In this document: one piece after another, positions 1-64,000 of the stretch
How positions within the stretch are numbered: position 1 is the stretch's first letter
How the letters are laid out: the number at the start of each line of letters is the position of its first letter
NCBI GenBank assembly: GCA_016124845.1
Contig: WGMW01000029.1
Span: 1 to 64,000 of the forward strand
Length of the DNA: 64,000 nt
Direction: 5' to 3'
From: Flavobacteriales bacterium
Lineage (GTDB): Bacteria; Bacteroidota; Bacteroidia; UBA10329
Program-made: the position numbers and the translations under genes
The notes under the pieces: model-generated
What the model saw: the letters and a program-made list of their open reading frames with translations, nothing else
What the model was told of the DNA's origin: nothing
Databases searched by the model: none

Positions 1-225
1 AAACAAAACGAAATATTTGTTTCGTATGCAGAGTCGCCAGCATCTGCAATAGGGAAAGAAAAAGCGTGGGAAATAATCAAAAAGCCTATTAAGCTATGAA
101 ATATCGGAATCAATCCTTTATAGGGAGACGTACGAAATAAAATAGGTTTTCAAATATATGGCGACTTAATACTTTGGTTTCAAATAATTGATTACGCAAA
201 AGTTAAGAAGAGACCAATAATATTC
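1..225 (+). pseudogene. 5' remnant of a PIN-like domain gene, broken by stops
   Basis: Frame 1 is open at the window edge and stops at TGA 97-99 and TAG 121-123. It then stays open from 124 into the next CDS. The stretch 157-225 encodes YGDLILWFQIIDYAK and the start of a PIIFVTNDVKEDWW block, which is the acidic core of PIN-like (PF18476/DUF4935-type) nucleases, so the coding frame clearly once extended upstream of the first usable start. Codons 93-137 in frame 3 (AMKYRN...) may be a frameshifted piece of the same gene. What 1-96 encodes (FVSYAESPASAIGKEKAW) I cannot assign; it may belong to the same gene or to a different upstream one. A sequencing error is an alternative to true decay. Confidence 0.5.
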
Positions 226-1056
226 GTGACTAATGATGTTAAAGAAGACTGGTGGCAGCATGATAGTGACGGTCAAAATAGCAACATACCAAGACACGAA
301 CTGTTATTTGAATTCAAAGACAAAAGCCAACAAAAGATTTGGTTTTATACGATTGACCGGCTCATTCATAAGTCCAATCAATACTTAGGTACTGCGGTTT
401 CCGATGAAGTAATTGAGGAAATTGAGAATGTCAATATCAGCAACATTGATCAAGAATGGCTAGAGTTGCTTCAAGATGCGTTGGATAATGATGAAGACGT
501 AAGGGCCAACCATAGATATAAATACAAAGGGAAATCCCTTGGGACTTGGTTAACGGGTATTGCTCAGCGAAATAAAGAGGACAAAAAACTCGACATCAGA
601 GCTGAAATTGAAGAACTTGGATTTGACTACAATCTAAGAGGTCGAACACCTGAAGCATCCACCAAACGATTTATTCGAAAACTAATTTCTGATGAGGATC
701 CTGTGAAAATGAATTATCAGAATTGGTTCAACAACATTATCGCACCAAAGAAAGATGACTTATCCGAAGAGACAATTGACAAGTTGAATCAGGTATGGGA
801 ACTGAAGTTTGACGAAGAGCGGTATTGGGAAATCCCATCAAAAATTAAGGATAGAGTTGATGATTGGAAATTATTCCGATATGATTCAGAGAGAAATCCA
901 AGAAACAAGTGGTCAACAAATGACCAAGAGATGGGTGACCTATACACTTGGGTACTTAAACGGAAGAAGTATTCAGAGTTTATGGAGCCAATTATTGACA
1001 GATTTGATTCTGAAGAGTTGGAAGAACTCAAAGCTGAGGGGTTTCCAATTAAATAA
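226..1056 (+). CDS. C-terminal part of a PIN-like (DUF4935-type) protein
   Basis: The longest intact ORF (276 aa, GTG start) begins inside the FVTNDVKEDWW motif of a PIN-like domain. This means the GTG is only the first possible start after the upstream stops, not a natural N-terminus. PIN-like proteins are metal-dependent RNases often found in defence or toxin contexts; here the N-terminal acidic residues lie outside this ORF, so activity is doubtful. Residues 95-135 (GKSLGTWL...QRNKEDKKL...LGFDY) and 235-275 (LYTWVLKRKKY...GFPIK) recall helicase-associated (HA) repeats, small helical nucleic-acid-binding units; this is a weak resemblance. The gene is AT-rich compared with everything after 1.8 kb. 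It ends 8 bp before an attC-like palindrome, which fits cargo of a mobile cassette. Confidence 0.6.
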   Translation: MTNDVKEDWWQHDSDGQNSNIPRHELLFEFKDKSQQKIWFYTIDRLIHKSNQYLGTAVSDEVIEEIENVNISNIDQEWLELLQDALDNDEDVRANHRYKYKGKSLGTWLTGIAQRNKEDKKLDIRAEIEELGFDYNLRGRTPEASTKRFIRKLISDEDPVKMNYQNWFNNIIAPKKDDLSEETIDKLNQVWELKFDEERYWEIPSKIKDRVDDWKLFRYDSERNPRNKWSTNDQEMGDLYTWVLKRKKYSEFMEPIIDRFDSEELEELKAEGFPIK

Positions 1057-1064
1057 CGATTGCA

Positions 1065-1187
1065 CAACATCTGCTATCAAAATAGGGCGTGACGACAGAT
1101 ACGCAAACCTTGGTTGTTTCTGCCAAGTTCAGTTTAGGCTGAAAGGTCAAAGGAGTTAAAGCCCTATTTTCATAGCAGTGACCGTTG
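1065..1187. repeat. attC-like structured palindrome between two orphan genes
   Basis: The left arm, CAAC (1065-1068) then CTGCTATCAAAATAGGGC (1071-1088), pairs with the right arm GCCCTATTTTCATAGCAG (1161-1178) followed by GTTG (1184-1187). The inner arms match at 17 of 18 positions. Between the inner stem and the outer CAAC/GTTG boxes the two sides have unequal unpaired lengths (2 against 5 nt). About 72 nt lie between the arms. This order (outer core box, asymmetric spacer, long stem with a mismatched base, variable terminal region) is that of integron attC recombination sites. No integrase is in the window. It could instead be a MITE-like element or an RNA hairpin. Confidence 0.5.
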
Positions 1188-1192
1188 GCGGT
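1184..1192 (+). repeat. Left terminal repeat GTTGGCGGT of the orphan-gene segment
   Basis: GTTGGCGGT is the exact inverse complement of ACCGCCAAC at 1803-1811. The two copies bracket the gene at 1250-1786 and both abut ATTA/TAAT-like flanks. The left copy overlaps the right end of the attC-like palindrome. Confidence 0.5.
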
Positions 1193-1249
1193 AATAAAAT
1201 GTGACATCTGCGCATGACCCTTTTTTTGAAGACATCAGACAAGGAAATT

Positions 1250-1786
1250 ATGGGGATTCGCAAGAAGATTGTCCTCGACAAGGCTATTCCTGCCTTGCAG
1301 AGAAATGGCTTTGACAAATCTCCATTTAGCGGTGCTGACTTTGGCTGGCATGGAAGTTTGGGGTATTTCTACGAACTATGTAGAATCACCGAAGGCTCTA
1401 TTCTTGAGACGGTGACAATTGAACTTGTCAAAAGAGATAAATGGATTAAAGTCTTTCTTAACGCATTCGAGTTAAATCCTGTCCTAAAATCGCTAAGCGA
1501 ATTAGATGGATTGGACGGAATACAGTTTAAGTTGCCACCAGCAAGTACCACTCAAATACGTGTGCATTCTGACGACATCAAAGGAATTCCGTTACTAAGT
1601 TGTGAGTTCATGGGCGACCTTCATAAACTTAAACGAAGCTACACTCAGCGTGGACAGAAAAGTGCGATTAGAAAGCTCGAATCACGGATTGAAAATGACA
1701 TGACCCACATCGACTTTTACTTTAGTAGATGGTACAAACTTCATCAACCACTTAGGACGACTTGGGAAGGAAAAACTGTTGAATGA
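1250..1786 (+). CDS. Hypothetical protein, probable cassette cargo
   Basis: The product is a 178-aa soluble protein with no signal peptide or membrane segment; I do not recognise a family. I place the start at ATG 1250 (MGIRKK...), with AAGGA seven bases upstream, rather than at the in-frame ATG 1214, which would add 12 residues. Residues such as FGWHGSLGYFYELCRI and DFYFSRWYKL give it an aromatic-rich alpha/beta look. The gene is AT-rich like its left neighbour and sits alone between inverted GTTGGCGGT/ACCGCCAAC motifs. The function is unknown; small orphan genes in such settings are often defence or toxin-antitoxin related, but nothing here shows that. Confidence 0.55.
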   Translation: MGIRKKIVLDKAIPALQRNGFDKSPFSGADFGWHGSLGYFYELCRITEGSILETVTIELVKRDKWIKVFLNAFELNPVLKSLSELDGLDGIQFKLPPASTTQIRVHSDDIKGIPLLSCEFMGDLHKLKRSYTQRGQKSAIRKLESRIENDMTHIDFYFSRWYKLHQPLRTTWEGKTVE

Positions 1787-1802
1787 AAAGAAAGAAATTA
1801 CT

Positions 1803-1811
1803 ACCGCCAAC
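1803..1811 (-). repeat. Right terminal repeat ACCGCCAAC of the orphan-gene segment
   Basis: This is the exact inverse complement of 1184-1192. It ends 5 bp before the stop codon of the convergent phosphodiesterase gene (1817). AT-rich DNA changes to chromosome-like composition here, so this is a good candidate for the right boundary of an insertion. Confidence 0.45.
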
Positions 1812-1816
1812 ACCCG

Positions 1817-2752
1817 CTACTGCGCCACAGCCTCCAACACAGGTTTTCCCACCCAGCAATCGGGGGCCTTGATGCCGAGAAGGTAGGCCAAGGTAGCGGC
1901 CGTATCGTAGGTTTTCACTTCGGCCTGTAGTTCTCCGTTCACCACACCTGTTCCCGTAAGAATCCATGGCACAAGGCGTTCTTCGGGCGTATCTCCTCCA
2001 TGCCCGTGGCCAATACCGCCATGGTCGGCCGTAATAAGAATAACGGTGCTTTCCAATTCGCCAGAGGCTTTTACCGCATTCACCAGTTTGTGGATCATGC
2101 GGTCGGTTTCGGCAACTGCTGCGTAGTAGGCAGGCGTTCCGTGGCCTTCGTGGTGCCCGGCATGGTCCACCAGGTCCAGATGCACGAACATGAGATCGGG
2201 TTTCTGTTTCTTAAAATAGTTGGAGGCCATGCGTGTAATGCCTTTGTAGCCTTTGTGAGCTGCCGCCTGCAACAGGCATGCATCGCGCTGGCGGTCGGTC
2301 ACACCCTTCTCAAACAAGCGGTTGTAGGCCAGCCAATCGTTGAAGCACGCGATCTTGGATTCCGGTCTCTGTCTCCGCAGCTCGCCAAAGATGGTGGGCC
2401 ACATGCCGCTGGGTTTGCCGTTCCCGTTCGTCCCTTGGCATTCCAGTTCAATGGTCTGCTTGTTGGGCATCCAATCGTTGGAAGTAACGCCATGCTTGTC
2501 GGGTCCCGCGCCCATGATCATACTCGCCCAGTTGGGGCTGCTGCTGGTGGGCAGAACGGCCTCGCACTTGAACGTGTACGCGGCCACTTTCAGGATGCTG
2601 TCGATGGTCGGGGTTTCGGCCTTGTGCACGCCATCGGGGCTCATGCCGTCCACACCGATCACGATCACGTGTTTGATGGGTGGTTTTTGGGCCATCACGA
2701 AAACAGGAAAAAGGAGCAAGAAGCAGAACGGTAGCCACCGCACAATCTTCAT
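1817..2752 (-). CDS. Alkaline-phosphatase superfamily phosphodiesterase / nucleotide pyrophosphatase, exported
   Basis: The product (311 aa) belongs to the type I phosphodiesterase/nucleotide pyrophosphatase family (PF01663), which hydrolyses phosphodiester or pyrophosphate bonds with two bound metals. A signal peptide spans about residues 1-21 (hydrophobic core, cut near VMA-Q). Metal-site motifs are visible: VIGVDGM with D35, the nucleophile region PTSSSPNWASM, HLDLVDHAGHH, and ITADHGGIGHGHGGD. I chose the start at 2752 because it precedes the signal peptide; an in-frame extension to 2950 runs through an intergenic repeat and into the ALDH gene. It is probably periplasmic, acting on nucleotides or phosphodiesters; the substrate cannot be read from the sequence. 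It lies downstream of the aldehyde dehydrogenase on the same strand with a gap of about 100 bp. Confidence 0.85.
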   Translation of the reverse strand: MKIVRWLPFCFLLLFPVFVMAQKPPIKHVIVIGVDGMSPDGVHKAETPTIDSILKVAAYTFKCEAVLPTSSSPNWASMIMGAGPDKHGVTSNDWMPNKQTIELECQGTNGNGKPSGMWPTIFGELRRQRPESKIACFNDWLAYNRLFEKGVTDRQRDACLLQAAAHKGYKGITRMASNYFKKQKPDLMFVHLDLVDHAGHHEGHGTPAYYAAVAETDRMIHKLVNAVKASGELESTVILITADHGGIGHGHGGDTPEERLVPWILTGTGVVNGELQAEVKTYDTAATLAYLLGIKAPDCWVGKPVLEAVAQ

Positions 2753-2754
2753 CT

Positions 2755-2800
2755 GTCTTTCTGAGGAACGAAGAATCTCAAAAAAAAGAGAGACGCTTCC
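2755..2800. repeat. Dispersed Bacteroidota-type intergenic repeat
   Basis: On the minus strand this reads as a run containing AGATTCTTCGTTCCTCAG, a sequence I recognise as a common intergenic repeat in Bacteroidota genomes. It fills most of the gap between the phosphodiesterase and ALDH genes and is followed by a related CTTCCTTCGTC stretch. Only one copy is visible in this window. Confidence 0.4.
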
Positions 2801-2855
2801 TTCGTCAGCGAAACAAAACGGTTCAGAGTAACAGGTTCTGTTCACTATTCGCCTA

Positions 2856-4271
2856 TCAGCGAAGCAGCCACTTGGCAGCCATCTTAATGAAGTTGGTCTT
2901 GCCCGTTGTGTAAGGCGGGTATTTCTGCGCCACATCGCCAAGGAAGGCACGTGTCATTACCGGCTTTTTGTGCGAGAAGGTGTCGAAACCGAGCTTGCCG
3001 TTGTAGGCACCCATACCGCTGTTCCCTACTCCACCGAAAGGCAGATTCGGTTGTCCGGCATGCACCATCGTTTCGTTCACACAGATGGCACCCGAAGAGG
3101 TTTCGTTCATCAAACGCTTGCGCAATTTGCTGTCGTTAGAGAACAGGTACATGGCCAGCGGACGCTCGCCTGCATTGATGTGGTTGACGACCTCATCGAA
3201 ATTGTCGTACCCGATAATTGGCATCACCGGCCCGAAGATCTCTTCCTGCATGGAAGGGTGATCCATACTCACGTTATCAATCACGGTTGGTGCGATATAC
3301 TTGGTGGAAGCATCCGTAACGCCACCAATGATGATGTCGCCTGTCAGCATCTTGCTCACACGGTTAAAGTGCTTGTCGCTGATGATGCGGCCAAGGTCTT
3401 CCGATGGCTTATCGGCCGGACCGAAGAACTCGGTGATGTAATGCTTCACACGACCAAGGAATTTCTCCTTGATCTTGTTGTTCACGTAGATGTAATCGGG
3501 CGCAATGCAGGTCTGTCCCGCATTCTGGAATTTGCCCCACACCAAACGCTTGGCGGCAATGTCCACATTGATGTTGGTGTCGATGATGCAAGGGCTCTTT
3601 CCGCCCAACTCCAAGGTTACCGGAGTCAAATGCTTGGCTGCCGCCTGATAGACGATCCGTCCGATCTCGGTACCTCCGGTGAACAGCAGGTAATCGAAAC
3701 GCTCTTTCAGTAGCTCGCCCGTTTCAGGAACGCCTCCTTCCACACAAACGATGTATTCCGGGTCGAACGTGTCTTTGATCAGGTCCGCAATGGCCTTGCT
3801 ACAGTTCGGAGAAATTTCTGATGGCTTCACAACAGCCGTGTTTCCTGCGGCCATAGCGCCCAAAAGCGGCCCGAAAAGGTTCTTCACCGGATAGTTCCAA
3901 GGTGCAATGATGAGCGTGACGCCATACGGCTCAGGCACGATCATGGACGATCCCGGCTGAAAGAACAATGGCGTGGCCACGCGTTCCGGCTCCATCCAAT
4001 CATCCAAATGGCGCAGATAGTGATCGATCTCTGCAACGGTCACTTCAATTTCCGTTGTAAACGCCTCCTGTTCCGGTTTGTGAAGATCGGCCCAAAGCGC
4101 ATCCAACAGGCTTTTTTCATGCTTGCGGAAAGCATCTTTCAATTTGTTCAACTGGCGTTTTCTGAACCCTGCCGACTTGGTGGCGTGTGTCCAGAAATAA
4201 TCGCGCTGCTTCTGAACAAGGGCTGAATATGCGGTGCCGGTGGCCGGCTTTTCGAGAACTGCTTCTGACAT
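2856..4271 (-). CDS. Aldehyde dehydrogenase, fatty-aldehyde (ALDH3) type
   Basis: The product (471 aa) is an NAD(P)-dependent aldehyde dehydrogenase that oxidises aldehydes to acids. Visible motifs are APWNYP (Asn near 126), LELGGKSP with the general base E221, and NAGQTC with the nucleophile C255. The short length and the C-terminal layout with NLPFGGVGNSGMG and FSHKKPV fit the ALDH3/fatty-aldehyde branch rather than the ~500-aa ALDH1/2 branch. ATG 4271 is used; a TTG at 4277 would overlap the upstream stop. It begins two bases after the DUF962/Mpo1 gene, so the two are surely co-transcribed. Together they match the last steps of long-chain-base or 2-hydroxy-fatty-acid alpha-oxidation known from yeast (Hfd1, Mpo1). 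That pathway role is inference. Confidence 0.88.
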   Translation of the reverse strand: MSEAVLEKPATGTAYSALVQKQRDYFWTHATKSAGFRKRQLNKLKDAFRKHEKSLLDALWADLHKPEQEAFTTEIEVTVAEIDHYLRHLDDWMEPERVATPLFFQPGSSMIVPEPYGVTLIIAPWNYPVKNLFGPLLGAMAAGNTAVVKPSEISPNCSKAIADLIKDTFDPEYIVCVEGGVPETGELLKERFDYLLFTGGTEIGRIVYQAAAKHLTPVTLELGGKSPCIIDTNINVDIAAKRLVWGKFQNAGQTCIAPDYIYVNNKIKEKFLGRVKHYITEFFGPADKPSEDLGRIISDKHFNRVSKMLTGDIIIGGVTDASTKYIAPTVIDNVSMDHPSMQEEIFGPVMPIIGYDNFDEVVNHINAGERPLAMYLFSNDSKLRKRLMNETSSGAICVNETMVHAGQPNLPFGGVGNSGMGAYNGKLGFDTFSHKKPVMTRAFLGDVAQKYPPYTTGKTNFIKMAAKWLLR

Positions 4272-4273
4272 GA

Positions 4274-4741
4274 TCAATATTTAATACCGAGTTTATTGTA
4301 GAGTTTGACCAATACCCACATTGGTCCAACAAGGAAGAATTCGAGGTCTTTGAAAAACGATGGCTTTTTGCCTTCGATCTTGTGTCCTACCAATTGGAAC
4401 ACCCACGAAACGACAAAAATGGCCAAGGAGAATATCCAAATGCTGATCGGGCCGTGGTACAGGTAGCACAGGACCATCCCCACCGCAGTTACGGAAATGA
4501 TGCCTACTGCTACGGCAAACGATATGGAGAGGTAATACGCGAACACCAGCACCGCCACGATCATGGCCACATTCAGCGGTTCGCCACCGAGGAAACTGAG
4601 TTCAACAGGAAGTTTCACATCCCACAGAATTCCAATGGCACTCAGAAAAATAAGCGGAACAAAAATGTTGTGAATGACCTGATTGGTGTCATTCTGATGG
4701 CTTTCGCGATACTCACCGAGCAGGCGATCGATCTTTGACAT
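4274..4741 (-). CDS. DUF962 / Mpo1-like 2-hydroxy fatty acid dioxygenase
   Basis: The product (155 aa) is of the DUF962 (PF06127) family. Yeast Mpo1 in this family is an Fe(II)-dependent dioxygenase that shortens 2-hydroxy fatty acids by one carbon. The sequence shows HNIFVPLIF near residue 24 and GHKIEGKKPSFFKDLEFF near 119, with His residues that are the candidate metal ligands. Three to four hydrophobic segments (about 27-45, 57-75, 76-95, 99-117) make it an integral membrane protein. The family usually measures 150-200 aa, so it is complete. It is first in an operon with the aldehyde dehydrogenase. A TAACTTTA sequence upstream (near 4770) is one base from the -7 consensus. Confidence 0.82.
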   Translation of the reverse strand: MSKIDRLLGEYRESHQNDTNQVIHNIFVPLIFLSAIGILWDVKLPVELSFLGGEPLNVAMIVAVLVFAYYLSISFAVAVGIISVTAVGMVLCYLYHGPISIWIFSLAIFVVSWVFQLVGHKIEGKKPSFFKDLEFFLVGPMWVLVKLYNKLGIKY

Positions 4742-4823
4742 AATGGAAATTGATTTTTGAATTCAGGTAAAGTTAGGGACTTTGCGCTGTTTAACTCGTT
4801 AAGCCGCTGCTAAATTTAGCCCG

Positions 4824-5972
4824 ATGCAACATCTAACCAAAAGTTTTAGCCATCTGTTCGGCAAAGCCGAAAATATCCAAGGATTTTTCTCCCCTGGCAG
4901 GGTCAATCTCATTGGGGAACACATCGATTATGTGGGAGGATTGGTGATGCCCATGGCCATCTCATTGGGAATAACCGCTTTGGCAAGAAAGAATTTTCCT
5001 GACAGGTTTCGCATCCATTCCACCGATTTCGAGGAAACCGTTCTATTCGACCTCGATCACCTCCCTACTTCAAAGCAAGATCATTGGAGCGATTTCGCGC
5101 TTGGAGTGATCCTGCATCTGAAAAGCGGGGGAATGGAAATTTCAGGATGCGACATTCTACTGGACAGCAACCTACCAAAAGGCTCCGGGCTTTCTTCTTC
5201 GGCTGCGCTGGAAGTGCTCGTCTATTACACGCTTTGCCGACTTCATGGAATTGAACCCGACCGCACGCAAATGTCATTGGATTGCCAGAAGATCGAGAAT
5301 GAGTTTATTGGTGTGAACTGCGGCATCATGGATCAGTTTGCGGTTGCAAACGGAAAGGCCGGCCACGCCATGCTGCTCGATTGCAACTCTCTTGATTGCG
5401 AACACGTGCCGCTTGATCTTGGCAACCACTCATTGCTCATCATCAACAGCAAGAAGCCAAGAGCCTTGGCCGAAAGTGCCTACAACCAACGCAGGGCGGA
5501 ATGTGCCGAAGCCTTGCGAATCATCCGGCAGCATCGCCCTATGCAGAACTTGGTGGAAGCCAACGAAACAGACCTCGAACTGCTACATGATCCGATTCTC
5601 AAACAGCGAACGCGACATGCTTTTACCGAGAATCAACGCGTCAATAAATCGGCTGAAGCTCTCCGAAGCGGTAACCTTATACGGTTCGGGGCGTTGATGT
5701 CGGCTTCACATATTTCCTTACGAGACGATTGTGAGGTTTCCTGCGCGGAGCTTGACCTGATCGTAGCAACACTCTTGGAAAGCGAGAATTGCCTCGGAGC
5801 ACGGATGACCGGAGCCGGATTCGGTGGTTGCTGCATCGCCTTGGTAAGATCAAATGCCATCGAAAGCATCTCATCCGAACTAAAAAACAGCTACCAAAAG
5901 ATGTTTGGCCACGCCCCGGAATTCTACACGTGCGCACCGTCAGTTGGCGTACATCAGTTACTTGATGTTTAA
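4824..5972 (+). CDS. galK: Galactokinase
   Basis: GalK (382 aa, normal length) phosphorylates galactose to galactose-1-phosphate with ATP in the Leloir pathway; it acts in the cytoplasm. The galactokinase signature GRVNLIGEHIDY is at 25-36, the GHMP ATP-binding motif PKGSGLSSSAALE at 118-130, and the GHMP C-terminal motif MTGAGFGGC at 328-336. The gene stands alone: no galT, galM or galE is next to it, and the upstream gene is divergent. The start ATG follows TAAATTTA by five bases, a near-consensus -7 element, so the mRNA may have little or no leader. Confidence 0.95.
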   Translation: MQHLTKSFSHLFGKAENIQGFFSPGRVNLIGEHIDYVGGLVMPMAISLGITALARKNFPDRFRIHSTDFEETVLFDLDHLPTSKQDHWSDFALGVILHLKSGGMEISGCDILLDSNLPKGSGLSSSAALEVLVYYTLCRLHGIEPDRTQMSLDCQKIENEFIGVNCGIMDQFAVANGKAGHAMLLDCNSLDCEHVPLDLGNHSLLIINSKKPRALAESAYNQRRAECAEALRIIRQHRPMQNLVEANETDLELLHDPILKQRTRHAFTENQRVNKSAEALRSGNLIRFGALMSASHISLRDDCEVSCAELDLIVATLLESENCLGARMTGAGFGGCCIALVRSNAIESISSELKNSYQKMFGHAPEFYTCAPSVGVHQLLDV

Positions 5973-6009
5973 ATTATCTTTAACCCCACTTAACACACAA
6001 AATCTTACC

Positions 6010-7251
6010 ATGAAAAGAATTTTTACTCTTCTGATGCTGACGTTCTCCATGTCGGCTGTTGTAATGGCGCAGTCCTCCGAATGTGATGGAACGCGCTATG
6101 TGGATTACAATGCATTTCCCAACGTTGATGTAACGAGCGGAGTGACCTTTGGGAGCAATACTGCTTTGGGCGGTGGTCAGGTCGATCTGAAAATGGACGT
6201 TTATGAACCTGCGGGCGATAATTTCGACAGCCGTCCAGTGATCATCTTGGCTTTCGGTGGCTCATTCATTGGCGGTCAGCGCAGCGATATGGAATTCCTC
6301 TGCCGGATATTCGCCAAACTGGGATATGTGGCCATTGCACCGGATTACCGCGTAGGTTTCTTCCTTCCAAATCAGGTTACTACCACTTTGGCGGTAATGC
6401 GCTCCATGCACGACATCAAAGGATGTGTTCGCTATTTGCGTAAAACCGTTGCTGAAGATGGGAATCCTTACGGTATCGACTCTCAGCGCATCATTGTAAG
6501 CGGAATCTCGGCCGGTGCCATCGGATCTATCCATGCTGCTTATCTTGACAAAGACTCAGAGGTGCCGTCCTATATGGCCAACGACACGGCCGGGCTCGGT
6601 GGTGTTGAAGGAAACAGCGGATCTCCCGGTTATTCCAGCCAGCCGTATGCGGTAATGAGTTTCAGCGGAACCATTGGCGACACCAGCTGGATCGAGCAGG
6701 GCGACATTCCCATTAGCAGCATTCATGATGAATTGGACAATGTGGTTCCTTACGGCACCACCGAAGTTTCCGTATCTGGTTTCCCTACAGGTCTGGTTGC
6801 TTCAGGTAGCAAGGACATTCACATCAGGGCGGAAAATTTGGGAATTGACAACTGCCTGCTCACCTACCGCGGTGTACAGGGGCACGTGGCATACTTCTCC
6901 AACGGGGTCGATCAGCAGGCCATTGACTTTGCACGCGATTTCTGCATGAACATGGTCTGTACCGGAGGCTCCGACTGCCATAGTGTAGACGCAGTAACGG
7001 AAGGAAATGGCATCAGCGAGATTGACCGAAACAGCATTGAGGTTTACCCGAACCCAACAGATGGCGTCCTCACTTTTACCATGGATGAAACCTCAACGGT
7101 TGAGGTACTTGATGCAACAGGAAGAGTGGTTCTTTCAGGCTCCTTGACCATCGGAAAAAACAGATTGGACGTGAGCGCGCTTCCAACAGGCTTTTACACG
7201 CTCCGCACCATCGGCAAAACCATCAGCACGGCTCCGTTCATCAAAAAATAA
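6010..7251 (+). CDS. Secreted alpha/beta hydrolase with T9SS sorting domain
   Basis: The product (413 aa) has a signal peptide at 1-20 (VVMA-Q). The alpha/beta-hydrolase core has an FGGSFIGG oxyanion region near 82-89, the nucleophile elbow GISAG with S167, an acidic candidate in SSIHDELD, and His in GVQGHVAYF. It resembles carboxylesterase/lipase-type enzymes (BD-FAE-like); the substrate is unknown. Residues from about 340 on (VYPNPTDGVLTF ... LPTGFYTLR) form a type-A T9SS C-terminal domain (TIGR04183), so the enzyme should cross the outer membrane and be anchored or released. I start it at ATG 6010, in front of the signal peptide; a longer frame from 5905 overlaps galK. A strong terminator follows immediately. 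Confidence 0.88.
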   Translation: MKRIFTLLMLTFSMSAVVMAQSSECDGTRYVDYNAFPNVDVTSGVTFGSNTALGGGQVDLKMDVYEPAGDNFDSRPVIILAFGGSFIGGQRSDMEFLCRIFAKLGYVAIAPDYRVGFFLPNQVTTTLAVMRSMHDIKGCVRYLRKTVAEDGNPYGIDSQRIIVSGISAGAIGSIHAAYLDKDSEVPSYMANDTAGLGGVEGNSGSPGYSSQPYAVMSFSGTIGDTSWIEQGDIPISSIHDELDNVVPYGTTEVSVSGFPTGLVASGSKDIHIRAENLGIDNCLLTYRGVQGHVAYFSNGVDQQAIDFARDFCMNMVCTGGSDCHSVDAVTEGNGISEIDRNSIEVYPNPTDGVLTFTMDETSTVEVLDATGRVVLSGSLTIGKNRLDVSALPTGFYTLRTIGKTISTAPFIKK

Positions 7252-7273
7252 TTGCTCTGAATTTGAGCACAAA

Positions 7274-7306
7274 GCCTCCGAGATAATTGGTCTCGGAGGC
7301 TTTTTT
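7274..7306 (+). terminator. Rho-independent terminator after the hydrolase gene
   Basis: A perfect 10-bp stem, GCCTCCGAGA/TCTCGGAGGC, is followed by TTTTTT at 7301-7306, 22 bp after the stop codon. Confidence 0.93.
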
Positions 7307-7353
7307 GTTTGCGCACAGACAATAAACCGAAAGCCCCGCGTTACTACTGAACA

Positions 7354-7498
7354 AACCTTTGCATAGCGGGTTTTATTCTGAGCCGATGGGCGAAGTGATA
7401 CGCAAATGCTGGTCGTTTTACTTGGTTTATTGGTTGATCGAGTTATCATTAGACCATCGGCATGCCCCCGCACACAAATTGTGTGCGGGGGTTCTTTT
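7354..7498 (+). ncRNA. Candidate small RNA ending in an orphan terminator
   Basis: The 337-bp gap between the hydrolase and the next gene holds no convincing ORF. It does contain AACCTTTG (7354-7361, one base off the -7 consensus), an 8-bp stem GCCGATGG/CCATCGGC (7382-7389 with 7454-7461) enclosing 64 nt, and directly after it a strong terminator (7465-7498). The hydrolase already has its own terminator at 7274, so this second one implies a separate short transcript of roughly 130 nt. I cannot match it to a known RNA family. It does not fold as a tRNA: there is no T-arm consensus. Confidence 0.3.
7465..7498 (+). terminator. Orphan Rho-independent terminator
   Basis: A perfect 11-bp stem, CCCCCGCACAC/GTGTGCGGGGG, with a 5-nt loop is followed by TTCTTTTTA. 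No protein gene ends in front of it on the plus strand. There is no A-run on the other side, so it works in the plus direction only. Confidence 0.88.
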
Positions 7499-7534
7499 TA
7501 ACGCAATGCTGTTAACAAGTGTATTGCAATGGGC

Positions 7535-7565
7535 TTTGATCCATCTTAACACAAACATAAATTTG
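7535..7565 (+). promoter_or_regulatory. Consensus Bacteroidota promoter
   Basis: TTTG at 7535-7538 (-33 element), exactly 19 bp, then TAAATTTG at 7558-7565 (-7 element). This is a full match to the Bacteroidota sigma-ABfr consensus. The leader to the ATG at 7589 would be under 20 nt. Confidence 0.75.
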
Positions 7566-7588
7566 CTCAAACCAACAGTTACATATAG

Positions 7589-8140
7589 ATGGCTTTAGGC
7601 ATCACCTCCATTTTTAAAAAGAAGGTATCTGAAGAGAAGGTGGCCGAACTGTTTGTCAACATCATTTTCAATGCGGTTGATACGAGTTTCGCAGAGGTGG
7701 CCGAACTGTTGAACAACGACCTCAATCTCATTTCCCGCGCTACTATCGATTCTGAGGATCAGGATGACTTCCTGATGGTGGTGATCGCAGGGAATTTTCA
7801 CCTTCTCGACAACTATTTCTTCGAAGGACAGGAAGACCGGATCCGTCAGTTGACGATTGAGAAACTGGCCGCCATCTATGGCGTTGACACCGTGACGATG
7901 CGCTCTGCCATCGACAATATGCTGTCTTATTTCGGCAAGATCAACTACCCGTCAAAGAACACGCATTACGCCATGAGCCGTGCGGTGTTCTACAAATATG
8001 GGTTGAACGATTTCCAAAAAGATTACTTCAAGAACCTGAACACGCCTGATCCGATCCTGCTCAAGAACATCGATGAGATCATGGAGCAGTTCATCATCAA
8101 GTGGGACACGTTCACGGAGAAGTTCCGGATCACCGATTGA
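7589..8140 (+). CDS. Conserved hypothetical cytoplasmic protein
   Basis: The product (183 aa) has no signal peptide, no membrane segment and no cysteine-rich motif; it appears mostly helical and acidic. I do not recognise a family. It has its own consensus promoter just upstream, so it is expressed as a single gene; no terminator is seen after it, only two palindromic repeats. The lack of any motif and the regular pattern of hydrophobic residues suggest an all-alpha protein-interaction or structural role, but nothing specific can be claimed. Confidence 0.7.
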   Translation: MALGITSIFKKKVSEEKVAELFVNIIFNAVDTSFAEVAELLNNDLNLISRATIDSEDQDDFLMVVIAGNFHLLDNYFFEGQEDRIRQLTIEKLAAIYGVDTVTMRSAIDNMLSYFGKINYPSKNTHYAMSRAVFYKYGLNDFQKDYFKNLNTPDPILLKNIDEIMEQFIIKWDTFTEKFRITD

Positions 8141-8159
8141 GTCACCTATAAATCACGTC

Positions 8160-8212
8160 ATGCTGAACTTGTTTCAGCATCCATAAGTTCAGACCCTGAA
8201 ATAAATTCAGGG
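8160..8212. repeat. Two dispersed palindromic repeats, one reaching into lhgO
   Basis: Hairpin 1 is ATGCTGAA/TTCAGCAT (8160-8167, 8173-8180) and hairpin 2 is CCCTGAA/TTCAGGG (8194-8200, 8206-8212). Both belong to sequence types (GTCATGCTGAACTTGTTTCAGC and a CCTGAATTTATTTCAGG-like palindrome) often seen between Bacteroidota genes. The stop codon of lhgO (8207-8209 on the minus strand) lies inside hairpin 2. The pair may act as transcription end signals for both converging genes; no T-run is present. Confidence 0.5.
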
Positions 8213-9448
8213 TGAATCTACCTTATCTTTTAGTGCAAACCGCTCTTCCGCCATTTCACGAATCTGATCGCCAATGGCCAAACTGGCCGTAGCCGCAGGG
8301 CTCGGAGCGTTCAATACATGTAAGGAATTTCCTTTCTGCTCAATGCGGAAATCATCAATCGTATCGCCACCCAATCCGAGCGCCATGGCACGTACTCCTG
8401 CCCTGCCGGGAACAATATCATCCATGGTCAGGTCAGGGATCAATCGTTGCAAGGTTTGTAGGAAAAGTCGCTTGGAAAATGCTCTTCTGTACTCATTCCA
8501 AGCAAAGCCGAAATGGTTGAAAAGCAGATTCCACGTTCCTTTGAATGAAAGCGCCTCAGCCGTGTCACGCAGGTTGAAATCCATCTTGCCATAGCCTTCG
8601 CGCTTAAAGGTGAACACCGCATTCGGGCCGCATTCGATATTCCCGTCCGTCATTCGCGTAAAATGCACGCCCAAGAAGGGGAATTCAGGGTTTGGAACGG
8701 GATAAATAAGGTTTCGGACCTTGTGTTTGGCATGCTCGGCCAGTTCGTAGTAATCGCCACGGAAACCGACAATGGCCATATCCAACTCTACGCCATCCTT
8801 CTTGGCCAATCGGTCTGATTGCAAGCCTCCACAAAAAACCATGTACTTGGCCTGGTAACTTGCCTTATTGGTTCGGATGTTCTTCAGCCCCGCTTCTTCT
8901 TTATATGACAGCACCTCCTCGTTGAAAACAACCTTGCTTTCGTTGTTCAACGACTCCGTAATCTCCAGCATTTTGGCCGTGGCACCCACAAAATCGATGA
9001 TGCCCGTGTACGGCACCCAAATGCCTTTAATGCCGGTACAATGCGGCTCGATCTCTTTGATCTTCTCCGAACCGATGTACTCGATATCGGTCAGGCCGTT
9101 GGCTTTGCCATTGTTGAAGACCTTGTCCATCTGCGGCAACTCCTTCTCTTCCGTGGCCACAATGATCTTTCCGCACACGCCATGCTTCACACCATGCTCC
9201 TTGGCAAAGGCAATGAGCTGGTCTTTGCCTTTCACGCAGTTCTTCGCCTTGTACGAACCCGGCTTGTAGTAAATACCCGAATGGATGACTCCCGAATTGT
9301 GACCAGTCTGATGCGGTGCCGGACGGTTTTCCTTCTCAATAAGTAGCACTTTCAGCTCGGGATATGCCCGCTGAAAACTGTAGGCCGTGGCGGCTCCCAC
9401 AATTCCACCGCCAACGATACAGATGTCAAAAACTTGGTTTTCGGCCAT
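8207..9448 (-). CDS. lhgO: L-2-hydroxyglutarate oxidase / dehydrogenase
   Basis: The product (413 aa, family-typical) is an FAD-dependent DAO-fold enzyme oxidising L-2-hydroxyglutarate to 2-oxoglutarate, a metabolite-repair and lysine/glutarate catabolism step. The Rossmann motif IVGGGIVGAATA is at about 10-21. LhgO-typical residues follow: HQTGHNSGVIHSGIYYKPGS near 47-66, and a C-terminal PGRAGVRAMAL block near 347-357. E. coli LhgO feeds electrons to the membrane quinone pool. The gene lies 9 bp after a DUF819 membrane-protein gene, so the two are probably one operon. Confidence 0.9.
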   Translation of the reverse strand: MAENQVFDICIVGGGIVGAATAYSFQRAYPELKVLLIEKENRPAPHQTGHNSGVIHSGIYYKPGSYKAKNCVKGKDQLIAFAKEHGVKHGVCGKIIVATEEKELPQMDKVFNNGKANGLTDIEYIGSEKIKEIEPHCTGIKGIWVPYTGIIDFVGATAKMLEITESLNNESKVVFNEEVLSYKEEAGLKNIRTNKASYQAKYMVFCGGLQSDRLAKKDGVELDMAIVGFRGDYYELAEHAKHKVRNLIYPVPNPEFPFLGVHFTRMTDGNIECGPNAVFTFKREGYGKMDFNLRDTAEALSFKGTWNLLFNHFGFAWNEYRRAFSKRLFLQTLQRLIPDLTMDDIVPGRAGVRAMALGLGGDTIDDFRIEQKGNSLHVLNAPSPAATASLAIGDQIREMAEERFALKDKVDSP

Positions 9449-9457
9449 GCCGCGAAA

Positions 9458-10618
9458 TTATGGAAACAGCAAATGGAAAATCTCAGCCATTGCCAGACCA
9501 AGGTAGTTGGCAATGGCATAGCCCACCAAACCTGTGGTAAGACCACTTACTACAATGTCCTTGTTCTTTAGCACACTTGCTACAGGTCCGATAAACGCAG
9601 GGCCGAAAATCCCCGCCACGGAAGTGATCAATGTGGTATCTGCATCAATCCTGAAAATCCACGAAAGCAGAAAATGCACGGCAAGCGTTCCAAGGAAAAC
9701 GCAACTCACATACAGCAACACTTCCGGGCTGGCCGCCAACATTTCCTGAATGTTGGAAATGGAACCGATGCCCATGCAGAACACCAGCAGAAAGTATTCT
9801 CCGAACTCGTACGTGCGTGGCAGAAACCGCACCCTTTTAATAAATGACGCACCGATGCTCAATGTGGTGACCGCAAGAATGACCGAAGGCGCGGTGATCT
9901 TGCCGTCTATCAGAATGGAGAACCCGATACTGGCACCGACAATTGCTGCCGAAAGTAGAAATGCCCATGACCACGCCTTGGCCAATGTTTTCTTGGAGGC
10001 CATCCGCTCAACGCGCTGGTAATGGAACGTCTCGTCCCTGTCATGTTTCTCTTTCGGCACGAAGGATGGAAGAAACTTCAACGCGATCTTCTGCGCCACC
10101 GAAAGCAGCAGCAAGAGATAAAGCGCACTCAGAATAAGGTCACATGCGTTGAGCACAATGAATACTTCGTTGGAAATTCCCAAAGCCGTTCCGATGGCCG
10201 CCAAGTTGGGAGTTCCGCCCGTGTACACGCCCACCATCATTCCGCTGAGTTTCCAAACGTCATCCACGCCCATCTCCTGCAAATGGAAGTAGGCCGAAAC
10301 AGCGAAGGAGGAAACGAGTACCGCCACCACGGCCAATCCGAACGATTTGGCCGTTTGCTTGGCGTATTTGAGCCACGCCATAAACCGCGTGGAAAGCAGC
10401 ATGAGCGAAATGGCCAGCGGCACCATGGCCTCTGCCACGGTTTGGCTCAGTTCGGTATTTACGGGCGAATTGGGCAAGTTTCCAACAATCAGCCCAACCG
10501 CGTAGCACAGGATGACCGGCCCGACCATTCCGGCCAGTTTGTTCCGCTTCACGATCTCGATAACGATGATCGGAAACGCCAGCATGACCAGGATCTGAAT
10601 GATGGACACCAAAGACAT
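9458..10618 (-). CDS. DUF819 family membrane protein, putative transporter
   Basis: The product (386 aa) has ten or more hydrophobic segments and the GVYTGGTPNLAAIG motif in the middle, characteristic of DUF819 (PF05684, YjcL-like). The two-half architecture with a Gly-rich loop in each half (second: GIFGPAFIGPVASV) resembles ion-coupled carboxylate transporters. I start it at ATG 10618 (MSLVSII...), because the 15-residue extension to 10663 is Cys/Arg rich and not membrane-like. It is upstream of and probably co-transcribed with lhgO. A role in moving 2-hydroxyglutarate or a related dicarboxylate is a guess from that pairing. Confidence 0.82.
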   Translation of the reverse strand: MSLVSIIQILVMLAFPIIVIEIVKRNKLAGMVGPVILCYAVGLIVGNLPNSPVNTELSQTVAEAMVPLAISLMLLSTRFMAWLKYAKQTAKSFGLAVVAVLVSSFAVSAYFHLQEMGVDDVWKLSGMMVGVYTGGTPNLAAIGTALGISNEVFIVLNACDLILSALYLLLLLSVAQKIALKFLPSFVPKEKHDRDETFHYQRVERMASKKTLAKAWSWAFLLSAAIVGASIGFSILIDGKITAPSVILAVTTLSIGASFIKRVRFLPRTYEFGEYFLLVFCMGIGSISNIQEMLAASPEVLLYVSCVFLGTLAVHFLLSWIFRIDADTTLITSVAGIFGPAFIGPVASVLKNKDIVVSGLTTGLVGYAIANYLGLAMAEIFHLLFP

Positions 10619-10719
10619 ATTTCGAAAATAATCAGCGCAAACAAACCTGCAACGGCACATCAAAAAGAGTTATCCATACCACCGAACAGCTGGATTGTAC
10701 TTACTTTGATGCACCAAGC

Positions 10720-11748
10720 ATGAGCGTCAACCAACGGATAAAAAATGCCTTTTGGCACATTTCTGATGAGGTTTTCAAACCGCTTCATCTCAAGGAGATT
10801 AAGCCTTTTGAAAAGGAAGTTGTGGCCTTTGAGGATTCGCGTGTGAGTGATGCGGTGAAGTACCACAACGAGAAATGGTTTCACACGGAAATGGTGGTGA
10901 AAGCGAAGAATGCAACGGTGGAGCCGCAGTACGGCTACGCTGTTCACGGACTTCAGACCATCATTGGTGCAAGCATCCGCACGCGCAATAACCTTCCATC
11001 GCCCATTCCTATGTTGAAGGCCGTTTTGGGAAACAAAAAGAAACTGAAAAAGGCCATCCTTTTTGACGGAAGCATGGGCATCAACTACTTCCATTTTCTG
11101 TCGGATGTGCTGCACAAGATGTACCTGTTGGAAGAATACACGACCATCGACTGTCCCGTTCTGGTCGGTCAGGCCGTGTGGACAAAGCCGTTCTTCCAAT
11201 TCTTCATTAACGAAACGGAACTGAGCAAATTCGATTGGCAGCCGATAACCGAACCTGTGCAGGCAGAAGAGCTTTGGATCGCGCGTCCACTCCCTTACGG
11301 AAAGGAATATTGGCTAAGGACAAAACGGCTTTTCATTCCTGAGGATCAGCCGCTGAACGAAAGAAAGGCCATCTTCATCAATCGGACCGGAACGCGGCAT
11401 ATCACCAATTTTGATGCGATTGAACCGATCCTTCAAAAACATGGCGTTTTGGTGGTCGACCCTGGTTCAATGAACGTCAGACAGCAGGCCGAACTATACA
11501 ATTCCGCCACACACATCATTGGAATTCACGGGGCCGGAATGACCAATGTCGTCTTCAGCAATCACCAAAAAGTGAAGGTTCTTGAACTCTGCTCGAATAA
11601 CCGCATCGGTACGCAGTATTACTGGCTTTGCACCGCTCTCGGAATCAACTGGGACATGGTGCTTGGAAGCGAGGCCAATGCCGACCAATCTTTTGAGTTG
11701 GATGCGGATGCGTTTGAGAGACGGTTGGCGGAACTTCTCGCTAACTGA
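10720..11748 (+). CDS. Glycosyltransferase family 61 (DUF563) protein
   Basis: The product (342 aa) belongs to the GT61/DUF563 family (PF04577), which transfers pentose or hexose sugars from nucleotide donors. The C-terminal signature [14 protein letters not shown] is near 265-278, and [17 protein letters not shown] lies near 112-128 as in other members. No signal peptide; cytoplasmic. It stands alone, transcribed away from the DUF819/lhgO operon, and overlaps the 3' end of hemE by 8 bp tail to tail. The likely role is in making a cell-surface polysaccharide; the acceptor is unknown. Confidence 0.85.
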
Positions 11749-12766
11749 AATGGTATTCCTTCACCGTATCAACGAACAATTTCACTTTTAGTGGGTCGAT
11801 GTCGGGATAAACTCCGTGGCCAAGATTGGCGATATGACGCTGCGGCCCAAAGGATTTAAGCATCGCCTGCGTTTCGGCAACAATCATTTCATCCTCCGCA
11901 TATAGCACGCATGGATCGAGGTTTCCTTGAAGCGTTTTGTTTGGCCCGATCAAGGCGCGGCTTTCCGCTGCATCCATGTTCCAATCCAACCCAATGGTAT
12001 GGCAATTGAGTTCGCCCAATTCCTTACGGACGAAATATGCGCCTTTGGCGAATACCGTTATCGGCACTTCATCAATAGCATCACAGATCTGCGAAATATA
12101 TCGCAAGGCAAACTCGCGGTATTGATCGGGACTTAGAATTCCTGCCCAACTATCGAAGATCTGAACCATGTCGGCACCCGCAGCAATCTGACCTTTCAGA
12201 TAATTGATGGTACTCAGCGTGATCTTCTCCAACAATTGATGTGACAATTTCGGTTGGGTGTAAAGGAATTTCTTGGCCTTTGAGAAGGTCTTGGAACCAC
12301 TTCCCTCTATCATGTAGCTGAAGATTGTCCAAGGCGCACCCGCAAAACCGATCAGTGGCACGCGACCACCCAACTCTTTCTTGGTGAGTGAAATCGCATC
12401 AATCGTATAACGGACATCATTCGCTTCGGCAACTTTCAGTTTTTCAATGTCGGATGCTGACGAAACCGTTTTCTCAAACCACGGACCACGCTTCTCCACC
12501 ATTTCATACGGCAAGCCCATACCTTCAGGAATAACCAGAATATCGGAGAAGATGATGGCCGCATCCACGCCCAGGTGGTCAACTGGTTGAATGGTGACCT
12601 CACATGCAAACTCTGGACTTTCGACCAATTCTTTGAAGCCGCCCATCTTAGCACGGACCTCGCGGTATTCGGGCAAAATCCGCCCTGCTTGACGCATGAG
12701 CCAAACAGGCGTTCTCTCCACTTTTTCTCCTCGCGCTGCGCGCAGAATCAGGTCATTTTTCAGCAT
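11741..12766 (-). CDS. hemE: Uroporphyrinogen decarboxylase
   Basis: HemE (341 aa, normal length) decarboxylates uroporphyrinogen III to coproporphyrinogen III in haem synthesis. The N-terminal signature [16 protein letters not shown] is at 21-36, the [14 protein letters not shown] block with the catalytic Asp near 70-83, and [13 protein letters not shown] near 140-152. No other haem gene is adjacent. The -7 element TAGCTTTG ends four bases before the ATG, so the mRNA may be leaderless. The 3' end overlaps the convergent GT61 gene by 8 bp. Confidence 0.95.
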
Positions 12767-12770
12767 GAGG

Positions 12771-12778
12771 CAAAGCTA
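12771..12778 (-). promoter_or_regulatory. -7 promoter element of hemE
   Basis: TAGCTTTG on the minus strand matches TAnnTTTG exactly; its last base is four bases from the hemE ATG. No TTTG is seen at the expected -33 distance. Confidence 0.45.
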
Positions 12779-12879
12779 ATCCTCACAATCGGAAAAACAG
12801 AATTTGACAGAGATATGACCTGCCAAAAAACTCACTCGCCTTCACAGGTAGGTTTGAAATGTCTTCAAACAATACCGCC

Positions 12880-14073
12880 TCACTCCAATTTGAAAAAGAT
12901 CGGTAGCACCATCTGAACACTCACCTTCTTACCATTCTGCATACCAGCGGTCCAATTAGGCATCTCAGATATTACACGTACGGCTTCGGCATCAAGGTCA
13001 TCCCTAACTCCTCGCACAACCTCTATTTGTCCAACCTTGCCCGTCTTATCAACCACAAACTGAACGAAGACCTTTCCTGAAACACTATCAGCCTTGGCAC
13101 TTTCAGGGTATTTGATGGATGTCATCATATAGCTCATCATTTCCTGCATCCCGCCTGGGAATTCAGGCATAACGTCCGCAGTCTTGTACACTTCTTCTGC
13201 TTGTTCCTGCACCGCATCAACAGGTGTTTCCGTGCAAGCGGCCATCAACCCGATGACAGCCAATAGTGGCAAGGCGATGAGATAACGCATGCCACCCCAT
13301 TTCGATGATTTTTCTGAATATATCATGTTTACTCGTTTTTTAAGATCATTTGAATTATTGAAACTGTTCGCAAATGAAAGTTCTGACGGTAGCTGAAACA
13401 GTTGATCCAATTGAACCTTAACGTAGTGCTCCTTCGATGAGGATATATATGTGAGAGCATCTGCCTGATACTCGTGGATTTCCTGAATGGCACGCTGATA
13501 AAAGACCAGCAGCGGATTGAACCAGAAGACGATGCGCAGCAATTGAAGCCACAGCACATCATACGAATGACCGAGCCGAACATGCGCCAGCTCATGATTC
13601 AGAATAACTTCTTGGTGATGAACCGATAATTTCTTCGGCAGATGAATGCATGAGAGAAATGAAAACGGCCCAGCCGAATCGGAACGGGAAACCCGTGTAC
13701 CGTTTATCGTCTCCGTTTCGGCATTTCGGAACAATAGGATGATCGAAACCATTCCCCGAACGAAAAACAACAACGAGACAATAACACCTGTCAAGTACAG
13801 ATACAATGGCCAGTTAAAGGATTCCGTTGCCAACGGTGCATTCGCAAATGGCTGGCTGAAATCAATTGTAGGGAGTTGCACGCCCAACACCACTTCCTGT
13901 GTTTCGGTACTGAAAGGCAACAGCGGCACAAGCAGCGAAACCACTGATCCGATAAGCAAAAAACCCCTGTTGATGCCATGAAACGTAGTGCGTTGCAGCA
14001 GCATCCGATAGCTGAGCAATACAGCTATTAGCGTCAGGTTGCTTATTAATATGTATCGCACAAATTCTTCCAT
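12880..14073 (-). CDS. BlaR1/MecR1-type M56 peptidase with TonB C-terminal domain
   Basis: The product (397 aa) is a membrane M56 metallopeptidase sensor. Hydrophobic segments lie near 6-24, 38-55, 91-113 and 270-288. The zinc motif HELAH is at 160-164, with IHEYQADA supplying a further acidic ligand. Instead of the beta-lactam sensor of classical BlaR1, the periplasmic part (about 295-397) is a TonB_C-like domain with a PEFPGGMQEMMSYM linker and GKVFVQFVVDKTGKV. This fusion is common in Bacteroidota. By analogy it perceives an envelope signal and cleaves the BlaI-type repressor encoded just upstream (gap 16 bp). The signal is unknown; nothing resembling a penicillin-binding domain is present. 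Confidence 0.88.
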   Translation of the reverse strand: MEEFVRYILISNLTLIAVLLSYRMLLQRTTFHGINRGFLLIGSVVSLLVPLLPFSTETQEVVLGVQLPTIDFSQPFANAPLATESFNWPLYLYLTGVIVSLLFFVRGMVSIILLFRNAETETINGTRVSRSDSAGPFSFLSCIHLPKKLSVHHQEVILNHELAHVRLGHSYDVLWLQLLRIVFWFNPLLVFYQRAIQEIHEYQADALTYISSSKEHYVKVQLDQLFQLPSELSFANSFNNSNDLKKRVNMIYSEKSSKWGGMRYLIALPLLAVIGLMAACTETPVDAVQEQAEEVYKTADVMPEFPGGMQEMMSYMMTSIKYPESAKADSVSGKVFVQFVVDKTGKVGQIEVVRGVRDDLDAEAVRVISEMPNWTAGMQNGKKVSVQMVLPIFFKLE

Positions 14074-14089
14074 GGCGTGCTCAATACTG

Positions 14090-14461
14090 TTACGGGTTCT
14101 GCGCTTTCTTCGCCTCGATCACCTTCATCAACTCATCCATTTCCTTAACGGTGAGGTCGTTATCCTTCACAAAAAATGAAACCAGATTCTTGAACGAACC
14201 CCCGAAATAGTTGTCCACCAACTGATCGGCCGTGTGCTTCGAATACTCGTCCTTGCTCACCAATGGGAAATACTGATGCGTTTTCCCGAACGCCTTGTGG
14301 TCCACAAACTCCTTCTTTTCCAGAATTCGGATGATGGTACTGATGGTATTATACGCAGGTTTCGGCTCTGGAAACTCCTCCATCACATCCTTTACGAATG
14401 CCTTTCCGAGTTTCCAGAGCGCTTGCATCACCTGTTCTTCAGCCTTTGTCAGATCTTTCAT
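14090..14461 (-). CDS. BlaI/MecI/CopY-family transcriptional repressor
   Basis: The product (123 aa) has a winged-helix N-terminus (LTKAEEQVMQALW at 4-16, AYNTISTIIRILEKK near 35-49) and a helical dimerisation tail. BlaI proteins bind paired dyads as dimers and are inactivated by proteolysis from the partner M56 peptidase, whose gene follows directly. Two aactaN6tagtt dyads cover the promoter, so autorepression is very likely. The start is fixed by family alignment (MKDLTKAEE); the -7 element lies only four bases in front of it. Confidence 0.9.
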   Translation of the reverse strand: MKDLTKAEEQVMQALWKLGKAFVKDVMEEFPEPKPAYNTISTIIRILEKKEFVDHKAFGKTHQYFPLVSKDEYSKHTADQLVDNYFGGSFKNLVSFFVKDNDLTVKEMDELMKVIEAKKAQNP

Positions 14462-14465
14462 GCAA

Positions 14466-14508
14466 CAAATATAACTATATTTTTAGTTATACAACTATTT
14501 ATTTAGTT
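14466..14508 (-). promoter_or_regulatory. blaI-type promoter with two repressor dyads
   Basis: On the minus strand TATATTTG (14473-14466) matches the -7 consensus, with GTTG 18 bp further upstream (14495-14492) as a 3-of-4 -33 element. Two dyads with the same spacing overlap it: AACTA-N6-TAGTT at 14473-14488 (extended to ATAACTA/TAGTTAT, 14471-14490) and again at 14493-14508. They are 20 bp apart, two helical turns. This is the arrangement expected for two cooperating BlaI dimers. Confidence 0.65.
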
Positions 14509-14553
14509 TTTCGAATGGAAGCACTTTCAAAAGCCTGATTCAGACTCAGATTT

Positions 14554-16059
14554 TCACCGTTCCCAATGCCCCTGACCAGAAAGAACGGTGAACCGTTTGG
14601 CCATTCGCTGTTTGATGGTCTGCTTTTTAATCGGCACGAACCATATTTCCGCTACCGATTTTTCCTGCGTCACTTCCAACGTGAAATAGCCGTGGCTTCC
14701 GAACTCTTCCCAGCGGTGATGCGGATTTGCTCCCATGCTCCAACTTCTTACCAACGGCAACAAAAAACCAGGCACGCCCGATTCCTTCATGTTGATGCGG
14801 CTGATGCTCGGACCTGTGATCTCCACACCCACCGAGCCTTCGCCCGTGCGTTTGTTGTATTCGGTTTTGCAGGTCGGCCAGCCCGTCATATCCATCACAA
14901 ACGTCATGTGGATATCGCCCGTCAAGACAACGGTATTCTTCAGGTCATTCTCCTTCAGAAAATCATAGAATCGCTGGCGGTCTTCGGGATAACCGTTCCA
15001 GTTTCCTGTGTCGAAAACGCGGCCGTTTCCATTCTGCTTCCGCATGAAACTTGGCGTGTCCTCACTCAGCCAATCGGTCATCATTTCCTGATTGCCTATC
15101 AACTGCCAATGCGCATCTGAGCTTTTCAGTTGTTCCTTCAGCCAGTCAAATTGGGCTTCTCCCAGCACCGATTTCTTCCCTTCCGCAAACTCCGTCTTTC
15201 CACGATAGTAGAACATATCGATCATGTGCAATTCGGCCAATTTTCCGAAACGGAAACTGCGATAGATCTGCTCTGGATGCAACGGATCCATCATCCGAAC
15301 AGGCACATATTCGTAAAATACCTCGATGGCATCGGATGTTTTTGCCTTATCGGGCAGGTCGATATCGTGGTTGTCCCATTCCGCGATCCACGTCTTTTCC
15401 TGTCGCGCCTTGCGCAGATCGGCATCCATCAGATAGTATTTGTGGCGTTCGCGCCAACCTTCCTTATCCTTCACATCTTCCTGCGGGAAAGAAGGCATGC
15501 GATTCAGCTGTCTGCTGTCGGGATAATCGTACACGTAATCGCCCAAATGCACCACAAAATCCACATCCTCGCGCTCTGCAATCCGCGCGTAGGCGTTGAA
15601 AAATCCAGCCCAAATGCTGGAACACGAAACAACCGCCAACTTCAGTTTGCCCACATTTTCCTGTGGCAGCGTTCGCGCCTTTCCAATGGCAGAAACTTCT
15701 CCGTTTTCGGAAATGAAGCGGTAGAAATACCTCCCGCCAGGTTGCAGGCCTGCGGCATCAACCCGAACGCAATGATCATGCATCTCGATGGCCGAAGCGC
15801 TTCCTTCAGAAACAATGCTGCTGAAAAGGCTGTCTTCCGAAACCTGCCAAGTTACCTGCACGATGGCCGTTCTACGTGATGGAACGACCTTGGTCCAAAG
15901 CATCACGCGGTCGGTCATCGGGTCGCCAGATGCCACGCCATAGACGAATGGTGCATGCAGCGTATCGCCAAACATATTGGCAGGATAGCCGTGTTGCGCG
16001 AAGGTGTTGGTGGCAGATACCAGCAATCCAACCAAAAGAAGTCCACGAAACCACTTCAT
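14554..16059 (-). CDS. PhoD-like alkaline phosphatase / phosphodiesterase
   Basis: The product (501 aa) is of the PhoD family (PF09423), Ca/Fe-dependent phosphatases of phosphomonoesters and diesters. The signal peptide at 1-20 (NTFA-Q) is a Sec-type one without a twin-arginine motif, unlike classical Tat-exported PhoD. An Ig-like N-terminal PhoD_N domain (YGVASGDPMTDRVMLWTK, near 36-53) precedes the metallophosphatase core with VVHLGDYVYDYP, WDNHDI, GNQEMM and VVLTGDIHMTF. ATG 16059 starts the signal peptide; the open frame upstream (to 16413) overlaps the divergent SDR gene and is not coding. The gene is monocistronic. It probably scavenges phosphate in the periplasm. Confidence 0.9.
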   Translation of the reverse strand: MKWFRGLLLVGLLVSATNTFAQHGYPANMFGDTLHAPFVYGVASGDPMTDRVMLWTKVVPSRRTAIVQVTWQVSEDSLFSSIVSEGSASAIEMHDHCVRVDAAGLQPGGRYFYRFISENGEVSAIGKARTLPQENVGKLKLAVVSCSSIWAGFFNAYARIAEREDVDFVVHLGDYVYDYPDSRQLNRMPSFPQEDVKDKEGWRERHKYYLMDADLRKARQEKTWIAEWDNHDIDLPDKAKTSDAIEVFYEYVPVRMMDPLHPEQIYRSFRFGKLAELHMIDMFYYRGKTEFAEGKKSVLGEAQFDWLKEQLKSSDAHWQLIGNQEMMTDWLSEDTPSFMRKQNGNGRVFDTGNWNGYPEDRQRFYDFLKENDLKNTVVLTGDIHMTFVMDMTGWPTCKTEYNKRTGEGSVGVEITGPSISRINMKESGVPGFLLPLVRSWSMGANPHHRWEEFGSHGYFTLEVTQEKSVAEIWFVPIKKQTIKQRMAKRFTVLSGQGHWER

Positions 16060-16122
16060 GCCGCGCAAGTTAGTTTTTTGGCTATCGCGATTCGGAATTT
16101 CACGAAATCGTAATTTGCCAGC

Positions 16123-16878
16123 ATGAGCAAGACAGCAATCGTTACAGGAGCAACAGCAGGAATTGGTGAAGCCACGGCCCACGAACTGGCCAAAATGGGC
16201 TACGATCTTATCCTTACGGGAAGAAGGAAAGAACGGCTTGAAACCGTGAAACAGCAGATCGGAAGCACATTCGGAATTGATGTTTCCATTCACACATTTG
16301 ACATCCGCGAACGCGAACAGGTGGAATATTTCTGCCGAAATGAAATTGCTGACAAGACAATCGATGTGCTGGTGAACAACGCTGGTCTGGCATCTGGCCT
16401 TTCCCCACTCCATGAAGGTGATGTTGAGGATTGGGAGAAGATGATCGACACGAATGTGAAAGGGTTGCTTTACATCACCCGCGAAATTGCTCCACGAATG
16501 GTTGAACAGCAGTCAGGTCACATCGTCAATGTTGGTTCCATTGCGGGCATTGAAGTTTACCCGAACGGAAACGTGTATTGCGCCACCAAGCATGCGGTAA
16601 AAGCCATTTCGGAAGGGCTGCGCAAAGAGCTTTTCGACAAGGGAATCAAGGTCACGAACATCGCCCCAGGACTTGTGGAGACGGAATTTTCCATTGTCCG
16701 TTTTCATGGAGACAAGCAGCGGGCTGATTCGGTTTATGCGGGGATGCAACCACTCACAGCCAAGGATATTGCCGACTGCATCGGTTTCGCAGTATCGCGC
16801 CCTGCGCATGTGAATATTGCGGATATGCTGATCCTTTCAACGGATCAAGCGGCCTCCACCATGGTCAATAGAAAATAG
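16123..16878 (+). CDS. Short-chain dehydrogenase/reductase (YdfG-like)
   Basis: The product (251 aa) is a classical SDR. The NAD(P) motif TGATAGIGEAT is at 8-18, NNAG at 85-88, and the catalytic S139, Y152 and K156 (YCATK) are all present. The RR after LTG (32-35) favours NADP. Closest in style to YdfG/serine-3-dehydrogenase-type enzymes, which reduce small hydroxy acids or semialdehydes; the substrate is uncertain. It is divergent from the phoD gene with a 63-bp shared upstream region. TAATTTG lies five bases before the ATG, one base short of a -7 element. Confidence 0.88.
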   Translation: MSKTAIVTGATAGIGEATAHELAKMGYDLILTGRRKERLETVKQQIGSTFGIDVSIHTFDIREREQVEYFCRNEIADKTIDVLVNNAGLASGLSPLHEGDVEDWEKMIDTNVKGLLYITREIAPRMVEQQSGHIVNVGSIAGIEVYPNGNVYCATKHAVKAISEGLRKELFDKGIKVTNIAPGLVETEFSIVRFHGDKQRADSVYAGMQPLTAKDIADCIGFAVSRPAHVNIADMLILSTDQAASTMVNRK

Positions 16879-16888
16879 GTTTGCACCA

Positions 16889-17962
16889 TTACACGCGCCT
16901 GAACATGGAGCGATCGATGTCCACGTAAAACGGGAATTTCATCAGGTAATCCAAACCTTCCTCTACGGTCTTCTCACCATAGATCACATCATAAATGGTC
17001 TCTGTAAGCGGCACGCGAATGCCGAGGTAATTGGCCATGGCGCGGGAAATGCGAAGCGTGTTCAGACCTTCCGCCACCTCTTCCATATCGGCCAGAATGG
17101 CGGTGAGTGTTTCACCTTTCGCCAAACGATAACCGACCGTAAAGTTGCGGCTCTTGGAACTGGAACAGGTGGCAATAAGATCACCGATGCCAGCAAGACC
17201 GAGCACGGCCACAATATCACCGCCCAAGTGTGTTCCCACATGAATCATCTCCACCATTCCGCGGCTAATTAGCAACGCTTTGGCATTCTCCCCGAAACCC
17301 AATCCGCTGAGCGCGCCTGCCGCCAACGCGATCACGTTCTTCAAAACACCAGCAATCTCCACACCTGTCAGATCATGGCTTCCATACACCTGAAAACGGG
17401 GCGTTCGCAGACTCTTTTGGCCCAGTTTGATCACTTCGTCAAAATGGCTGGCCACAACCGTTGCAGCGGGTTGTCCTTCTAAGATCTCGGCAGCCAAATT
17501 CGGCCCCGCCAAGCAGCCCACGCGCCTAACAATTGTTTCCTGAAGGATGACCTCACTCATGGTGTTCACCTTCTTTGGATTGAGCTTGTAATCGGCCGTC
17601 AACTGGTCACCTGCTGGAAGCTGAATGTCCACACCCTTGGTTCCGTGTATCAGAATGTGCTCTGGGGTCAGATGCGGAGCGAGTGACTTTATGGTTTCTC
17701 GGAACCCAGCCGAAGGAAGTATCGGGAAGATGAGCCGACATTGGTTGGCCACTTCCGCAGCATCAGTTGTGGCACGGACATTCTCGTGCATCACGCGGCC
17801 ACGATTCTGACGCGTGGTATTGATGCTGTCCGCCACTTCCTGACTTCGCGTAAGCAGAATTACAGGCTGGTTTTCTGCCAACAGGTTGGAAATGGCCGAG
17901 CCGAAACTGCCTCCGCCAAGCACTCCAACTGGAGCTATTTCATATGAATTTGTGGAGGCCAT
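16889..17962 (-). CDS. gpsA: Glycerol-3-phosphate dehydrogenase, NAD(P)+
   Basis: GpsA (357 aa) reduces dihydroxyacetone phosphate to sn-glycerol-3-phosphate, the backbone of phospholipids. The motif VLGGGSFGSA is at 14-23, with GPNLAAEI near 154-161 and the conserved GLGFGENAKALL block near 218-229. The start codon lies 23 bp inside the 3' end of the acyltransferase gene, giving tight translational coupling. The product and its user are thus encoded together. Confidence 0.93.
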   Translation of the reverse strand: MASTNSYEIAPVGVLGGGSFGSAISNLLAENQPVILLTRSQEVADSINTTRQNRGRVMHENVRATTDAAEVANQCRLIFPILPSAGFRETIKSLAPHLTPEHILIHGTKGVDIQLPAGDQLTADYKLNPKKVNTMSEVILQETIVRRVGCLAGPNLAAEILEGQPAATVVASHFDEVIKLGQKSLRTPRFQVYGSHDLTGVEIAGVLKNVIALAAGALSGLGFGENAKALLISRGMVEMIHVGTHLGGDIVAVLGLAGIGDLIATCSSSKSRNFTVGYRLAKGETLTAILADMEEVAEGLNTLRISRAMANYLGIRVPLTETIYDVIYGEKTVEEGLDYLMKFPFYVDIDRSMFRRV

Positions 17963-19637
17963 ATCCTTCTAATCTGTTGTGGTAGAAAAACAGCACTTTG
18001 ATGTCCTGCGATTGAAAATCCTTGTCCTCGTTGTACATCAGCGGCAACTTGGCGTGATAGATCCCGAGATTCGCAACGCCCTTCTTCACAATATTGGCAA
18101 TGCTTCCCTCCTGCACTTCCTTCTCCAATTGGATTTCCCCATTGGCATACATTTCTCGAAGTCGCTCCACCAGTTTGCCGACCGCGTCCATCAACTGCTT
18201 CGGTCTGATGGTGAGGTCTTCGGACGGCAGCCGCATGAGTCCGTACAGATCCATCTTGCTGTAACGCGCTTTGATGATTCGGAAGGCAGCAAAGGCCACC
18301 ACCTGACTTGAAAAGACGACTGCCTCACGATGGTATCGTTTCACGATCTCCTCGCCCAGCATGCGCGTGTATTCCGCATCTCGCTGAAGATCCTTGCTTA
18401 TCTCTCCATTAGAGAAGAAGTATTTCTTGATGTCAACCTCATTTCCGTGCGGGTCGAAACTTCTTCCCTCCTCGTCCAACCGATTTCCGAAAAGATCCAT
18501 CGGTGTTCCGAAACGTACCGCAATCTCAGACGAAGCGGTGAAAAACCGATAAATGAACTTGATCATTTTGGTAGAAGTGGAGAAATCATCATTCTCCACG
18601 TAGTACTGCTCCTGCCCGCTTATTTTCAGATGCTGATCGATCAGGCTCTGTGCTTCCAGCACGAAGTTGTAATTGATGGTAACGGGCACCACGAAAATCT
18701 TCTTGGCCTCTTCTCCATCATTCTCAAAATTCAGTCGTTGCGCCTGCAAGGCCGTTCCCAGCAAGCCGAGTTTCAACCGCTTCTCCAGCATACCACTGCG
18801 TGAGCGCGTGCCGCCTGGGAAGAACAGCCCGTTGCAACCTCTGCGCAGCGATAGTTCCGAGTACATTTTGAGCGTTTCGAGATAGAGCATGTTCTTCTTG
18901 CGTCTGTCCACCTTGTACGCTCCCAAACGGTTCATGAACCATGCAAGGATCTTGATGCCGAACAGGTTAAGTCCCGCGCCATAAAGCACAGGCGGAAGTC
19001 CGATGCTCTGAATGGCCCAGCCAATGAGCATGGAATCGAGGTTGCTGAAGTGAGTAGGCACCACGATGATGGTTCCTCTTTTGGCCAACTCACGGATGTG
19101 ATCGATCTCACCTACGAGATGGATCTTATCGTGTAGATTATGACGGGTTTCGAATAAACGCGCCATTCCCTTTCCTTGCGATGCATTGAGCAATCGAGAG
19201 AAGAGCGTGGTGGTGAATCGCTTGGCAAAATCGTACGCATTCACATCAAAAACCCCTGCAATTTCTTCCGCGTAGCGCTTTACAATGCGTTGAACCAGGT
19301 CTTCATGCCCGAACGCGTGCGGATTTTCATGACCTGCATTGATGCGCACCATGTCCTTCTTCACCTTGCTCCAGAATTCCTTCTCGTCAGGCGCATCGGC
19401 TTTCCAAGGCGTTTGGCTTACGCGAATACGTTCTGAATAAAGCGTCCGTGCCAACTCGTCCTTGAGATTAGCAGGGTTGTTTCCCAGCTGCTCCTTGATG
19501 TTCTCGATGGATAAAGCGACAAGTTCCTTGATAAACGCTTCGCGTTCGTGCGCCAGCTTGACGATCGGCCACGTGCTGGCATCGGGATAAATGGGGTCGT
19601 AAAGCCACCCATCCTGATTATGCACCTTGGTTGCCAT
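17940..19637 (-). CDS. PlsB-like glycerol-3-phosphate / lysophospholipid acyltransferase
   Basis: The product (565 aa) has the acyltransferase HX4D motif THFSNLD (H196, D201), the block GAYKVDRRKK near 239-248, and FPGGTRSRSG near 273-282 in the place of the PEGTRS motif. The length and long flanking regions fit PlsB/DHAPAT-type enzymes rather than the ~250-aa PlsC. It should acylate glycerol-3-phosphate at the inner membrane; the overlap with gpsA, which makes that substrate, supports this. It cannot be excluded that it acts on a lysolipid. Confidence 0.8.
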   Translation of the reverse strand: MATKVHNQDGWLYDPIYPDASTWPIVKLAHEREAFIKELVALSIENIKEQLGNNPANLKDELARTLYSERIRVSQTPWKADAPDEKEFWSKVKKDMVRINAGHENPHAFGHEDLVQRIVKRYAEEIAGVFDVNAYDFAKRFTTTLFSRLLNASQGKGMARLFETRHNLHDKIHLVGEIDHIRELAKRGTIIVVPTHFSNLDSMLIGWAIQSIGLPPVLYGAGLNLFGIKILAWFMNRLGAYKVDRRKKNMLYLETLKMYSELSLRRGCNGLFFPGGTRSRSGMLEKRLKLGLLGTALQAQRLNFENDGEEAKKIFVVPVTINYNFVLEAQSLIDQHLKISGQEQYYVENDDFSTSTKMIKFIYRFFTASSEIAVRFGTPMDLFGNRLDEEGRSFDPHGNEVDIKKYFFSNGEISKDLQRDAEYTRMLGEEIVKRYHREAVVFSSQVVAFAAFRIIKARYSKMDLYGLMRLPSEDLTIRPKQLMDAVGKLVERLREMYANGEIQLEKEVQEGSIANIVKKGVANLGIYHAKLPLMYNEDKDFQSQDIKVLFFYHNRLEGYGLHKFI

Positions 19638-19672
19638 GATCGAATATAGGAATTAACCGTTGCGGGAAGGGC

Positions 19673-20170
19673 TTATTTGCGGCTTCGCTTTTTCACCGAC
19701 CAAGTGAATGTCCAGTTGGAAACCTCCGTTCCATCGTCCATTCTTCCAACGGTTTTCATGGGAACGAGAACCGCTTCGCCTGTCTTACAGGTTTCCGTAA
19801 TGGCATCAAACATCTTCTGACCGTCCTCACATGTAAACGTTACGCTGGCGTTGGCCTTCTTGGTGAATTCTCCTTCAATATTCGAAACCAACATCGCAAT
19901 GCTCTCATTCGAATTTTCGATGGCCAGCACCGCCAGCATTCCTGTACTCATCTCTGCCGACATGCTCTGTGCCGCAAAATAGATGGACTTGAACGGATTC
20001 TGATTTCTCCAACCAAAAGGCATCCTGATTTGACATGCCTCAGGCGTGATCTTCTTCAAACTACAACCCGCCACCCAAGCCAAGGGCAATTCTTTGAGAA
20101 GAAAAAGATTGAACAGAAAAGAGTTCTGAATTCGGTTGATGTATTTCTCGCCTTTCGGTGTCAGTTTCAT
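19673..20170 (-). CDS. DUF4442 hot-dog fold protein, putative thioesterase
   Basis: The product (165 aa) matches the DUF4442 (PF14539) family of hot-dog-fold proteins related to PaaI/YiiD-type acyl-CoA thioesterases. Visible elements are MPFGWRNQNPFKSIYFAAQSMSAE near 50-73 (the helix of the hot-dog) and a C-terminal beta-rich part (ANASVTFTCEDG). It has no signal peptide. It lies between prfA (4-bp gap) and the acyltransferase gene (35-bp gap) on the same strand, so a role in fatty-acyl or lipid turnover is plausible but unproven. Confidence 0.75.
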   Translation of the reverse strand: MKLTPKGEKYINRIQNSFLFNLFLLKELPLAWVAGCSLKKITPEACQIRMPFGWRNQNPFKSIYFAAQSMSAEMSTGMLAVLAIENSNESIAMLVSNIEGEFTKKANASVTFTCEDGQKMFDAITETCKTGEAVLVPMKTVGRMDDGTEVSNWTFTWSVKKRSRK

Positions 20171-20173
20171 AGG

Positions 20174-21253
20174 TCAGATGGTTTCGCCAACACGCAAACG
20201 CTCGGCATTTTCAGCCATTTGCAGCGCATCGAGCATTTCCTGTATGTCTCCGTTCATAAAATCGGAAAGCGAATATAACGTCAAACCGATTCGGTGATCG
20301 GTAACCCTTCCCTGCGGATAATTATAGGTTCGAATTTTGGCCGAACGGTCTCCCGTAGAAACCATGGTTTTCCTTCGGCTGGATATCGCATCCAAATGTT
20401 TGTTCAGCTCTTGTTCGTAGAGTTTGGTCCGAAGCATTTCCATGGCCAGTTCGCGGTTGGCCAACTGCGAACGCTCCACCTGACAGACCACTACAATTCC
20501 AGTTGGTTTATGTGTCAACTGAACCTTGGTTTCAACCTTGTTCACGTTCTGACCACCAGCGCCTCCAGAGCGCGAGGTATGAAATTCAATATCCGCTGGG
20601 TTCAAATGCACGTCCACTTCTTCCGCCTCTGGCAGAACAGCCACCGTTGCAGCTGAGGTGTGCACACGCCCTTGCGATTCGGTCTGCGGCACGCGCTGCA
20701 CGCGATGAACGCCCGATTCGTATTTCAGCACACCGTAGGCACCTTCCGCATTCACTTTGAAACTGACCTCCTTGTAGCCGCCAGCAGTTCCTTCACTCTC
20801 ATCCATCAACGAGATCTTCCAACCGCGACCTTCCAAGTATTTGGTGTACATACGATAAAGGTCCCCTGCAAAAATGCTGGCCTCATCACCGCCTGTTCCT
20901 GCACGGATCTCGACTATGGCATTCTTGGCATCCTCAGGATCTGCAGGAAGCATCAGAACACGAAGTTCTTCCTCCAATTCTTCCTTTCGGGTTTCCAGTT
21001 CACCAAGTTCCGCTTTGGCCATTTCAATGAAATCGGCATCGGTTTCGGTATTCAGAATTTCGCGACTGCTTGAAATATTGGCAACCACGTTTTCATATTC
21101 CTTGGCAGCTTTTACCACAGGCTCAAGGTTCCGATAATCACGATTGATCTTTACAAAGCGCTGCATGTCCGCCATCACGGTCGGGTCGCTCATCTGACCT
21201 TCGAGGTCATAGAATCGTCTCTGAATATCGCGCAGCTTATCTAACAGTTCCAT
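20174..21253 (-). CDS. prfA: Peptide chain release factor 1
   Basis: RF1 (359 aa) terminates translation at UAA and UAG. The GGQ peptidyl-hydrolysis motif lies in [13 protein letters not shown] near 229-241. The codon-reading tripeptide region is VPQTESQ (PxT type), which separates it from RF2 (SPF). It is complete and of normal length. It starts 2 bp after purM ends, so the two are co-transcribed. Confidence 0.96.
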
Positions 21254-21255
21254 GT

Positions 21256-22425
21256 TTAGCTGTAAATGAACTCACCGAACTCAGAACGGATCGTGAGTTT
21301 TTTCGCACCTTCCTCCACTCTACCAACTATCTGTGCATCGACATTGAAACTTTTTGAGATGGAAATGATGTCTGCGGCAATCTCTTCGGGAACATACAAT
21401 TCCATACGATGTCCCATATTGAAAACCTTGTACATCTCATCCCAAGATGTTCCAGACTCTTCTTGAATGATCCTGAAAAGTGGAGGAACAGGCAATAGAT
21501 TGTCTTTGATGACGTGACCCGAATCGATGAAGTGCAGAATCTTGGTCTGCGCACCTCCAGAGCAATGCACCATTCCATGAACCTGCGACCGATATTCATC
21601 CAATATCTGCTTGATGATCGGTGCATAAGTTCGTGTTGGCGACAGTACCAATTTCCCAGCGTCCAACGGAACTCCATCGACAGCATCGGTCAATCCGTAC
21701 TTTCCCTGATACACCAGATTTGAATCCATCGAACCATCAAAACTCTCGGGATATTTGGTCTTTAGGATATTGCTGAACACATCATGACGGGCAGCGGTAA
21801 GACCGTTACTTCCCATGCCTCCGTTGTACGCGTTTTCGTACGTGGCCTGTCCGTAAGATGCCAACCCGACAATAACATCTCCAGGTCTGATATTGGCATT
21901 GTCGATCACATCCGAACGCTTCATTCTACAGGTAACCGTTGAATCCACGATCAACGTTCTGACCAGATCACCAACATCAGCCGTTTCTCCTCCCGTGGAG
22001 CGAATGTCCACACCATTGTCGCGAAGCATCTGAAGCACCTCCTCTGTTCCATTGATAATGGCTGAAACCACCTCGCCTGGAACCAAAAATTTATTCCGAC
22101 CAATGGTTGAGGAAAGCAGAATATTATCAACCGCTCCCACACATAGCAGATCGTCTGTGTTCATTACAATGGCATCTTGCGCAATACCTTTCCATACAGA
22201 AAGATCCCCTGTCTCCTTCCAGTACATATAGGCCAGCGAACTCTTCGTTCCCGCACCATCGGCATGCATGATCACGCAATGATCTTCCGAATTGGAAAGT
22301 GTATCAGGAACGATCTTACAGAACGCTCTCGGAAAAAGCCCTTTATCTACGTGTTTGATGGCGTTGTGCACATCTTCCTTATCGGCCGAAACGCCCCGTT
22401 GCTTATATCTCTCTCCTGCACTCAT
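21256..22425 (-). CDS. purM: Phosphoribosylformylglycinamidine cyclo-ligase (AIR synthetase)
   Basis: PurM (389 aa) closes the imidazole ring of AIR in purine synthesis using ATP. Family features are [16 protein letters not shown] near 54-69, TDDLLCVGA near 90-98, [11 protein letters not shown] near 145-155 and [22 protein letters not shown] near 187-208. It is longer than the E. coli enzyme (~345 aa), as is usual for the Bacteroidota form. It is followed by prfA with a 2-bp gap and preceded by the terminator of the OmpA-family gene, so a promoter must lie within about 22425-22440. Confidence 0.92.
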
Positions 22426-22438
22426 GAACTTTGTCTAA

Positions 22439-22471
22439 CAAAAAAGCATTCCGACCTGCGGAATGCTTTTC
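22439..22471 (-). terminator. Rho-independent terminator of the PorE-like gene
   Basis: AAAAGCATTCCG/CGGAATGCTTTT stem with a short loop; read on the minus strand it ends in TTTTTTG. It lies 22 bp after the stop of the OmpA-family gene and just before purM. Confidence 0.88.
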
Positions 22472-22492
22472 TGAAATATCTATGAAGGTTGC

Positions 22493-24490
22493 TTAGTTTC
22501 CTTTAGGAACGTAGTCTGTTCTCAATACTTTGAACTCCGTTCTACGATTCAACTGGTGAGCCTCTTCTTTCAATTCAGTTGTTGGTTGCTTCGCAATGAA
22601 CGCATCGTTGATAACGCTTCCTTTCTCGAAAGAACCAACTGCGTTCTCCAACACTTTAGGCGTTGTCTCTCCATAACCTTTGGCAACCAAACGCTCTTCT
22701 GCAATTCCATTGTCAATCAAATAATCAACAACCGACTGCGCACGTTTTTGTGAAAGCGCCAAGTTAGCTGCATCACTACCTCGCGTATCCGTGTGAGAAC
22801 CAAGCTCAATCACAATAGTTGGGTTGTCGTTAAGTGTTTCAACAAGTCCGTCCAATGCCACTTTAGACTCAGGACGAAGATCCCACTTGGCCAAATCGTA
22901 GAAGATGTTTGGCAGGTCGATAACCTTGTTGATCGGATCCAACTCAAAGTCGTGTACAAGATCCTTATCCTCTTCAAAACCAACAGTTGTGGTCTTACCC
23001 GTTTTGTTCAGGTAGAAATCTTTCTTACCAGCGGTGATCACGTAAGATGTTGCTGGAGCAAGATCGAACTTATACTCACCTTTAGAATCTGTTCTTGTTT
23101 CAAGCGAAGAACCATCCGTTCCTACGATCGATACGGTCGCATCGGCAACTGGCTTCTTGGTTTTGAAGTCGATAACCGTACCACCCAAAGTGAACTTCAA
23201 GGCTGGTAACAGGAACGAATAGATGTCATCGCTTCCTTTTCCGTCCTCACGGTTTGAAGTGAAGTAACCTTTCTCCTGCTCCTTCTCGAAGATGATACCA
23301 AAATCATCACCTGAAGAGTTGATCGGGTAACGCATGTTGGTCACGTTGCCCCAAGAATCTCCTTGCGCTTCTGCCATGAAGATGTCAAGTCCGCCCATAC
23401 CGATGTGACCATTTGAAGCGAAGTAAAGCGTTCCATCGTTATGAATGAACGGATACATCTCATCCCCTGGTGTGTTCACAGAAGCCAAGTTTGTTGGTTT
23501 TCCCCAACGTTTTTTCTCGTTATCGAACTTAGAGATCCAAAGGTCTCTTCCTCCTTTACCACCTTCAGCATCAGAAGCAAACACCAATGTCATTCCATCA
23601 GCAGACAGTGCTGGGTGACCAACAGTAACCTGTGTACTGTCGTCTCCTTCTGGTTTTTGGAAGAAAGGGATCAACGTTGGCTCTGTCCAGCTATCCCCAT
23701 TCTTATTGGAAGAGTAAAGCTCACAGCCCATTTTCACTTTCTTCTTCACACCACAACGGGTAAAAATCATCTGGTTGAAGTCGTTGTTCATTACAGCAGC
23801 ACCTTCATTGTAAATGCTGTTGATGGTAGCTGGAAGCGGCTTCGGCTTGCTCCACTTTCCTTTATTATCAATGGTAGCTTCAAAAATATCAGTAAAGCCC
23901 TGACCTGTCCATCCATCAATATCATTGCCTGACGCATTGCTTCTTGAAGATGTGAAGTAGATCGATTTGAAATTTTTGGACGCATAAGAAGGTGCAAAAT
24001 CCATCTGCTTGCCGTTCAACTGCACCTCATTTTCAACAACATAACGAGAAGGATTGTCAATCCATTTTTGAGCCAGCGCACAAGCCTCTGCACCTGTTTT
24101 TCCGCGTGGATCATCTGGCACCAACTCAGCATACTTCTCGTACTCCGGAATGGCGTCTTCGAACTTGCCATTGGCCTTCAAAGCATCTGCATAGTAAAGT
24201 TGTATGCTATTCTCAGGATACTTCAGTTTCAACGCTTTTCTATACCACGTTTCGGCCTGCTTCATATCATTTGTAAGACGGTAGCATTCGGCAGTCTTAT
24301 AGATGATCTCAGCCTTTTTTGCCTTATCCTTCTCTTTTGAGTAGGCTTTTTTCAAGAGCGGAATTGCCTTGTAGTACTCCTGCGCTTCGAAGGCAAGATT
24401 TGCTACTTCAAAATGATCGGTCTGAGCGCTTGCGGTGATTGAAAACAATCCTGCAATTACGGCTACTACTAAGAACTTGGTTATTCTCAT
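22493..24490 (-). CDS. OmpA-family periplasmic protein, PorE-like
   Basis: The product (665 aa) has a signal peptide at 1-22 (TASA-Q), two to three TPR-like repeats (about 25-135), a PD40/WD40-type beta-propeller (about 160-430, with repeats such as DFAPSYASKNFKSIYFTSSR and GTLYFASNGHIGMGGLDIF), a carboxypeptidase-regulatory-like fold (about 433-515), and an OmpA C-terminal peptidoglycan-binding domain (NIFYDLAKWDLRPES ... GSHTDTRGSD, about 528-655). This order and length are those of PorE, a periplasmic component linking the type IX secretion core to peptidoglycan. PorE is a lipoprotein, whereas here no lipobox cysteine is seen, so a paralogue is possible. Monocistronic, with its own terminator. 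Confidence 0.8.
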   Translation of the reverse strand: MRITKFLVVAVIAGLFSITASAQTDHFEVANLAFEAQEYYKAIPLLKKAYSKEKDKAKKAEIIYKTAECYRLTNDMKQAETWYRKALKLKYPENSIQLYYADALKANGKFEDAIPEYEKYAELVPDDPRGKTGAEACALAQKWIDNPSRYVVENEVQLNGKQMDFAPSYASKNFKSIYFTSSRSNASGNDIDGWTGQGFTDIFEATIDNKGKWSKPKPLPATINSIYNEGAAVMNNDFNQMIFTRCGVKKKVKMGCELYSSNKNGDSWTEPTLIPFFQKPEGDDSTQVTVGHPALSADGMTLVFASDAEGGKGGRDLWISKFDNEKKRWGKPTNLASVNTPGDEMYPFIHNDGTLYFASNGHIGMGGLDIFMAEAQGDSWGNVTNMRYPINSSGDDFGIIFEKEQEKGYFTSNREDGKGSDDIYSFLLPALKFTLGGTVIDFKTKKPVADATVSIVGTDGSSLETRTDSKGEYKFDLAPATSYVITAGKKDFYLNKTGKTTTVGFEEDKDLVHDFELDPINKVIDLPNIFYDLAKWDLRPESKVALDGLVETLNDNPTIVIELGSHTDTRGSDAANLALSQKRAQSVVDYLIDNGIAEERLVAKGYGETTPKVLENAVGSFEKGSVINDAFIAKQPTTELKEEAHQLNRRTEFKVLRTDYVPKGN

Positions 24491-24637
24491 GGTTTAGGTG
24501 TTGGTGCTTGTTTTACGCGGCTGCTAAAATAAATAAATATTTGATTAGGCAAGTTGGATCACAACGCTGTTAAGCATTGTATAAGACACTCATTGCGATA
24601 GAATCATTAAATTGATTATCAATGAATTACAAGTGAT

Positions 24638-26833
24638 TTATCGGTTAAAAAGGAGCTCTCTGTACTTGGGTAGCGGCCAATACTCATCCGAGATGATAAG
24701 CTCCAATTTATCAACTTCCCGTCTGATCCTTTCGAAGTAAGGAAGCACCTTAACGCAATAATCGTCAGCCTGTTTGCGCGCACTTGACTGCCTGTTGGCC
24801 TGTTTCCGTTCTTCAGTCATTTCGCCTACCAGCTTTCGTAAAGCTGTCATTCGTTCCGAGATCTCACGGATCAAACTCATCTGTTCGCTTGCAAGCAGAT
24901 CGAATTCCTTGGCGCTCAGAACCTGCTTCAATCCAGTAACATTGGTAATAAGCAGATTCTGATATTCAACTGCCGTTGGAATGATATGATTGATGGCCAG
25001 ATCGCCCATCACGCGCGATTCTATCTGTATCTTCTTAGTATATCGCTCCAGATCGATCTCATAGCGCGCTTCCAGTTCCCGTTCGCTCAGAATCTCATTC
25101 TTTGAAAAAAGATCCTTCGATTGGGATGTCATGATGAAATCGAGCGCCTCTGGCGTGGTTTTCACGTTTGAAAGTCCGCGTTTTTCCGCCTCTTTCACCC
25201 ATTCTTCTCCATACCCGTTTCCTTCAAAACGAATCTTCTTCGATTCGGCAATGTACTTACGCAGCACTTGAAAGATGGCGTCATCCTTCTTCATGCCTTT
25301 GACTACAAGTCCTTGAACCTCCTCATGGAATTTGACCAGCTGATCGGCAACAATCGTATTCAGAACCATCATGGCAGTTGAGCAGTTGGCTGATGAACCC
25401 ACTGCACGGAATTCGAACTTGTTGCCTGTGAAAGCGAATGGTGATGTTCGGTTACGGTCGGTGTTGTCGAGAAGGATCTCTGGAATCTTGATCACGTTCA
25501 ATTTCAACTCCGTTTTCTCATCAGGCGAAAGCTGTTTGCCTTTCTTCACCCATTCTTCAATATCATCTAAAACCTGAGTAAGAAATGAACCGATAAATAC
25601 CGAAACAATGGCCGGAGGTGCTTCATTGGCTCCCAAACGGTGGTCGTTGCTGGCACTTGCAATGCTGGCGCGAAGCAGATCCGCGTGTTCACAGACCGCT
25701 CTAATGGTTGTGATAAAAAACGTCAGAAACTGAATGTTCTTCTTGGGCGTTTTTCCTGGGCTGAGCAGATTTTTCCCCGTATCGGTTGCCAACGCCCAAT
25801 TGTTGTGCTTGCCCGAACCGTTGATTCCTGCAAAGGGTTTTTCGTGGAAAAGCACTCGGAAATCGTGGCGGAAGGCCACTTTCTCCATAATGTCCATGAG
25901 CAGTTGATTGTGATCCACCGCCAAGCTGACCTCTTCATAAACTGGCGCACATTCAAACTGTCCCGGACCGACCTCGTTGTGGCGCGTTTTTACAGGAATG
26001 CCGAGTTTCAGCGCTTCCGTTTCGAAATCGCGCATGTAAGCGGTGACCCGATCATTGATAGAGCCGAAATAATGGTCTTCCAACTGTTGGTCCTTGGCTG
26101 AGGAATGTCCGAAAAGGGTTCTTCCTGTAAGCGCAAGATCGGGACGCGCGTTGAATAGCGCCCGATCCACCAAGAAATATTCCTGCTCGCAGCCAAGCGT
26201 GCAGATGACACGGGAAACGTTTCTGTCGAAATATTCCTGAACCACGGTTGTGGCGGCACGGTCCAGAAAATGCACCGAACGCAACAGCGGTGCTTTATGG
26301 TCGAGCGACTCGCCCGTGTAGGCCACAAAAACCGTTGGAATGCAAAGCGTTCTTCCAATGACAAACGCGGGTGACGAAGGATCCCAAGCGGTGTAACCGC
26401 GCGCTTCAAACGTATTTCTGATGCCGCCACTCGGAAAACTGGAAGCATCGGGCTCTTGCTGAACCAATTTATCTCCTCCGAACGATTCCATCGAAAAGCC
26501 ATCCGCCAGCGGCTCAAAGAATGCATCGTGCTTTTCGGCTGTTGAACCTGTGAGCGGCTGGAACCAATGCGTGTAATGCGTGGCACCCAATTGAAGCGCC
26601 CAACTCTTCATGGACGAGGCTACCTGATCGGCCGTGGTTCGATCAATCTGACCACCTTTGTCTACGCAGTTGCGAAGCGTTGCGTAAACCTCTGCCGAAA
26701 GATACTCGCGCATCTGCTTCCACGTAAAAACCTTGGATGCAAAGTAGTTGGAAACTTTTTCGCTTGGAAGCTCTACCGCAAGCGGCTTTCTTCTGTCCAC
26801 TTCCTGCAATGCCTGAAATCGCTGTTTTGCCAT
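24638..26833 (-). CDS. glnN: Glutamine synthetase type III
   Basis: The product (731 aa) is a GSIII glutamine synthetase, which joins ammonia to glutamate with ATP. The length is characteristic: GSI and GSII are 350-470 aa. Visible catalytic motifs are CTLGCEQEYFLVDR near 209-223, GPGQFECAP near 288-296, NGSGKHNNWAL near 335-345 and NRTSPFAFTGNKFEFRAVGS near 460-479. It follows the type II enzyme on the same strand, separated by a terminator, so the two are expressed independently. Confidence 0.93.
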   Translation of the reverse strand: MAKQRFQALQEVDRRKPLAVELPSEKVSNYFASKVFTWKQMREYLSAEVYATLRNCVDKGGQIDRTTADQVASSMKSWALQLGATHYTHWFQPLTGSTAEKHDAFFEPLADGFSMESFGGDKLVQQEPDASSFPSGGIRNTFEARGYTAWDPSSPAFVIGRTLCIPTVFVAYTGESLDHKAPLLRSVHFLDRAATTVVQEYFDRNVSRVICTLGCEQEYFLVDRALFNARPDLALTGRTLFGHSSAKDQQLEDHYFGSINDRVTAYMRDFETEALKLGIPVKTRHNEVGPGQFECAPVYEEVSLAVDHNQLLMDIMEKVAFRHDFRVLFHEKPFAGINGSGKHNNWALATDTGKNLLSPGKTPKKNIQFLTFFITTIRAVCEHADLLRASIASASNDHRLGANEAPPAIVSVFIGSFLTQVLDDIEEWVKKGKQLSPDEKTELKLNVIKIPEILLDNTDRNRTSPFAFTGNKFEFRAVGSSANCSTAMMVLNTIVADQLVKFHEEVQGLVVKGMKKDDAIFQVLRKYIAESKKIRFEGNGYGEEWVKEAEKRGLSNVKTTPEALDFIMTSQSKDLFSKNEILSERELEARYEIDLERYTKKIQIESRVMGDLAINHIIPTAVEYQNLLITNVTGLKQVLSAKEFDLLASEQMSLIREISERMTALRKLVGEMTEERKQANRQSSARKQADDYCVKVLPYFERIRREVDKLELIISDEYWPLPKYRELLFNR

Positions 26834-26848
26834 AGTTTGAAGCTAAAA

Positions 26849-26870
26849 AAGGCCCGAACGAGCGGGCCTT
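26849..26870 (-). terminator. Rho-independent terminator of the type II glutamine synthetase gene
   Basis: AAGGCCCG/CGGGCCTT stem with a 6-nt loop; read on the minus strand it is followed by TTTTTTAG. It lies 22 bp after the stop codon. Confidence 0.88.
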
Positions 26871-26891
26871 TCACATTAAACAATTATTCAA

Positions 26892-27920
26892 TTAAGCTGG
26901 TGAAAGTTCTTTTTCAACACTCTTAACCGTTTTGATGATTCGTGCTGCAACCTTGTATGGGTTTGCATTAGATGCAGGACGTCTGTCCTCCAAATATCCT
27001 TTCCAACCTTTGTTCACGGTCATCAACGGAATACGGATGGAAGCTCCTCGGTCAGAGATCCCGTAAGAGAACTCGTTGATAGAAGCCGTTTCGTGCTGGC
27101 CTGTCAAACGCTGTTCGTTGTGCGCTCCGTAAACGTCAATGTGTTCTTGACGAACTGGACGGAACGCCTCGCAAACTGCCATGTAGATCTCCTTCGAACC
27201 ACATGTTCTAAGCAGTGTATTGGAGAAGTTCGCATGCATACCTGAACCGTTCCAATCTCCTTTGATAGGCTTTGGATGGTATTCGATATAATAACCATAG
27301 CTCTCGGTCAAACGGTCAAGCAGATAACGTGCGACCCATATCTCATCACCCGCCTTCTTTGCTCCTTTGGCAAACAATTGGAATTCCCATTGTCCAGAAG
27401 CCACCTCTTGATTGATTCCCTCGAAATTCAATCCCGCAGCAATACAAAGATCGGCATGCTCTTCTACCAGATCTCTTCCCTTTGTGTAACGACCACCAAC
27501 GGAACAGTAGTATTGACCCTGTGGACCAGGGAAACCTCCACGTGGGAAACCCAGTGGTAATTCTGTTTCGGCATCCATGATGAAGTATTCCTGTTCGAAA
27601 CCGAACCAGAAATCATCGCCTTCATCTTCGATGGTAGCGCGTGCATTGGAAGGATGTGGCGTACCATCGGCATTCATCACCTCGCTCATCACCAACCAAC
27701 CGTTGTCTCTTGCTGGATCCGGATAGATCGCAACAGGCTTCAGCATGCAGTCTGACGAATCTCCAGTAGCCTGCTTGGTCGAAGAACCATCGAAGGACCA
27801 GTTTCCGATCTCTTCGAGTGTTCCTTTGAAATCTTCGTGCTCTTCAACTTTGGTCTTAGACCTCATGTTCTGAGTTGGCTCATAACCATCGAGCCAGATG
27901 TATTCGAGTTTTACCTTCAT
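26892..27920 (-). CDS. glnA: Glutamine synthetase type II (eukaryotic-type beta-Grasp)
   Basis: The product (342 aa) is a GSII enzyme. NWSFDGSSTKQA near 41-52 is the beta-Grasp/GSII hallmark, FGFEQEYF near 105-112 carries the metal-binding glutamates, GDWNGSGMHANFS near 221-233 the glutamate/ammonia site, and GASIRIPL near 300-307 the ATP-site arginine. The typical GSI adenylylation site is absent, as expected for GSII. A -7 element lies about 40 bp upstream. A GSII next to a GSIII means the cell has two distinct ammonium-assimilating synthetases side by side. Confidence 0.93.
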   Translation of the reverse strand: MKVKLEYIWLDGYEPTQNMRSKTKVEEHEDFKGTLEEIGNWSFDGSSTKQATGDSSDCMLKPVAIYPDPARDNGWLVMSEVMNADGTPHPSNARATIEDEGDDFWFGFEQEYFIMDAETELPLGFPRGGFPGPQGQYYCSVGGRYTKGRDLVEEHADLCIAAGLNFEGINQEVASGQWEFQLFAKGAKKAGDEIWVARYLLDRLTESYGYYIEYHPKPIKGDWNGSGMHANFSNTLLRTCGSKEIYMAVCEAFRPVRQEHIDVYGAHNEQRLTGQHETASINEFSYGISDRGASIRIPLMTVNKGWKGYLEDRRPASNANPYKVAARIIKTVKSVEKELSPA

Positions 27921-27957
27921 GTTAGGTTAAATGATTGGATTTAAACGATTTGTGGCG

Positions 27958-27965
27958 CAAAGGTA
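27958..27965 (-). promoter_or_regulatory. -7 promoter element of the type II glutamine synthetase gene
   Basis: TACCTTTG on the minus strand matches TAnnTTTG; the leader would be about 33 nt. No -33 TTTG is found at normal spacing, which fits a regulated promoter. Confidence 0.4.
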
Positions 27966-28075
27966 TAAGTTCAAATAGACCTTATGGCGGAACTTTTCAA
28001 CTTTTTCTCAACATACCCCCATTTTTACGGGGGTTGTTGGTCGAAATAATACAAACACGAAACTTCCAGACACAA

Positions 28076-28099
28076 AAAAGGCCCTTTGCAGGGCCTTTT
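28076..28099 (-). terminator. Rho-independent terminator of tatA
   Basis: AAAAGGCCC/GGGCCTTTT stem with a 6-nt loop; on the minus strand it ends in TTTTTTG. It lies 22 bp after the tatA stop. Confidence 0.88.
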
Positions 28100-28120
28100 C
28101 AATCAGTTTCAGTTACAGGA

Positions 28121-28369
28121 TCACTCTTCCCGTGGCTTTGCCTCAGGATTTGGAGTGATCTTCGGAGTGGGTTTCTTCGGAACTTCGCGCATACTCTCCT
28201 CGATCTCGCGTTGCACCCCGCTTGTAGCATCCTTGAATTCTCGGATGCCACGGCCAAGTCCGCGCGCCAACTCTGGAATTTTGTTCGAACCGAAGAACAG
28301 CAACACCACCAGCAGGACAACGATGATCTCGCCTCCGCCCAAATTCAAAAACAATAATGTCGCATTCAT
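28121..28369 (-). CDS. tatA: Twin-arginine translocase subunit TatA/TatE
   Basis: The product (82 aa) has one N-terminal membrane helix (about 12-27, EIIVVLLVVLLFFG), the FGSNKIPELARGLGRGIREF amphipathic helix (26-45) with the conserved FG and P residues, and a charged Pro-rich tail. This is a complete TatA, the pore-forming part of the Tat export path. tatC is not adjacent. It sits just downstream of secDF on the same strand but both genes have their own terminators. Confidence 0.92.
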   Translation of the reverse strand: MNATLLFLNLGGGEIIVVLLVVLLFFGSNKIPELARGLGRGIREFKDATSGVQREIEESMREVPKKPTPKITPNPEAKPREE

Positions 28370-28382
28370 GCTGTAAAATTAA

Positions 28383-28408
28383 AAAGGCCTCCTGATCGGG
28401 AGGCCTTT
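28383..28408 (-). terminator. Rho-independent terminator of secDF
   Basis: AAAGGCCTCC/GGAGGCCTTT stem with a 6-nt loop; on the minus strand it is followed by TTAATTT. It begins 4 bp after the secDF stop codon. Confidence 0.88.
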
Positions 28409-28411
28409 CCA

Positions 28412-31396
28412 TTATTTCTTTTTCTTGTCACCCACGGGTTCATCTTTTATGAACTCCAGCAATACTGGCGTTGCAATGAAGATGGATGAATAGGTTCCCA
28501 CGACCACACCTGCGAGAAGTGCGAAGGAGAATCCTTTAATGGTTTCGCCACCCGCCAAGAACAACACCAACAGTACGATGAATGTTGTAAGCGCGGTAAT
28601 GGTGGTTCGGCTCAACGTGGTGTTCAAGGCATTGTTCACCGTCACGGCAAGCGGAACTTTACGTGCCTGATGCTCACCCTGAAACTCACGGATACGGTCG
28701 AATACAACCACGGTATCGTTAATGGAGTAACCCACAACGGTTAGAATGGCCGCGATGAACGCCTGATCGATCTCCATGCTGAACCACGCAATTCCGTAGA
28801 ACAGAGAGAACAGAGAGAGTACGAAGAGAACGTCATGCGCCAAGGCGATGACCGCACCCAAACTGTACTGCCACTTCTTGAATCGGATCAAAATGTAAAG
28901 GAAGATGACCAGCAATGCGAAAATGATGGACAGCAAAGCCGAGCGTTTGATATCCGTTGCAATGGTCGGTCCGACCTTCTGAGAACTCAAGATCTCACCA
29001 GGGTTTGACATGGTAGCAAGGCCTGTTTTCAAGGCATTTTCCACCTCATCATCCACATTTTCACCGCTATCATCAATTCGGTAGGCAGTGATCACTTTCA
29101 CGCGGTTATCAGCCCCGAATGTTTTGACGGTTGGAGCCATCCCTCCGAAAGCACCTTCCAACGACTTTGTCAGATCCTCCGTGTTCACCGCATCTTGGAA
29201 TTCAACCAAGTAGGAACGACCTCCCAAGAAATCGACTCCATAGTTGAAACCGCGTATCGTCATCGAAGCAATACCAGCAATGATCACAGCCCCTGAGAAC
29301 AGGTAGGCGATCTTTCTCTTTCCAGCAAAATCGAAGTTCAGATTGCTGAATGCGTTCTTAGAGAAACTTGTAGCCACTGAAATGGCCTTCTTGGCTTCCA
29401 ATCGGCCTTCGAAAATCAGACGTGTAATGAAGATAGAAGCGAACAGCGAACAAAAGATACCGATGATCAACGTAGTTGCGAAACCTTGGATCGGGCCGCT
29501 ACCGAACACGTACAGAATGATACCTGTAAGCAAGGATGTGACGTTGGCATCGATGATGGCAGAATACGCTGCATCATACCCTTGTTTGATGGCCAAACGC
29601 ATACCTGTTCCACGATGCAACTCCTCACGCACACGTTCAAAGATCAGCACGTTAGAGTCGATAGAGATACCGATGGTAAGAACGATACCAGCAATACCAG
29701 GAAGTGTAAGTACCGCACCAAGTGATGCAAGCACACCGAATACGAAGAAAACGTTGGCGATCAACGCAAGATCCGCTGCCCAACCAGCTGTTCCGTAGTA
29801 AATGATCATGAAGATCAACACCAAGAGAATCGCGCCCACAAACGAGATCATACCACTGGTGATAGATTCCTGACCCAACGTTGGACCAACAACCGCTTCT
29901 TCCACAATACGGGCTGGCGCAGGAAGTTTACCTGCTTTCAGTACCGTTGCAAGGTCTTCCGCTTCTTTAATGGTGAAATTTCCAGTAATGGAAGAGCGAC
30001 CGCCTCCAATTTCTCCTTGCACCGTTGGGAATGAATACACGTAATCATCCAGCACAATGGCAATGGAACGACCGATGTTGGCTCCTGTGAGTTTTTTCCA
30101 AATGTTCGCACCGTCAGGTGTCATGGTCATAGAAACCTCTGGCGAAGCACCGAACTGACCGAAATCGCCTCGTGCATCAGCAATGCCTGCACCATCCAAT
30201 GGAGGCTCGCCATCCCGGCTTGTCACCTTGATGGCAACCAACTGATGAACCTGCTTTGGATCTTGTGGATCAACAGGCTTCACCGTCCAAAGGAATTTGA
30301 GGTCGCGAGGAAAAATGGCGCGGATACGGTCCATGGCCAAGTACTCATTTACCTTGGCCGTGTCCTTAATGGCAGCATAACCGACAACAGGTCCTGCCAT
30401 TGGTCCGTTCTGTGAAACCGCTGGTGACAGAACAGCAAACAATGGACTATTCTTCTCTACATCCTCCAATTTGTCACTTTGAAGGTTAGCGCCTGTAGAA
30501 TCCTGATCTCCGAAGAGTTCCGTAAGCGCATTGGAGGACGAATCCTTTTCAGTTTCTTCAGTTGCAGTTGGTTCAACAGCTGGTTCTTCCTCGCCTGCTT
30601 TTTCAAGGGTATCTACCTTCGATTCACCTGCCTGAATATCGCGAAGCACCTGATTGGCTTCTGCGAGGTAGTTGATCACTTCTGAGTTGTCATACGTTTC
30701 CCAGAACTCCAATTTGGCCGTTCCTTGCAACAGTTTTCTCACACGCTCAGGCTCCTTCACACCTGGAAGTTCAACCAGAATGCGGTCGCTGCCTTCCAAT
30801 CGTTGGATGTTCGGCTGCGTAACCCCGAACTTATCGATACGCGTACGAAGCACTTCGAAAGCCTGCTCAATGGCCGCTTCTTTCTCAGCACGGATCACCT
30901 GCAACACTTCCTCGTTGGTCGCATCGCCTGTAATTCTGTCTTTTAAGGTGTAACCGAAAATGGCAGGGGAAGCCAAACGGGCATTCGGATCGATCTTCTC
31001 GAACTCCTGGCCGAAAAGCGTTACGAAATCCAAGTTGCTGGTCGGGAGAAGTTCCGTTGCCTGCTTGATGGCCTTATTGAACGTTGAATCGGTGCTGTTG
31101 TTTGACAGCGAACGGATCATGTCCTGAAGCGAGATCTCCAAGGTTACGTTCATACCACCTTTCAGGTCGAGACCCAAGTTCAACTCACGCTCCTTACATT
31201 CCATGTAGGTGTATTCCTTCACCAAAATGTTGTAGCGGAAATCCTCCAAGTACTTGTCGGCCTCCTTTGGATCGGTGGCATACATCTCATCGTAATTGGA
31301 TTCGGCAACACGCGTGGCAACCGTAAATGAAAGCTGGTAGATACAAACCAGTCCGAGCAAGATGGCGAAAACCTTAATAGCGCCTTTGTTCTGCAT
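28412..31396 (-). CDS. secDF: Protein translocase subunit SecDF (fused)
   Basis: The product (994 aa) fuses SecD and SecF, which use the proton gradient to pull proteins through SecYEG. SecD motifs are GLDLKGGMNVTLEI near 55-68, the periplasmic P1 region, and GKLPAPARIVEEAVVGPTLG near 497-516; SecF begins near 660 with FNYGVDFLGGRSYLVEF and ends with the SINDTVVVFDRIRE block. Twelve membrane segments are expected and visible as hydrophobic clusters. A Glu/Thr-rich insert near 265-310 of SecD is unusual in E. coli but common in Bacteroidota fusions. T9SS cargo must pass this route first, including the adhesins encoded from 38 kb on. Confidence 0.95.
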   Translation of the reverse strand: MQNKGAIKVFAILLGLVCIYQLSFTVATRVAESNYDEMYATDPKEADKYLEDFRYNILVKEYTYMECKERELNLGLDLKGGMNVTLEISLQDMIRSLSNNSTDSTFNKAIKQATELLPTSNLDFVTLFGQEFEKIDPNARLASPAIFGYTLKDRITGDATNEEVLQVIRAEKEAAIEQAFEVLRTRIDKFGVTQPNIQRLEGSDRILVELPGVKEPERVRKLLQGTAKLEFWETYDNSEVINYLAEANQVLRDIQAGESKVDTLEKAGEEEPAVEPTATEETEKDSSSNALTELFGDQDSTGANLQSDKLEDVEKNSPLFAVLSPAVSQNGPMAGPVVGYAAIKDTAKVNEYLAMDRIRAIFPRDLKFLWTVKPVDPQDPKQVHQLVAIKVTSRDGEPPLDGAGIADARGDFGQFGASPEVSMTMTPDGANIWKKLTGANIGRSIAIVLDDYVYSFPTVQGEIGGGRSSITGNFTIKEAEDLATVLKAGKLPAPARIVEEAVVGPTLGQESITSGMISFVGAILLVLIFMIIYYGTAGWAADLALIANVFFVFGVLASLGAVLTLPGIAGIVLTIGISIDSNVLIFERVREELHRGTGMRLAIKQGYDAAYSAIIDANVTSLLTGIILYVFGSGPIQGFATTLIIGIFCSLFASIFITRLIFEGRLEAKKAISVATSFSKNAFSNLNFDFAGKRKIAYLFSGAVIIAGIASMTIRGFNYGVDFLGGRSYLVEFQDAVNTEDLTKSLEGAFGGMAPTVKTFGADNRVKVITAYRIDDSGENVDDEVENALKTGLATMSNPGEILSSQKVGPTIATDIKRSALLSIIFALLVIFLYILIRFKKWQYSLGAVIALAHDVLFVLSLFSLFYGIAWFSMEIDQAFIAAILTVVGYSINDTVVVFDRIREFQGEHQARKVPLAVTVNNALNTTLSRTTITALTTFIVLLVLFLAGGETIKGFSFALLAGVVVGTYSSIFIATPVLLEFIKDEPVGDKKKK

Positions 31397-31436
31397 TATA
31401 TAATGTATATGGTTATAGCTCCGTTTTTAGAGCGTG

Positions 31437-31467
31437 CAAATATAGAAGAAGCCCCATTGAATAGCAA
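31437..31467 (-). promoter_or_regulatory. Promoter of secDF
   Basis: TATATTTG (31444-31437, minus strand) is a perfect -7 element, with ATTG 20 bp upstream (31468-31465) as a 3-of-4 -33 element. The leader is about 35 nt. Confidence 0.55.
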
Positions 31468-31539
31468 TACGGTTTTTTGAAGCAAAAAATGGCTTTCGGC
31501 TAATGAAATTGATTGACAAAGCAGGCAACTTTTTGCCCT

Positions 31540-31547
31540 TACATTTG
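31540..31547 (+). promoter_or_regulatory. -7 promoter element of the FG-GAP protein gene
   Basis: TACATTTG matches the -7 consensus; the leader to ATG 31574 would be about 20 nt. The best -33 candidate (ATTG 31512-31515) is 24 bp away, slightly too far. Confidence 0.5.
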
Positions 31548-31573
31548 TCTGAAAGACATCCAATAATTCTTCG

Positions 31574-34348
31574 ATGAGATCACTCTTCCTGTTCACCCTG
31601 CTCACATTCACCTCGCTTCACACATTTGCTCAACTCTATTTCCAGCGTTACGATTCGGTTCAGGTGACCGAAGAGAATGGTGTCATTTCATTGCCGTGGG
31701 GCGGAGGGATCAATCATGCGCAGTTCAGCAACATCGATTTTGATATGGACGGAAGGAACGACCTTTTCCTTTTCGACCGTTCTGGAGATAAAATCATTGC
31801 ATTGAGAATGAATGAGTCGGGCCAGTTGGAACTTGCCCCCAAATACCGCCACATGTTTGTCGATCAGCACACGCCAGGCAGAGACAGAATGCACGATTGG
31901 GTTTTCCTTCGGGATTTCAACGCTGATGGGAAAACCGACATTTTCACGTATTCAAATGGTGGAATGGCCGTTTACAGAAATGATGGCAATGCAGACACGC
32001 TCATTTTCACCCTGATGACCACCAAGCTGCTTTCCGATTACGGGAATGGCCTCATTAATATTTATGTAAGTCCCACGGATCTTCCCGCCATCATGGATGT
32101 GGATGGCGACAGCGACATGGACATCATCACGTTCAGTCTTTTTGGTACTTCGGCCGAATACCATCAGAATCAATCCATGGAATTGTATGGAATCCCCGAC
32201 AGCTTGGTCATGCAGCTTACAACGGGCTGCTGGGGCGATTTTGAAGAAGATCCATCAACAGTAGCCGTAAACCTGAATGTGAGTTGCAAAGGCGTTACGG
32301 GACCTTCTCAGGAAATGGTCGATGCTGCGGCAGCAAGTGGCGTTCATTCTGGTTTTACCTTGATGGGTTTGGATGTGGAAGGCGATGGCGACAATGACCT
32401 GTTGATCAGCAATCTGAGCTTCAATACCATGAACATTCTGATCAATGATGGTGATGCAACCACCGCGCACATCGGTTCTCAGGATCTGACATGGCCTGCC
32501 AATTTCACCAATACGGATGCGGTGGACCTTTACACCTTCCCAGCAGGTTTTATTGCCGATGTGAACAATGACGGAAAGACGGATTTTCTGGCCACTCCCA
32601 ACCAAGAGAACAATGGCCACGACTACCAAGGATGCTACCTCTATCAGAACAGCGCCTCCAGCGGCTACGACCTCTCTTTTGTGAAGAACAATTTCCTTCA
32701 AGATCAGATGATTGAACTGGGAACAGGGGCGTATCCAGTTTTCTTCGATTATGACAAGGACGGACTGAAAGACCTACTGATCGGAAACCGTGGCTATTTC
32801 GTCAGCACAGGAAACTACTCTACGCAGATCGCCTATTACCGTAATACGGGAACGGCCGCAGACCCTGCCTTCACACTTCAAACCCGCGACCTGAACAACA
32901 TTTCCAGTCTTTCTCTCGGAAACGTGGCACCGACCTTCGGAGACATTGATGGCGATGGCGATGACGACATGCTTGTAGGCGATTCGGACGGACTTGTTCA
33001 CCTCTTCACGAACTCAGCTGGACAGGGAAATCCATGCAGCTTCTCCCTTACCAATCCAGGTTTTCAGAACATTGATATTGTCGGGCAGTTCGCCACACCT
33101 TTCTTATTTGATGTGGATGGCGACCAATTGCTTGACCTTGTGATCGGTGAGCGCAACGGAAACCTGAATTATTACCATAACGATGGGACTGCTACTTCTC
33201 CATCGTTCACGCTTGTTGACAATAATTGGGGCGGTGTTGATATGAAGCGCAACGGACTTTCGTTCGGTTACAGCACACCGTTTCTATTCAGAAGAGACGG
33301 CAATCTTCAAATGCTGGTCGGTTCTGAAAGTGGTGTGATCGATCTTTACGATGGCATAACCGAGGTCATTTCGGGTCCAGAAGAACTGGTCGGAACCGTT
33401 GGTGAAGGAACCGATTTTACCACGGGAGATCAGGCCACGCCTTTTGGATTCTCGTCTTCCAGCGGTAGAAATCAATATTTGATCCGTGCAGATGAACTGA
33501 CAGCTCAAGGATTGGCGCAGGGTGTGATCAAAAAGCTTTCGCTGGTTACCGAAAACGGCCCAAGTCAACCCCACGCGCAGTTCTACATTAAAATGGGCAT
33601 GACCCAATTGGATGAACTGAACGGCTTCATTGACGGGTTCACCACAACCTATTTCGTCTCTTCGGGAACGGTTCAGCAAGGAACGGTTGAATACACCAAT
33701 CAAACCCCGATCAGTTGGGATGGTGAATCAAACTTGGTGGTTGAGTTCTGCTGGTTTCAGACAAACAACGGCACTCCCGATAATCTGAACGTGCAATATT
33801 CCACCCTTCCATATAACTGCACGGCCTACTCAAGTATGAGCGGTTTCTCAGGCTGTGGCATTGCGTATCAAGGCTCCAACCAACAGCGACCTAATTTCAC
33901 ATTCACCGTTCAGCCTTCATTCAATACGGTGGCTGAATTTCCTGTCTACGAAGGCGAGCGTTCGACCCCATGCTTGGGCGATCTGAACGGAGATGACCTG
34001 CCAGAATTGGTCATCGGAAATTTGGCTGGAGGCCTCGCCTATTATAAAGGTGACACGGTGGGTGTTACCATTAGCGGCATTGACGAGATCGACCGTGTGG
34101 AACGATTCGACATGAATCTCTACCCGAACCCGAACAACGGAACATTCACCATCGAGCCGCATGCGGCCATGAGCGGAACCATCCGAATGCGCGTGTTCAA
34201 CATTTTGGGTAAGGAAGTTTGGAACGGGAACAGCCAAAACCTGATCCGCGAGACCATTAATCTTTCCATGCTGGAAGAAGGCATGTACATTTTGGATGTT
34301 CGGTCTGAGAAGAAAGTTTCGACCAAGCGGTTCATCATCCAGCGCTAA
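31574..34348 (+). CDS. FG-GAP/VCBS repeat surface protein with T9SS sorting domain
   Basis: The product (924 aa) has a signal peptide at 1-19 (HTFA-Q). About eight to ten FG-GAP/VCBS-type repeats follow (about 45-600), recognisable by calcium-binding stretches DFDMDGRNDLFLF, DVDGDSDMDIITF, DINNDGKTDFLAT-like DVNNDGKTDFLAT and DIDGDGDDDMLVG. These form an integrin-like beta-propeller. A separate beta-rich domain is near 630-780 and the type-A T9SS C-terminal domain at about 845-924 (LYPNPNNGTFTIE ... MLEEGMYILDVRSE). It is secreted to the cell surface, with adhesion or polymer binding the likely role. Its stop overlaps the next start (TAATG). Confidence 0.88.
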   Translation: MRSLFLFTLLTFTSLHTFAQLYFQRYDSVQVTEENGVISLPWGGGINHAQFSNIDFDMDGRNDLFLFDRSGDKIIALRMNESGQLELAPKYRHMFVDQHTPGRDRMHDWVFLRDFNADGKTDIFTYSNGGMAVYRNDGNADTLIFTLMTTKLLSDYGNGLINIYVSPTDLPAIMDVDGDSDMDIITFSLFGTSAEYHQNQSMELYGIPDSLVMQLTTGCWGDFEEDPSTVAVNLNVSCKGVTGPSQEMVDAAAASGVHSGFTLMGLDVEGDGDNDLLISNLSFNTMNILINDGDATTAHIGSQDLTWPANFTNTDAVDLYTFPAGFIADVNNDGKTDFLATPNQENNGHDYQGCYLYQNSASSGYDLSFVKNNFLQDQMIELGTGAYPVFFDYDKDGLKDLLIGNRGYFVSTGNYSTQIAYYRNTGTAADPAFTLQTRDLNNISSLSLGNVAPTFGDIDGDGDDDMLVGDSDGLVHLFTNSAGQGNPCSFSLTNPGFQNIDIVGQFATPFLFDVDGDQLLDLVIGERNGNLNYYHNDGTATSPSFTLVDNNWGGVDMKRNGLSFGYSTPFLFRRDGNLQMLVGSESGVIDLYDGITEVISGPEELVGTVGEGTDFTTGDQATPFGFSSSSGRNQYLIRADELTAQGLAQGVIKKLSLVTENGPSQPHAQFYIKMGMTQLDELNGFIDGFTTTYFVSSGTVQQGTVEYTNQTPISWDGESNLVVEFCWFQTNNGTPDNLNVQYSTLPYNCTAYSSMSGFSGCGIAYQGSNQQRPNFTFTVQPSFNTVAEFPVYEGERSTPCLGDLNGDDLPELVIGNLAGGLAYYKGDTVGVTISGIDEIDRVERFDMNLYPNPNNGTFTIEPHAAMSGTIRMRVFNILGKEVWNGNSQNLIRETINLSMLEEGMYILDVRSEKKVSTKRFIIQR

Positions 34349-34755
34349 TGGACCAAAACGGCCCGATCCTGCTGTTTGACGGTGTCTGCAACCTTTGCAG
34401 CGGGTCGGTTCAATTCATGCTAAAGCGAAACAGCAAGGCCAACATCCGCTTTGCTTCCTTGCAATCGGAATTTGCCAAAGAAGCGTTACGCAACTCCGAT
34501 CTGCCAAGCAACTATCTCGATAGTCTGGTTTTGCTTGAAAACGGCAGAACCCATGTAAAGAGTGATGCGGCTTTGAGGCTATCCAAACACATGGATGGAA
34601 TCTGGAAGATCGGTTCCGTTTTTCTTATCGTCCCCCGTTTTATTAGAAATGCGATTTACGACCTCATTGCGAAATATCGATACCGCTGGTTCGGAAAAAA
34701 AGACGTTTGCTGGCTGCCGAAACCTGAATGGAAAGACCGTTTTCTCGATCAGTAG
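34348..34755 (+). CDS. DCC family thiol-disulfide oxidoreductase-like protein (DUF393)
   Basis: The product (135 aa) has the family motif LFDGVCNLC with a CxxC at C14-C17 (the D-C-C after which the family is named) and the typical RYRWFGKKDVCWLP near the end. The family is thioredoxin-like and probably redox active; its precise substrate is unknown. Its ATG shares a base with the stop of the FG-GAP protein gene (TAATG), so it is translationally coupled, and it overlaps the convergent protease gene by 7 bp. Confidence 0.88.
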   Translation: MDQNGPILLFDGVCNLCSGSVQFMLKRNSKANIRFASLQSEFAKEALRNSDLPSNYLDSLVLLENGRTHVKSDAALRLSKHMDGIWKIGSVFLIVPRFIRNAIYDLIAKYRYRWFGKKDVCWLPKPEWKDRFLDQ

Positions 34756-35177
34756 GTCAAAATAAGTTCTGACTTTCCGTAATCGATAACGACCTCGTAT
34801 TTCCTTAGGAAGTCACCGCCAAGCACCATGTCAATTGGCACCAGACCGAGTTCTGCGTAAGATGCATTGATATGTGATAGATCCAATGAAACGATGGCGA
34901 ATTGATCCGCTACAAGATCTCCGAGAATAAACTGTTTCACAGTGAACTTGAAGCCTTCCATGCTGTCTGTTCCAAGACCTTTGGAAAGTTTCTCCGCCTT
35001 TTCAAATTCCGTTTCATCCGTAAACAGATGAATTCGGTTCTTATCGAAAACGGTCTGAGACGCTCCCGTATCAACGAGAATGTTTGCCAAATTCCCGTTC
35101 ACGAACCCGCTCACAGCCACGTGAACGCCCGAGTTTTCAATCTCAACGAATCGGATAGGAACAGAAAATGAAGCCAT
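34749..35177 (-). CDS. Retropepsin-like aspartic protease
   Basis: The product (142 aa) carries the aspartic-protease motif ILVDTGASQTVFD with D36, a flap-like central part, and the hydrophobic-hydrophobic-Gly element DMVLGGDFL near 118-126. One motif per chain means it works as a homodimer, as in retroviral and gag-asp_proteas/PF13650-type proteins. No signal peptide with the start chosen (MASFSVPIRF, 35177); the six-residue extension to 35195 is also possible. Targets are unknown. It is convergent with the DCC gene. Confidence 0.8.
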   Translation of the reverse strand: MASFSVPIRFVEIENSGVHVAVSGFVNGNLANILVDTGASQTVFDKNRIHLFTDETEFEKAEKLSKGLGTDSMEGFKFTVKQFILGDLVADQFAIVSLDLSHINASYAELGLVPIDMVLGGDFLRKYEVVIDYGKSELILTY

Positions 35178-35233
35178 AGAAGAGACGGTCATCACCGCAC
35201 TTCAAATTTAAGTACGGAATTCACCTAAAACAA

Positions 35234-35266
35234 GAAGCCCCATCCGCCTGAGGCGAACGGGGCTTC
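35234..35266 (-). terminator. Terminator of mdh
   Basis: GAAGCCCC/GGGGCTTC outer stem with an inner CGCCT/AGGCG hairpin; on the minus strand it is followed by TTGTTTT. It lies 22 bp past the mdh stop. Confidence 0.8.
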
Positions 35267-35288
35267 CATCAGATCAATTCAAGCTGAA

Positions 35289-36224
35289 TCAGGCCGTAGC
35301 CGCTTCCAACAGTCCGTTGGTCTTACGAACGCCCTCAGCACTTTCTGCAAGTTTCGCTTTTTCAGCTTCATCAAGATCGATCTCAACGATCTTTTCAATG
35401 CCGTTCTTGCCCAAAATGGCTGGCGCACCAATGCAGATGTCGCTCAATCCGTACTCGCCCTCAAGCATCACAGAACAAGGGAACATCTTCTTCTGGTCGC
35501 ATCCTATGGCCTGCACCAAAGCAGAAACAGCTGCACCTGGAGCGTACCATGCGCTTGTTCCCAACATTCTTGTAAGCGTTGCCCCGCCAACTTTGGTAGC
35601 TTCAGCAACCTCGGAAAGTCTTTCGGCAGAGAGGAAAGCCGAAACTGGAACTCCGTTTCTCACAGCCAAACGTGTCAAAGGAAGCATGCCTGTATCGCTG
35701 TGTCCACCGATCACCATCCCGTCAACATCAGAGGCCGGACAACCCAACGCCTCACTCAAGCGGTACTTGAAACGTGCGCTGTCCAATGCACCGCCCATAC
35801 CAATGATCCTGTTCTTTGGAAGACCTGTTGCCTTGTGTACCAAGTAGGTCATGGTGTCCATTGGATTGCTCACCACAATGATGATCACGTTCGGAGAATA
35901 TTTGATAAGGCTTGTGGCAACACTTTTTACAATTCCTGCGTTGATGCCGATCAACTCCTCGCGCGTCATTCCTGGTTTACGTGGAATTCCGCTGGTAATA
36001 ACGGCCACATCGCTGCCTGCTGTCTTCGAGTAATCGTTGGTGCTCCCAACAATTTTGGTATCGAAACCGTTCAGACTTGCCGTTTGCATCAGATCCATGG
36101 CCTTACCCTCGGCATAATCTTCTTTAATGTCTACGAGAACAACCTCTGAAGCAAAATCTTTGATAGCGATGTACTCAGCGCAACTTGCACCTACCGCTCC
36201 TGCTCCTACTACTGTAACTTTCAT
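35289..36224 (-). CDS. mdh: Malate dehydrogenase
   Basis: Mdh (311 aa, the LDH-like type) interconverts malate and oxaloacetate with NAD in the TCA cycle. The NAD motif VVGAGAVGAS is at 5-14, the substrate-binding loop GIPRKPGMTREEL near 80-92, and the catalytic His in GGHSDTGMLP near 174-183. The R in PRKPGM separates it from lactate dehydrogenase. Monocistronic with a clear promoter and terminator; divergent from the sigma-factor gene. Confidence 0.95.
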   Translation of the reverse strand: MKVTVVGAGAVGASCAEYIAIKDFASEVVLVDIKEDYAEGKAMDLMQTASLNGFDTKIVGSTNDYSKTAGSDVAVITSGIPRKPGMTREELIGINAGIVKSVATSLIKYSPNVIIIVVSNPMDTMTYLVHKATGLPKNRIIGMGGALDSARFKYRLSEALGCPASDVDGMVIGGHSDTGMLPLTRLAVRNGVPVSAFLSAERLSEVAEATKVGGATLTRMLGTSAWYAPGAAVSALVQAIGCDQKKMFPCSVMLEGEYGLSDICIGAPAILGKNGIEKIVEIDLDEAEKAKLAESAEGVRKTNGLLEAATA

Positions 36225-36285
36225 GGTATGATTTTATTTGGATTTTCGTTTCTGAAACGCCCTTTGACTCACTCAGGACAGGGCG

Positions 36286-36315
36286 CAAATGTAGAAAAGA
36301 AGCGGTACGGCCAAA
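36286..36315 (-). promoter_or_regulatory. Promoter of mdh
   Basis: On the minus strand TTTG (36315-36312), 18 bp, TACATTTG (36293-36286): both consensus elements are present. The leader to ATG 36224 is about 57 nt. Confidence 0.7.
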
Positions 36316-36372
36316 AGCAGACAAAGGTCAGTTTTGATCCTTTTAACAATCGCGCATTTTTCAGCCATGGCT

Positions 36373-36380
36373 TAACTTTG
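36373..36380 (+). promoter_or_regulatory. -7 promoter element upstream of the ECF sigma gene
   Basis: TAACTTTG matches TAnnTTTG, giving a leader of about 75 nt to the GTG at 36461. No TTTG lies at -33. This 236-bp divergent region otherwise shows only the mdh promoter. Confidence 0.45.
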
Positions 36381-36460
36381 ATTTCGCAGTCTGTTTACCT
36401 TGCGTTCAAATTCGTGTTGCAATAGGCAACCCGTAAAATTCACCCTCGTTATCTGTTTGC

Positions 36461-37036
36461 GTGCAACCAACTGACCAAGAGCTCCAAGATCTGATAGCCG
36501 GTTGTCTGAAAAACGACCGCAAATGCCAGCAGAAGATCTACGAGATGTTCTATGGGAAAATGTTGGGAGTATGCATGAGGTACACCCGAGATCTTGACCA
36601 AGGAAAAGAATTGGTGCAGGAAGGATTCATCAAGCTCTTCGGAAACCTCGAAAAGTATAAGAACGATGGTTCTTTTGAAGGCTGGGTGAGGCGTATTTTC
36701 ACGAACAACGCGATCGACTCATTCAGAAGGAAAAAGCACCAGGATTTTGTACCGGATGATGATTATCAGGTACTGAATTTGGCCGATGACAAGGACGAAC
36801 ACGAATTTTTAGACCCCGAAGAGGAAACCATTCAACCAAAACACGTCATAGAAGCGATGCAGCAACTTTCCCCAGCATATCAGATGGTCTTCAACCTCTA
36901 TGTAATGGAGAATTACTCGCATCAGGAAATTGCCGATGAATTGGGTATAAGTGTGGGAACTTCCAAATCGAACCTCGCCAAAGCGCGGATGAACATGAAG
37001 AAGATCCTGAAAAAACAATTTGCCGACCGACTTTAA
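36461..37036 (+). CDS. ECF-type RNA polymerase sigma factor
   Basis: The product (191 aa) is a sigma-70 family ECF factor: region 2 at about 24-92 (MLGVCMRYTRDLDQGKELVQEGFIKLF, then FEGWVRRIFTNNAIDSFRR) and region 4 at about 128-182 (LSPAYQMVFNLYVMENYSHQEIADELGISVGTSKS). It starts with GTG 36461; the frame is closed just upstream and no ATG is available. Six bases after its stop starts the gene for a membrane protein with an anti-sigma-like N-terminus, so the pair is a sigma/anti-sigma module. It resembles T9SS-linked regulators such as P. gingivalis SigP only in class. The nearest candidate targets are the adhesin genes that follow. Confidence 0.9.
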   Translation: MQPTDQELQDLIAGCLKNDRKCQQKIYEMFYGKMLGVCMRYTRDLDQGKELVQEGFIKLFGNLEKYKNDGSFEGWVRRIFTNNAIDSFRRKKHQDFVPDDDYQVLNLADDKDEHEFLDPEEETIQPKHVIEAMQQLSPAYQMVFNLYVMENYSHQEIADELGISVGTSKSNLAKARMNMKKILKKQFADRL

Positions 37037-37042
37037 AGACAC

Positions 37043-38344
37043 ATGAGTAACCCATTTGACGATAAAATAAAGCAGGCACTCGAGGAATTCGAGATGCCAT
37101 ACGATGCCAACGCTTGGGCGGAACTGGAGAAGCAGCTTCCGCAAAGTGGCGGTGCCGCGCCCGGTGGCAACCAGTTCAACTGGAAGCTGGCAGCCCTTTT
37201 TGCAGCCGTGGCCACCATTGCCACTACTATTTGGTATGTGAACCGACCTGAGAAAACAGATGTGGCTGAAACAACTACAGAAACCGTTGTTGTTGAAACA
37301 CCCGAACAGAATGAGGTGATCGAGAGCGATGATGCCATTGGTGTGTCTGGAACACACGAAGAGCGCAGAACTGAAGCCGTAACTGAAACCCATCCTTCGA
37401 AAGAAGCTGCTGAGAAAGCTGTGGCTTCGGATAAGTCGGTTCTGAAAGACCAGAAACCTGTCGATGTGCAGAACACTTCTGCACAGAAAGACGAAAAACC
37501 AGCTCCTGTTGCCGAACCAACGAAAGATGAATCACCCATCAAAGTTGTTCCGAGCAAAACCGAACAGCAGAATTTTGTGGTGGATTTCAAACCAAGCGCG
37601 GTGGTTGTGTGTGCTGGATCGGATGTCACATTCATCAACAGTTCATCTGATAAGAACGCTGAAATGGTGTGGGATTTCGGTGATGGCGAAACAAGCACGG
37701 AACTGAACCCGGTTCATAACTACGTTCTTTCAGGAAACTACACCGTCACCTTAAGCGGCTCTAAGGGTTCCAAAAGTGCAGATCATTCGGTAACGGTTAC
37801 CGTCAATCCCGCTCCAACGCCAATGTTCTCGGCTTCTCGAAAACTGGACGGTTACGTGGTCATTCCGCTCTACTCTTTCGGCACGGGAACACAACCGGGC
37901 GAAACTGCCGTTTGGAGCTTCTCTGATGGTTCGAAAAGTGTCGGAAACGCAACGGACCATCTGTTCAGAGAAGGTGGAAAACACAAGGTTGAGCTCACCG
38001 TTACCAATCAGTACGGTTGCTCTACTAAGATTGACGAATCGTACACGACCTACGAGGATTTTGACCTGCTGGCGCCACAGGCATTCACTCCCAATGGCGA
38101 TGGCAACAATGAGACTTTTATTCCAGTTGCTTTATCAGAAATGGGAATTGCTTTCAATCTGATCATTCGCAACCAAACAGGCCACATCGTTTATCAGACA
38201 AGCAACGCCAACGAACCATGGGACGGAACGCTGAACAATGGCAGCCAGAAAGCAGATGTAGGCGTTTATTTCTGGACCGTACTGCTAAAAGAAAATGTAG
38301 TTAGTAAAAAAGACTTCAATGGTACAATTCACCTGTCACGCTAA
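37043..38344 (+). CDS. Anti-sigma-like membrane protein with PKD and type-B T9SS C-terminal domain
   Basis: The product (433 aa) has a cytoplasmic N-terminus of about 47 residues (PFDDKIKQALEEFEMPYDA, NAWAELEKQL), of the kind seen in Bacteroidota anti-sigma-like proteins, then one membrane segment (about 48-65) and no cleavable signal peptide. A Thr/Glu/Val-rich low-complexity linker (68-175) follows, then a PKD domain (about 183-256, WDFGDGETSTELNP) and a PKD-like domain (260-335). Residues 343-433 (QAFTPNGDGNNETF ... WDGTLNNGSQ) are a gliding-motility/T9SS type-B C-terminal domain (TIGR04131). It is 6 bp downstream of the sigma gene. The combination of an anti-sigma-like head with a secretion signal is the oddest feature of the locus. 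The anti-sigma role is inference; the domains are seen. Confidence 0.8.
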   Translation: MSNPFDDKIKQALEEFEMPYDANAWAELEKQLPQSGGAAPGGNQFNWKLAALFAAVATIATTIWYVNRPEKTDVAETTTETVVVETPEQNEVIESDDAIGVSGTHEERRTEAVTETHPSKEAAEKAVASDKSVLKDQKPVDVQNTSAQKDEKPAPVAEPTKDESPIKVVPSKTEQQNFVVDFKPSAVVVCAGSDVTFINSSSDKNAEMVWDFGDGETSTELNPVHNYVLSGNYTVTLSGSKGSKSADHSVTVTVNPAPTPMFSASRKLDGYVVIPLYSFGTGTQPGETAVWSFSDGSKSVGNATDHLFREGGKHKVELTVTNQYGCSTKIDESYTTYEDFDLLAPQAFTPNGDGNNETFIPVALSEMGIAFNLIIRNQTGHIVYQTSNANEPWDGTLNNGSQKADVGVYFWTVLLKENVVSKKDFNGTIHLSR

Positions 38345-38355
38345 GTTCAACTTTG

Positions 38356-38363
38356 TATCTTTG
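38356..38363 (+). promoter_or_regulatory. -7 promoter element of the first adhesin gene
   Basis: TATCTTTG is a consensus match 12 bp past the previous stop; the leader to ATG 38388 would be about 20 nt. No -33 TTTG is present, compatible with an alternative sigma factor or activator. Confidence 0.4.
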
Positions 38364-38387
38364 GAAGTCGCACAAGAACCAAAATCC

Positions 38388-40619
38388 ATGACCTCACACA
38401 TTTTAAACCCGATAAAACGACTGATTCCCATCTTGGCATGGGTTCTCGGCCTTTTGTCTGCCCAAACAATGGTGGCGCAAACAGTTGATGTTGGACCACC
38501 GGATACGTCTGTTTGTAACGGTCAACCGATAACACTTACCGCGGTAACCACAGGAGTGAACACGAATCCAACATTCACGTCCATAAACGTTCCTTCGGAT
38601 GATATTCACTCTCAGGTACTGAACATTGGGTTTCCCTTCCAATTCTTCGGGAACACTTACACACAATGCGTGGCATCGTCCAATGGCTATATCACGTTCG
38701 ATCTTACGCAGGCAAATGCATATTCTCCTTGGAGCATTGGTAGTGCAAGCCCAACTCCGGGTGTACCCGACAATGCCATCATGTTCCCTTGGCAGGACAT
38801 TAATCCAGGTGCAGGTTCTGGTGGAACCAATGCTGCCGATTGTGGAGATGGAACCTTTGTCATAGACTATGTGGATATTGCCATGTTCAGTTGCACCAGT
38901 TTGAACTTCACCATGCAAGTGGTGCTCCATCAGGGAACAAATTATATAGACACCTACATCACCAACAAACCGCTTTGCACCACTTGGAACGGTGGTGCTG
39001 CCATTCACGGTCTGGAGAATGCAACCGGAACCCAAGCAGTTATTGTGCCCGGAAGAAATTTCCCGACACAATGGTCTGTGACCAATGATGCGGTCAGATT
39101 TGTTCCGGATGGATTTGGAAGTTACACCATCGACCAGACCATTCCTTTCAACCCGATTCCTGTGGGGCAGGAAGTGATCGAATGGACAGATGAGTCAGGA
39201 ACAGTTTTGGGAAACCAGAACAGCATCACAGTAACACCGACACAACCGACCTGGTATTACTGTACTTACAAATCCGCTTGCTCTGCCATCACCGTTTCAG
39301 ATTCCATTCTGGTTACGCTCGGAAACGTGAACATTTCGGCCCAACCTACTGACGCAAGCTGCTATAGCTATGATGATGGGTTTGTACGCATCGACCCGGT
39401 TGGGAGTACATTCCCGGTAACGTTGGGTCTATTGGATGCCAATCAGAATGTGCTTCAAACAGTCAATAACGTAAACGGAATCGACACCCTTTTTGGGCTG
39501 ATCGCTGGCGACTATACCGCCACCGTAACCGATGGTGTCGGTTGTACTACCGAACTCAATTTCGCTATTGATGAACCCACGGAATTGGTTGCAAATGCAG
39601 ATCATTTGGACATTCTCTGCAACGGTGACGACAACGGAACCGCCTGGGCATACCCAAGCGGAAGCGTTCCTCCGTACACATTCCAATGGAATGATCCGCT
39701 TCAGCAGGTTAAAGACTCTATCGGTTTCCTTGCTCCGGGAGCTTACACGCTTACGGTCACCGATTCTCACAATTGTGTTGACGACACCACATTGAGCATT
39801 CTTGAGCCTCTTCCGCTGATCTTGGATCTTACCTCTGGTGCTGACACCTGCCTTTACACGAATGGTGCTGTGCGCGCTGCCTTGCAAGGAGGCACACCGC
39901 CTTATGCTTATGACTGGAGCAACTTGGGCGGTGACTCTGCAAACTATTCCATCGATCTTGTGAACACAGCATGGAGCATGATTTCCAATCTCTCTCAAGG
40001 CGAATACGCAGTCACCGTTACAGACTCGAACAACTGCGAAATTGACGGCAGCATAGAAGTACCGCTGATTCCGCCACCGTTGGCCGATTTCCTAAGCCGT
40101 TCAAAACCAGAGGAATTCGTTGACCCGAACGTCTTGTTTGACAACCAAAGTACAGCTGCGCTCACCTATGAATGGCATTTTGGCGATGGCAATATTTCTT
40201 ACGAAGAAGACCCTGAACATTCGTATGACACATCAGGAGTTTATCTGGTGATGCTTATTGCCTATAACGAACCTCAGTACGGCTGTGCCGACACTACATT
40301 CAATTACATTGAAGTTGAACCGTTCTTCACGTTTTATGTGCCAAGCGGCTTTACACCGGATGATGATGGCAAAAATGACACGTGGGGTCCAGTGGGACAG
40401 AATTTTGAAGTAGAGAGCTACAACGTGAAAATTTACGACCGTTGGGGAACGCTGATCTGGCAGACCGACAACCCGGAGAAACGATGGGACGGAACCATGC
40501 AGAGCAGCACAAAAGATGTTCCGCAGGGAATGTACGTCTATGTGTTCACTATGAAGAAGTTCAACACGTTTGAACCCAAGGTGATAAAAGGAACGGTAAC
40601 GCTGTATCGACATAAATAA
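38388..40619 (+). CDS. SprB-repeat adhesin A with type-B T9SS C-terminal domain
   Basis: The product (743 aa) begins at ATG 38388 with a signal peptide of about 32 residues (TMVA-Q). An N-terminal beta-sandwich domain (about 50-245; GFPFQFFGNTYTQCVASSNGYITF), resembling nidogen-type domains, is shared with the next adhesin. Three SprB repeats (PF13573) follow with the pattern CNGDDNGTAWAYPSGSVPPYTFQW ... GAYTLTVTDSHNC, then a PKD domain (YEWHFGDGNISYEEDPEHSY) and the type-B C-terminal domain (FTFYVPSGFTPDDDGKNDTW ... YDRWGTLIW) at about 650-743. Secreted by T9SS and displayed on the surface. SprB of Flavobacterium is the gliding adhesin; here adhesion is likely, gliding is not shown. Confidence 0.88.
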   Translation: MTSHILNPIKRLIPILAWVLGLLSAQTMVAQTVDVGPPDTSVCNGQPITLTAVTTGVNTNPTFTSINVPSDDIHSQVLNIGFPFQFFGNTYTQCVASSNGYITFDLTQANAYSPWSIGSASPTPGVPDNAIMFPWQDINPGAGSGGTNAADCGDGTFVIDYVDIAMFSCTSLNFTMQVVLHQGTNYIDTYITNKPLCTTWNGGAAIHGLENATGTQAVIVPGRNFPTQWSVTNDAVRFVPDGFGSYTIDQTIPFNPIPVGQEVIEWTDESGTVLGNQNSITVTPTQPTWYYCTYKSACSAITVSDSILVTLGNVNISAQPTDASCYSYDDGFVRIDPVGSTFPVTLGLLDANQNVLQTVNNVNGIDTLFGLIAGDYTATVTDGVGCTTELNFAIDEPTELVANADHLDILCNGDDNGTAWAYPSGSVPPYTFQWNDPLQQVKDSIGFLAPGAYTLTVTDSHNCVDDTTLSILEPLPLILDLTSGADTCLYTNGAVRAALQGGTPPYAYDWSNLGGDSANYSIDLVNTAWSMISNLSQGEYAVTVTDSNNCEIDGSIEVPLIPPPLADFLSRSKPEEFVDPNVLFDNQSTAALTYEWHFGDGNISYEEDPEHSYDTSGVYLVMLIAYNEPQYGCADTTFNYIEVEPFFTFYVPSGFTPDDDGKNDTWGPVGQNFEVESYNVKIYDRWGTLIWQTDNPEKRWDGTMQSSTKDVPQGMYVYVFTMKKFNTFEPKVIKGTVTLYRHK

Positions 40620-40643
40620 GTTGACCATTCAAATTAGCAGGAG

Positions 40644-43600
40644 GTGTATGATCTGAAGTTTTATCGAATAAGTTTCTTTAGCCTTCTGATCTTTCTGACC
40701 GCATGGTCGGATGCCTTTGCCCAACCGGGTTGCCCGAACATTGTCTGCGGCCCCAATCAATCTGTCGATTGTAATGTCAATTGTGTTGACCTTACGGCAA
40801 CCGTGCTTGAAACTGGCACTACCGAAACCTATACCGTATCGTCTGTTCCCTACGCTCCTCCCGCACCTTTTACCGGAGGAACCGCTCAGTTCATAAACAC
40901 AGATGACATTTGGGGAGACGTAATCAACCTTCCGTTCAATTTCTGTTTTTATGGAAACCAGTACAATCAGGTGGTCATTGGTGCCAACGGGTTGATAACA
41001 TTTGATGTATCCCTGGCCACTCAGTTCTGTGCCTGGTCCTACACGGCAAGTTGCCCCACACCAGGCCCACCACCAGGTGGACTCTACAACAATTCCATCA
41101 TGGGCGCCTATCACGATATCGACCCAAGCATGGGAGGCGATATTTCATACTTCATTCAAGGTTCGGCTCCTTGCAGAATGTTTGTTGTCAGTTTTCATGA
41201 CGTTCCTCATTATGACTGTGACTGTAGTTTCTTCTCATCTTGCAAGAAAACGACCCAGCAGATCGTTATTTACGAAACGACCAACGTAATAGAAGTTTAC
41301 ATTCAGCAAAAGGAACTCTGTAGCAGTTGGAACAATGGCAACGCCACCATCGGCATTCAGGATGCCACCGGTAGCACGGGAGTTACACCTCCTGGAAGGA
41401 ATACCGGTGCATGGACGGCCAGCAACGAAGGTTGGAGGTTTACGCCCAGCGGCACACCGAACTATGTTGTCACCTGGTACGATGGAAATACTGTTGTTGG
41501 AAATGGCCTGACCGTAAACGTGTGTCCGAGTGCCACAACCACCTACGATGCAGAAGTTGTATATACCAACTGCGATGGAGCTACGGTTACGGTAACCGAC
41601 CAAGTAACGGTGACCCAGAACAGCACCGTTTCAGTAAGTGTGTCTCCTGCCAACACCGATGTTTGTAGCGCAACTCCCACAACACTTACGGCCAGCAGTC
41701 CCAACTCGGGAATGAGCTACACTTGGTCTCCGGCCACAGGGCTTTCGGCAACAACGGGGACAACCGTTGATGCCACGCCAACCACAACCACAACTTATAC
41801 GGTTACGGGAAGTGACGGCACCTGCTCAGCAAGTGCCAATGCCATCATCAACGTAGTGCAAGTTTCAGCAACCACATCATCCACAGATGCTTCTTGCGCG
41901 GGCGATGACGGTACAGCTACCGTCACTCCGAGCGGAGGCGTAACGCCCTACACCTATTCTTGGAGTACCAATCCTCCACAGAGTACGCAAACAGCTACAG
42001 GCTTGGCCGCTGGCAATTATGATGTAACCGTAACGGACGCCACGGGCTGCACCCACACAGAAACGGTTACCGTGAATCTGACCCTTGGTTCGCTTTCTCC
42101 TCCTGACGTTACAGCAACAGATGCCATTTGCACCAGCGATAACGGAACCGCAACGGCTACTCCAATAGACGGAACTGCTCCATTCGCATATCAATGGGAT
42201 GATGCTGCCGCACAGACCACACAAACGGCTGTTGGACTGGCGGCTGGCACATACAATGTCACTATTACGGATGCAGGAGGATGCCAATCATCCAATTCGG
42301 TTGTTGTCGGTATCGATCCCGGAGACCTCGCAGTAAGTATTTCAAACTCAACCGATGTATTGTGCAATGGATCGTGTGATGGAACTGCTACCGCCACAAC
42401 ACAGGGAGGAACAGCGCCTTACCTTTTTGTTTGGGACGATCCCGCCAATCAGCAAACAGCACAGGCAACCAACCTTTGTGCAGGAACTTACAATGTGGGT
42501 GTTGCTGACGCGAACGGCTGCCTGGCCACCGATCAGGTTATAATTGGGGAGCCAACGGCCATAATACCAAGTGCGGTCATGGACGCACAATCCAATTGTG
42601 GCAACCCAGATGGGCAGGCAACAGCATCTGCAACAGGAGGAACTGTCGCTGTAGATTATAGCTATTCATGGAACTCAACTCCAGTTCAAACCTCTGCAAC
42701 AGCCACGGGGCTGACGCCTGCAACATACACGGTCACGGTTACTGATGACAACGGCTGTACAGCATCTACAGACGTGGATGTAACCTCCACACCGGGATTC
42801 ACGGCCAGTATCTCATCATTTACAGACGCAATTTGCTTTTCGAACTGCGATGGCGAAGCTACCGTACAGGCCAATGCAGGCAATACACCACCGCTCACTT
42901 ATGCTTGGAACACAGTTCCTGTACAAGCCTCTGCAACCGCTACTTCGCTTTGTGCAGGAAATTACGATGTGACCATAACTGATGCACTCGGTTGCATGGC
43001 CACAACCTCGGTCACCATCGGCCAACCTGTAAAGTTGACCGCCACGGTCAATGCAAGCGCCAGCCCAATTTGCATCGGTGAGTCAAGCGATCTTACATCT
43101 GTGCTGATCGGTGGTACGGCTCCTTATGGGCAATTCTCTTGGACAGCTTCGCCAACCGACCCAACACTGGTCGGGTCGCAGCAGAACCCAACAGTCTCTC
43201 CGATCATTTCCACCACATATACATTTAGCGGAGCCGATGCCAACGGCTGTACTTCTACACCTGTGGACGTTACAGTGGAAGTCCTCGATCCGCTTACCCT
43301 AACTATTGAACGGCCTTTGTTCAGCCCAGATACGGGAATCTGTCCGTACGATTTTGCTGTGATCGACCTTTCTGCAACAGGCGGTGACGAGAATTACAGC
43401 TACTATCTGCAACCCGACCTGACAACACCTTTGAGTTTGCCAATGCAGGTTGAACCGGGAACCACCACCACATACGATTTTGTTGTGAATGACGGATGCA
43501 CCACACCGCCTGCTTCAGCTTCAAGTACCATCACGGTTTTTCAATTGCCTCAAGTGGATTTCACCGCTGAACCGCCCAACGGCTGTGATGAACTGACGAC

Positions 43601-44333
43601 CAATTTCACCGATCAGACAACGCCTACCCCGGTAGCATGGAATTGGAATTTTGGAGACCCGAACTCAAACTCCAACACAAGTGCAGTTCAAGACCCCATC
43701 CATAAGTTCTCAGGCCCGGGGCTTTACAGCATTTCGCTCTCTGTTGAATCTACAGATGGCTGCGTGAACGATTCAACGAAGACCGATTACGTGGAGGTGT
43801 ACCCGTTGCCACAGGCAGACTTTGACCTCAACCCGGAGACAACGGATGTGATGAACGCAGAGGTCACTTTTACGGATCAATCAAACGGAAATATCGCCAC
43901 ATGGAACTGGAGTTTCGGTACGGGCGATACTTCCATGGCTCAAAATCCTGTTTACACGTACGAAGACACAGGAACCTACACGGTCACACTTCTGGTTGTC
44001 ACCGATCATGGCTGTGAAGACAATACTTCCCGAAGAGTTATCATTGAACCGTACTACACATTTTATGTTCCCAATGCTTTTTCGCCAAATAGCGATGGCA
44101 AGAACGACTACTTCCGTGGCTATGGTGAAGGCGTAGACTGGAACACTTATCAAATGTCCATTTTCGACAGATGGGGGGAAGAGATCTTTTACACCAACGA
44201 CATTGACAACCCTTGGAACGGCTGGTTCAAGAACAAGCAGGTGCCTAATGACGTGTATGTATGGTCCATCACCATTTACGATCTGAAAGGCGAGATGCAT
44301 ACTTTCCGTGGACGTGTCACGGTAATGCGTTAG
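40644..44333 (+). CDS. SprB-repeat adhesin B with type-B T9SS C-terminal domain
   Basis: The product (1229 aa) starts at GTG 40644, preceded and overlapped by AGGAGG, an unusual Shine-Dalgarno-like site for this phylum; an ATG four bases later is out of frame and stops at once. The signal peptide is about residues 1-26 (DAFA-Q). The N-terminal domain (about 70-270) is homologous to that of adhesin A. Then come an Ig-like region with TWSPATGLSATTG, about five to six SprB repeats (410-850), an Ig-like module (TLTIERPLFSPDTGICPYDF..., 930-1040), two PKD domains (1040-1140) and the type-B C-terminal domain (FYVPNAFSPNSDGKNDYFRGYGEG ...). The last 300 residues closely follow those of adhesins C and D, which shows gene duplication. 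Confidence 0.88.
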   Translation: MYDLKFYRISFFSLLIFLTAWSDAFAQPGCPNIVCGPNQSVDCNVNCVDLTATVLETGTTETYTVSSVPYAPPAPFTGGTAQFINTDDIWGDVINLPFNFCFYGNQYNQVVIGANGLITFDVSLATQFCAWSYTASCPTPGPPPGGLYNNSIMGAYHDIDPSMGGDISYFIQGSAPCRMFVVSFHDVPHYDCDCSFFSSCKKTTQQIVIYETTNVIEVYIQQKELCSSWNNGNATIGIQDATGSTGVTPPGRNTGAWTASNEGWRFTPSGTPNYVVTWYDGNTVVGNGLTVNVCPSATTTYDAEVVYTNCDGATVTVTDQVTVTQNSTVSVSVSPANTDVCSATPTTLTASSPNSGMSYTWSPATGLSATTGTTVDATPTTTTTYTVTGSDGTCSASANAIINVVQVSATTSSTDASCAGDDGTATVTPSGGVTPYTYSWSTNPPQSTQTATGLAAGNYDVTVTDATGCTHTETVTVNLTLGSLSPPDVTATDAICTSDNGTATATPIDGTAPFAYQWDDAAAQTTQTAVGLAAGTYNVTITDAGGCQSSNSVVVGIDPGDLAVSISNSTDVLCNGSCDGTATATTQGGTAPYLFVWDDPANQQTAQATNLCAGTYNVGVADANGCLATDQVIIGEPTAIIPSAVMDAQSNCGNPDGQATASATGGTVAVDYSYSWNSTPVQTSATATGLTPATYTVTVTDDNGCTASTDVDVTSTPGFTASISSFTDAICFSNCDGEATVQANAGNTPPLTYAWNTVPVQASATATSLCAGNYDVTITDALGCMATTSVTIGQPVKLTATVNASASPICIGESSDLTSVLIGGTAPYGQFSWTASPTDPTLVGSQQNPTVSPIISTTYTFSGADANGCTSTPVDVTVEVLDPLTLTIERPLFSPDTGICPYDFAVIDLSATGGDENYSYYLQPDLTTPLSLPMQVEPGTTTTYDFVVNDGCTTPPASASSTITVFQLPQVDFTAEPPNGCDELTTNFTDQTTPTPVAWNWNFGDPNSNSNTSAVQDPIHKFSGPGLYSISLSVESTDGCVNDSTKTDYVEVYPLPQADFDLNPETTDVMNAEVTFTDQSNGNIATWNWSFGTGDTSMAQNPVYTYEDTGTYTVTLLVVTDHGCEDNTSRRVIIEPYYTFYVPNAFSPNSDGKNDYFRGYGEGVDWNTYQMSIFDRWGEEIFYTNDIDNPWNGWFKNKQVPNDVYVWSITIYDLKGEMHTFRGRVTVMR

Positions 44334-44465
44334 TGTAGTGAATTGCAGAAGTCCATTCCATGTCTTAGAGTGTTGGCGACAATGCAATGAGGAGTCCTCA
44401 GATCACCTTATTTTTATGCACTTTTCCACACCACCTCAACCTCACTTCTGCGTCTGAGCCATAAT

Positions 44466-47400
44466 ATGTTTTCTCCGAAACGTTTCCATCTTATCTTGAT
44501 GCTGCTCGCCATGTTGATGGCACGTGGTAAGGAAGCGTTTTCGCAATGCGGACCGCTGACGACCATCTATGCCGGAAACAACGGTCAGGATGGGATCATG
44601 TTCGACATTACCGCCATCAATAGCGTAAACATTACCCATTTTGACATTGATGCCTACGGGAACACCCACAACTACGAGATCTACCACAAGGTGGGCACGC
44701 ACGTTGGGTTTGAGACCAATGGAGGCGCATGGACCCTTTTAGGAACGGCAGGAAACGTACCCGGAAACCCGAGAAACTCCCCAACAGCAGTTCCCATCAA
44801 CTTCAGCGTGCACATGTGTCCCGGTGAAAGACATGCTTTTTATATTACCAGCACAAGTACAAGTGCCAGTGTGAGTTACACCAACGGTACGGGCGTAGGC
44901 AACATTGCAGCCTCAGATGCAAACATTCAGATCAGAGAAGGAACGGGCAAGGACTACCCATTCAATACGAGCTACACGCCAAGAATTCCCAACATAACCT
45001 GTTACTACAACTGTACGCAAAGCTGTTGCGAACCGCCAACGATCAATCCGACCGCAACGAGTTGTCAGGGGGCGTGCGATGGTAGTGCCACTGCCTCGGC
45101 AGGAGCAGGAAGCGTTGCACCATATACCTACCAATGGAATGCGGCTACAGGAAACCAGACCGGAACAACTGCCTCCTCGTTGTGTACCGGATCCTACTCG
45201 GTAACGGTTACAGACGCAACCGGCTGTGTTGCCACTTCATCGACCGTGGTACCAAGCGGCCCGCCCATCACTGTTCCCAGCATCAGCCCGGCAGGTCCAT
45301 TCTGTGAAACACAGGGCAACCAGACCCTTTATGCTTCCGTTTCGGGCGGAACTTGGAGTGGAAATGGCATCACCAACGCCTCGGCAGGGACATTTTCGCC
45401 CTCGGCAGCCGGCCCCGGAACATGGACCATCACGTATTCGCTTCCCGGCCAATGCGGAAGTTCGTCCACCACAACAATTACGGTCAATGCGCAGGCTGAT
45501 GCATCCATCATTCCGGCAGGTCCTTTCTGTGTTTCAGATGCTCCTGTCAATCTATCTGCTGCCACTCCTGGGGGCTCTTGGAGCGGAAATGGCATCATTA
45601 ACAGCACTACCGGCACATTTCAACCATCGATTGCGGGAGTAGGGACCTGGAACATCCAATATCAGATAAATGGATCGTGTGGAGCAACCGACAGCGAATC
45701 CATCACCGTTACGGCAGGAGCAGATGCCACCATAACCACAGCGGGTTCCTATTGCGAAAACGTGACACCCTTCAACTTAACGGCCTTGTCTCCGGGAGGA
45801 ACTTGGAGCGGACCGGGAATTGTGGATGCTGCCACAGGTCTTTGGGATCCAAGTGTAGCCGGCCCTGGAACTTGGACCGTGACATACACCATTCCCGCCC
45901 CATGTGGCGATACGGATGACGCGACCCTGACCGTAACGCCCGGAGCAGATGCAAGCATCACCCCTGCCGGCCCCTTCTGCTTGAATGATGCGCCAGTTGT
46001 GCTGTCAGCAGCCGATCCTGGCGGAACCTGGGTCGGAGCCGGAATAACCAATGCGAACACGGGTGCTTTCGATCCGGGTACCGCAGGAGTTGGAACATGG
46101 ACCATCCTCTACACGATACCCGGAGCCTGTGGTCAGAGCCAATCCACGCAGATCTCTGTAAGTAACGGTTATGACGCAACTATCAACGCTGTTCCTATTC
46201 AATGTACTACTGGTTCGCCCATAACGCTGACCGCGGCCAATGCCGGTGGCACGTGGAGCGGTCCTGGAATTACCGATGGACTGGCCGGAACATTCGATCC
46301 AAGCGTTGCCGGACCTGGAAACCACATCATCCACTATGACATTCCCGGAGGTTGTGGTGATTCGGATGTGCGTGTGATAACCGTGAATCAGGGCGCAGAT
46401 GCAACGATCGACCCAATTCCAACACTTTGTACGAACAGCCCGATCATGAATCTGACGGCCGCTTCTCCCGGTGGTTCTTGGTCAGGAACGGGAATCATCA
46501 ATCCAAGTGCAGGAACTTTCTTCCCAGGTGCCGTGAGTCCGGGAACTTGGACCGTGACCTACAATATTACCGGCTCGTGTGGCGACATCGACACGGAAAC
46601 CATCACCATCGAACCTGTGGGGAATCCGACCATCACTCCTGTTCCACCGATGTGTTCAGATGGTCTGAACATTACGATGACCGCTGCCACAGCAGGAGGC
46701 ACATGGAGCGGAACAGGAATCACCAACCCAAGTACTGGAAGTTTCAGTCCGGCCGTGGCAGGACCCGGGAACTGGACCATCACCTACACGCTTCCTGGCG
46801 CCTGTGGAGGAACTGACACGGAGGTTGTAACGGTTTCGCCTCCAATCGTTCTTAATACGACCGTTGACCAGCAATCTCACTGCGGACAACCAGATGGGAT
46901 CATATCAGTCAGCGCCTCTGGCGGAACGGTTGCCAATGGTTATTCCTATACATGGAGCACATCGCCAGCGCAGACAGCAGCAACAGCTTCCGGTCTCGGG
47001 CCGGGAAACTACGCGGTTACTGTAACGGATGATCTTGGCTGTACGGCCTCTTCAAGTGTGACGGTTACTCCAACAACCGGTTTTACAGCCTCCGTCAGTT
47101 CTACCACCGATGTTTCGTGTGCACAATCGTGCGATGGCACCGCAACCGTGACCGCTGGCGCGGGAAGCATTGGCGCATTGACCTATTCGTGGAACACAAC
47201 TCCTGCACAAACAGGAGCAACAGCAACAAACCTTTGTGCTGGCAATTACGATGTGACCGTGACCGACAACGTGGGATGCTCGACCATTGCTTCCGGAACA
47301 GTTGGAGCACCACCGAGTTTTACCGCAGCAGCAAGTAATTCAGGCTCGCCCATCTGTTTTGGAGAATCGGCTACGCTGAACGTGACGGCCTCTGGTGGAG

Positions 47401-50400
47401 CCACGCCTTATGCTTCCTATTCGTGGAGCGCCAGTCCATCCGACCCGACACTTACCAGCCCGAATTCGCAAAGCCCAACGGTTTCCCCAACGGGTTACAC
47501 CACATACACGGCCACGGTAACGGATGCCAATGGTTGCACAACCACCGCACAAACCTCTGTGGATAGAGGAACTGAGATCATTCTGACACCTGAATTGATC
47601 CAGCAATCGAACTGCGGACAGCCGGATGGAATCATCACGGTGAATGTGACGGGCGGATTCGTGGACAGCACTTACACCTATTTGTGGGATACCACACCAG
47701 CCGAAACAACTGATACGGTTACAGGGCTTGTTGCCGGGACTTACAACGTAACGGTAACCGATGATGTCGGCTGTTCGGCCACCACAAGTGTGACAGTCAC
47801 CACATCTGCCGGATTTACTGCTTCGGTTGACACGTACAATGATGTCTCGTGCTATTCGCTTTGCGATGGCGATGCCACGGTGACCATTACAGGAAATTCC
47901 GTGGCTCCGCTCTCCTATTCGTGGAACACAACGCCAGCCCAGACAACGGCCACGGCCACCAACCTGTGTGCTGGAAGCTATGACGTGACCGTGACCGACA
48001 ACACGGGTTGTTCTGCAACCGCATCGGTCACCATCACCGAACCTGCTGAACTGACCATTACGGCAGCCGCTTCTCTTACGCAGCTTTGCGAAGGTGAATC
48101 TTCCGACCTGACCTCTTCCGCTTCTGGCGGAGCCGCACCTATAACGTACTCTTGGGCTGCAAGCCCTGCTGATGCTTCGTTGACCGCATCGCAACAGAAC
48201 CCAACGGTCTCGCCAACGGCAACCACCACTTACACAGTTACTGCAACAGACGCTGGTGGATGTACGGCAACCGAACAAGTGACCGTGAATGTTTCACCCG
48301 CCATTGTTCTGAATGCCGTGATGGATCAGCAATCCAACTGCGGGCAGGCCGATGGCGCGGTTTCGGTGACCGCTTCGGGCGGAACGGTTGCAACGGATTA
48401 TTCTTATTCGTGGGATTCTTCGCCCACGCAGAATACCGCTGCGGCAACAGGTCTGCTCCCGGGAACGTACAATGTGACCGTGACCGATGATGTCGGCTGT
48501 TCAGAAACAGCAAGTGCTGTGGTCACCTCATCTGCCGGATTTACTGCTTCGGTTGACACGTACAATGATGTTTCGTGCTATTCGCTTTGCGATGGCGATG
48601 CCACGGTGACCATTACAGGAAATTCCGTGTCGCCTCTCGCTTATTCGTGGAACACAACGCCTGCCCAGACAACGGCCACGGCTACCAACCTTTGCGCAGG
48701 AAGCTATGACGTGACCGTGACCGACAACACGGGTTGTTCCGCAACCGCATCGGTCACCATCACCGAACCTGCTGAACTGACCATTACGGCAGCCGCTTCA
48801 CTCACGCAGCTCTGCGAAGGTGAATCTTCCGACCTGACCTCTTCCGCATCTGGCGGAGCCGCTCCGATCGCTTATTCGTGGGCAGCCAGTCCAGCAGATG
48901 CTTCGTTGACCGCATCGCAACAGAACCCAACAGTTTCGCCAACGGCAACAACCACCTATACCGTAACTGCAACAGATGGAAACGGGTGTACGGCAACCGA
49001 ACAAGTGACCGTAGATGTAAGTCCCGCAATTACCCTCAATGCCGTGATGGATCAGCAGTCGAACTGCGGGCAGGCGGACGGTGCGGTTTCAGTGACCGCT
49101 TCGGGCGGAACAGTTGCCAACGATTATTCCTATTCATGGGATTCTTCGCCCGCGCAGAACACGGCTGCGGCTACGGGTCTACTTCCTGGAACGTACAATG
49201 TGACCGTGACCGATGATGTCGGCTGTTCGGAAACGGCAAGTGCGGTGGTCACTTCTTCGGCCGGATTCACCGCTTCGGTTGACACCTACAATGATGTTTC
49301 GTGCTATTCGCTTTGCGATGGCGATGCCACGGTGACCATTACAGGAAATGCCGTGTCGCCTCTCGCTTATTCGTGGAACACAACTCCGGCACAGACAACA
49401 GCCACGGCCACCAACCTATGCGCAGGAAGCTATGACGTGACCGTGACCGATAACACGGGTTGTTCCGCTACCGCATCGGTCACCATCAGCGAACCTGCTG
49501 AACTGACCATTACGGCAGCAGCTTCACTCACGCAGCTTTGCGAAGGTGAATCTTCCGACCTGACATCTTCCGCATCTGGCGGAGCCGCTCCGATCGCTTA
49601 TTCGTGGGCAGCCAGTCCGGCAGATGCTTCATTGACCGCATCGCAACAGAACCCAACGGTCTCGCCAACGGCAACAACCACCTATACCGTAACTGCAACA
49701 GATGGAAACGGGTGTACGGCAACAGAACAAGTGACCGTGAATGTTTCGCCCGCCATTGTTCTGAATGCCGTGATGGATCAGCAATCCAACTGCGGGCAGG
49801 CGGACGGTGCGGTTTCGGTGACCGCTTTGGGCGGAACAGTTGCCAACGATTATTCCTATTCATGGGATTCATCGCCAGCACAGAATACCGCAGCGGCAAC
49901 AGGTCTGCTTCCGGGAACGTATAACGTGACCGTGACCGATGATGTCGGCTGTTCAGAAACAGCAAGTGCTGTGGTCACTTCTTCGGCAGGATTCACAGCA
50001 TCGATTGACACCTACAATGATGTTTCGTGCTATTCGCTTTGCGATGGTGATGCCACCGTGACCATTACAGGAAATGCCGTGTCGCCACTCGCTTATTCGT
50101 GGAACACAACGCCAGCGCAGACCACGGCCACGGCCACCAACCTTTGCGCAGGAAGCTACGATGTGACCGTGACCGATAACACGGGTTGCATGGCAATGGC
50201 CTCTGTAACGATTGCAGAACCAGCAGCTTTGACGGTTACTGCAGCAGCTTCCAGCACATTGCTCTGCGGAGGGCAATCATCCGACCTAACGGCAACTGTT
50301 AGCGGTGGAAACCAACCAACTTTCAGTTGGACGGCAACACCTGCCGATGCTACATTGAATGGCTCCACGCAAAACCCGACCGTTACACCAACGGCAAACA

Positions 50401-53400
50401 CGGTCTATGAAGTAACCGTAACCGATGGTGGATGTACGGCCACCGATCAGGTTTCGGTGAACGTGAGTCCTGGAATCACACTCAATGCGACCATGGACCA
50501 ACAATCGAACTGTGGTCAATCTGACGGTATTGTTTCGGTTGCTGCCTCTGGCGGAACGGTGGCCAACGACTACGGTTATTCTTGGGATTCTTCACCAGCA
50601 CAAACGACCGCGTCCGCCACGGGACTTCCTCCCGGAACCTATACCGTGACCGTGACCGATGATGCCGGTTGCACAGAAACAGCTTCGGTGGATGTCATCA
50701 CTTCTGGAGGATTTGCAGCTTCCATTTCGGCTCAGACAGATGCAAACTGCTATCAGGGATGCGATGGAGCGGCTACCGTTGTTGCAGATGCGAATGCCAT
50801 CGCACCGCTCACCTACGCTTGGAATACAACTCCAGCCCAATCAACGGCAACAGCCACGGGTCTTTGCGCAGGAACAATTGATGTAACCGTGACCGACAAC
50901 GTTGGCTGCGTGGCCACCACATCGGTTACCATCGCGGAACCGACAGCGTTTGAAGTCACCGTTTCGGCATCCAGTCCAACGGTCTGCACCGGAGGTTCTA
51001 CCGACCTGAGCGCAGCAACCACCGGAGGAAATCAAACCAACGTGACATACAGTTGGTCGGCATCGCCTGCCGATCCTTCGTTGAATGCCTCTGCACAGAA
51101 CCCAACGGTCTCTCCGACCGCAAGTACGGTTTACACCGTAACAGCAACAGACGGAAACGGATGTACGGCCACGGACCAGATTACCATTGACATTGCTGCT
51201 TCGCTGACGGTAAACGTGACCTTGGATCAGCAGGCTGCTTGCGGACAGGCTACAGGCGTGGCAACAGCAATCGCCTCTGGCGGAACCGTAGCTGTTGATT
51301 ACGCGTATGGCTGGAACACAACTCCCGCCCAAACAACCGCAACCGCAACGGGGCTTGCTCCGGGAACCTATACGGTTGTTGCGCTGGATGATGCTGGTTG
51401 CACGGGTTCTGCTGACATCACGGTAACGACATCGGCAGGATTTACGGCTTCCATTTCTGCCTCCACCGATGCCACCTGCTATCAGGCGTGTGACGGAACG
51501 GCTACTGTGGCGGAAGATGCCAATGCGGTGGCACCCGTAACGTATTCATGGAATACAACGCCAGCACAAACCACCGCGACAGCCACCAACCTCTGTGCAG
51601 GAAACTATGATGTGACGCTGACAGACGCAGCAGGATGTGTGACCACAGCATCGGTCACTATTAACGAACCGACCGAATTGACCGCGACAGCCGCAGCATC
51701 TCAAGCAACTATATGCGGTGGTGGAACTTCTGATCTTTCGGCCATTGGCGCAGGCGGAACCGGACCTTACACTTACAGTTGGTCTGCAACACCTGCGGAC
51801 GCATCCTTGAGTGCATCGCAACAGAACCCAACCGTTTCTCCAACGGCAAACACAACTTATACGGTGACTGTCGCAGATGACAATGGATGTTCGGCAACCG
51901 ATCAGACTTCCGTGTCGATTTCTCCGGCCATTTCGCCAAGCGCGGTGATGAACCAAGAGTCGAACTGCGGACAGGCAGATGGAGAAGCAACCGCTTCGGC
52001 AACAGGTGGCAGCGTGGCCAATGATTACGCGTATTCGTGGAACTCGACACCAACGCAAACAACGGCCACCGCAACCGGACTTCTGCCCGGAACTTACACC
52101 GTGACCATTACGGATGATATTGGATGTTCGGCAACTGCCGATGTCGACATCACTACAACTTCCGGTTTCACCGCAAGCATTACAGGCTCAACGGATGCCA
52201 ATTGTTTCCAAGGATGTGATGGAACGGCAACGGTGCAAGAAAGTGCCGGGGCGGTAGCTCCGGTAATCTATGCTTGGGGAACGGTTCCACCGCAACTTTC
52301 TGCCACCGCCACCAATCTCTGCGCTGGAACCTATCAGGTATTGGTTTCGGATGCAACCGGATGTACAGCAAACGCCTCTGTAACTATTGCTGAACCGACC
52401 GAATTGGAAGCCACAGCTGATGCTTCGGTCACGCAAGTTTGTATAGGTCAATCTGTGGACCTTACCGCGAGCGCTGTAGGAGGAACCACACCTTATGTTT
52501 CTTACTCCTGGACCGCTACGCCCACTGATGCAAGTTTGAATACCACCCAGCAAAACCCAACTGTTTCGCCCACAGCCAACACGACCTACGAGGTAACCGT
52601 TACAGATGCCAACGGATGTACCGCATCTAAGCAGGTTTCCGTAAGTGTTCTTTCTGCGCTTACGCTGAATGTGGTTACACCTTCTTCCAGCCCAGATACA
52701 TCCATCTGTCCGGGAAGCACGGCAACAATCAACCTTTCAGCATCTGGCGGAGATGGCAATTACAGCTATTATCTGCAACCCGACCTGACGAATCCTGTCA
52801 GTCTTCCGATGGCAGTTCAACCCAATGCAACCACAACGTACGATTTTGTAGTTACCGATGGCTGCACCACACCCTCTTCCTCGGCATCAAGCACTATTTC
52901 CATTTTCTCGCTTCCGCAGATCGATATTTCGGGTGGAGATGCCGGATGTCATGTTCATTCCGTTCAGTTGGCGGACAATACGGTTCCAACACCTACTTCT
53001 TGGAACTGGAACTTTGGTGACCCGCAATCGAGCAGCAATACGTCCAGCTCATCATCACCATCTCATACATTCTCCAATCCGGGGTTGTATGACATTTCTC
53101 TAAGCATTGTAACTGCGGATGGCTGTTCGGTTGACACGACCCTGACCGATTACGTTGAGGTTTATCCGTTGCCAGTTGCCGACTTCAACCTCGACCCGAA
53201 CGTGGTCTCGGTGGTGGACGGAACCATCACATTCACCGACCAGTCTTCTGGCAACATTGACACCTGGAACTGGAATTTTGGAACAGGCGATTCTTCCATT
53301 GTTCAGAACCCGGTATATACGTACACCGACACGGGATCATTCATTGTACAGCTTACAGTGACCACGGTCAATGGCTGTCAATCTACCACGAGAGGTTCTG

Positions 53401-53696
53401 TCAAGGTGACACCCGTTTTCACATTTTACATTCCCAACAGTTTCACCCCGAACGGAGATGGCGTAAATGACTTTTTCCAACCTTATGGGGAAGGAGTAGA
53501 CTGGAACACGTTCTCAATGGAGATCTTCAATCGATGGGGGGATAAGATCTATGTTACCAACGACATCGGTCACCCTTGGGATGGAACCATGAACGGGCAT
53601 CCTGCTGAAATGGGTGTTTACGTTTGGTCGATATCCATTCGTCAAACAAAAAACATGATGCACTACTACCATGGACATGTCAACCTTTTGAGATAG
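44466..53696 (+). CDS. Giant SprB-repeat adhesin C (3076 aa)
   Basis: The signal peptide is about residues 1-27 (EAFS-Q). A unique beta-rich domain (28-180) ends in a Cys cluster (CYYNCTQSCC). One SprB repeat follows, then seven ~75-aa repeats (about 268-795) of the pattern PAGPFC...PGGTWSGNGI...AGPGTWTITY...CG. From about 800 to 2710 the chain consists of ~80-aa modules in sets of three, including SprB repeats and Ig-like units; one 242-aa set is repeated almost exactly (see 47804-50196). The end holds the conserved Ig-like module, two PKD domains and the type-B T9SS C-terminal domain (FYIPNSFTPNGDGVNDFFQPYGEG). It is Thr/Ser/Ala rich with very little Lys, and would be a long surface filament. 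Confidence 0.9.
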   Translation: MFSPKRFHLILMLLAMLMARGKEAFSQCGPLTTIYAGNNGQDGIMFDITAINSVNITHFDIDAYGNTHNYEIYHKVGTHVGFETNGGAWTLLGTAGNVPGNPRNSPTAVPINFSVHMCPGERHAFYITSTSTSASVSYTNGTGVGNIAASDANIQIREGTGKDYPFNTSYTPRIPNITCYYNCTQSCCEPPTINPTATSCQGACDGSATASAGAGSVAPYTYQWNAATGNQTGTTASSLCTGSYSVTVTDATGCVATSSTVVPSGPPITVPSISPAGPFCETQGNQTLYASVSGGTWSGNGITNASAGTFSPSAAGPGTWTITYSLPGQCGSSSTTTITVNAQADASIIPAGPFCVSDAPVNLSAATPGGSWSGNGIINSTTGTFQPSIAGVGTWNIQYQINGSCGATDSESITVTAGADATITTAGSYCENVTPFNLTALSPGGTWSGPGIVDAATGLWDPSVAGPGTWTVTYTIPAPCGDTDDATLTVTPGADASITPAGPFCLNDAPVVLSAADPGGTWVGAGITNANTGAFDPGTAGVGTWTILYTIPGACGQSQSTQISVSNGYDATINAVPIQCTTGSPITLTAANAGGTWSGPGITDGLAGTFDPSVAGPGNHIIHYDIPGGCGDSDVRVITVNQGADATIDPIPTLCTNSPIMNLTAASPGGSWSGTGIINPSAGTFFPGAVSPGTWTVTYNITGSCGDIDTETITIEPVGNPTITPVPPMCSDGLNITMTAATAGGTWSGTGITNPSTGSFSPAVAGPGNWTITYTLPGACGGTDTEVVTVSPPIVLNTTVDQQSHCGQPDGIISVSASGGTVANGYSYTWSTSPAQTAATASGLGPGNYAVTVTDDLGCTASSSVTVTPTTGFTASVSSTTDVSCAQSCDGTATVTAGAGSIGALTYSWNTTPAQTGATATNLCAGNYDVTVTDNVGCSTIASGTVGAPPSFTAAASNSGSPICFGESATLNVTASGGATPYASYSWSASPSDPTLTSPNSQSPTVSPTGYTTYTATVTDANGCTTTAQTSVDRGTEIILTPELIQQSNCGQPDGIITVNVTGGFVDSTYTYLWDTTPAETTDTVTGLVAGTYNVTVTDDVGCSATTSVTVTTSAGFTASVDTYNDVSCYSLCDGDATVTITGNSVAPLSYSWNTTPAQTTATATNLCAGSYDVTVTDNTGCSATASVTITEPAELTITAAASLTQLCEGESSDLTSSASGGAAPITYSWAASPADASLTASQQNPTVSPTATTTYTVTATDAGGCTATEQVTVNVSPAIVLNAVMDQQSNCGQADGAVSVTASGGTVATDYSYSWDSSPTQNTAAATGLLPGTYNVTVTDDVGCSETASAVVTSSAGFTASVDTYNDVSCYSLCDGDATVTITGNSVSPLAYSWNTTPAQTTATATNLCAGSYDVTVTDNTGCSATASVTITEPAELTITAAASLTQLCEGESSDLTSSASGGAAPIAYSWAASPADASLTASQQNPTVSPTATTTYTVTATDGNGCTATEQVTVDVSPAITLNAVMDQQSNCGQADGAVSVTASGGTVANDYSYSWDSSPAQNTAAATGLLPGTYNVTVTDDVGCSETASAVVTSSAGFTASVDTYNDVSCYSLCDGDATVTITGNAVSPLAYSWNTTPAQTTATATNLCAGSYDVTVTDNTGCSATASVTISEPAELTITAAASLTQLCEGESSDLTSSASGGAAPIAYSWAASPADASLTASQQNPTVSPTATTTYTVTATDGNGCTATEQVTVNVSPAIVLNAVMDQQSNCGQADGAVSVTALGGTVANDYSYSWDSSPAQNTAAATGLLPGTYNVTVTDDVGCSETASAVVTSSAGFTASIDTYNDVSCYSLCDGDATVTITGNAVSPLAYSWNTTPAQTTATATNLCAGSYDVTVTDNTGCMAMASVTIAEPAALTVTAAASSTLLCGGQSSDLTATVSGGNQPTFSWTATPADATLNGSTQNPTVTPTANTVYEVTVTDGGCTATDQVSVNVSPGITLNATMDQQSNCGQSDGIVSVAASGGTVANDYGYSWDSSPAQTTASATGLPPGTYTVTVTDDAGCTETASVDVITSGGFAASISAQTDANCYQGCDGAATVVADANAIAPLTYAWNTTPAQSTATATGLCAGTIDVTVTDNVGCVATTSVTIAEPTAFEVTVSASSPTVCTGGSTDLSAATTGGNQTNVTYSWSASPADPSLNASAQNPTVSPTASTVYTVTATDGNGCTATDQITIDIAASLTVNVTLDQQAACGQATGVATAIASGGTVAVDYAYGWNTTPAQTTATATGLAPGTYTVVALDDAGCTGSADITVTTSAGFTASISASTDATCYQACDGTATVAEDANAVAPVTYSWNTTPAQTTATATNLCAGNYDVTLTDAAGCVTTASVTINEPTELTATAAASQATICGGGTSDLSAIGAGGTGPYTYSWSATPADASLSASQQNPTVSPTANTTYTVTVADDNGCSATDQTSVSISPAISPSAVMNQESNCGQADGEATASATGGSVANDYAYSWNSTPTQTTATATGLLPGTYTVTITDDIGCSATADVDITTTSGFTASITGSTDANCFQGCDGTATVQESAGAVAPVIYAWGTVPPQLSATATNLCAGTYQVLVSDATGCTANASVTIAEPTELEATADASVTQVCIGQSVDLTASAVGGTTPYVSYSWTATPTDASLNTTQQNPTVSPTANTTYEVTVTDANGCTASKQVSVSVLSALTLNVVTPSSSPDTSICPGSTATINLSASGGDGNYSYYLQPDLTNPVSLPMAVQPNATTTYDFVVTDGCTTPSSSASSTISIFSLPQIDISGGDAGCHVHSVQLADNTVPTPTSWNWNFGDPQSSSNTSSSSSPSHTFSNPGLYDISLSIVTADGCSVDTTLTDYVEVYPLPVADFNLDPNVVSVVDGTITFTDQSSGNIDTWNWNFGTGDSSIVQNPVYTYTDTGSFIVQLTVTTVNGCQSTTRGSVKVTPVFTFYIPNSFTPNGDGVNDFFQPYGEGVDWNTFSMEIFNRWGDKIYVTNDIGHPWDGTMNGHPAEMGVYVWSISIRQTKNMMHYYHGHVNLLR
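45265..46853 (+). repeat. Seven diverged ~225-bp (75-aa) repeats within adhesin C
   Basis: Seven consecutive units each contain GG(T/S)W(S/V)G.GI, then F.P..AG.GTW or a variant, and CG before a short strand ending in (G)ADA(T/S)I. They differ by many substitutions, so they are older than the 726-bp repeats further on. Confidence 0.8.
47804..50196 (+). repeat. 726-bp near-identical tandem repeat (about 3.3 copies) in adhesin C
   Basis: The landmark CTTCGGTTGACAC recurs at 47821, 48547 and 49273, and as CATCGATTGACAC at 49999, exactly 726 bp (242 codons) apart each time. Each unit encodes three modules (TASVDTYNDVSCYSLCDGD..., AAASLTQLCEGESSDLTSS..., MDQQSNCGQADGAVSV...). Differences between copies are mostly single silent or conservative changes, so expansion is recent. 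Such repeats invite recombination and may be miscounted in assembly. Confidence 0.9.
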
Positions 53697-53865
53697 ATAT
53701 GTCATTTTGTGAACATGTTTGAATTTTCGGTTTCTTACATTGTACTTTCAACTTGATGAGAATTCATCGTTATTAAATGTTGAATTTTTCGCGTTTTTAG
53801 GTCTGCGAACAGCAACCCGAAAACATTGTGAGAGTCTTGAGCATGAACCAACCTACTACTGAGCT

Positions 53866-54318
53866 TTGAGGCCGACCGACCTACGCCTGATCGCGTTTTT
53901 GTCTTTTACTGTGCTATCCGTTCTGGCGAGCGGCAAACTGTTTGCGCAGATCGATCAGCAAACATCAACCATCTATTCCAGTGCTGGCGTTTCCATTACA
54001 TCGCAATTGGAAGATTGCCATGACACTAAAAACGGCACACATAAACAGTACGTTCTCCTTTCCATCTCCAACGAGAAAAATACTGCCATCAAAATCTCTT
54101 GGAAACGGGAACTCTGGCATGATGGAAAGTGTACTACCTGCATGGCAGATAGTGATGAATACCATACTTCTGTAGAGATTCCGGCAAATACCACATTGAG
54201 TGGCGAATGCACCGAAAACAACGGGCTGAGGATCTTTGTAAAGATGCTCGATCTGAAAGATGTTCGGCAGTTGACGCATTACGAACTGAAAGAAATAACG
54301 GTGACCGATGTGGAATAG
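53866..54318 (+). CDS. Small exported protein of unknown function
   Basis: The product (150 aa) has a signal peptide at about 1-27 (KLFA-Q) and a mature part with a beta-strand pattern and four cysteines (near residues 50, 89, 92 and 114). I do not recognise a family. The only usable start is TTG 53866; an ATG at 53843 is followed by a stop after eight codons. The 3' end overlaps the start of adhesin D by 11 bp, so the two are translationally coupled; a partner or chaperone role for that adhesin is possible. The 169 bp upstream show no clear promoter or terminator. Confidence 0.6.
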   Translation: MRPTDLRLIAFLSFTVLSVLASGKLFAQIDQQTSTIYSSAGVSITSQLEDCHDTKNGTHKQYVLLSISNEKNTAIKISWKRELWHDGKCTTCMADSDEYHTSVEIPANTTLSGECTENNGLRIFVKMLDLKDVRQLTHYELKEITVTDVE

Positions 54319-57300
54319 AAAAGTCATCTCGTTTCTTCCTGTTCTTGTGCTGCTCTATGGCAGTTCGTTTGGGCAATGCACGGTAAATGCTGATGCGACT
54401 TACACGGAGATCACCTGTGGTGAATGTGTAACGCTTTCGCATTTCGGTTCCACATCCGGTAACATCAGTTTTTCGGAGGACTTCAATAACGGACAACCGA
54501 CAGGGTGGTCGTTCACGCAGCAGGCGTCTTTTAACAATCCTTGCAGCCCGAACGGTGTGGATGGTACCACGCATCTTTGGATGGGCGACCAATCAGCCTC
54601 TCCCCGCTCACTCGAAACGCTTCCGTTGAACTTCGGCCCTTCTGTTGCTCCCGCAGGTGGCACCATCTGTTTCGATATGTTGTATGCCATCCAAGGAAAC
54701 GCCTCGCCCTGCGAAGGTCCGGACGAACCGGATGAAGGCGTTTATCTCCAATATTCCATCGATGGCGGCAACACATGGATCACCATTCATTATTTCGACC
54801 CGAATGGTGGAAATGACCCGCAATTAGTGAACTGGAACAACTGGTGTTTCCCAATTCCAGCTGGAGCATTGGTGAATAACGTTCAGTTCCGATGGTTTCA
54901 GGATGCCGATTCGGGTGCAGAGTACGACCATTGGGGGATTGATAATGTTGAAATCATCGTAAACGACCCGAATGTGACCTACACCTGGCAGCATGACGGT
55001 TACACCACCTCATTGCCGGGAGACGACCCGACACCTGTTTGTCCGCTGGTAACCACAACCTATACGGTGGATATGACCACGAGCACCGGTAACTGCCAGA
55101 ATTCCGTTCAAGTGGTGGTGACCAATCCGGATGTTCAGGTAGATGCCGGAGCGGATCAAACCGTGTGTCCGGGAGATTGCATCAACCTTGCAGGAACTGC
55201 TGCCGTTGTAAATGACCCGGGAGGTCCGAAAACATTTGAGAATAACCAGACCGAAACGTTCGATGCATCCATTTTTGGAGGTGCTTCGGTGAATGTGAAC
55301 GTTCAGGATCTGAACATGAGTACCGTCAACCCCGGTTCCATTACACAGGTATGTCTTACCAGCTTGGATTTTACCGGACTTAACCTTCCACCTTCGGGTG
55401 TTGAGGCGTTATCCGTGACATTGGTCTGTCCTGATGGAACCCAAGTAGAACTTGTTCCTATCGGAGGAGCCCCGGCAGGCAGTTTTATCAATGCGTCCTC
55501 CTATCAGAATACCTGTTTTGTTCCTTCCGGAGGATCGGCACTTTCGGGTGCAAACCCCACCCCAATAACCGGAACTTACAACACAAGCCAACCACTATCT
55601 GGCATGAACGGCTGCACCGCAAATGGTGTTTGGTCCATTTCGGTTGAAACAAATGCCTTCAGCGGATCGGGGACATTTGACGGGTGGTCCATCACGTTTG
55701 ATGACGAACCGGATGAATACACGCCCGATGTGGTCTGGTCTCCAACCACCGATATGGCAGCTGGACAGGAAACCACGCTCACTCCTCAGGTCTGCCCCAC
55801 AAGTGCCATCACCTACACGCTCACAGCATCGGACGATGCCGGCTGTGTAACTGTTTCGGATGATGTGACCATAACCATCGACCCGAACTGTTGCGATCCA
55901 CAGACACCACCAATTCAGGGTCCGTCTCCGGTCTGCGAGAATGAAAGTGGATCCGTCTATTCGGTTACCAATACGCCTGGTTCTACCTTCACGTGGACTG
56001 TTCCAACGGGTGCTTCCATCGTTTCGGGCCAAGGAACCAATTCCATAACTGTGAACTGGGGAACCACCAGCGGACAGGTTTCCGTGGTGGAGACCATCCA
56101 ATGTGGCGATGGCCCTGCTGTAACGTTTGATGTGACCGTGCAACCTTGTGCCGGTTGCACCATGACAGCCTTGGATCTGACCATGACCGATTGCTACACG
56201 ACCAGCCAAAGCACGCTGGAATATGATCTGGAAGCCACGCTCACATTCAGCAATCCACCAAGTACAGGACAGCTTATTGTTTCCGATTGTTTTTTCAACA
56301 CGCAAACATTCACACCACCGTTCATTAGCCCGATGACGGTCACATTTACCGGGCTGCCTCAAGACGGCCTTGCCTGTGATTTCGGAGCCGTTTTCAGCGA
56401 TGATCAGAACTGCAACATCACCACTACGTTCACAGCTCCTCCTACTATAACCTATTACGAATCTGAATGTGTTACAGGAACGGGCGAGGTAACCGGCTCC
56501 ATTGAATTCAATAATCCGCCATCAACGGGAACTATTGTAGTGGAGATAAATGATGGAACCAACACGCAATCGACCAACATTCAGCCACCCTTCAGTAGCC
56601 CTGAAGCATGGTCGGTGACCGGATTGGACCCGGCAGCCGCCAGCTACACCATCACCTACTATTTCTCAGATTTCCCAACCTGCGAACAGACACAGACCAT
56701 TATCTGTGGTTGTAGTGCAGATGCAGGTACCACTACGGCCACCATCACAGGCAGCGGCCTGAATGATGTTATTCTCTGCGATGGCGACCAGTTTCAATTG
56801 GTTACCAATGGTGATTACACCTACCCGGAAGACAATGGGCCGCTTGTTGACGGAAACGGCAATCAATTTCCGTATGCACCTGCCATCAACTTCCTCGTTT
56901 ATAGTTGTCCGCCAACGCCTGGAGTTTTCCCAAATGATGACCCTTGTTTCCTTGCTCCGATTCCAATTGCCGATGGAATTGCCGATATCAATGATGCAAA
57001 CTCGATCATCAGTCTGTTTCCTCCGGGTACCTTCACGAACAATGAGGTCTATTATGTTCCGATAACCACTTACTCCTTCGACCCGGTTGCGCCAACATTC
57101 ATTGTTCTGCAAGATTGCTGGAATATGGGACCGACAACGATGGTAACGTATCTGGAGCCAACTGCTTCTGTAGTGACTCCCGATTGTCAGACCAATACTG
57201 TGAGCGTCAACCTGAGTGGCGGCTATGCTGAGGTTTACGGTGGAGATTTCACAGCCTCCAACCTACAGCCAGCAACTGCCGATTTCGTGAACTCTACATG

Positions 57301-59404
57301 CCAGAATGGTGGAGACATCGTGGTTGAGAACCTTCAGAACGGTGACAACTATTCGTTTGATGTAACCGATGAGAATGGTTGCCCTCTGACAATAAGTGGT
57401 GGGCCGTTCGTGGCGTTGCCGATCGCTGATGCCGGAACGGATGCGCAGACCTGCCAGTTGTTCTACCAATTGCAGGCCGTAGCAAGTTATGGAACCGGAA
57501 CATGGACAGGTGGTCCTGCCGGAACGACTTTTACGCCTGATGCCAACACACCTGATGCAACCGTGACGGTAACAACCGCTGGTTCCTACACTTTCACGTG
57601 GACTGAAGACAACGGAAATGGATGTACCGCATCCGATGAAGTGGTGATCGATTTCTCTGAAATGAGCATTCCTGCGGTGATCACCGATGCATCATGCGGA
57701 AGTAGCGATGGACAGATCGTGGTTGCACCGCAGGGAGGCGTCAGTCCATACAGCTACAGTTGGACAAGTGGAGGGAATGGCCCTGTCGAAGGCAATCTTG
57801 GCGTTGGAAACGTTACTGTTACCGTAACGGATGCCACAGGTTGCAGTTTGGATTCCACGTTCACCATCAACCAACCCGTTTCATTCAACACCGTTGTTAA
57901 CAGCGCAGATGAAACCTGCTTCAATGCATGCGATGGCAGCATCGACATACAACCCGATGGTGCCGGTCCGTACACTTACACGTGGACACCGAATGTGGCC
58001 AACTCGAACTCATCATCCACGCTTTGTCAAGATGATTATCAGATTCTGGTGTCCGATCAGGACGGATGCACGAAGGTGGTAAACGTCACCATCTCCGGTC
58101 CAGCGGAAGTGGTTGTTTCCGTGTCTTCCGATGTAAACGAAGTGTGCATTGGCGGAACCGCCAATCTAACCGCTCAAATTACGGGTGGCGTTGCTCCGTT
58201 GAACTACGCCTGGACTGCAAATCCAGCAGACCCAACGCTTAATTCTACAGCATCAAATCCTGCGGTAAATCCAACCCAAACAACCACTTACAGTTTGATG
58301 GTAACGGATACCAACGGCTGCCAATCTGCTCCGAAAACCGTTACAATCGATGTGCTTCCTCCTTTGACATTGAGTGTCATTCGTCCATTGTTCAGTCCTG
58401 ACACGAGTATCTGTCCTTACGATTTTGCAACCATCGATCTGCAAGCAGGTGGAGGCGATGGCAACTATGACATCTTCCTTTTACCGGACAACACGACACC
58501 CGTAACGCTGCCCATTGACACCCAACCGTTGGTGACAACCACCTTTGATTTCATGGTATCTGACGGATGTGGCACGCCACCTGCATTTGCTTCCAGTACC
58601 GTTACCATCATCCCGCTCCCCACCATTGTTGTGAATGCCGAACCAGATAGTGGTTGTCAGCCTCTGACCGTTGATTTCAGTGACCTGACGCAACCCACAC
58701 CGGCTTCATGGACATGGAGCTTCGGAGATCCCAACTCGGATTCAAATACCGCAAGCGTTCAAAACCCTTCGCACGAGTACGAAGATGCGGGAAGCTACAC
58801 GATTTCGCTCTCCGTTACCACAGTAGAAGGGTGTGTGACAGATACCGTTCTTACCGACTTTGTACAGGTGTTCCCGTTACCCTCTGCCAGCTTCGATCTA
58901 ACCCCTGAGGTAGTGAATCTTCTCAACGCAGATATTGAATTCACCGACCACTCTATTGGAGATCTTGCCAGTTGGAACTGGACCTTCGGTGATGGGGCAT
59001 CTTCAACACAACAGAATCCGACACACCTGTATTCAGATACGGGAACGTACATCATACATGAGCTCGTTACCACAATTCATGGATGTACGGATGAGGCGGT
59101 CGGACAGGTCATCATCGAACCTGATTTCATGTTCTATGCTCCCAATGCCTTTACACCAAATGAGAACGGTAAAAACGATGGGTTCCGTGGCTACGGAGAA
59201 GGCATTGATTGGGACACCTATAAGATGTCAATATTTGACCGTTGGGGAGAGTTGATCTACTATACCGAAGACATAAACGACCCGTGGGATGGAACATACA
59301 AAGGGGCACCCGTTCAAATGGCCGTTTATGTATGGAGGATAAAACTGAATGATGTGAAGGGAAATGACCACTCATACATTGGTCATGTTACACTACTGAG
59401 GTAA
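54308..59404 (+). CDS. Multidomain adhesin D with P-domain and type-B T9SS C-terminal domain
   Basis: The product (1698 aa) has a signal peptide at about 1-22 (SSFG-Q). An N-terminal jelly-roll-like domain (about 48-220, LETLPLNF..., GVYLQYSIDGGNTWITIHYFDP, YDHWGIDNVEI) resembles reelin-type subrepeats. A proprotein-convertase P-like domain lies at about 305-465 (TFENNQTETFDASI ... GTFDGWSITF), then a PKD-like unit (545-615), several unclassified beta domains (620-1060), SprB repeats (about 1120-1260), an Ig-like unit, the conserved TLSVIRPLFSPDTSICPYDF module, two PKD domains (1450-1600) and the type-B C-terminal domain (1605-1698). It overlaps the preceding small gene by 11 bp. No protease catalytic domain accompanies the P domain. 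Confidence 0.87.
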   Translation: MWNRKVISFLPVLVLLYGSSFGQCTVNADATYTEITCGECVTLSHFGSTSGNISFSEDFNNGQPTGWSFTQQASFNNPCSPNGVDGTTHLWMGDQSASPRSLETLPLNFGPSVAPAGGTICFDMLYAIQGNASPCEGPDEPDEGVYLQYSIDGGNTWITIHYFDPNGGNDPQLVNWNNWCFPIPAGALVNNVQFRWFQDADSGAEYDHWGIDNVEIIVNDPNVTYTWQHDGYTTSLPGDDPTPVCPLVTTTYTVDMTTSTGNCQNSVQVVVTNPDVQVDAGADQTVCPGDCINLAGTAAVVNDPGGPKTFENNQTETFDASIFGGASVNVNVQDLNMSTVNPGSITQVCLTSLDFTGLNLPPSGVEALSVTLVCPDGTQVELVPIGGAPAGSFINASSYQNTCFVPSGGSALSGANPTPITGTYNTSQPLSGMNGCTANGVWSISVETNAFSGSGTFDGWSITFDDEPDEYTPDVVWSPTTDMAAGQETTLTPQVCPTSAITYTLTASDDAGCVTVSDDVTITIDPNCCDPQTPPIQGPSPVCENESGSVYSVTNTPGSTFTWTVPTGASIVSGQGTNSITVNWGTTSGQVSVVETIQCGDGPAVTFDVTVQPCAGCTMTALDLTMTDCYTTSQSTLEYDLEATLTFSNPPSTGQLIVSDCFFNTQTFTPPFISPMTVTFTGLPQDGLACDFGAVFSDDQNCNITTTFTAPPTITYYESECVTGTGEVTGSIEFNNPPSTGTIVVEINDGTNTQSTNIQPPFSSPEAWSVTGLDPAAASYTITYYFSDFPTCEQTQTIICGCSADAGTTTATITGSGLNDVILCDGDQFQLVTNGDYTYPEDNGPLVDGNGNQFPYAPAINFLVYSCPPTPGVFPNDDPCFLAPIPIADGIADINDANSIISLFPPGTFTNNEVYYVPITTYSFDPVAPTFIVLQDCWNMGPTTMVTYLEPTASVVTPDCQTNTVSVNLSGGYAEVYGGDFTASNLQPATADFVNSTCQNGGDIVVENLQNGDNYSFDVTDENGCPLTISGGPFVALPIADAGTDAQTCQLFYQLQAVASYGTGTWTGGPAGTTFTPDANTPDATVTVTTAGSYTFTWTEDNGNGCTASDEVVIDFSEMSIPAVITDASCGSSDGQIVVAPQGGVSPYSYSWTSGGNGPVEGNLGVGNVTVTVTDATGCSLDSTFTINQPVSFNTVVNSADETCFNACDGSIDIQPDGAGPYTYTWTPNVANSNSSSTLCQDDYQILVSDQDGCTKVVNVTISGPAEVVVSVSSDVNEVCIGGTANLTAQITGGVAPLNYAWTANPADPTLNSTASNPAVNPTQTTTYSLMVTDTNGCQSAPKTVTIDVLPPLTLSVIRPLFSPDTSICPYDFATIDLQAGGGDGNYDIFLLPDNTTPVTLPIDTQPLVTTTFDFMVSDGCGTPPAFASSTVTIIPLPTIVVNAEPDSGCQPLTVDFSDLTQPTPASWTWSFGDPNSDSNTASVQNPSHEYEDAGSYTISLSVTTVEGCVTDTVLTDFVQVFPLPSASFDLTPEVVNLLNADIEFTDHSIGDLASWNWTFGDGASSTQQNPTHLYSDTGTYIIHELVTTIHGCTDEAVGQVIIEPDFMFYAPNAFTPNENGKNDGFRGYGEGIDWDTYKMSIFDRWGELIYYTEDINDPWDGTYKGAPVQMAVYVWRIKLNDVKGNDHSYIGHVTLLR

Positions 59405-59461
59405 GATCTGTCGGTAGAAAAGCGCGGATCTGCTTCTTAGATAACACCAATTTTACAACCG

Positions 59462-59491
59462 ATTGAAAATTTCAACATTTATGTACATTTG
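59462..59491 (+). promoter_or_regulatory. Promoter of the collagen-like protein gene
   Basis: ATTG (59462-59465, 3 of 4), 18 bp, TACATTTG (59484-59491, perfect). The leader to ATG 59516 is about 20 nt. The -7 element overlaps the alternative TTG start at 59489, which argues for the later start. Confidence 0.6.
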
Positions 59492-59515
59492 GGACTTCTT
59501 ACAAAACCCCTATTC

Positions 59516-60661
59516 ATGAGAATGAATCTACGACTTCTTGTTTCGAGCATATTTACCCTCGTGCTATTCACGGTGGCTCAGGTATCCGCTCAGGATAACG
59601 TTGGTATTGGAACGACCACTCCTCACCCGAACTCGATTTTGGATGTGACCTCTGCTGAGAAAGGAATGCTGGTACCACGGGTCAATACGCTACAGCGATT
59701 GGGAATTGCCAACCCACCAACTACAACGCTACCCAATGATGCGCAAGGTCTGTTGGTATATGATATTGATCTGAACCAATTCTGTTACTGGGATGATGCT
59801 ACGGTTGACTGGATATGCTTCGGATCCGGTGGCTATGGAGCTACAGGACCAACTGGACCACAGGGACCTCAAGGGCCAAGCGGATCAAATGGCGTTACTG
59901 GCCCGACCGGTCCCCAAGGACCCACAGGGGTTGGTTTACAAGGACCTACAGGTCCGACCGGTCCTCAGGGACCTACGGGTCCTGTAACAGGTGTAACAGG
60001 ACCGACCGGACCAACCGGTGTGAATGGGGCTACTGGTCCCACCGGAGCCAATGGTCCTACTGGTGCTACGGGACCTGCCGGACCTGCCGGGCCTACTGGT
60101 CCTACCGGAGCCAACGGTACAACCGGACCGCAAGGACCTGCCGGACCAACTGGTGCTAATGGTTCCAACGGATCAACGGGTCCTCAAGGATCTCAGGGGC
60201 CTCAAGGACCACAAGGGCCTACTGGCCCTGCCGGAACTGGATCTCAGGTTTTCAGTACCACCGGAACAACCGATATCAGTATGAACTCAACTACGTTTAC
60301 AAGTACTGGGTTGTCGTTGACCTTCACTCCTACTACAAGTAATGGACTTGTGATGATGACCATTTCAGGACGTTCTGATCCGCAGGCATATCCAATTCAA
60401 AACGTCTTTGTTCGTGTCCTACTTGACGGAACACCGATCGGTGGTGCAAATACAACCGGTGAGGATTACGATGATGTCTACGGAGTTGCCACCACATGGT
60501 CACTTTCTTTCACTAAACCGGTAAGCATGACCGCAAACGTATCTCATACTCTGACGCTTGAATGGATGAGAACAGGTCTTTATACTGGAACGATCTACTG
60601 TGAGCCTGCGACCTCTACAAATGGCACAAATCACAGAACACTAAGTGTTATCTGCTATTAA
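59516..60661 (+). CDS. Collagen-like triple-helix surface protein
   Basis: The product (381 aa) has a signal peptide at about 1-25 (QVSA-Q). An N-terminal segment ([29 protein letters not shown]) is a type common at the start of Bacteroidota tail-fibre-like and endosialidase-chaperone proteins. A Gly-X-Y region runs from about 108 to 241 (mostly GPTGPQ, GATGPA, GANG), with two breaks (near GVGLQGP and GPVTGVTGP). A C-terminal beta-sandwich head of about 140 aa follows, likely a trimerisation domain. There is no T9SS sorting domain, unlike the adhesins upstream. The start ATG 59516 follows a good promoter. Probably a trimeric stalk-and-head adhesin; how it reaches the surface is unclear. Confidence 0.85.
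59837..60238 (+). repeat. Collagen Gly-X-Y coding repeat
   Basis: About 44 G-X-Y triplets built from ggacc/ggtcc-type codons (GPTGPQ and related). The 9-bp periodic DNA can slip during replication, so length differences between strains are likely. Confidence 0.85.
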
Positions 60662-60679
60662 TTAATGATTGGTTTCTCA

Positions 60680-60958
60680 ATGAAGCACTACTTCACATTC
60701 ATTATCGCACTCTTGTTGGGAGGGTCGGCCATGGCTCAATCCACCAAAAAAGAAGCGCACATACGTAAAAGTGAAAATGTGGATGAAAAGGTCTCAAAAG
60801 AGGCTGCTACAACATCTGAAAATGTTACGGAGAAGAGAAGCCAAAGCGCTGAAAGCACTTCCGATAAGGAATCCGCTGCCCCAAATCGTGAGTTGATGGA
60901 AAAGCGTAGGAACGAAAGAAAAGTGGTTAACTCAAAAGAGGCTGCAACTCCAAAGTAG
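60680..60958 (+). CDS. Small charged exported protein
   Basis: The product (92 aa from ATG 60680) has a signal peptide (about 1-19, SAMA-Q) and a mature part almost wholly of Lys, Glu, Ser, Thr and Ala, with SKEAAT occurring twice. It is probably disordered. No family is recognised. An in-frame ATG at 60665 would add five residues. It follows the collagen-like gene by 18 bp and precedes a strong terminator, so the two form an operon; a role as a surface or matrix accessory is a guess. Confidence 0.6.
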   Translation: MKHYFTFIIALLLGGSAMAQSTKKEAHIRKSENVDEKVSKEAATTSENVTEKRSQSAESTSDKESAAPNRELMEKRRNERKVVNSKEAATPK

Positions 60959-60977
60959 CTTTGAGAAAACAAAAGAG

Positions 60978-61009
60978 AAAGCCCCGATCAGATGTCTGAT
61001 CGGGGCTTT
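60978..61009. terminator. Bidirectional terminator between the surface locus and gyrB
   Basis: AAAGCCCCGATCAGA/TCTGATCGGGGCTTT, a nearly perfect 15-bp stem, is flanked by an A-rich run on the left and CTAATTTT on the right. It serves the plus-strand collagen operon and minus-strand gyrB, 30 bp past the gyrB stop. Confidence 0.88.
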
Positions 61010-61038
61010 CTAATTTTGCAATGGTGTGGTTTCGCGAA

Positions 61039-63030
<1,992 letters not shown>

Positions 63031-63031
63031 T

Positions 63032-63039
63032 CAAAGATA
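63032..63039 (-). promoter_or_regulatory. -7 promoter element of gyrB
   Basis: TATCTTTG on the minus strand matches TAnnTTTG; the leader is about 20 nt. TTTG (63067-63064) lies 24 bp upstream, a little beyond the normal range. Confidence 0.5.
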
Positions 63040-63054
63040 CCCAAAATAGACCCG

Positions 63055-63077
63055 AAAGCCGCGCAAACAGCGGCTTT
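63055..63077 (-). terminator. Possible terminator of the outer-membrane barrel gene
   Basis: AAAGCCGC/GCGGCTTT stem; on the minus strand only TTT follows, so termination would be weak. It lies between the barrel gene and gyrB and overlaps the gyrB -33 region. Confidence 0.5.
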
Positions 63078-63123
63078 CACGCTTGAGGTTATCAACAAAA
63101 AGAGAGCAGTTTTACACAGTAGG

Positions 63124-64000
63124 TCAGAAGCTGAAATTCAGCCCCGCAATAAAGCTGAATCCTTGCATCTTGTATTGCTTCCAAACTTCATTGCGGTAGC
63201 CCGCAATATTTCGGAAATCGATGAAGGCTCCGAGCCATCTGCGGTAGCGATATTCCACCCCGATGCTGGCCTGCGCGTAGCCTTTGAGCGTTTGTGGTGT
63301 CATAGAGACAACACCCAACGAATCGGTGCTGAACGCCTGCACCACACGCGGTCCGAATGCGCTGATGGCCGCTTTGAAAATGAACTTGTCCTTGATGTTG
63401 TAATTACCTGAGAAGGTGAATCGGAAAGGTGACTGATGCCAAGGCTTGATGCTGTCGGTCGGCATGACGAACAAACGGTATTCCGCCTCCGCAACCAATT
63501 GCAGTTTGCTCTTTAACTGGTAGCTCAGCGCACCTTTGAAACTGGTGGTTCGGACATCATGATACTCGGTCAGGAACTTATTGCCAATGCCGCCTGTGGT
63601 GTCGTTCACAAAGAACATCTGTTGCCCTGTGATGATCTCGGCCACCGACACATCGAACCCGATGCTGCGCGTAATGCTTCCTTTGAAACCACCATAAATA
63701 TTCAAGCGTTCCCAACTGTTGCTGAGTGCCTGATCGGTCTTGAAATATGGGTTGATCTGCGAGATGGAGCGCAATCCGTTACGCTGCACGCCACCTTTCG
63801 CGCCCACATAAAAGCGCAGAATGTCCTTCACAATAAAGTAGTGGAAATCCAACACTGGGAACACCAGCACTTTGGTGGTTGTGTCGTTCACATCCAATGA
63901 AAGATTGACACCGAGGTCGATGGCCCAGCGTTCCCGCTTTGCTCTGAATTCGGGCTGAATGTACCAGATGAGGTTGTTGCTGTTGTAGCTTGGCTGCGCC
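63124..64000 (-). CDS. Outer-membrane beta-barrel protein (5' end outside window)
   Basis: At least 291 residues; the frame is open to the right edge (SYNSNNLIWYIQPEFRAK... before the first possible start at 63897), so the N-terminus is missing. The sequence is a series of alternating amphipathic strands with tight turns (for example LQLVAEAEYRLFV, FRFTFSGNYNIKDKFIFKAAI, VEYRYRRWLGAFIDFRNI) and ends in Phe (GLNFSF), the usual outer-membrane barrel end. It is probably the barrel of a TonB-dependent-receptor-like or porin-like protein. It does not look like PorP/SprF in this part, though the N-terminal half cannot be judged. Confidence 0.75.
   Translation of the reverse strand, partial: AQPSYNSNNLIWYIQPEFRAKRERWAIDLGVNLSLDVNDTTTKVLVFPVLDFHYFIVKDILRFYVGAKGGVQRNGLRSISQINPYFKTDQALSNSWERLNIYGGFKGSITRSIGFDVSVAEIITGQQMFFVNDTTGGIGNKFLTEYHDVRTTSFKGALSYQLKSKLQLVAEAEYRLFVMPTDSIKPWHQSPFRFTFSGNYNIKDKFIFKAAISAFGPRVVQAFSTDSLGVVSMTPQTLKGYAQASIGVEYRYRRWLGAFIDFRNIAGYRNEVWKQYKMQGFSFIAGLNFSF

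Follow-up and report, generated by a model that had tools for sequence, protein, structure and literature searches.

An ECF sigma factor and an anti-sigma-like protein with an altered type-B T9SS domain: a predicted link to the expression of type-B surface proteins in Bacteroidota

The sigma/anti-sigma pair and its neighbourhood

The window, i.e. the whole stretch of 64,000 nucleotides analysed here (contig WGMW01000029.1 of a Flavobacteriales bacterium), carries an ECF sigma factor gene with a GTG start that encodes 191 aa (36461..37036, +). The protein contains only regions 2 and 4 of the Sigma70 family, both with Pfam matches above the cut-offs (Sigma70_r2, PF04542, 4.9e-14; Sigma70_r4_2, PF08281, 2e-15), and with ~190 aa has the size of an ECF sigma factor. 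Its model resembles SigW, AlgU and SigmaE, and orthologues in the closest members of the genus are 92-95% identical. The stop codon is followed after 6 bp, and in the same frame, by the gene for a protein of 433 aa (37043..38344, +), which was characterised by Pfam and NCBIfam searches, AlphaFold2 and conservation.

The initial annotation had read this second gene as coding for a membrane segment, a linker, two PKD domains and a C-terminal domain (CTD), a layout that Pfam, NCBIfam and AlphaFold2 confirm. The protein starts with a cytoplasmic head (residues 1-36; 37043..37150, +) that is predicted to bind sigma and contains a conserved Trp and two short helices, placed at residues 4-15 and 22-31 by AlphaFold2 with a 41-sequence alignment. 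A further helix of the model, residues 47-66, is the single membrane helix (37181..37240, +) also seen in the hydropathy profile. The low-complexity periplasmic tether of 105 residues behind it (residues 71-175; 37253..37567, +) is predicted to be disordered, with pLDDT < 50 over residues 71-151, and from ~residue 180 onwards the ectodomain is modelled confidently (block means 93-98). It consists of two PKD domains (residues 176-337; 37568..38053, +; PF18911, 8.3e-23, in two stretches) and a CHU_C/type-B T9SS CTD without the RW export-signal motif (residues 341-433; 38063..38341, +). Foldseek with the ectodomain as query recovers only PKD/Ig-like folds, the best being Aureispira GhpA. The CTD matches PF13585 (CHU_C) with 1.2e-13 and 51.4 bits at a cut-off of 27, and TIGR04131, the profile suggested initially for this C-terminus, with 35.0 bits over residues 344-433, i.e. 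exactly at the cut-off of 35 (38.5 bits in the genome scan).

The position behind the sigma gene, the cytoplasmic head followed by a TM helix and the conservation of the pair correspond to the layout of an anti-sigma factor. An N-terminal Sec signal peptide is not found, the hydrophobic helix starting at residue 47, behind the conserved head. Among the closest genus members the head is the most conserved segment (mean identity 73.5%), and the CTD is conserved well above the linker (57% vs 15%), which argues that the CTD is under selection. In an artificial in-frame fusion to sigma, with the TAA read as Gln, AlphaFold2 gives the head blocks confidences of 88/93/87, as compared to 80/78/88 alone.

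Downstream lie four adhesin genes, all of which end in CHU_C/TIGR04131 domains according to Pfam and NCBIfam, so that the claim of four adhesins with the same class of CTD is borne out. The first, with SprB repeats and PKD (38388..40619, +), is located directly downstream of the anti-sigma gene and is probably co-transcribed with the pair; its orthologue comes after the pair in those genus members whose loci extend that far. The others are a second adhesin with SprB repeats and PKD (40644..44333, +) and two adhesins of 3076 aa (44466..53696, +) and 1698 aa (54308..59404, +). A collagen triple-helix repeat protein of 390 aa (59489-60661) is encoded directly after the adhesin cluster. In the window no PorP/SprF gene adjoins the pair; the downstream genes tested code for CTD adhesins, the collagen-repeat protein and a gyrB-like product.

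The pair is present in all 8 other genus members examined, i.e. in 9/9 members including the window genome, and a search with head and TM helix finds it in a number of further families within the class. Moreover, a survey of ECF genes with TM + CTD partners, as originally suggested, shows that the CTD anti-sigma architecture recurs in many other Bacteroidota families. Thus, the pair is no chance arrangement. The 80 nearest sigma loci from named genomes yielded 78 readable pairs, in which the anti-sigma carries a CTD (30), a barrel (24), or neither (22), or is cut (2). In a barrel set of 24, composed of 23 of the 24 barrel-called survey loci and the one of the window genome itself, 23/24 match OMP_b-brl_2, and in the set of CTD anti-sigmas CHU_C is detected in 28/41 at E 0.01. 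Mapped onto the sigma tree, the CTD label requires 4 changes, as compared to 28 when shuffled, and a divergent malate dehydrogenase gene upstream is common to many CTD-type loci, which points to vertical descent of the locus. Four genomes have record titles that fit neither their SprA nor their locus content (Candidatus Kuenenia, Chryseobacterium gleum, Chitinophaga pinensis and Glaciecola; L040, L043, L045, L058) and are likely to be Flavobacteriales-like genomes under wrong labels.

The pair is not followed by a CTD gene in several families, where an unrelated gene comes next, and for this reason we rejected a model in which regulation is confined to the downstream adhesins. In a sister branch of the sigma group (L057, L065, G036 and locus L032 of G025) the anti-sigmas have no CTD and still lie beside a T9SS gene, which is PorP/SprF (PF11751) in L057, L065 and L032. 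Thus, the CTD is not indispensable for the T9SS link, and the sigma group may be tied to T9SS even without it. As SprA is present in 50/50 genomes tested, one of them below the cut-off, mere co-occurrence with T9SS does not discriminate.

Relation to known systems and the altered C-terminal domain

Dma proteins cross both membranes and their loss frees sigma (PMC13088901). The 433-aa protein is similar in being a sigma-adjacent anti-sigma with an N-terminal head, one TM helix, a long disordered tether and an end directed to the outer membrane (PMC13088901). HHalign relates head and TM helix of the CTD-type to those of the barrel-type anti-sigmas with a probability of 98 and an E-value of 2.9e-13 (reversed control 5), a score to which the TM helix may contribute; the barrel-type set consisted of the barrel loci of the survey, with Dma1 and Dma2 themselves outside it. 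Architecture and head/TM homology to barrel-type anti-sigmas support the original view of an anti-sigma-like protein, and in all likelihood the 433-aa protein is an anti-sigma factor. It ends, however, in PKD-PKD-CHU_C, whereas Dma proteins end in an outer-membrane β-barrel, and for lack of this barrel it is not filed as Dma. Furthermore, the Dma regulon comprises NigD1, PULs and vesiculation (PMC13088901), whereas T9SS type-B cargo is predicted here. Judged by its sequence, the system is best described as a variant within the Dma-like group of anti-sigma systems. The window genome also encodes a Dma-like ECF/anti-sigma pair of the barrel type (L008:1451-3549, G000:C12).

Type-B substrates such as SprB and Fjoh_3952 likewise carry a CHU_C/TIGR04131 CTD behind PKD-type domains, but they possess the RWG motif and start with a Sec signal peptide (PMC12618676, PMC9143113), where the 433-aa protein has a head, a TM helix and no RW. 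As signal peptide and RWG fail, the protein is not filed as type-B substrate in spite of its CHU_C/TIGR04131 domain. The residues Q378-T379-G380 (38174..38182, +) occupy the position of R-W-G in exported type-B CTDs. In a column-wise comparison of 44 CTDs of other proteins in the window genome with 41 anti-sigma CTDs, the Trp of RWG is found in 42/44 exported vs 0/41 anti-sigma CTDs (Fisher p 3e-22, for sequences that are not independent), the Arg in 43/44 vs 7/41, the Gly in 43/44 vs 29/41 and the C-terminal Arg in 35/44 vs 13/41. Other landmarks are mostly kept in the anti-sigma CTDs, i.e. F348, P350, D353, W393 (41/41), G395 (41/41), Y409 and G427, and so are the motifs FTPNGDG, WDG and GxYxW and the terminal strand. 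The anti-sigma CTDs also have conserved positions of their own (A344, P361, L364, F371, W411), and a CTD-domain tree is compatible with their forming one clade (AU p 0.40), the columns being too few to claim that RW was lost repeatedly.

In Flavobacterium johnsoniae secretion of an SprB-CTD fusion depends on every one of five conserved type-B motifs (PMC12618676). Motif order and secondary structure suggest that RWG is one of these published motifs, termed A-E. As RW is absent and the SprB CTD needs each motif for its secretion, the anti-sigma CTD is expected to be export-deficient, and we regard it as likely that it is an export-incompetent mimic of a type-B sorting domain. The initial assignment of a type IX secretion signal to the anti-sigma thus holds insofar as a CHU_C/TIGR04131 domain is present; it is not an ordinary signal, however, since RW is absent and export is unlikely.

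Other sigma factors are connected to T9SS as well. In the PorXY-SigP/PorA system of Porphyromonas gingivalis T9SS genes are likewise under an ECF sigma, upstream of which the CTD-bearing protein PorA acts; SigP, however, is governed by the response regulator PorX, PorA is a separate, surface-translocated CTD protein, and the targets are T9SS machinery with another proposed motif (PMC4800418, PMC7712824). The promoter of the sigma gene described here differs from the published SigP motif. SM6 of Flavobacterium psychrophilum comprises ECF promoters with a CGT -10, including those of an ECF/anti-sigma operon and of T9SS genes, but the targets listed are machinery such as GldN and PorU, and a CTD on the anti-sigma is not mentioned (PMC9723704). 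The adhesin operon remFG-sprCDBF of this organism has sigma-54 and SM5 promoters (PMC9723704).

The sigma promoter and the predicted regulon

For the sigma operon an ECF promoter, GGCAACC-N15-CGTTATC (-35, -10), is predicted at 36425..36453 (+), with 7 bp between the end of its -10 and the GTG start. A matrix built from other genera gives it 18.0 bits, and in an alignment of the upstream regions the block GCAACC-N15-CGTTATC is conserved in 9/9 genus members. The strict motif RGCAACY-N14/15-CGTY precedes the sigma gene in 27/30 CTD-type loci, but in 2/22 'other' and 1/23 barrel loci, i.e. in 3/45 of the remaining loci (Fisher 7e-14), and it is absent upstream of L008, the barrel-type ECF gene of the window genome. 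A promoter in front of its own sigma gene is the typical arrangement of ECF autoregulation. The short distance between -10 and GTG (36447-36461) has counterparts at other loci, and the autoregulated sigma mRNA may be leaderless. Further upstream, TACCTTGC at 36396-36403, conserved in 7 genus members, fits the SM5 box TAnnTTGY of F. psychrophilum and is a possible second, basal promoter.

For a gene-first analysis we picked genes regardless of the motif and scored the 250 bp upstream with a position matrix built from 25 sigma promoters of other genera. In the window genome 14/32 type-B CTD genes reach at least 9 bits, as compared to 0/20 type-A genes and 0/68 ordinary genes (maximum 8.4), with Fisher p values of 1e-8 for type-B vs ordinary and 3e-4 for type-B vs type-A genes. 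The sites in the type-B upstream regions end 30-106 bp before the start codon, and at 11 bits the real matrix picks out 12 regions, column-shuffled ones 0-2. A weaker promoter-like site with one -10 mismatch, GGCAACT-N15-TGTCTGA (31524..31552, +; 11.8 bits), lies upstream of a type-A T9SS cargo gene (31574-34348).

Scanning the nine genus genomes with the pattern GCAACY-N15-CGTYW yields 86 matches, 9 of which are the sigma promoters, all nine being recovered; most of the others sit inside genes and are presumably due to chance. Among the about 26-27 intergenic matches with a complete downstream gene, 18 precede T9SS cargo by 12-98 bp, 9 with TIGR04131 and 9 with TIGR04183 according to NCBIfam (binomial p 2e-12 for 18/27, with a base rate taken as 10% of genes from at least 44 type-B and 150 type-A domains in the window genome). 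Several orthologous cargo genes keep the site in 2 to 4 genomes while the spacers differ. A control with the wrong spacing, N12, gives 29 matches, of which 3 are intergenic and none has a cargo gene downstream. In the GGCAACC controls only two matches, both with N14, precede large secreted genes; these are putative orthologues of the adhesin 44466..53696 in two genus members (L163, L184), with the N14-spaced promoter 35-79 bp upstream, and N14 spacing also occurs in some sigma promoters. A loose pattern, GCAACY-N9..21-CGTYW, was discarded: its 227 matches show no visible excess, and only fixed spacing together with gene context is informative.

In three genomes of another family the pattern precedes type-B cargo (L337, L338, L349, L350) as well as type-A cargo (L301, L339). 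As the genome-wide intergenic matches, too, include type-A cargo, along with a few non-cargo genes, the bias towards type-B is strong but not absolute. In the genome of L058 (G059) all 13 matches to the promoter pattern are on the same chromosomal strand.

With the promoter at 14/32 type-B genes vs 0/68 controls, the proposed control of CTD-bearing genes by sigma has strong computational support. It is highly probable that the sigma regulon is type-B T9SS cargo, and, besides its own gene, a substantial proportion of the type-B T9SS adhesins is very probably transcribed by this sigma. The loop that had been envisaged through the adjacent adhesins stands in that the promoter marks type-B genes, but the predicted regulon is much larger than the adjacent cluster.

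A possible traffic-reading switch and its alternatives

The findings as a whole are best explained, and with somewhat better than even odds, by a sigma/anti-sigma switch that acts on type-B surface proteins of T9SS and whose CTD reads secretion traffic. ECF anti-sigmas keep sigma at the membrane. Here, the ECF sigma would recognise RGCAACY-N14/15-CGTY and transcribe its own operon, probably together with the adjacent adhesins, and many type-B CTD genes, and the head would hold sigma at the inner membrane by a presumed direct contact. Helix and disordered tether would span the periplasm, with the PKD pair and the type-B-like CTD at the outer end in place of a β-barrel; by our estimate the outer membrane lies within reach of the ~105-residue tether and the two PKDs. 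As the fold and most type-B motifs are kept but RW is absent, the CTD may visit the type-B receptor machinery (SprA, PorP/SprF-like shuttles) without being exported. Type-B CTDs are taken up by PorP/SprF-like shuttles, which are made in limiting amounts, and orphan type-B substrates without an adjacent shuttle gene exist (PMC12618676). Cargo CTDs would compete for the receptor sites, so that the extent to which the anti-sigma CTD occupies them would reflect how cargo and export capacity are balanced. Shifts in this occupancy would act on the tether or on intramembrane proteolysis, by which sigma is freed or held. Most likely, the CTD would be engaged, and sigma set free, when export capacity is idle, and a cargo backlog would displace the CTD and turn the regulon off, although the sign is a guess. 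That the anti-sigma CTD reads T9SS traffic at all has about an even chance. More tentatively still, we speculate that the system is a load-measuring switch in which an export-defective signal mimic competes with cargo, the freed sigma transcribes the very class of cargo that is mimicked, and the CTD has replaced a Dma-type barrel.

Alternatively, CTD and PKDs might only anchor the protein near the outer membrane or the peptidoglycan, as in a Dma-like envelope sensor, the signal being the state of the envelope and adhesin control a choice of output. The layout shared with Dma1/Dma2 (head, TM helix, disordered tether, outer-membrane end; PMC13088901), the homologous heads of CTD-type and barrel-type anti-sigmas, the barrel-type pair L008 in the window genome and the missing RW of exported CTDs are all consistent with this. 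We nevertheless regard it as rather improbable, for it leaves unexplained why the end domain is type-B-like and why the promoter marks type-B, but not the sampled type-A genes.

Coupling of sigma activity to a secretion machine is also known from flagellar FlgM, a small soluble exported protein. In an analogous scheme, site-specific proteolysis would be followed by export of the ectodomain via T9SS, the loss of which would free sigma. The CHU_C and TIGR04131 matches at or above curated cut-offs and the retained FTPNGDG, WDG and GxYxW motifs and terminal strand would suit an exported domain, but the RW motif is absent in the 41 homologues (Trp 0/41), the terminal Arg is mostly gone, and there is no cleavable signal peptide, as the helix lies behind a conserved cytoplasmic head. 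In addition, the SprB CTD depends on every conserved type-B motif for secretion (PMC12618676), so that we consider such an export switch unlikely.

Similarly unlikely is a ligand sensor whose PKD/CTD modules bind a ligand common to the adhesins, e.g. unassembled adhesin or a glycan, and thereby release sigma. Its appeal lies in the modules that the anti-sigma has in common with the predicted members of its regulon, just as the clostridial anti-sigma RsgI of the SigI/RsgI system has with its own; RsgI binds polysaccharides, and we know of no sequence relationship of the 433-aa protein to SigI/RsgI or FlgM. PKD domains, however, are detected in only 28/41 CTD-type homologues and the anti-sigma L070 consists of a TM helix, a short linker and the CTD, i.e. 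the CTD is the constant part. Finally, several ECF-like sigma genes in the window genome and the common cross-recognition among ECF factors would allow the promoter to belong to another sigma with the pair as merely one of its targets, but this is very improbable given that the strict motif tracks the sigma clade (27/30 vs 3/45) and is absent at the genome's own barrel-type ECF gene L008.

If the load-measuring reading is true, it amounts to a secretion-coupled feedback loop for T9SS, by which the cell adjusts adhesin production to secretion traffic. Known T9SS regulation mainly concerns the machinery (SigP, SM6), and the matching of giant adhesin output to T9SS capacity is the gap addressed here. 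In the literature searched, from which subscription journals were mostly absent, we found no description of a CTD-bearing anti-sigma, so that the novelty is provisional; new here are anti-sigma CTDs without the RWG Trp and a conserved ECF promoter tied to type-B CTD genes. For many, mostly uncultured, lineages this defines a dedicated sigma together with its promoter and predicted type-B regulon, Dma-type double-membrane anti-sigmas are extended to a second kind of outer module, secretion-coupled control of T9SS becomes directly testable, and the promoter motif allows the prediction of adhesin regulons.

The head itself varies in number among the homologues. In L054, L064, L071 and L093 the head motif occurs two or three times in tandem before the TM helix, and the repeated heads may represent several sigma-binding units per anti-sigma.
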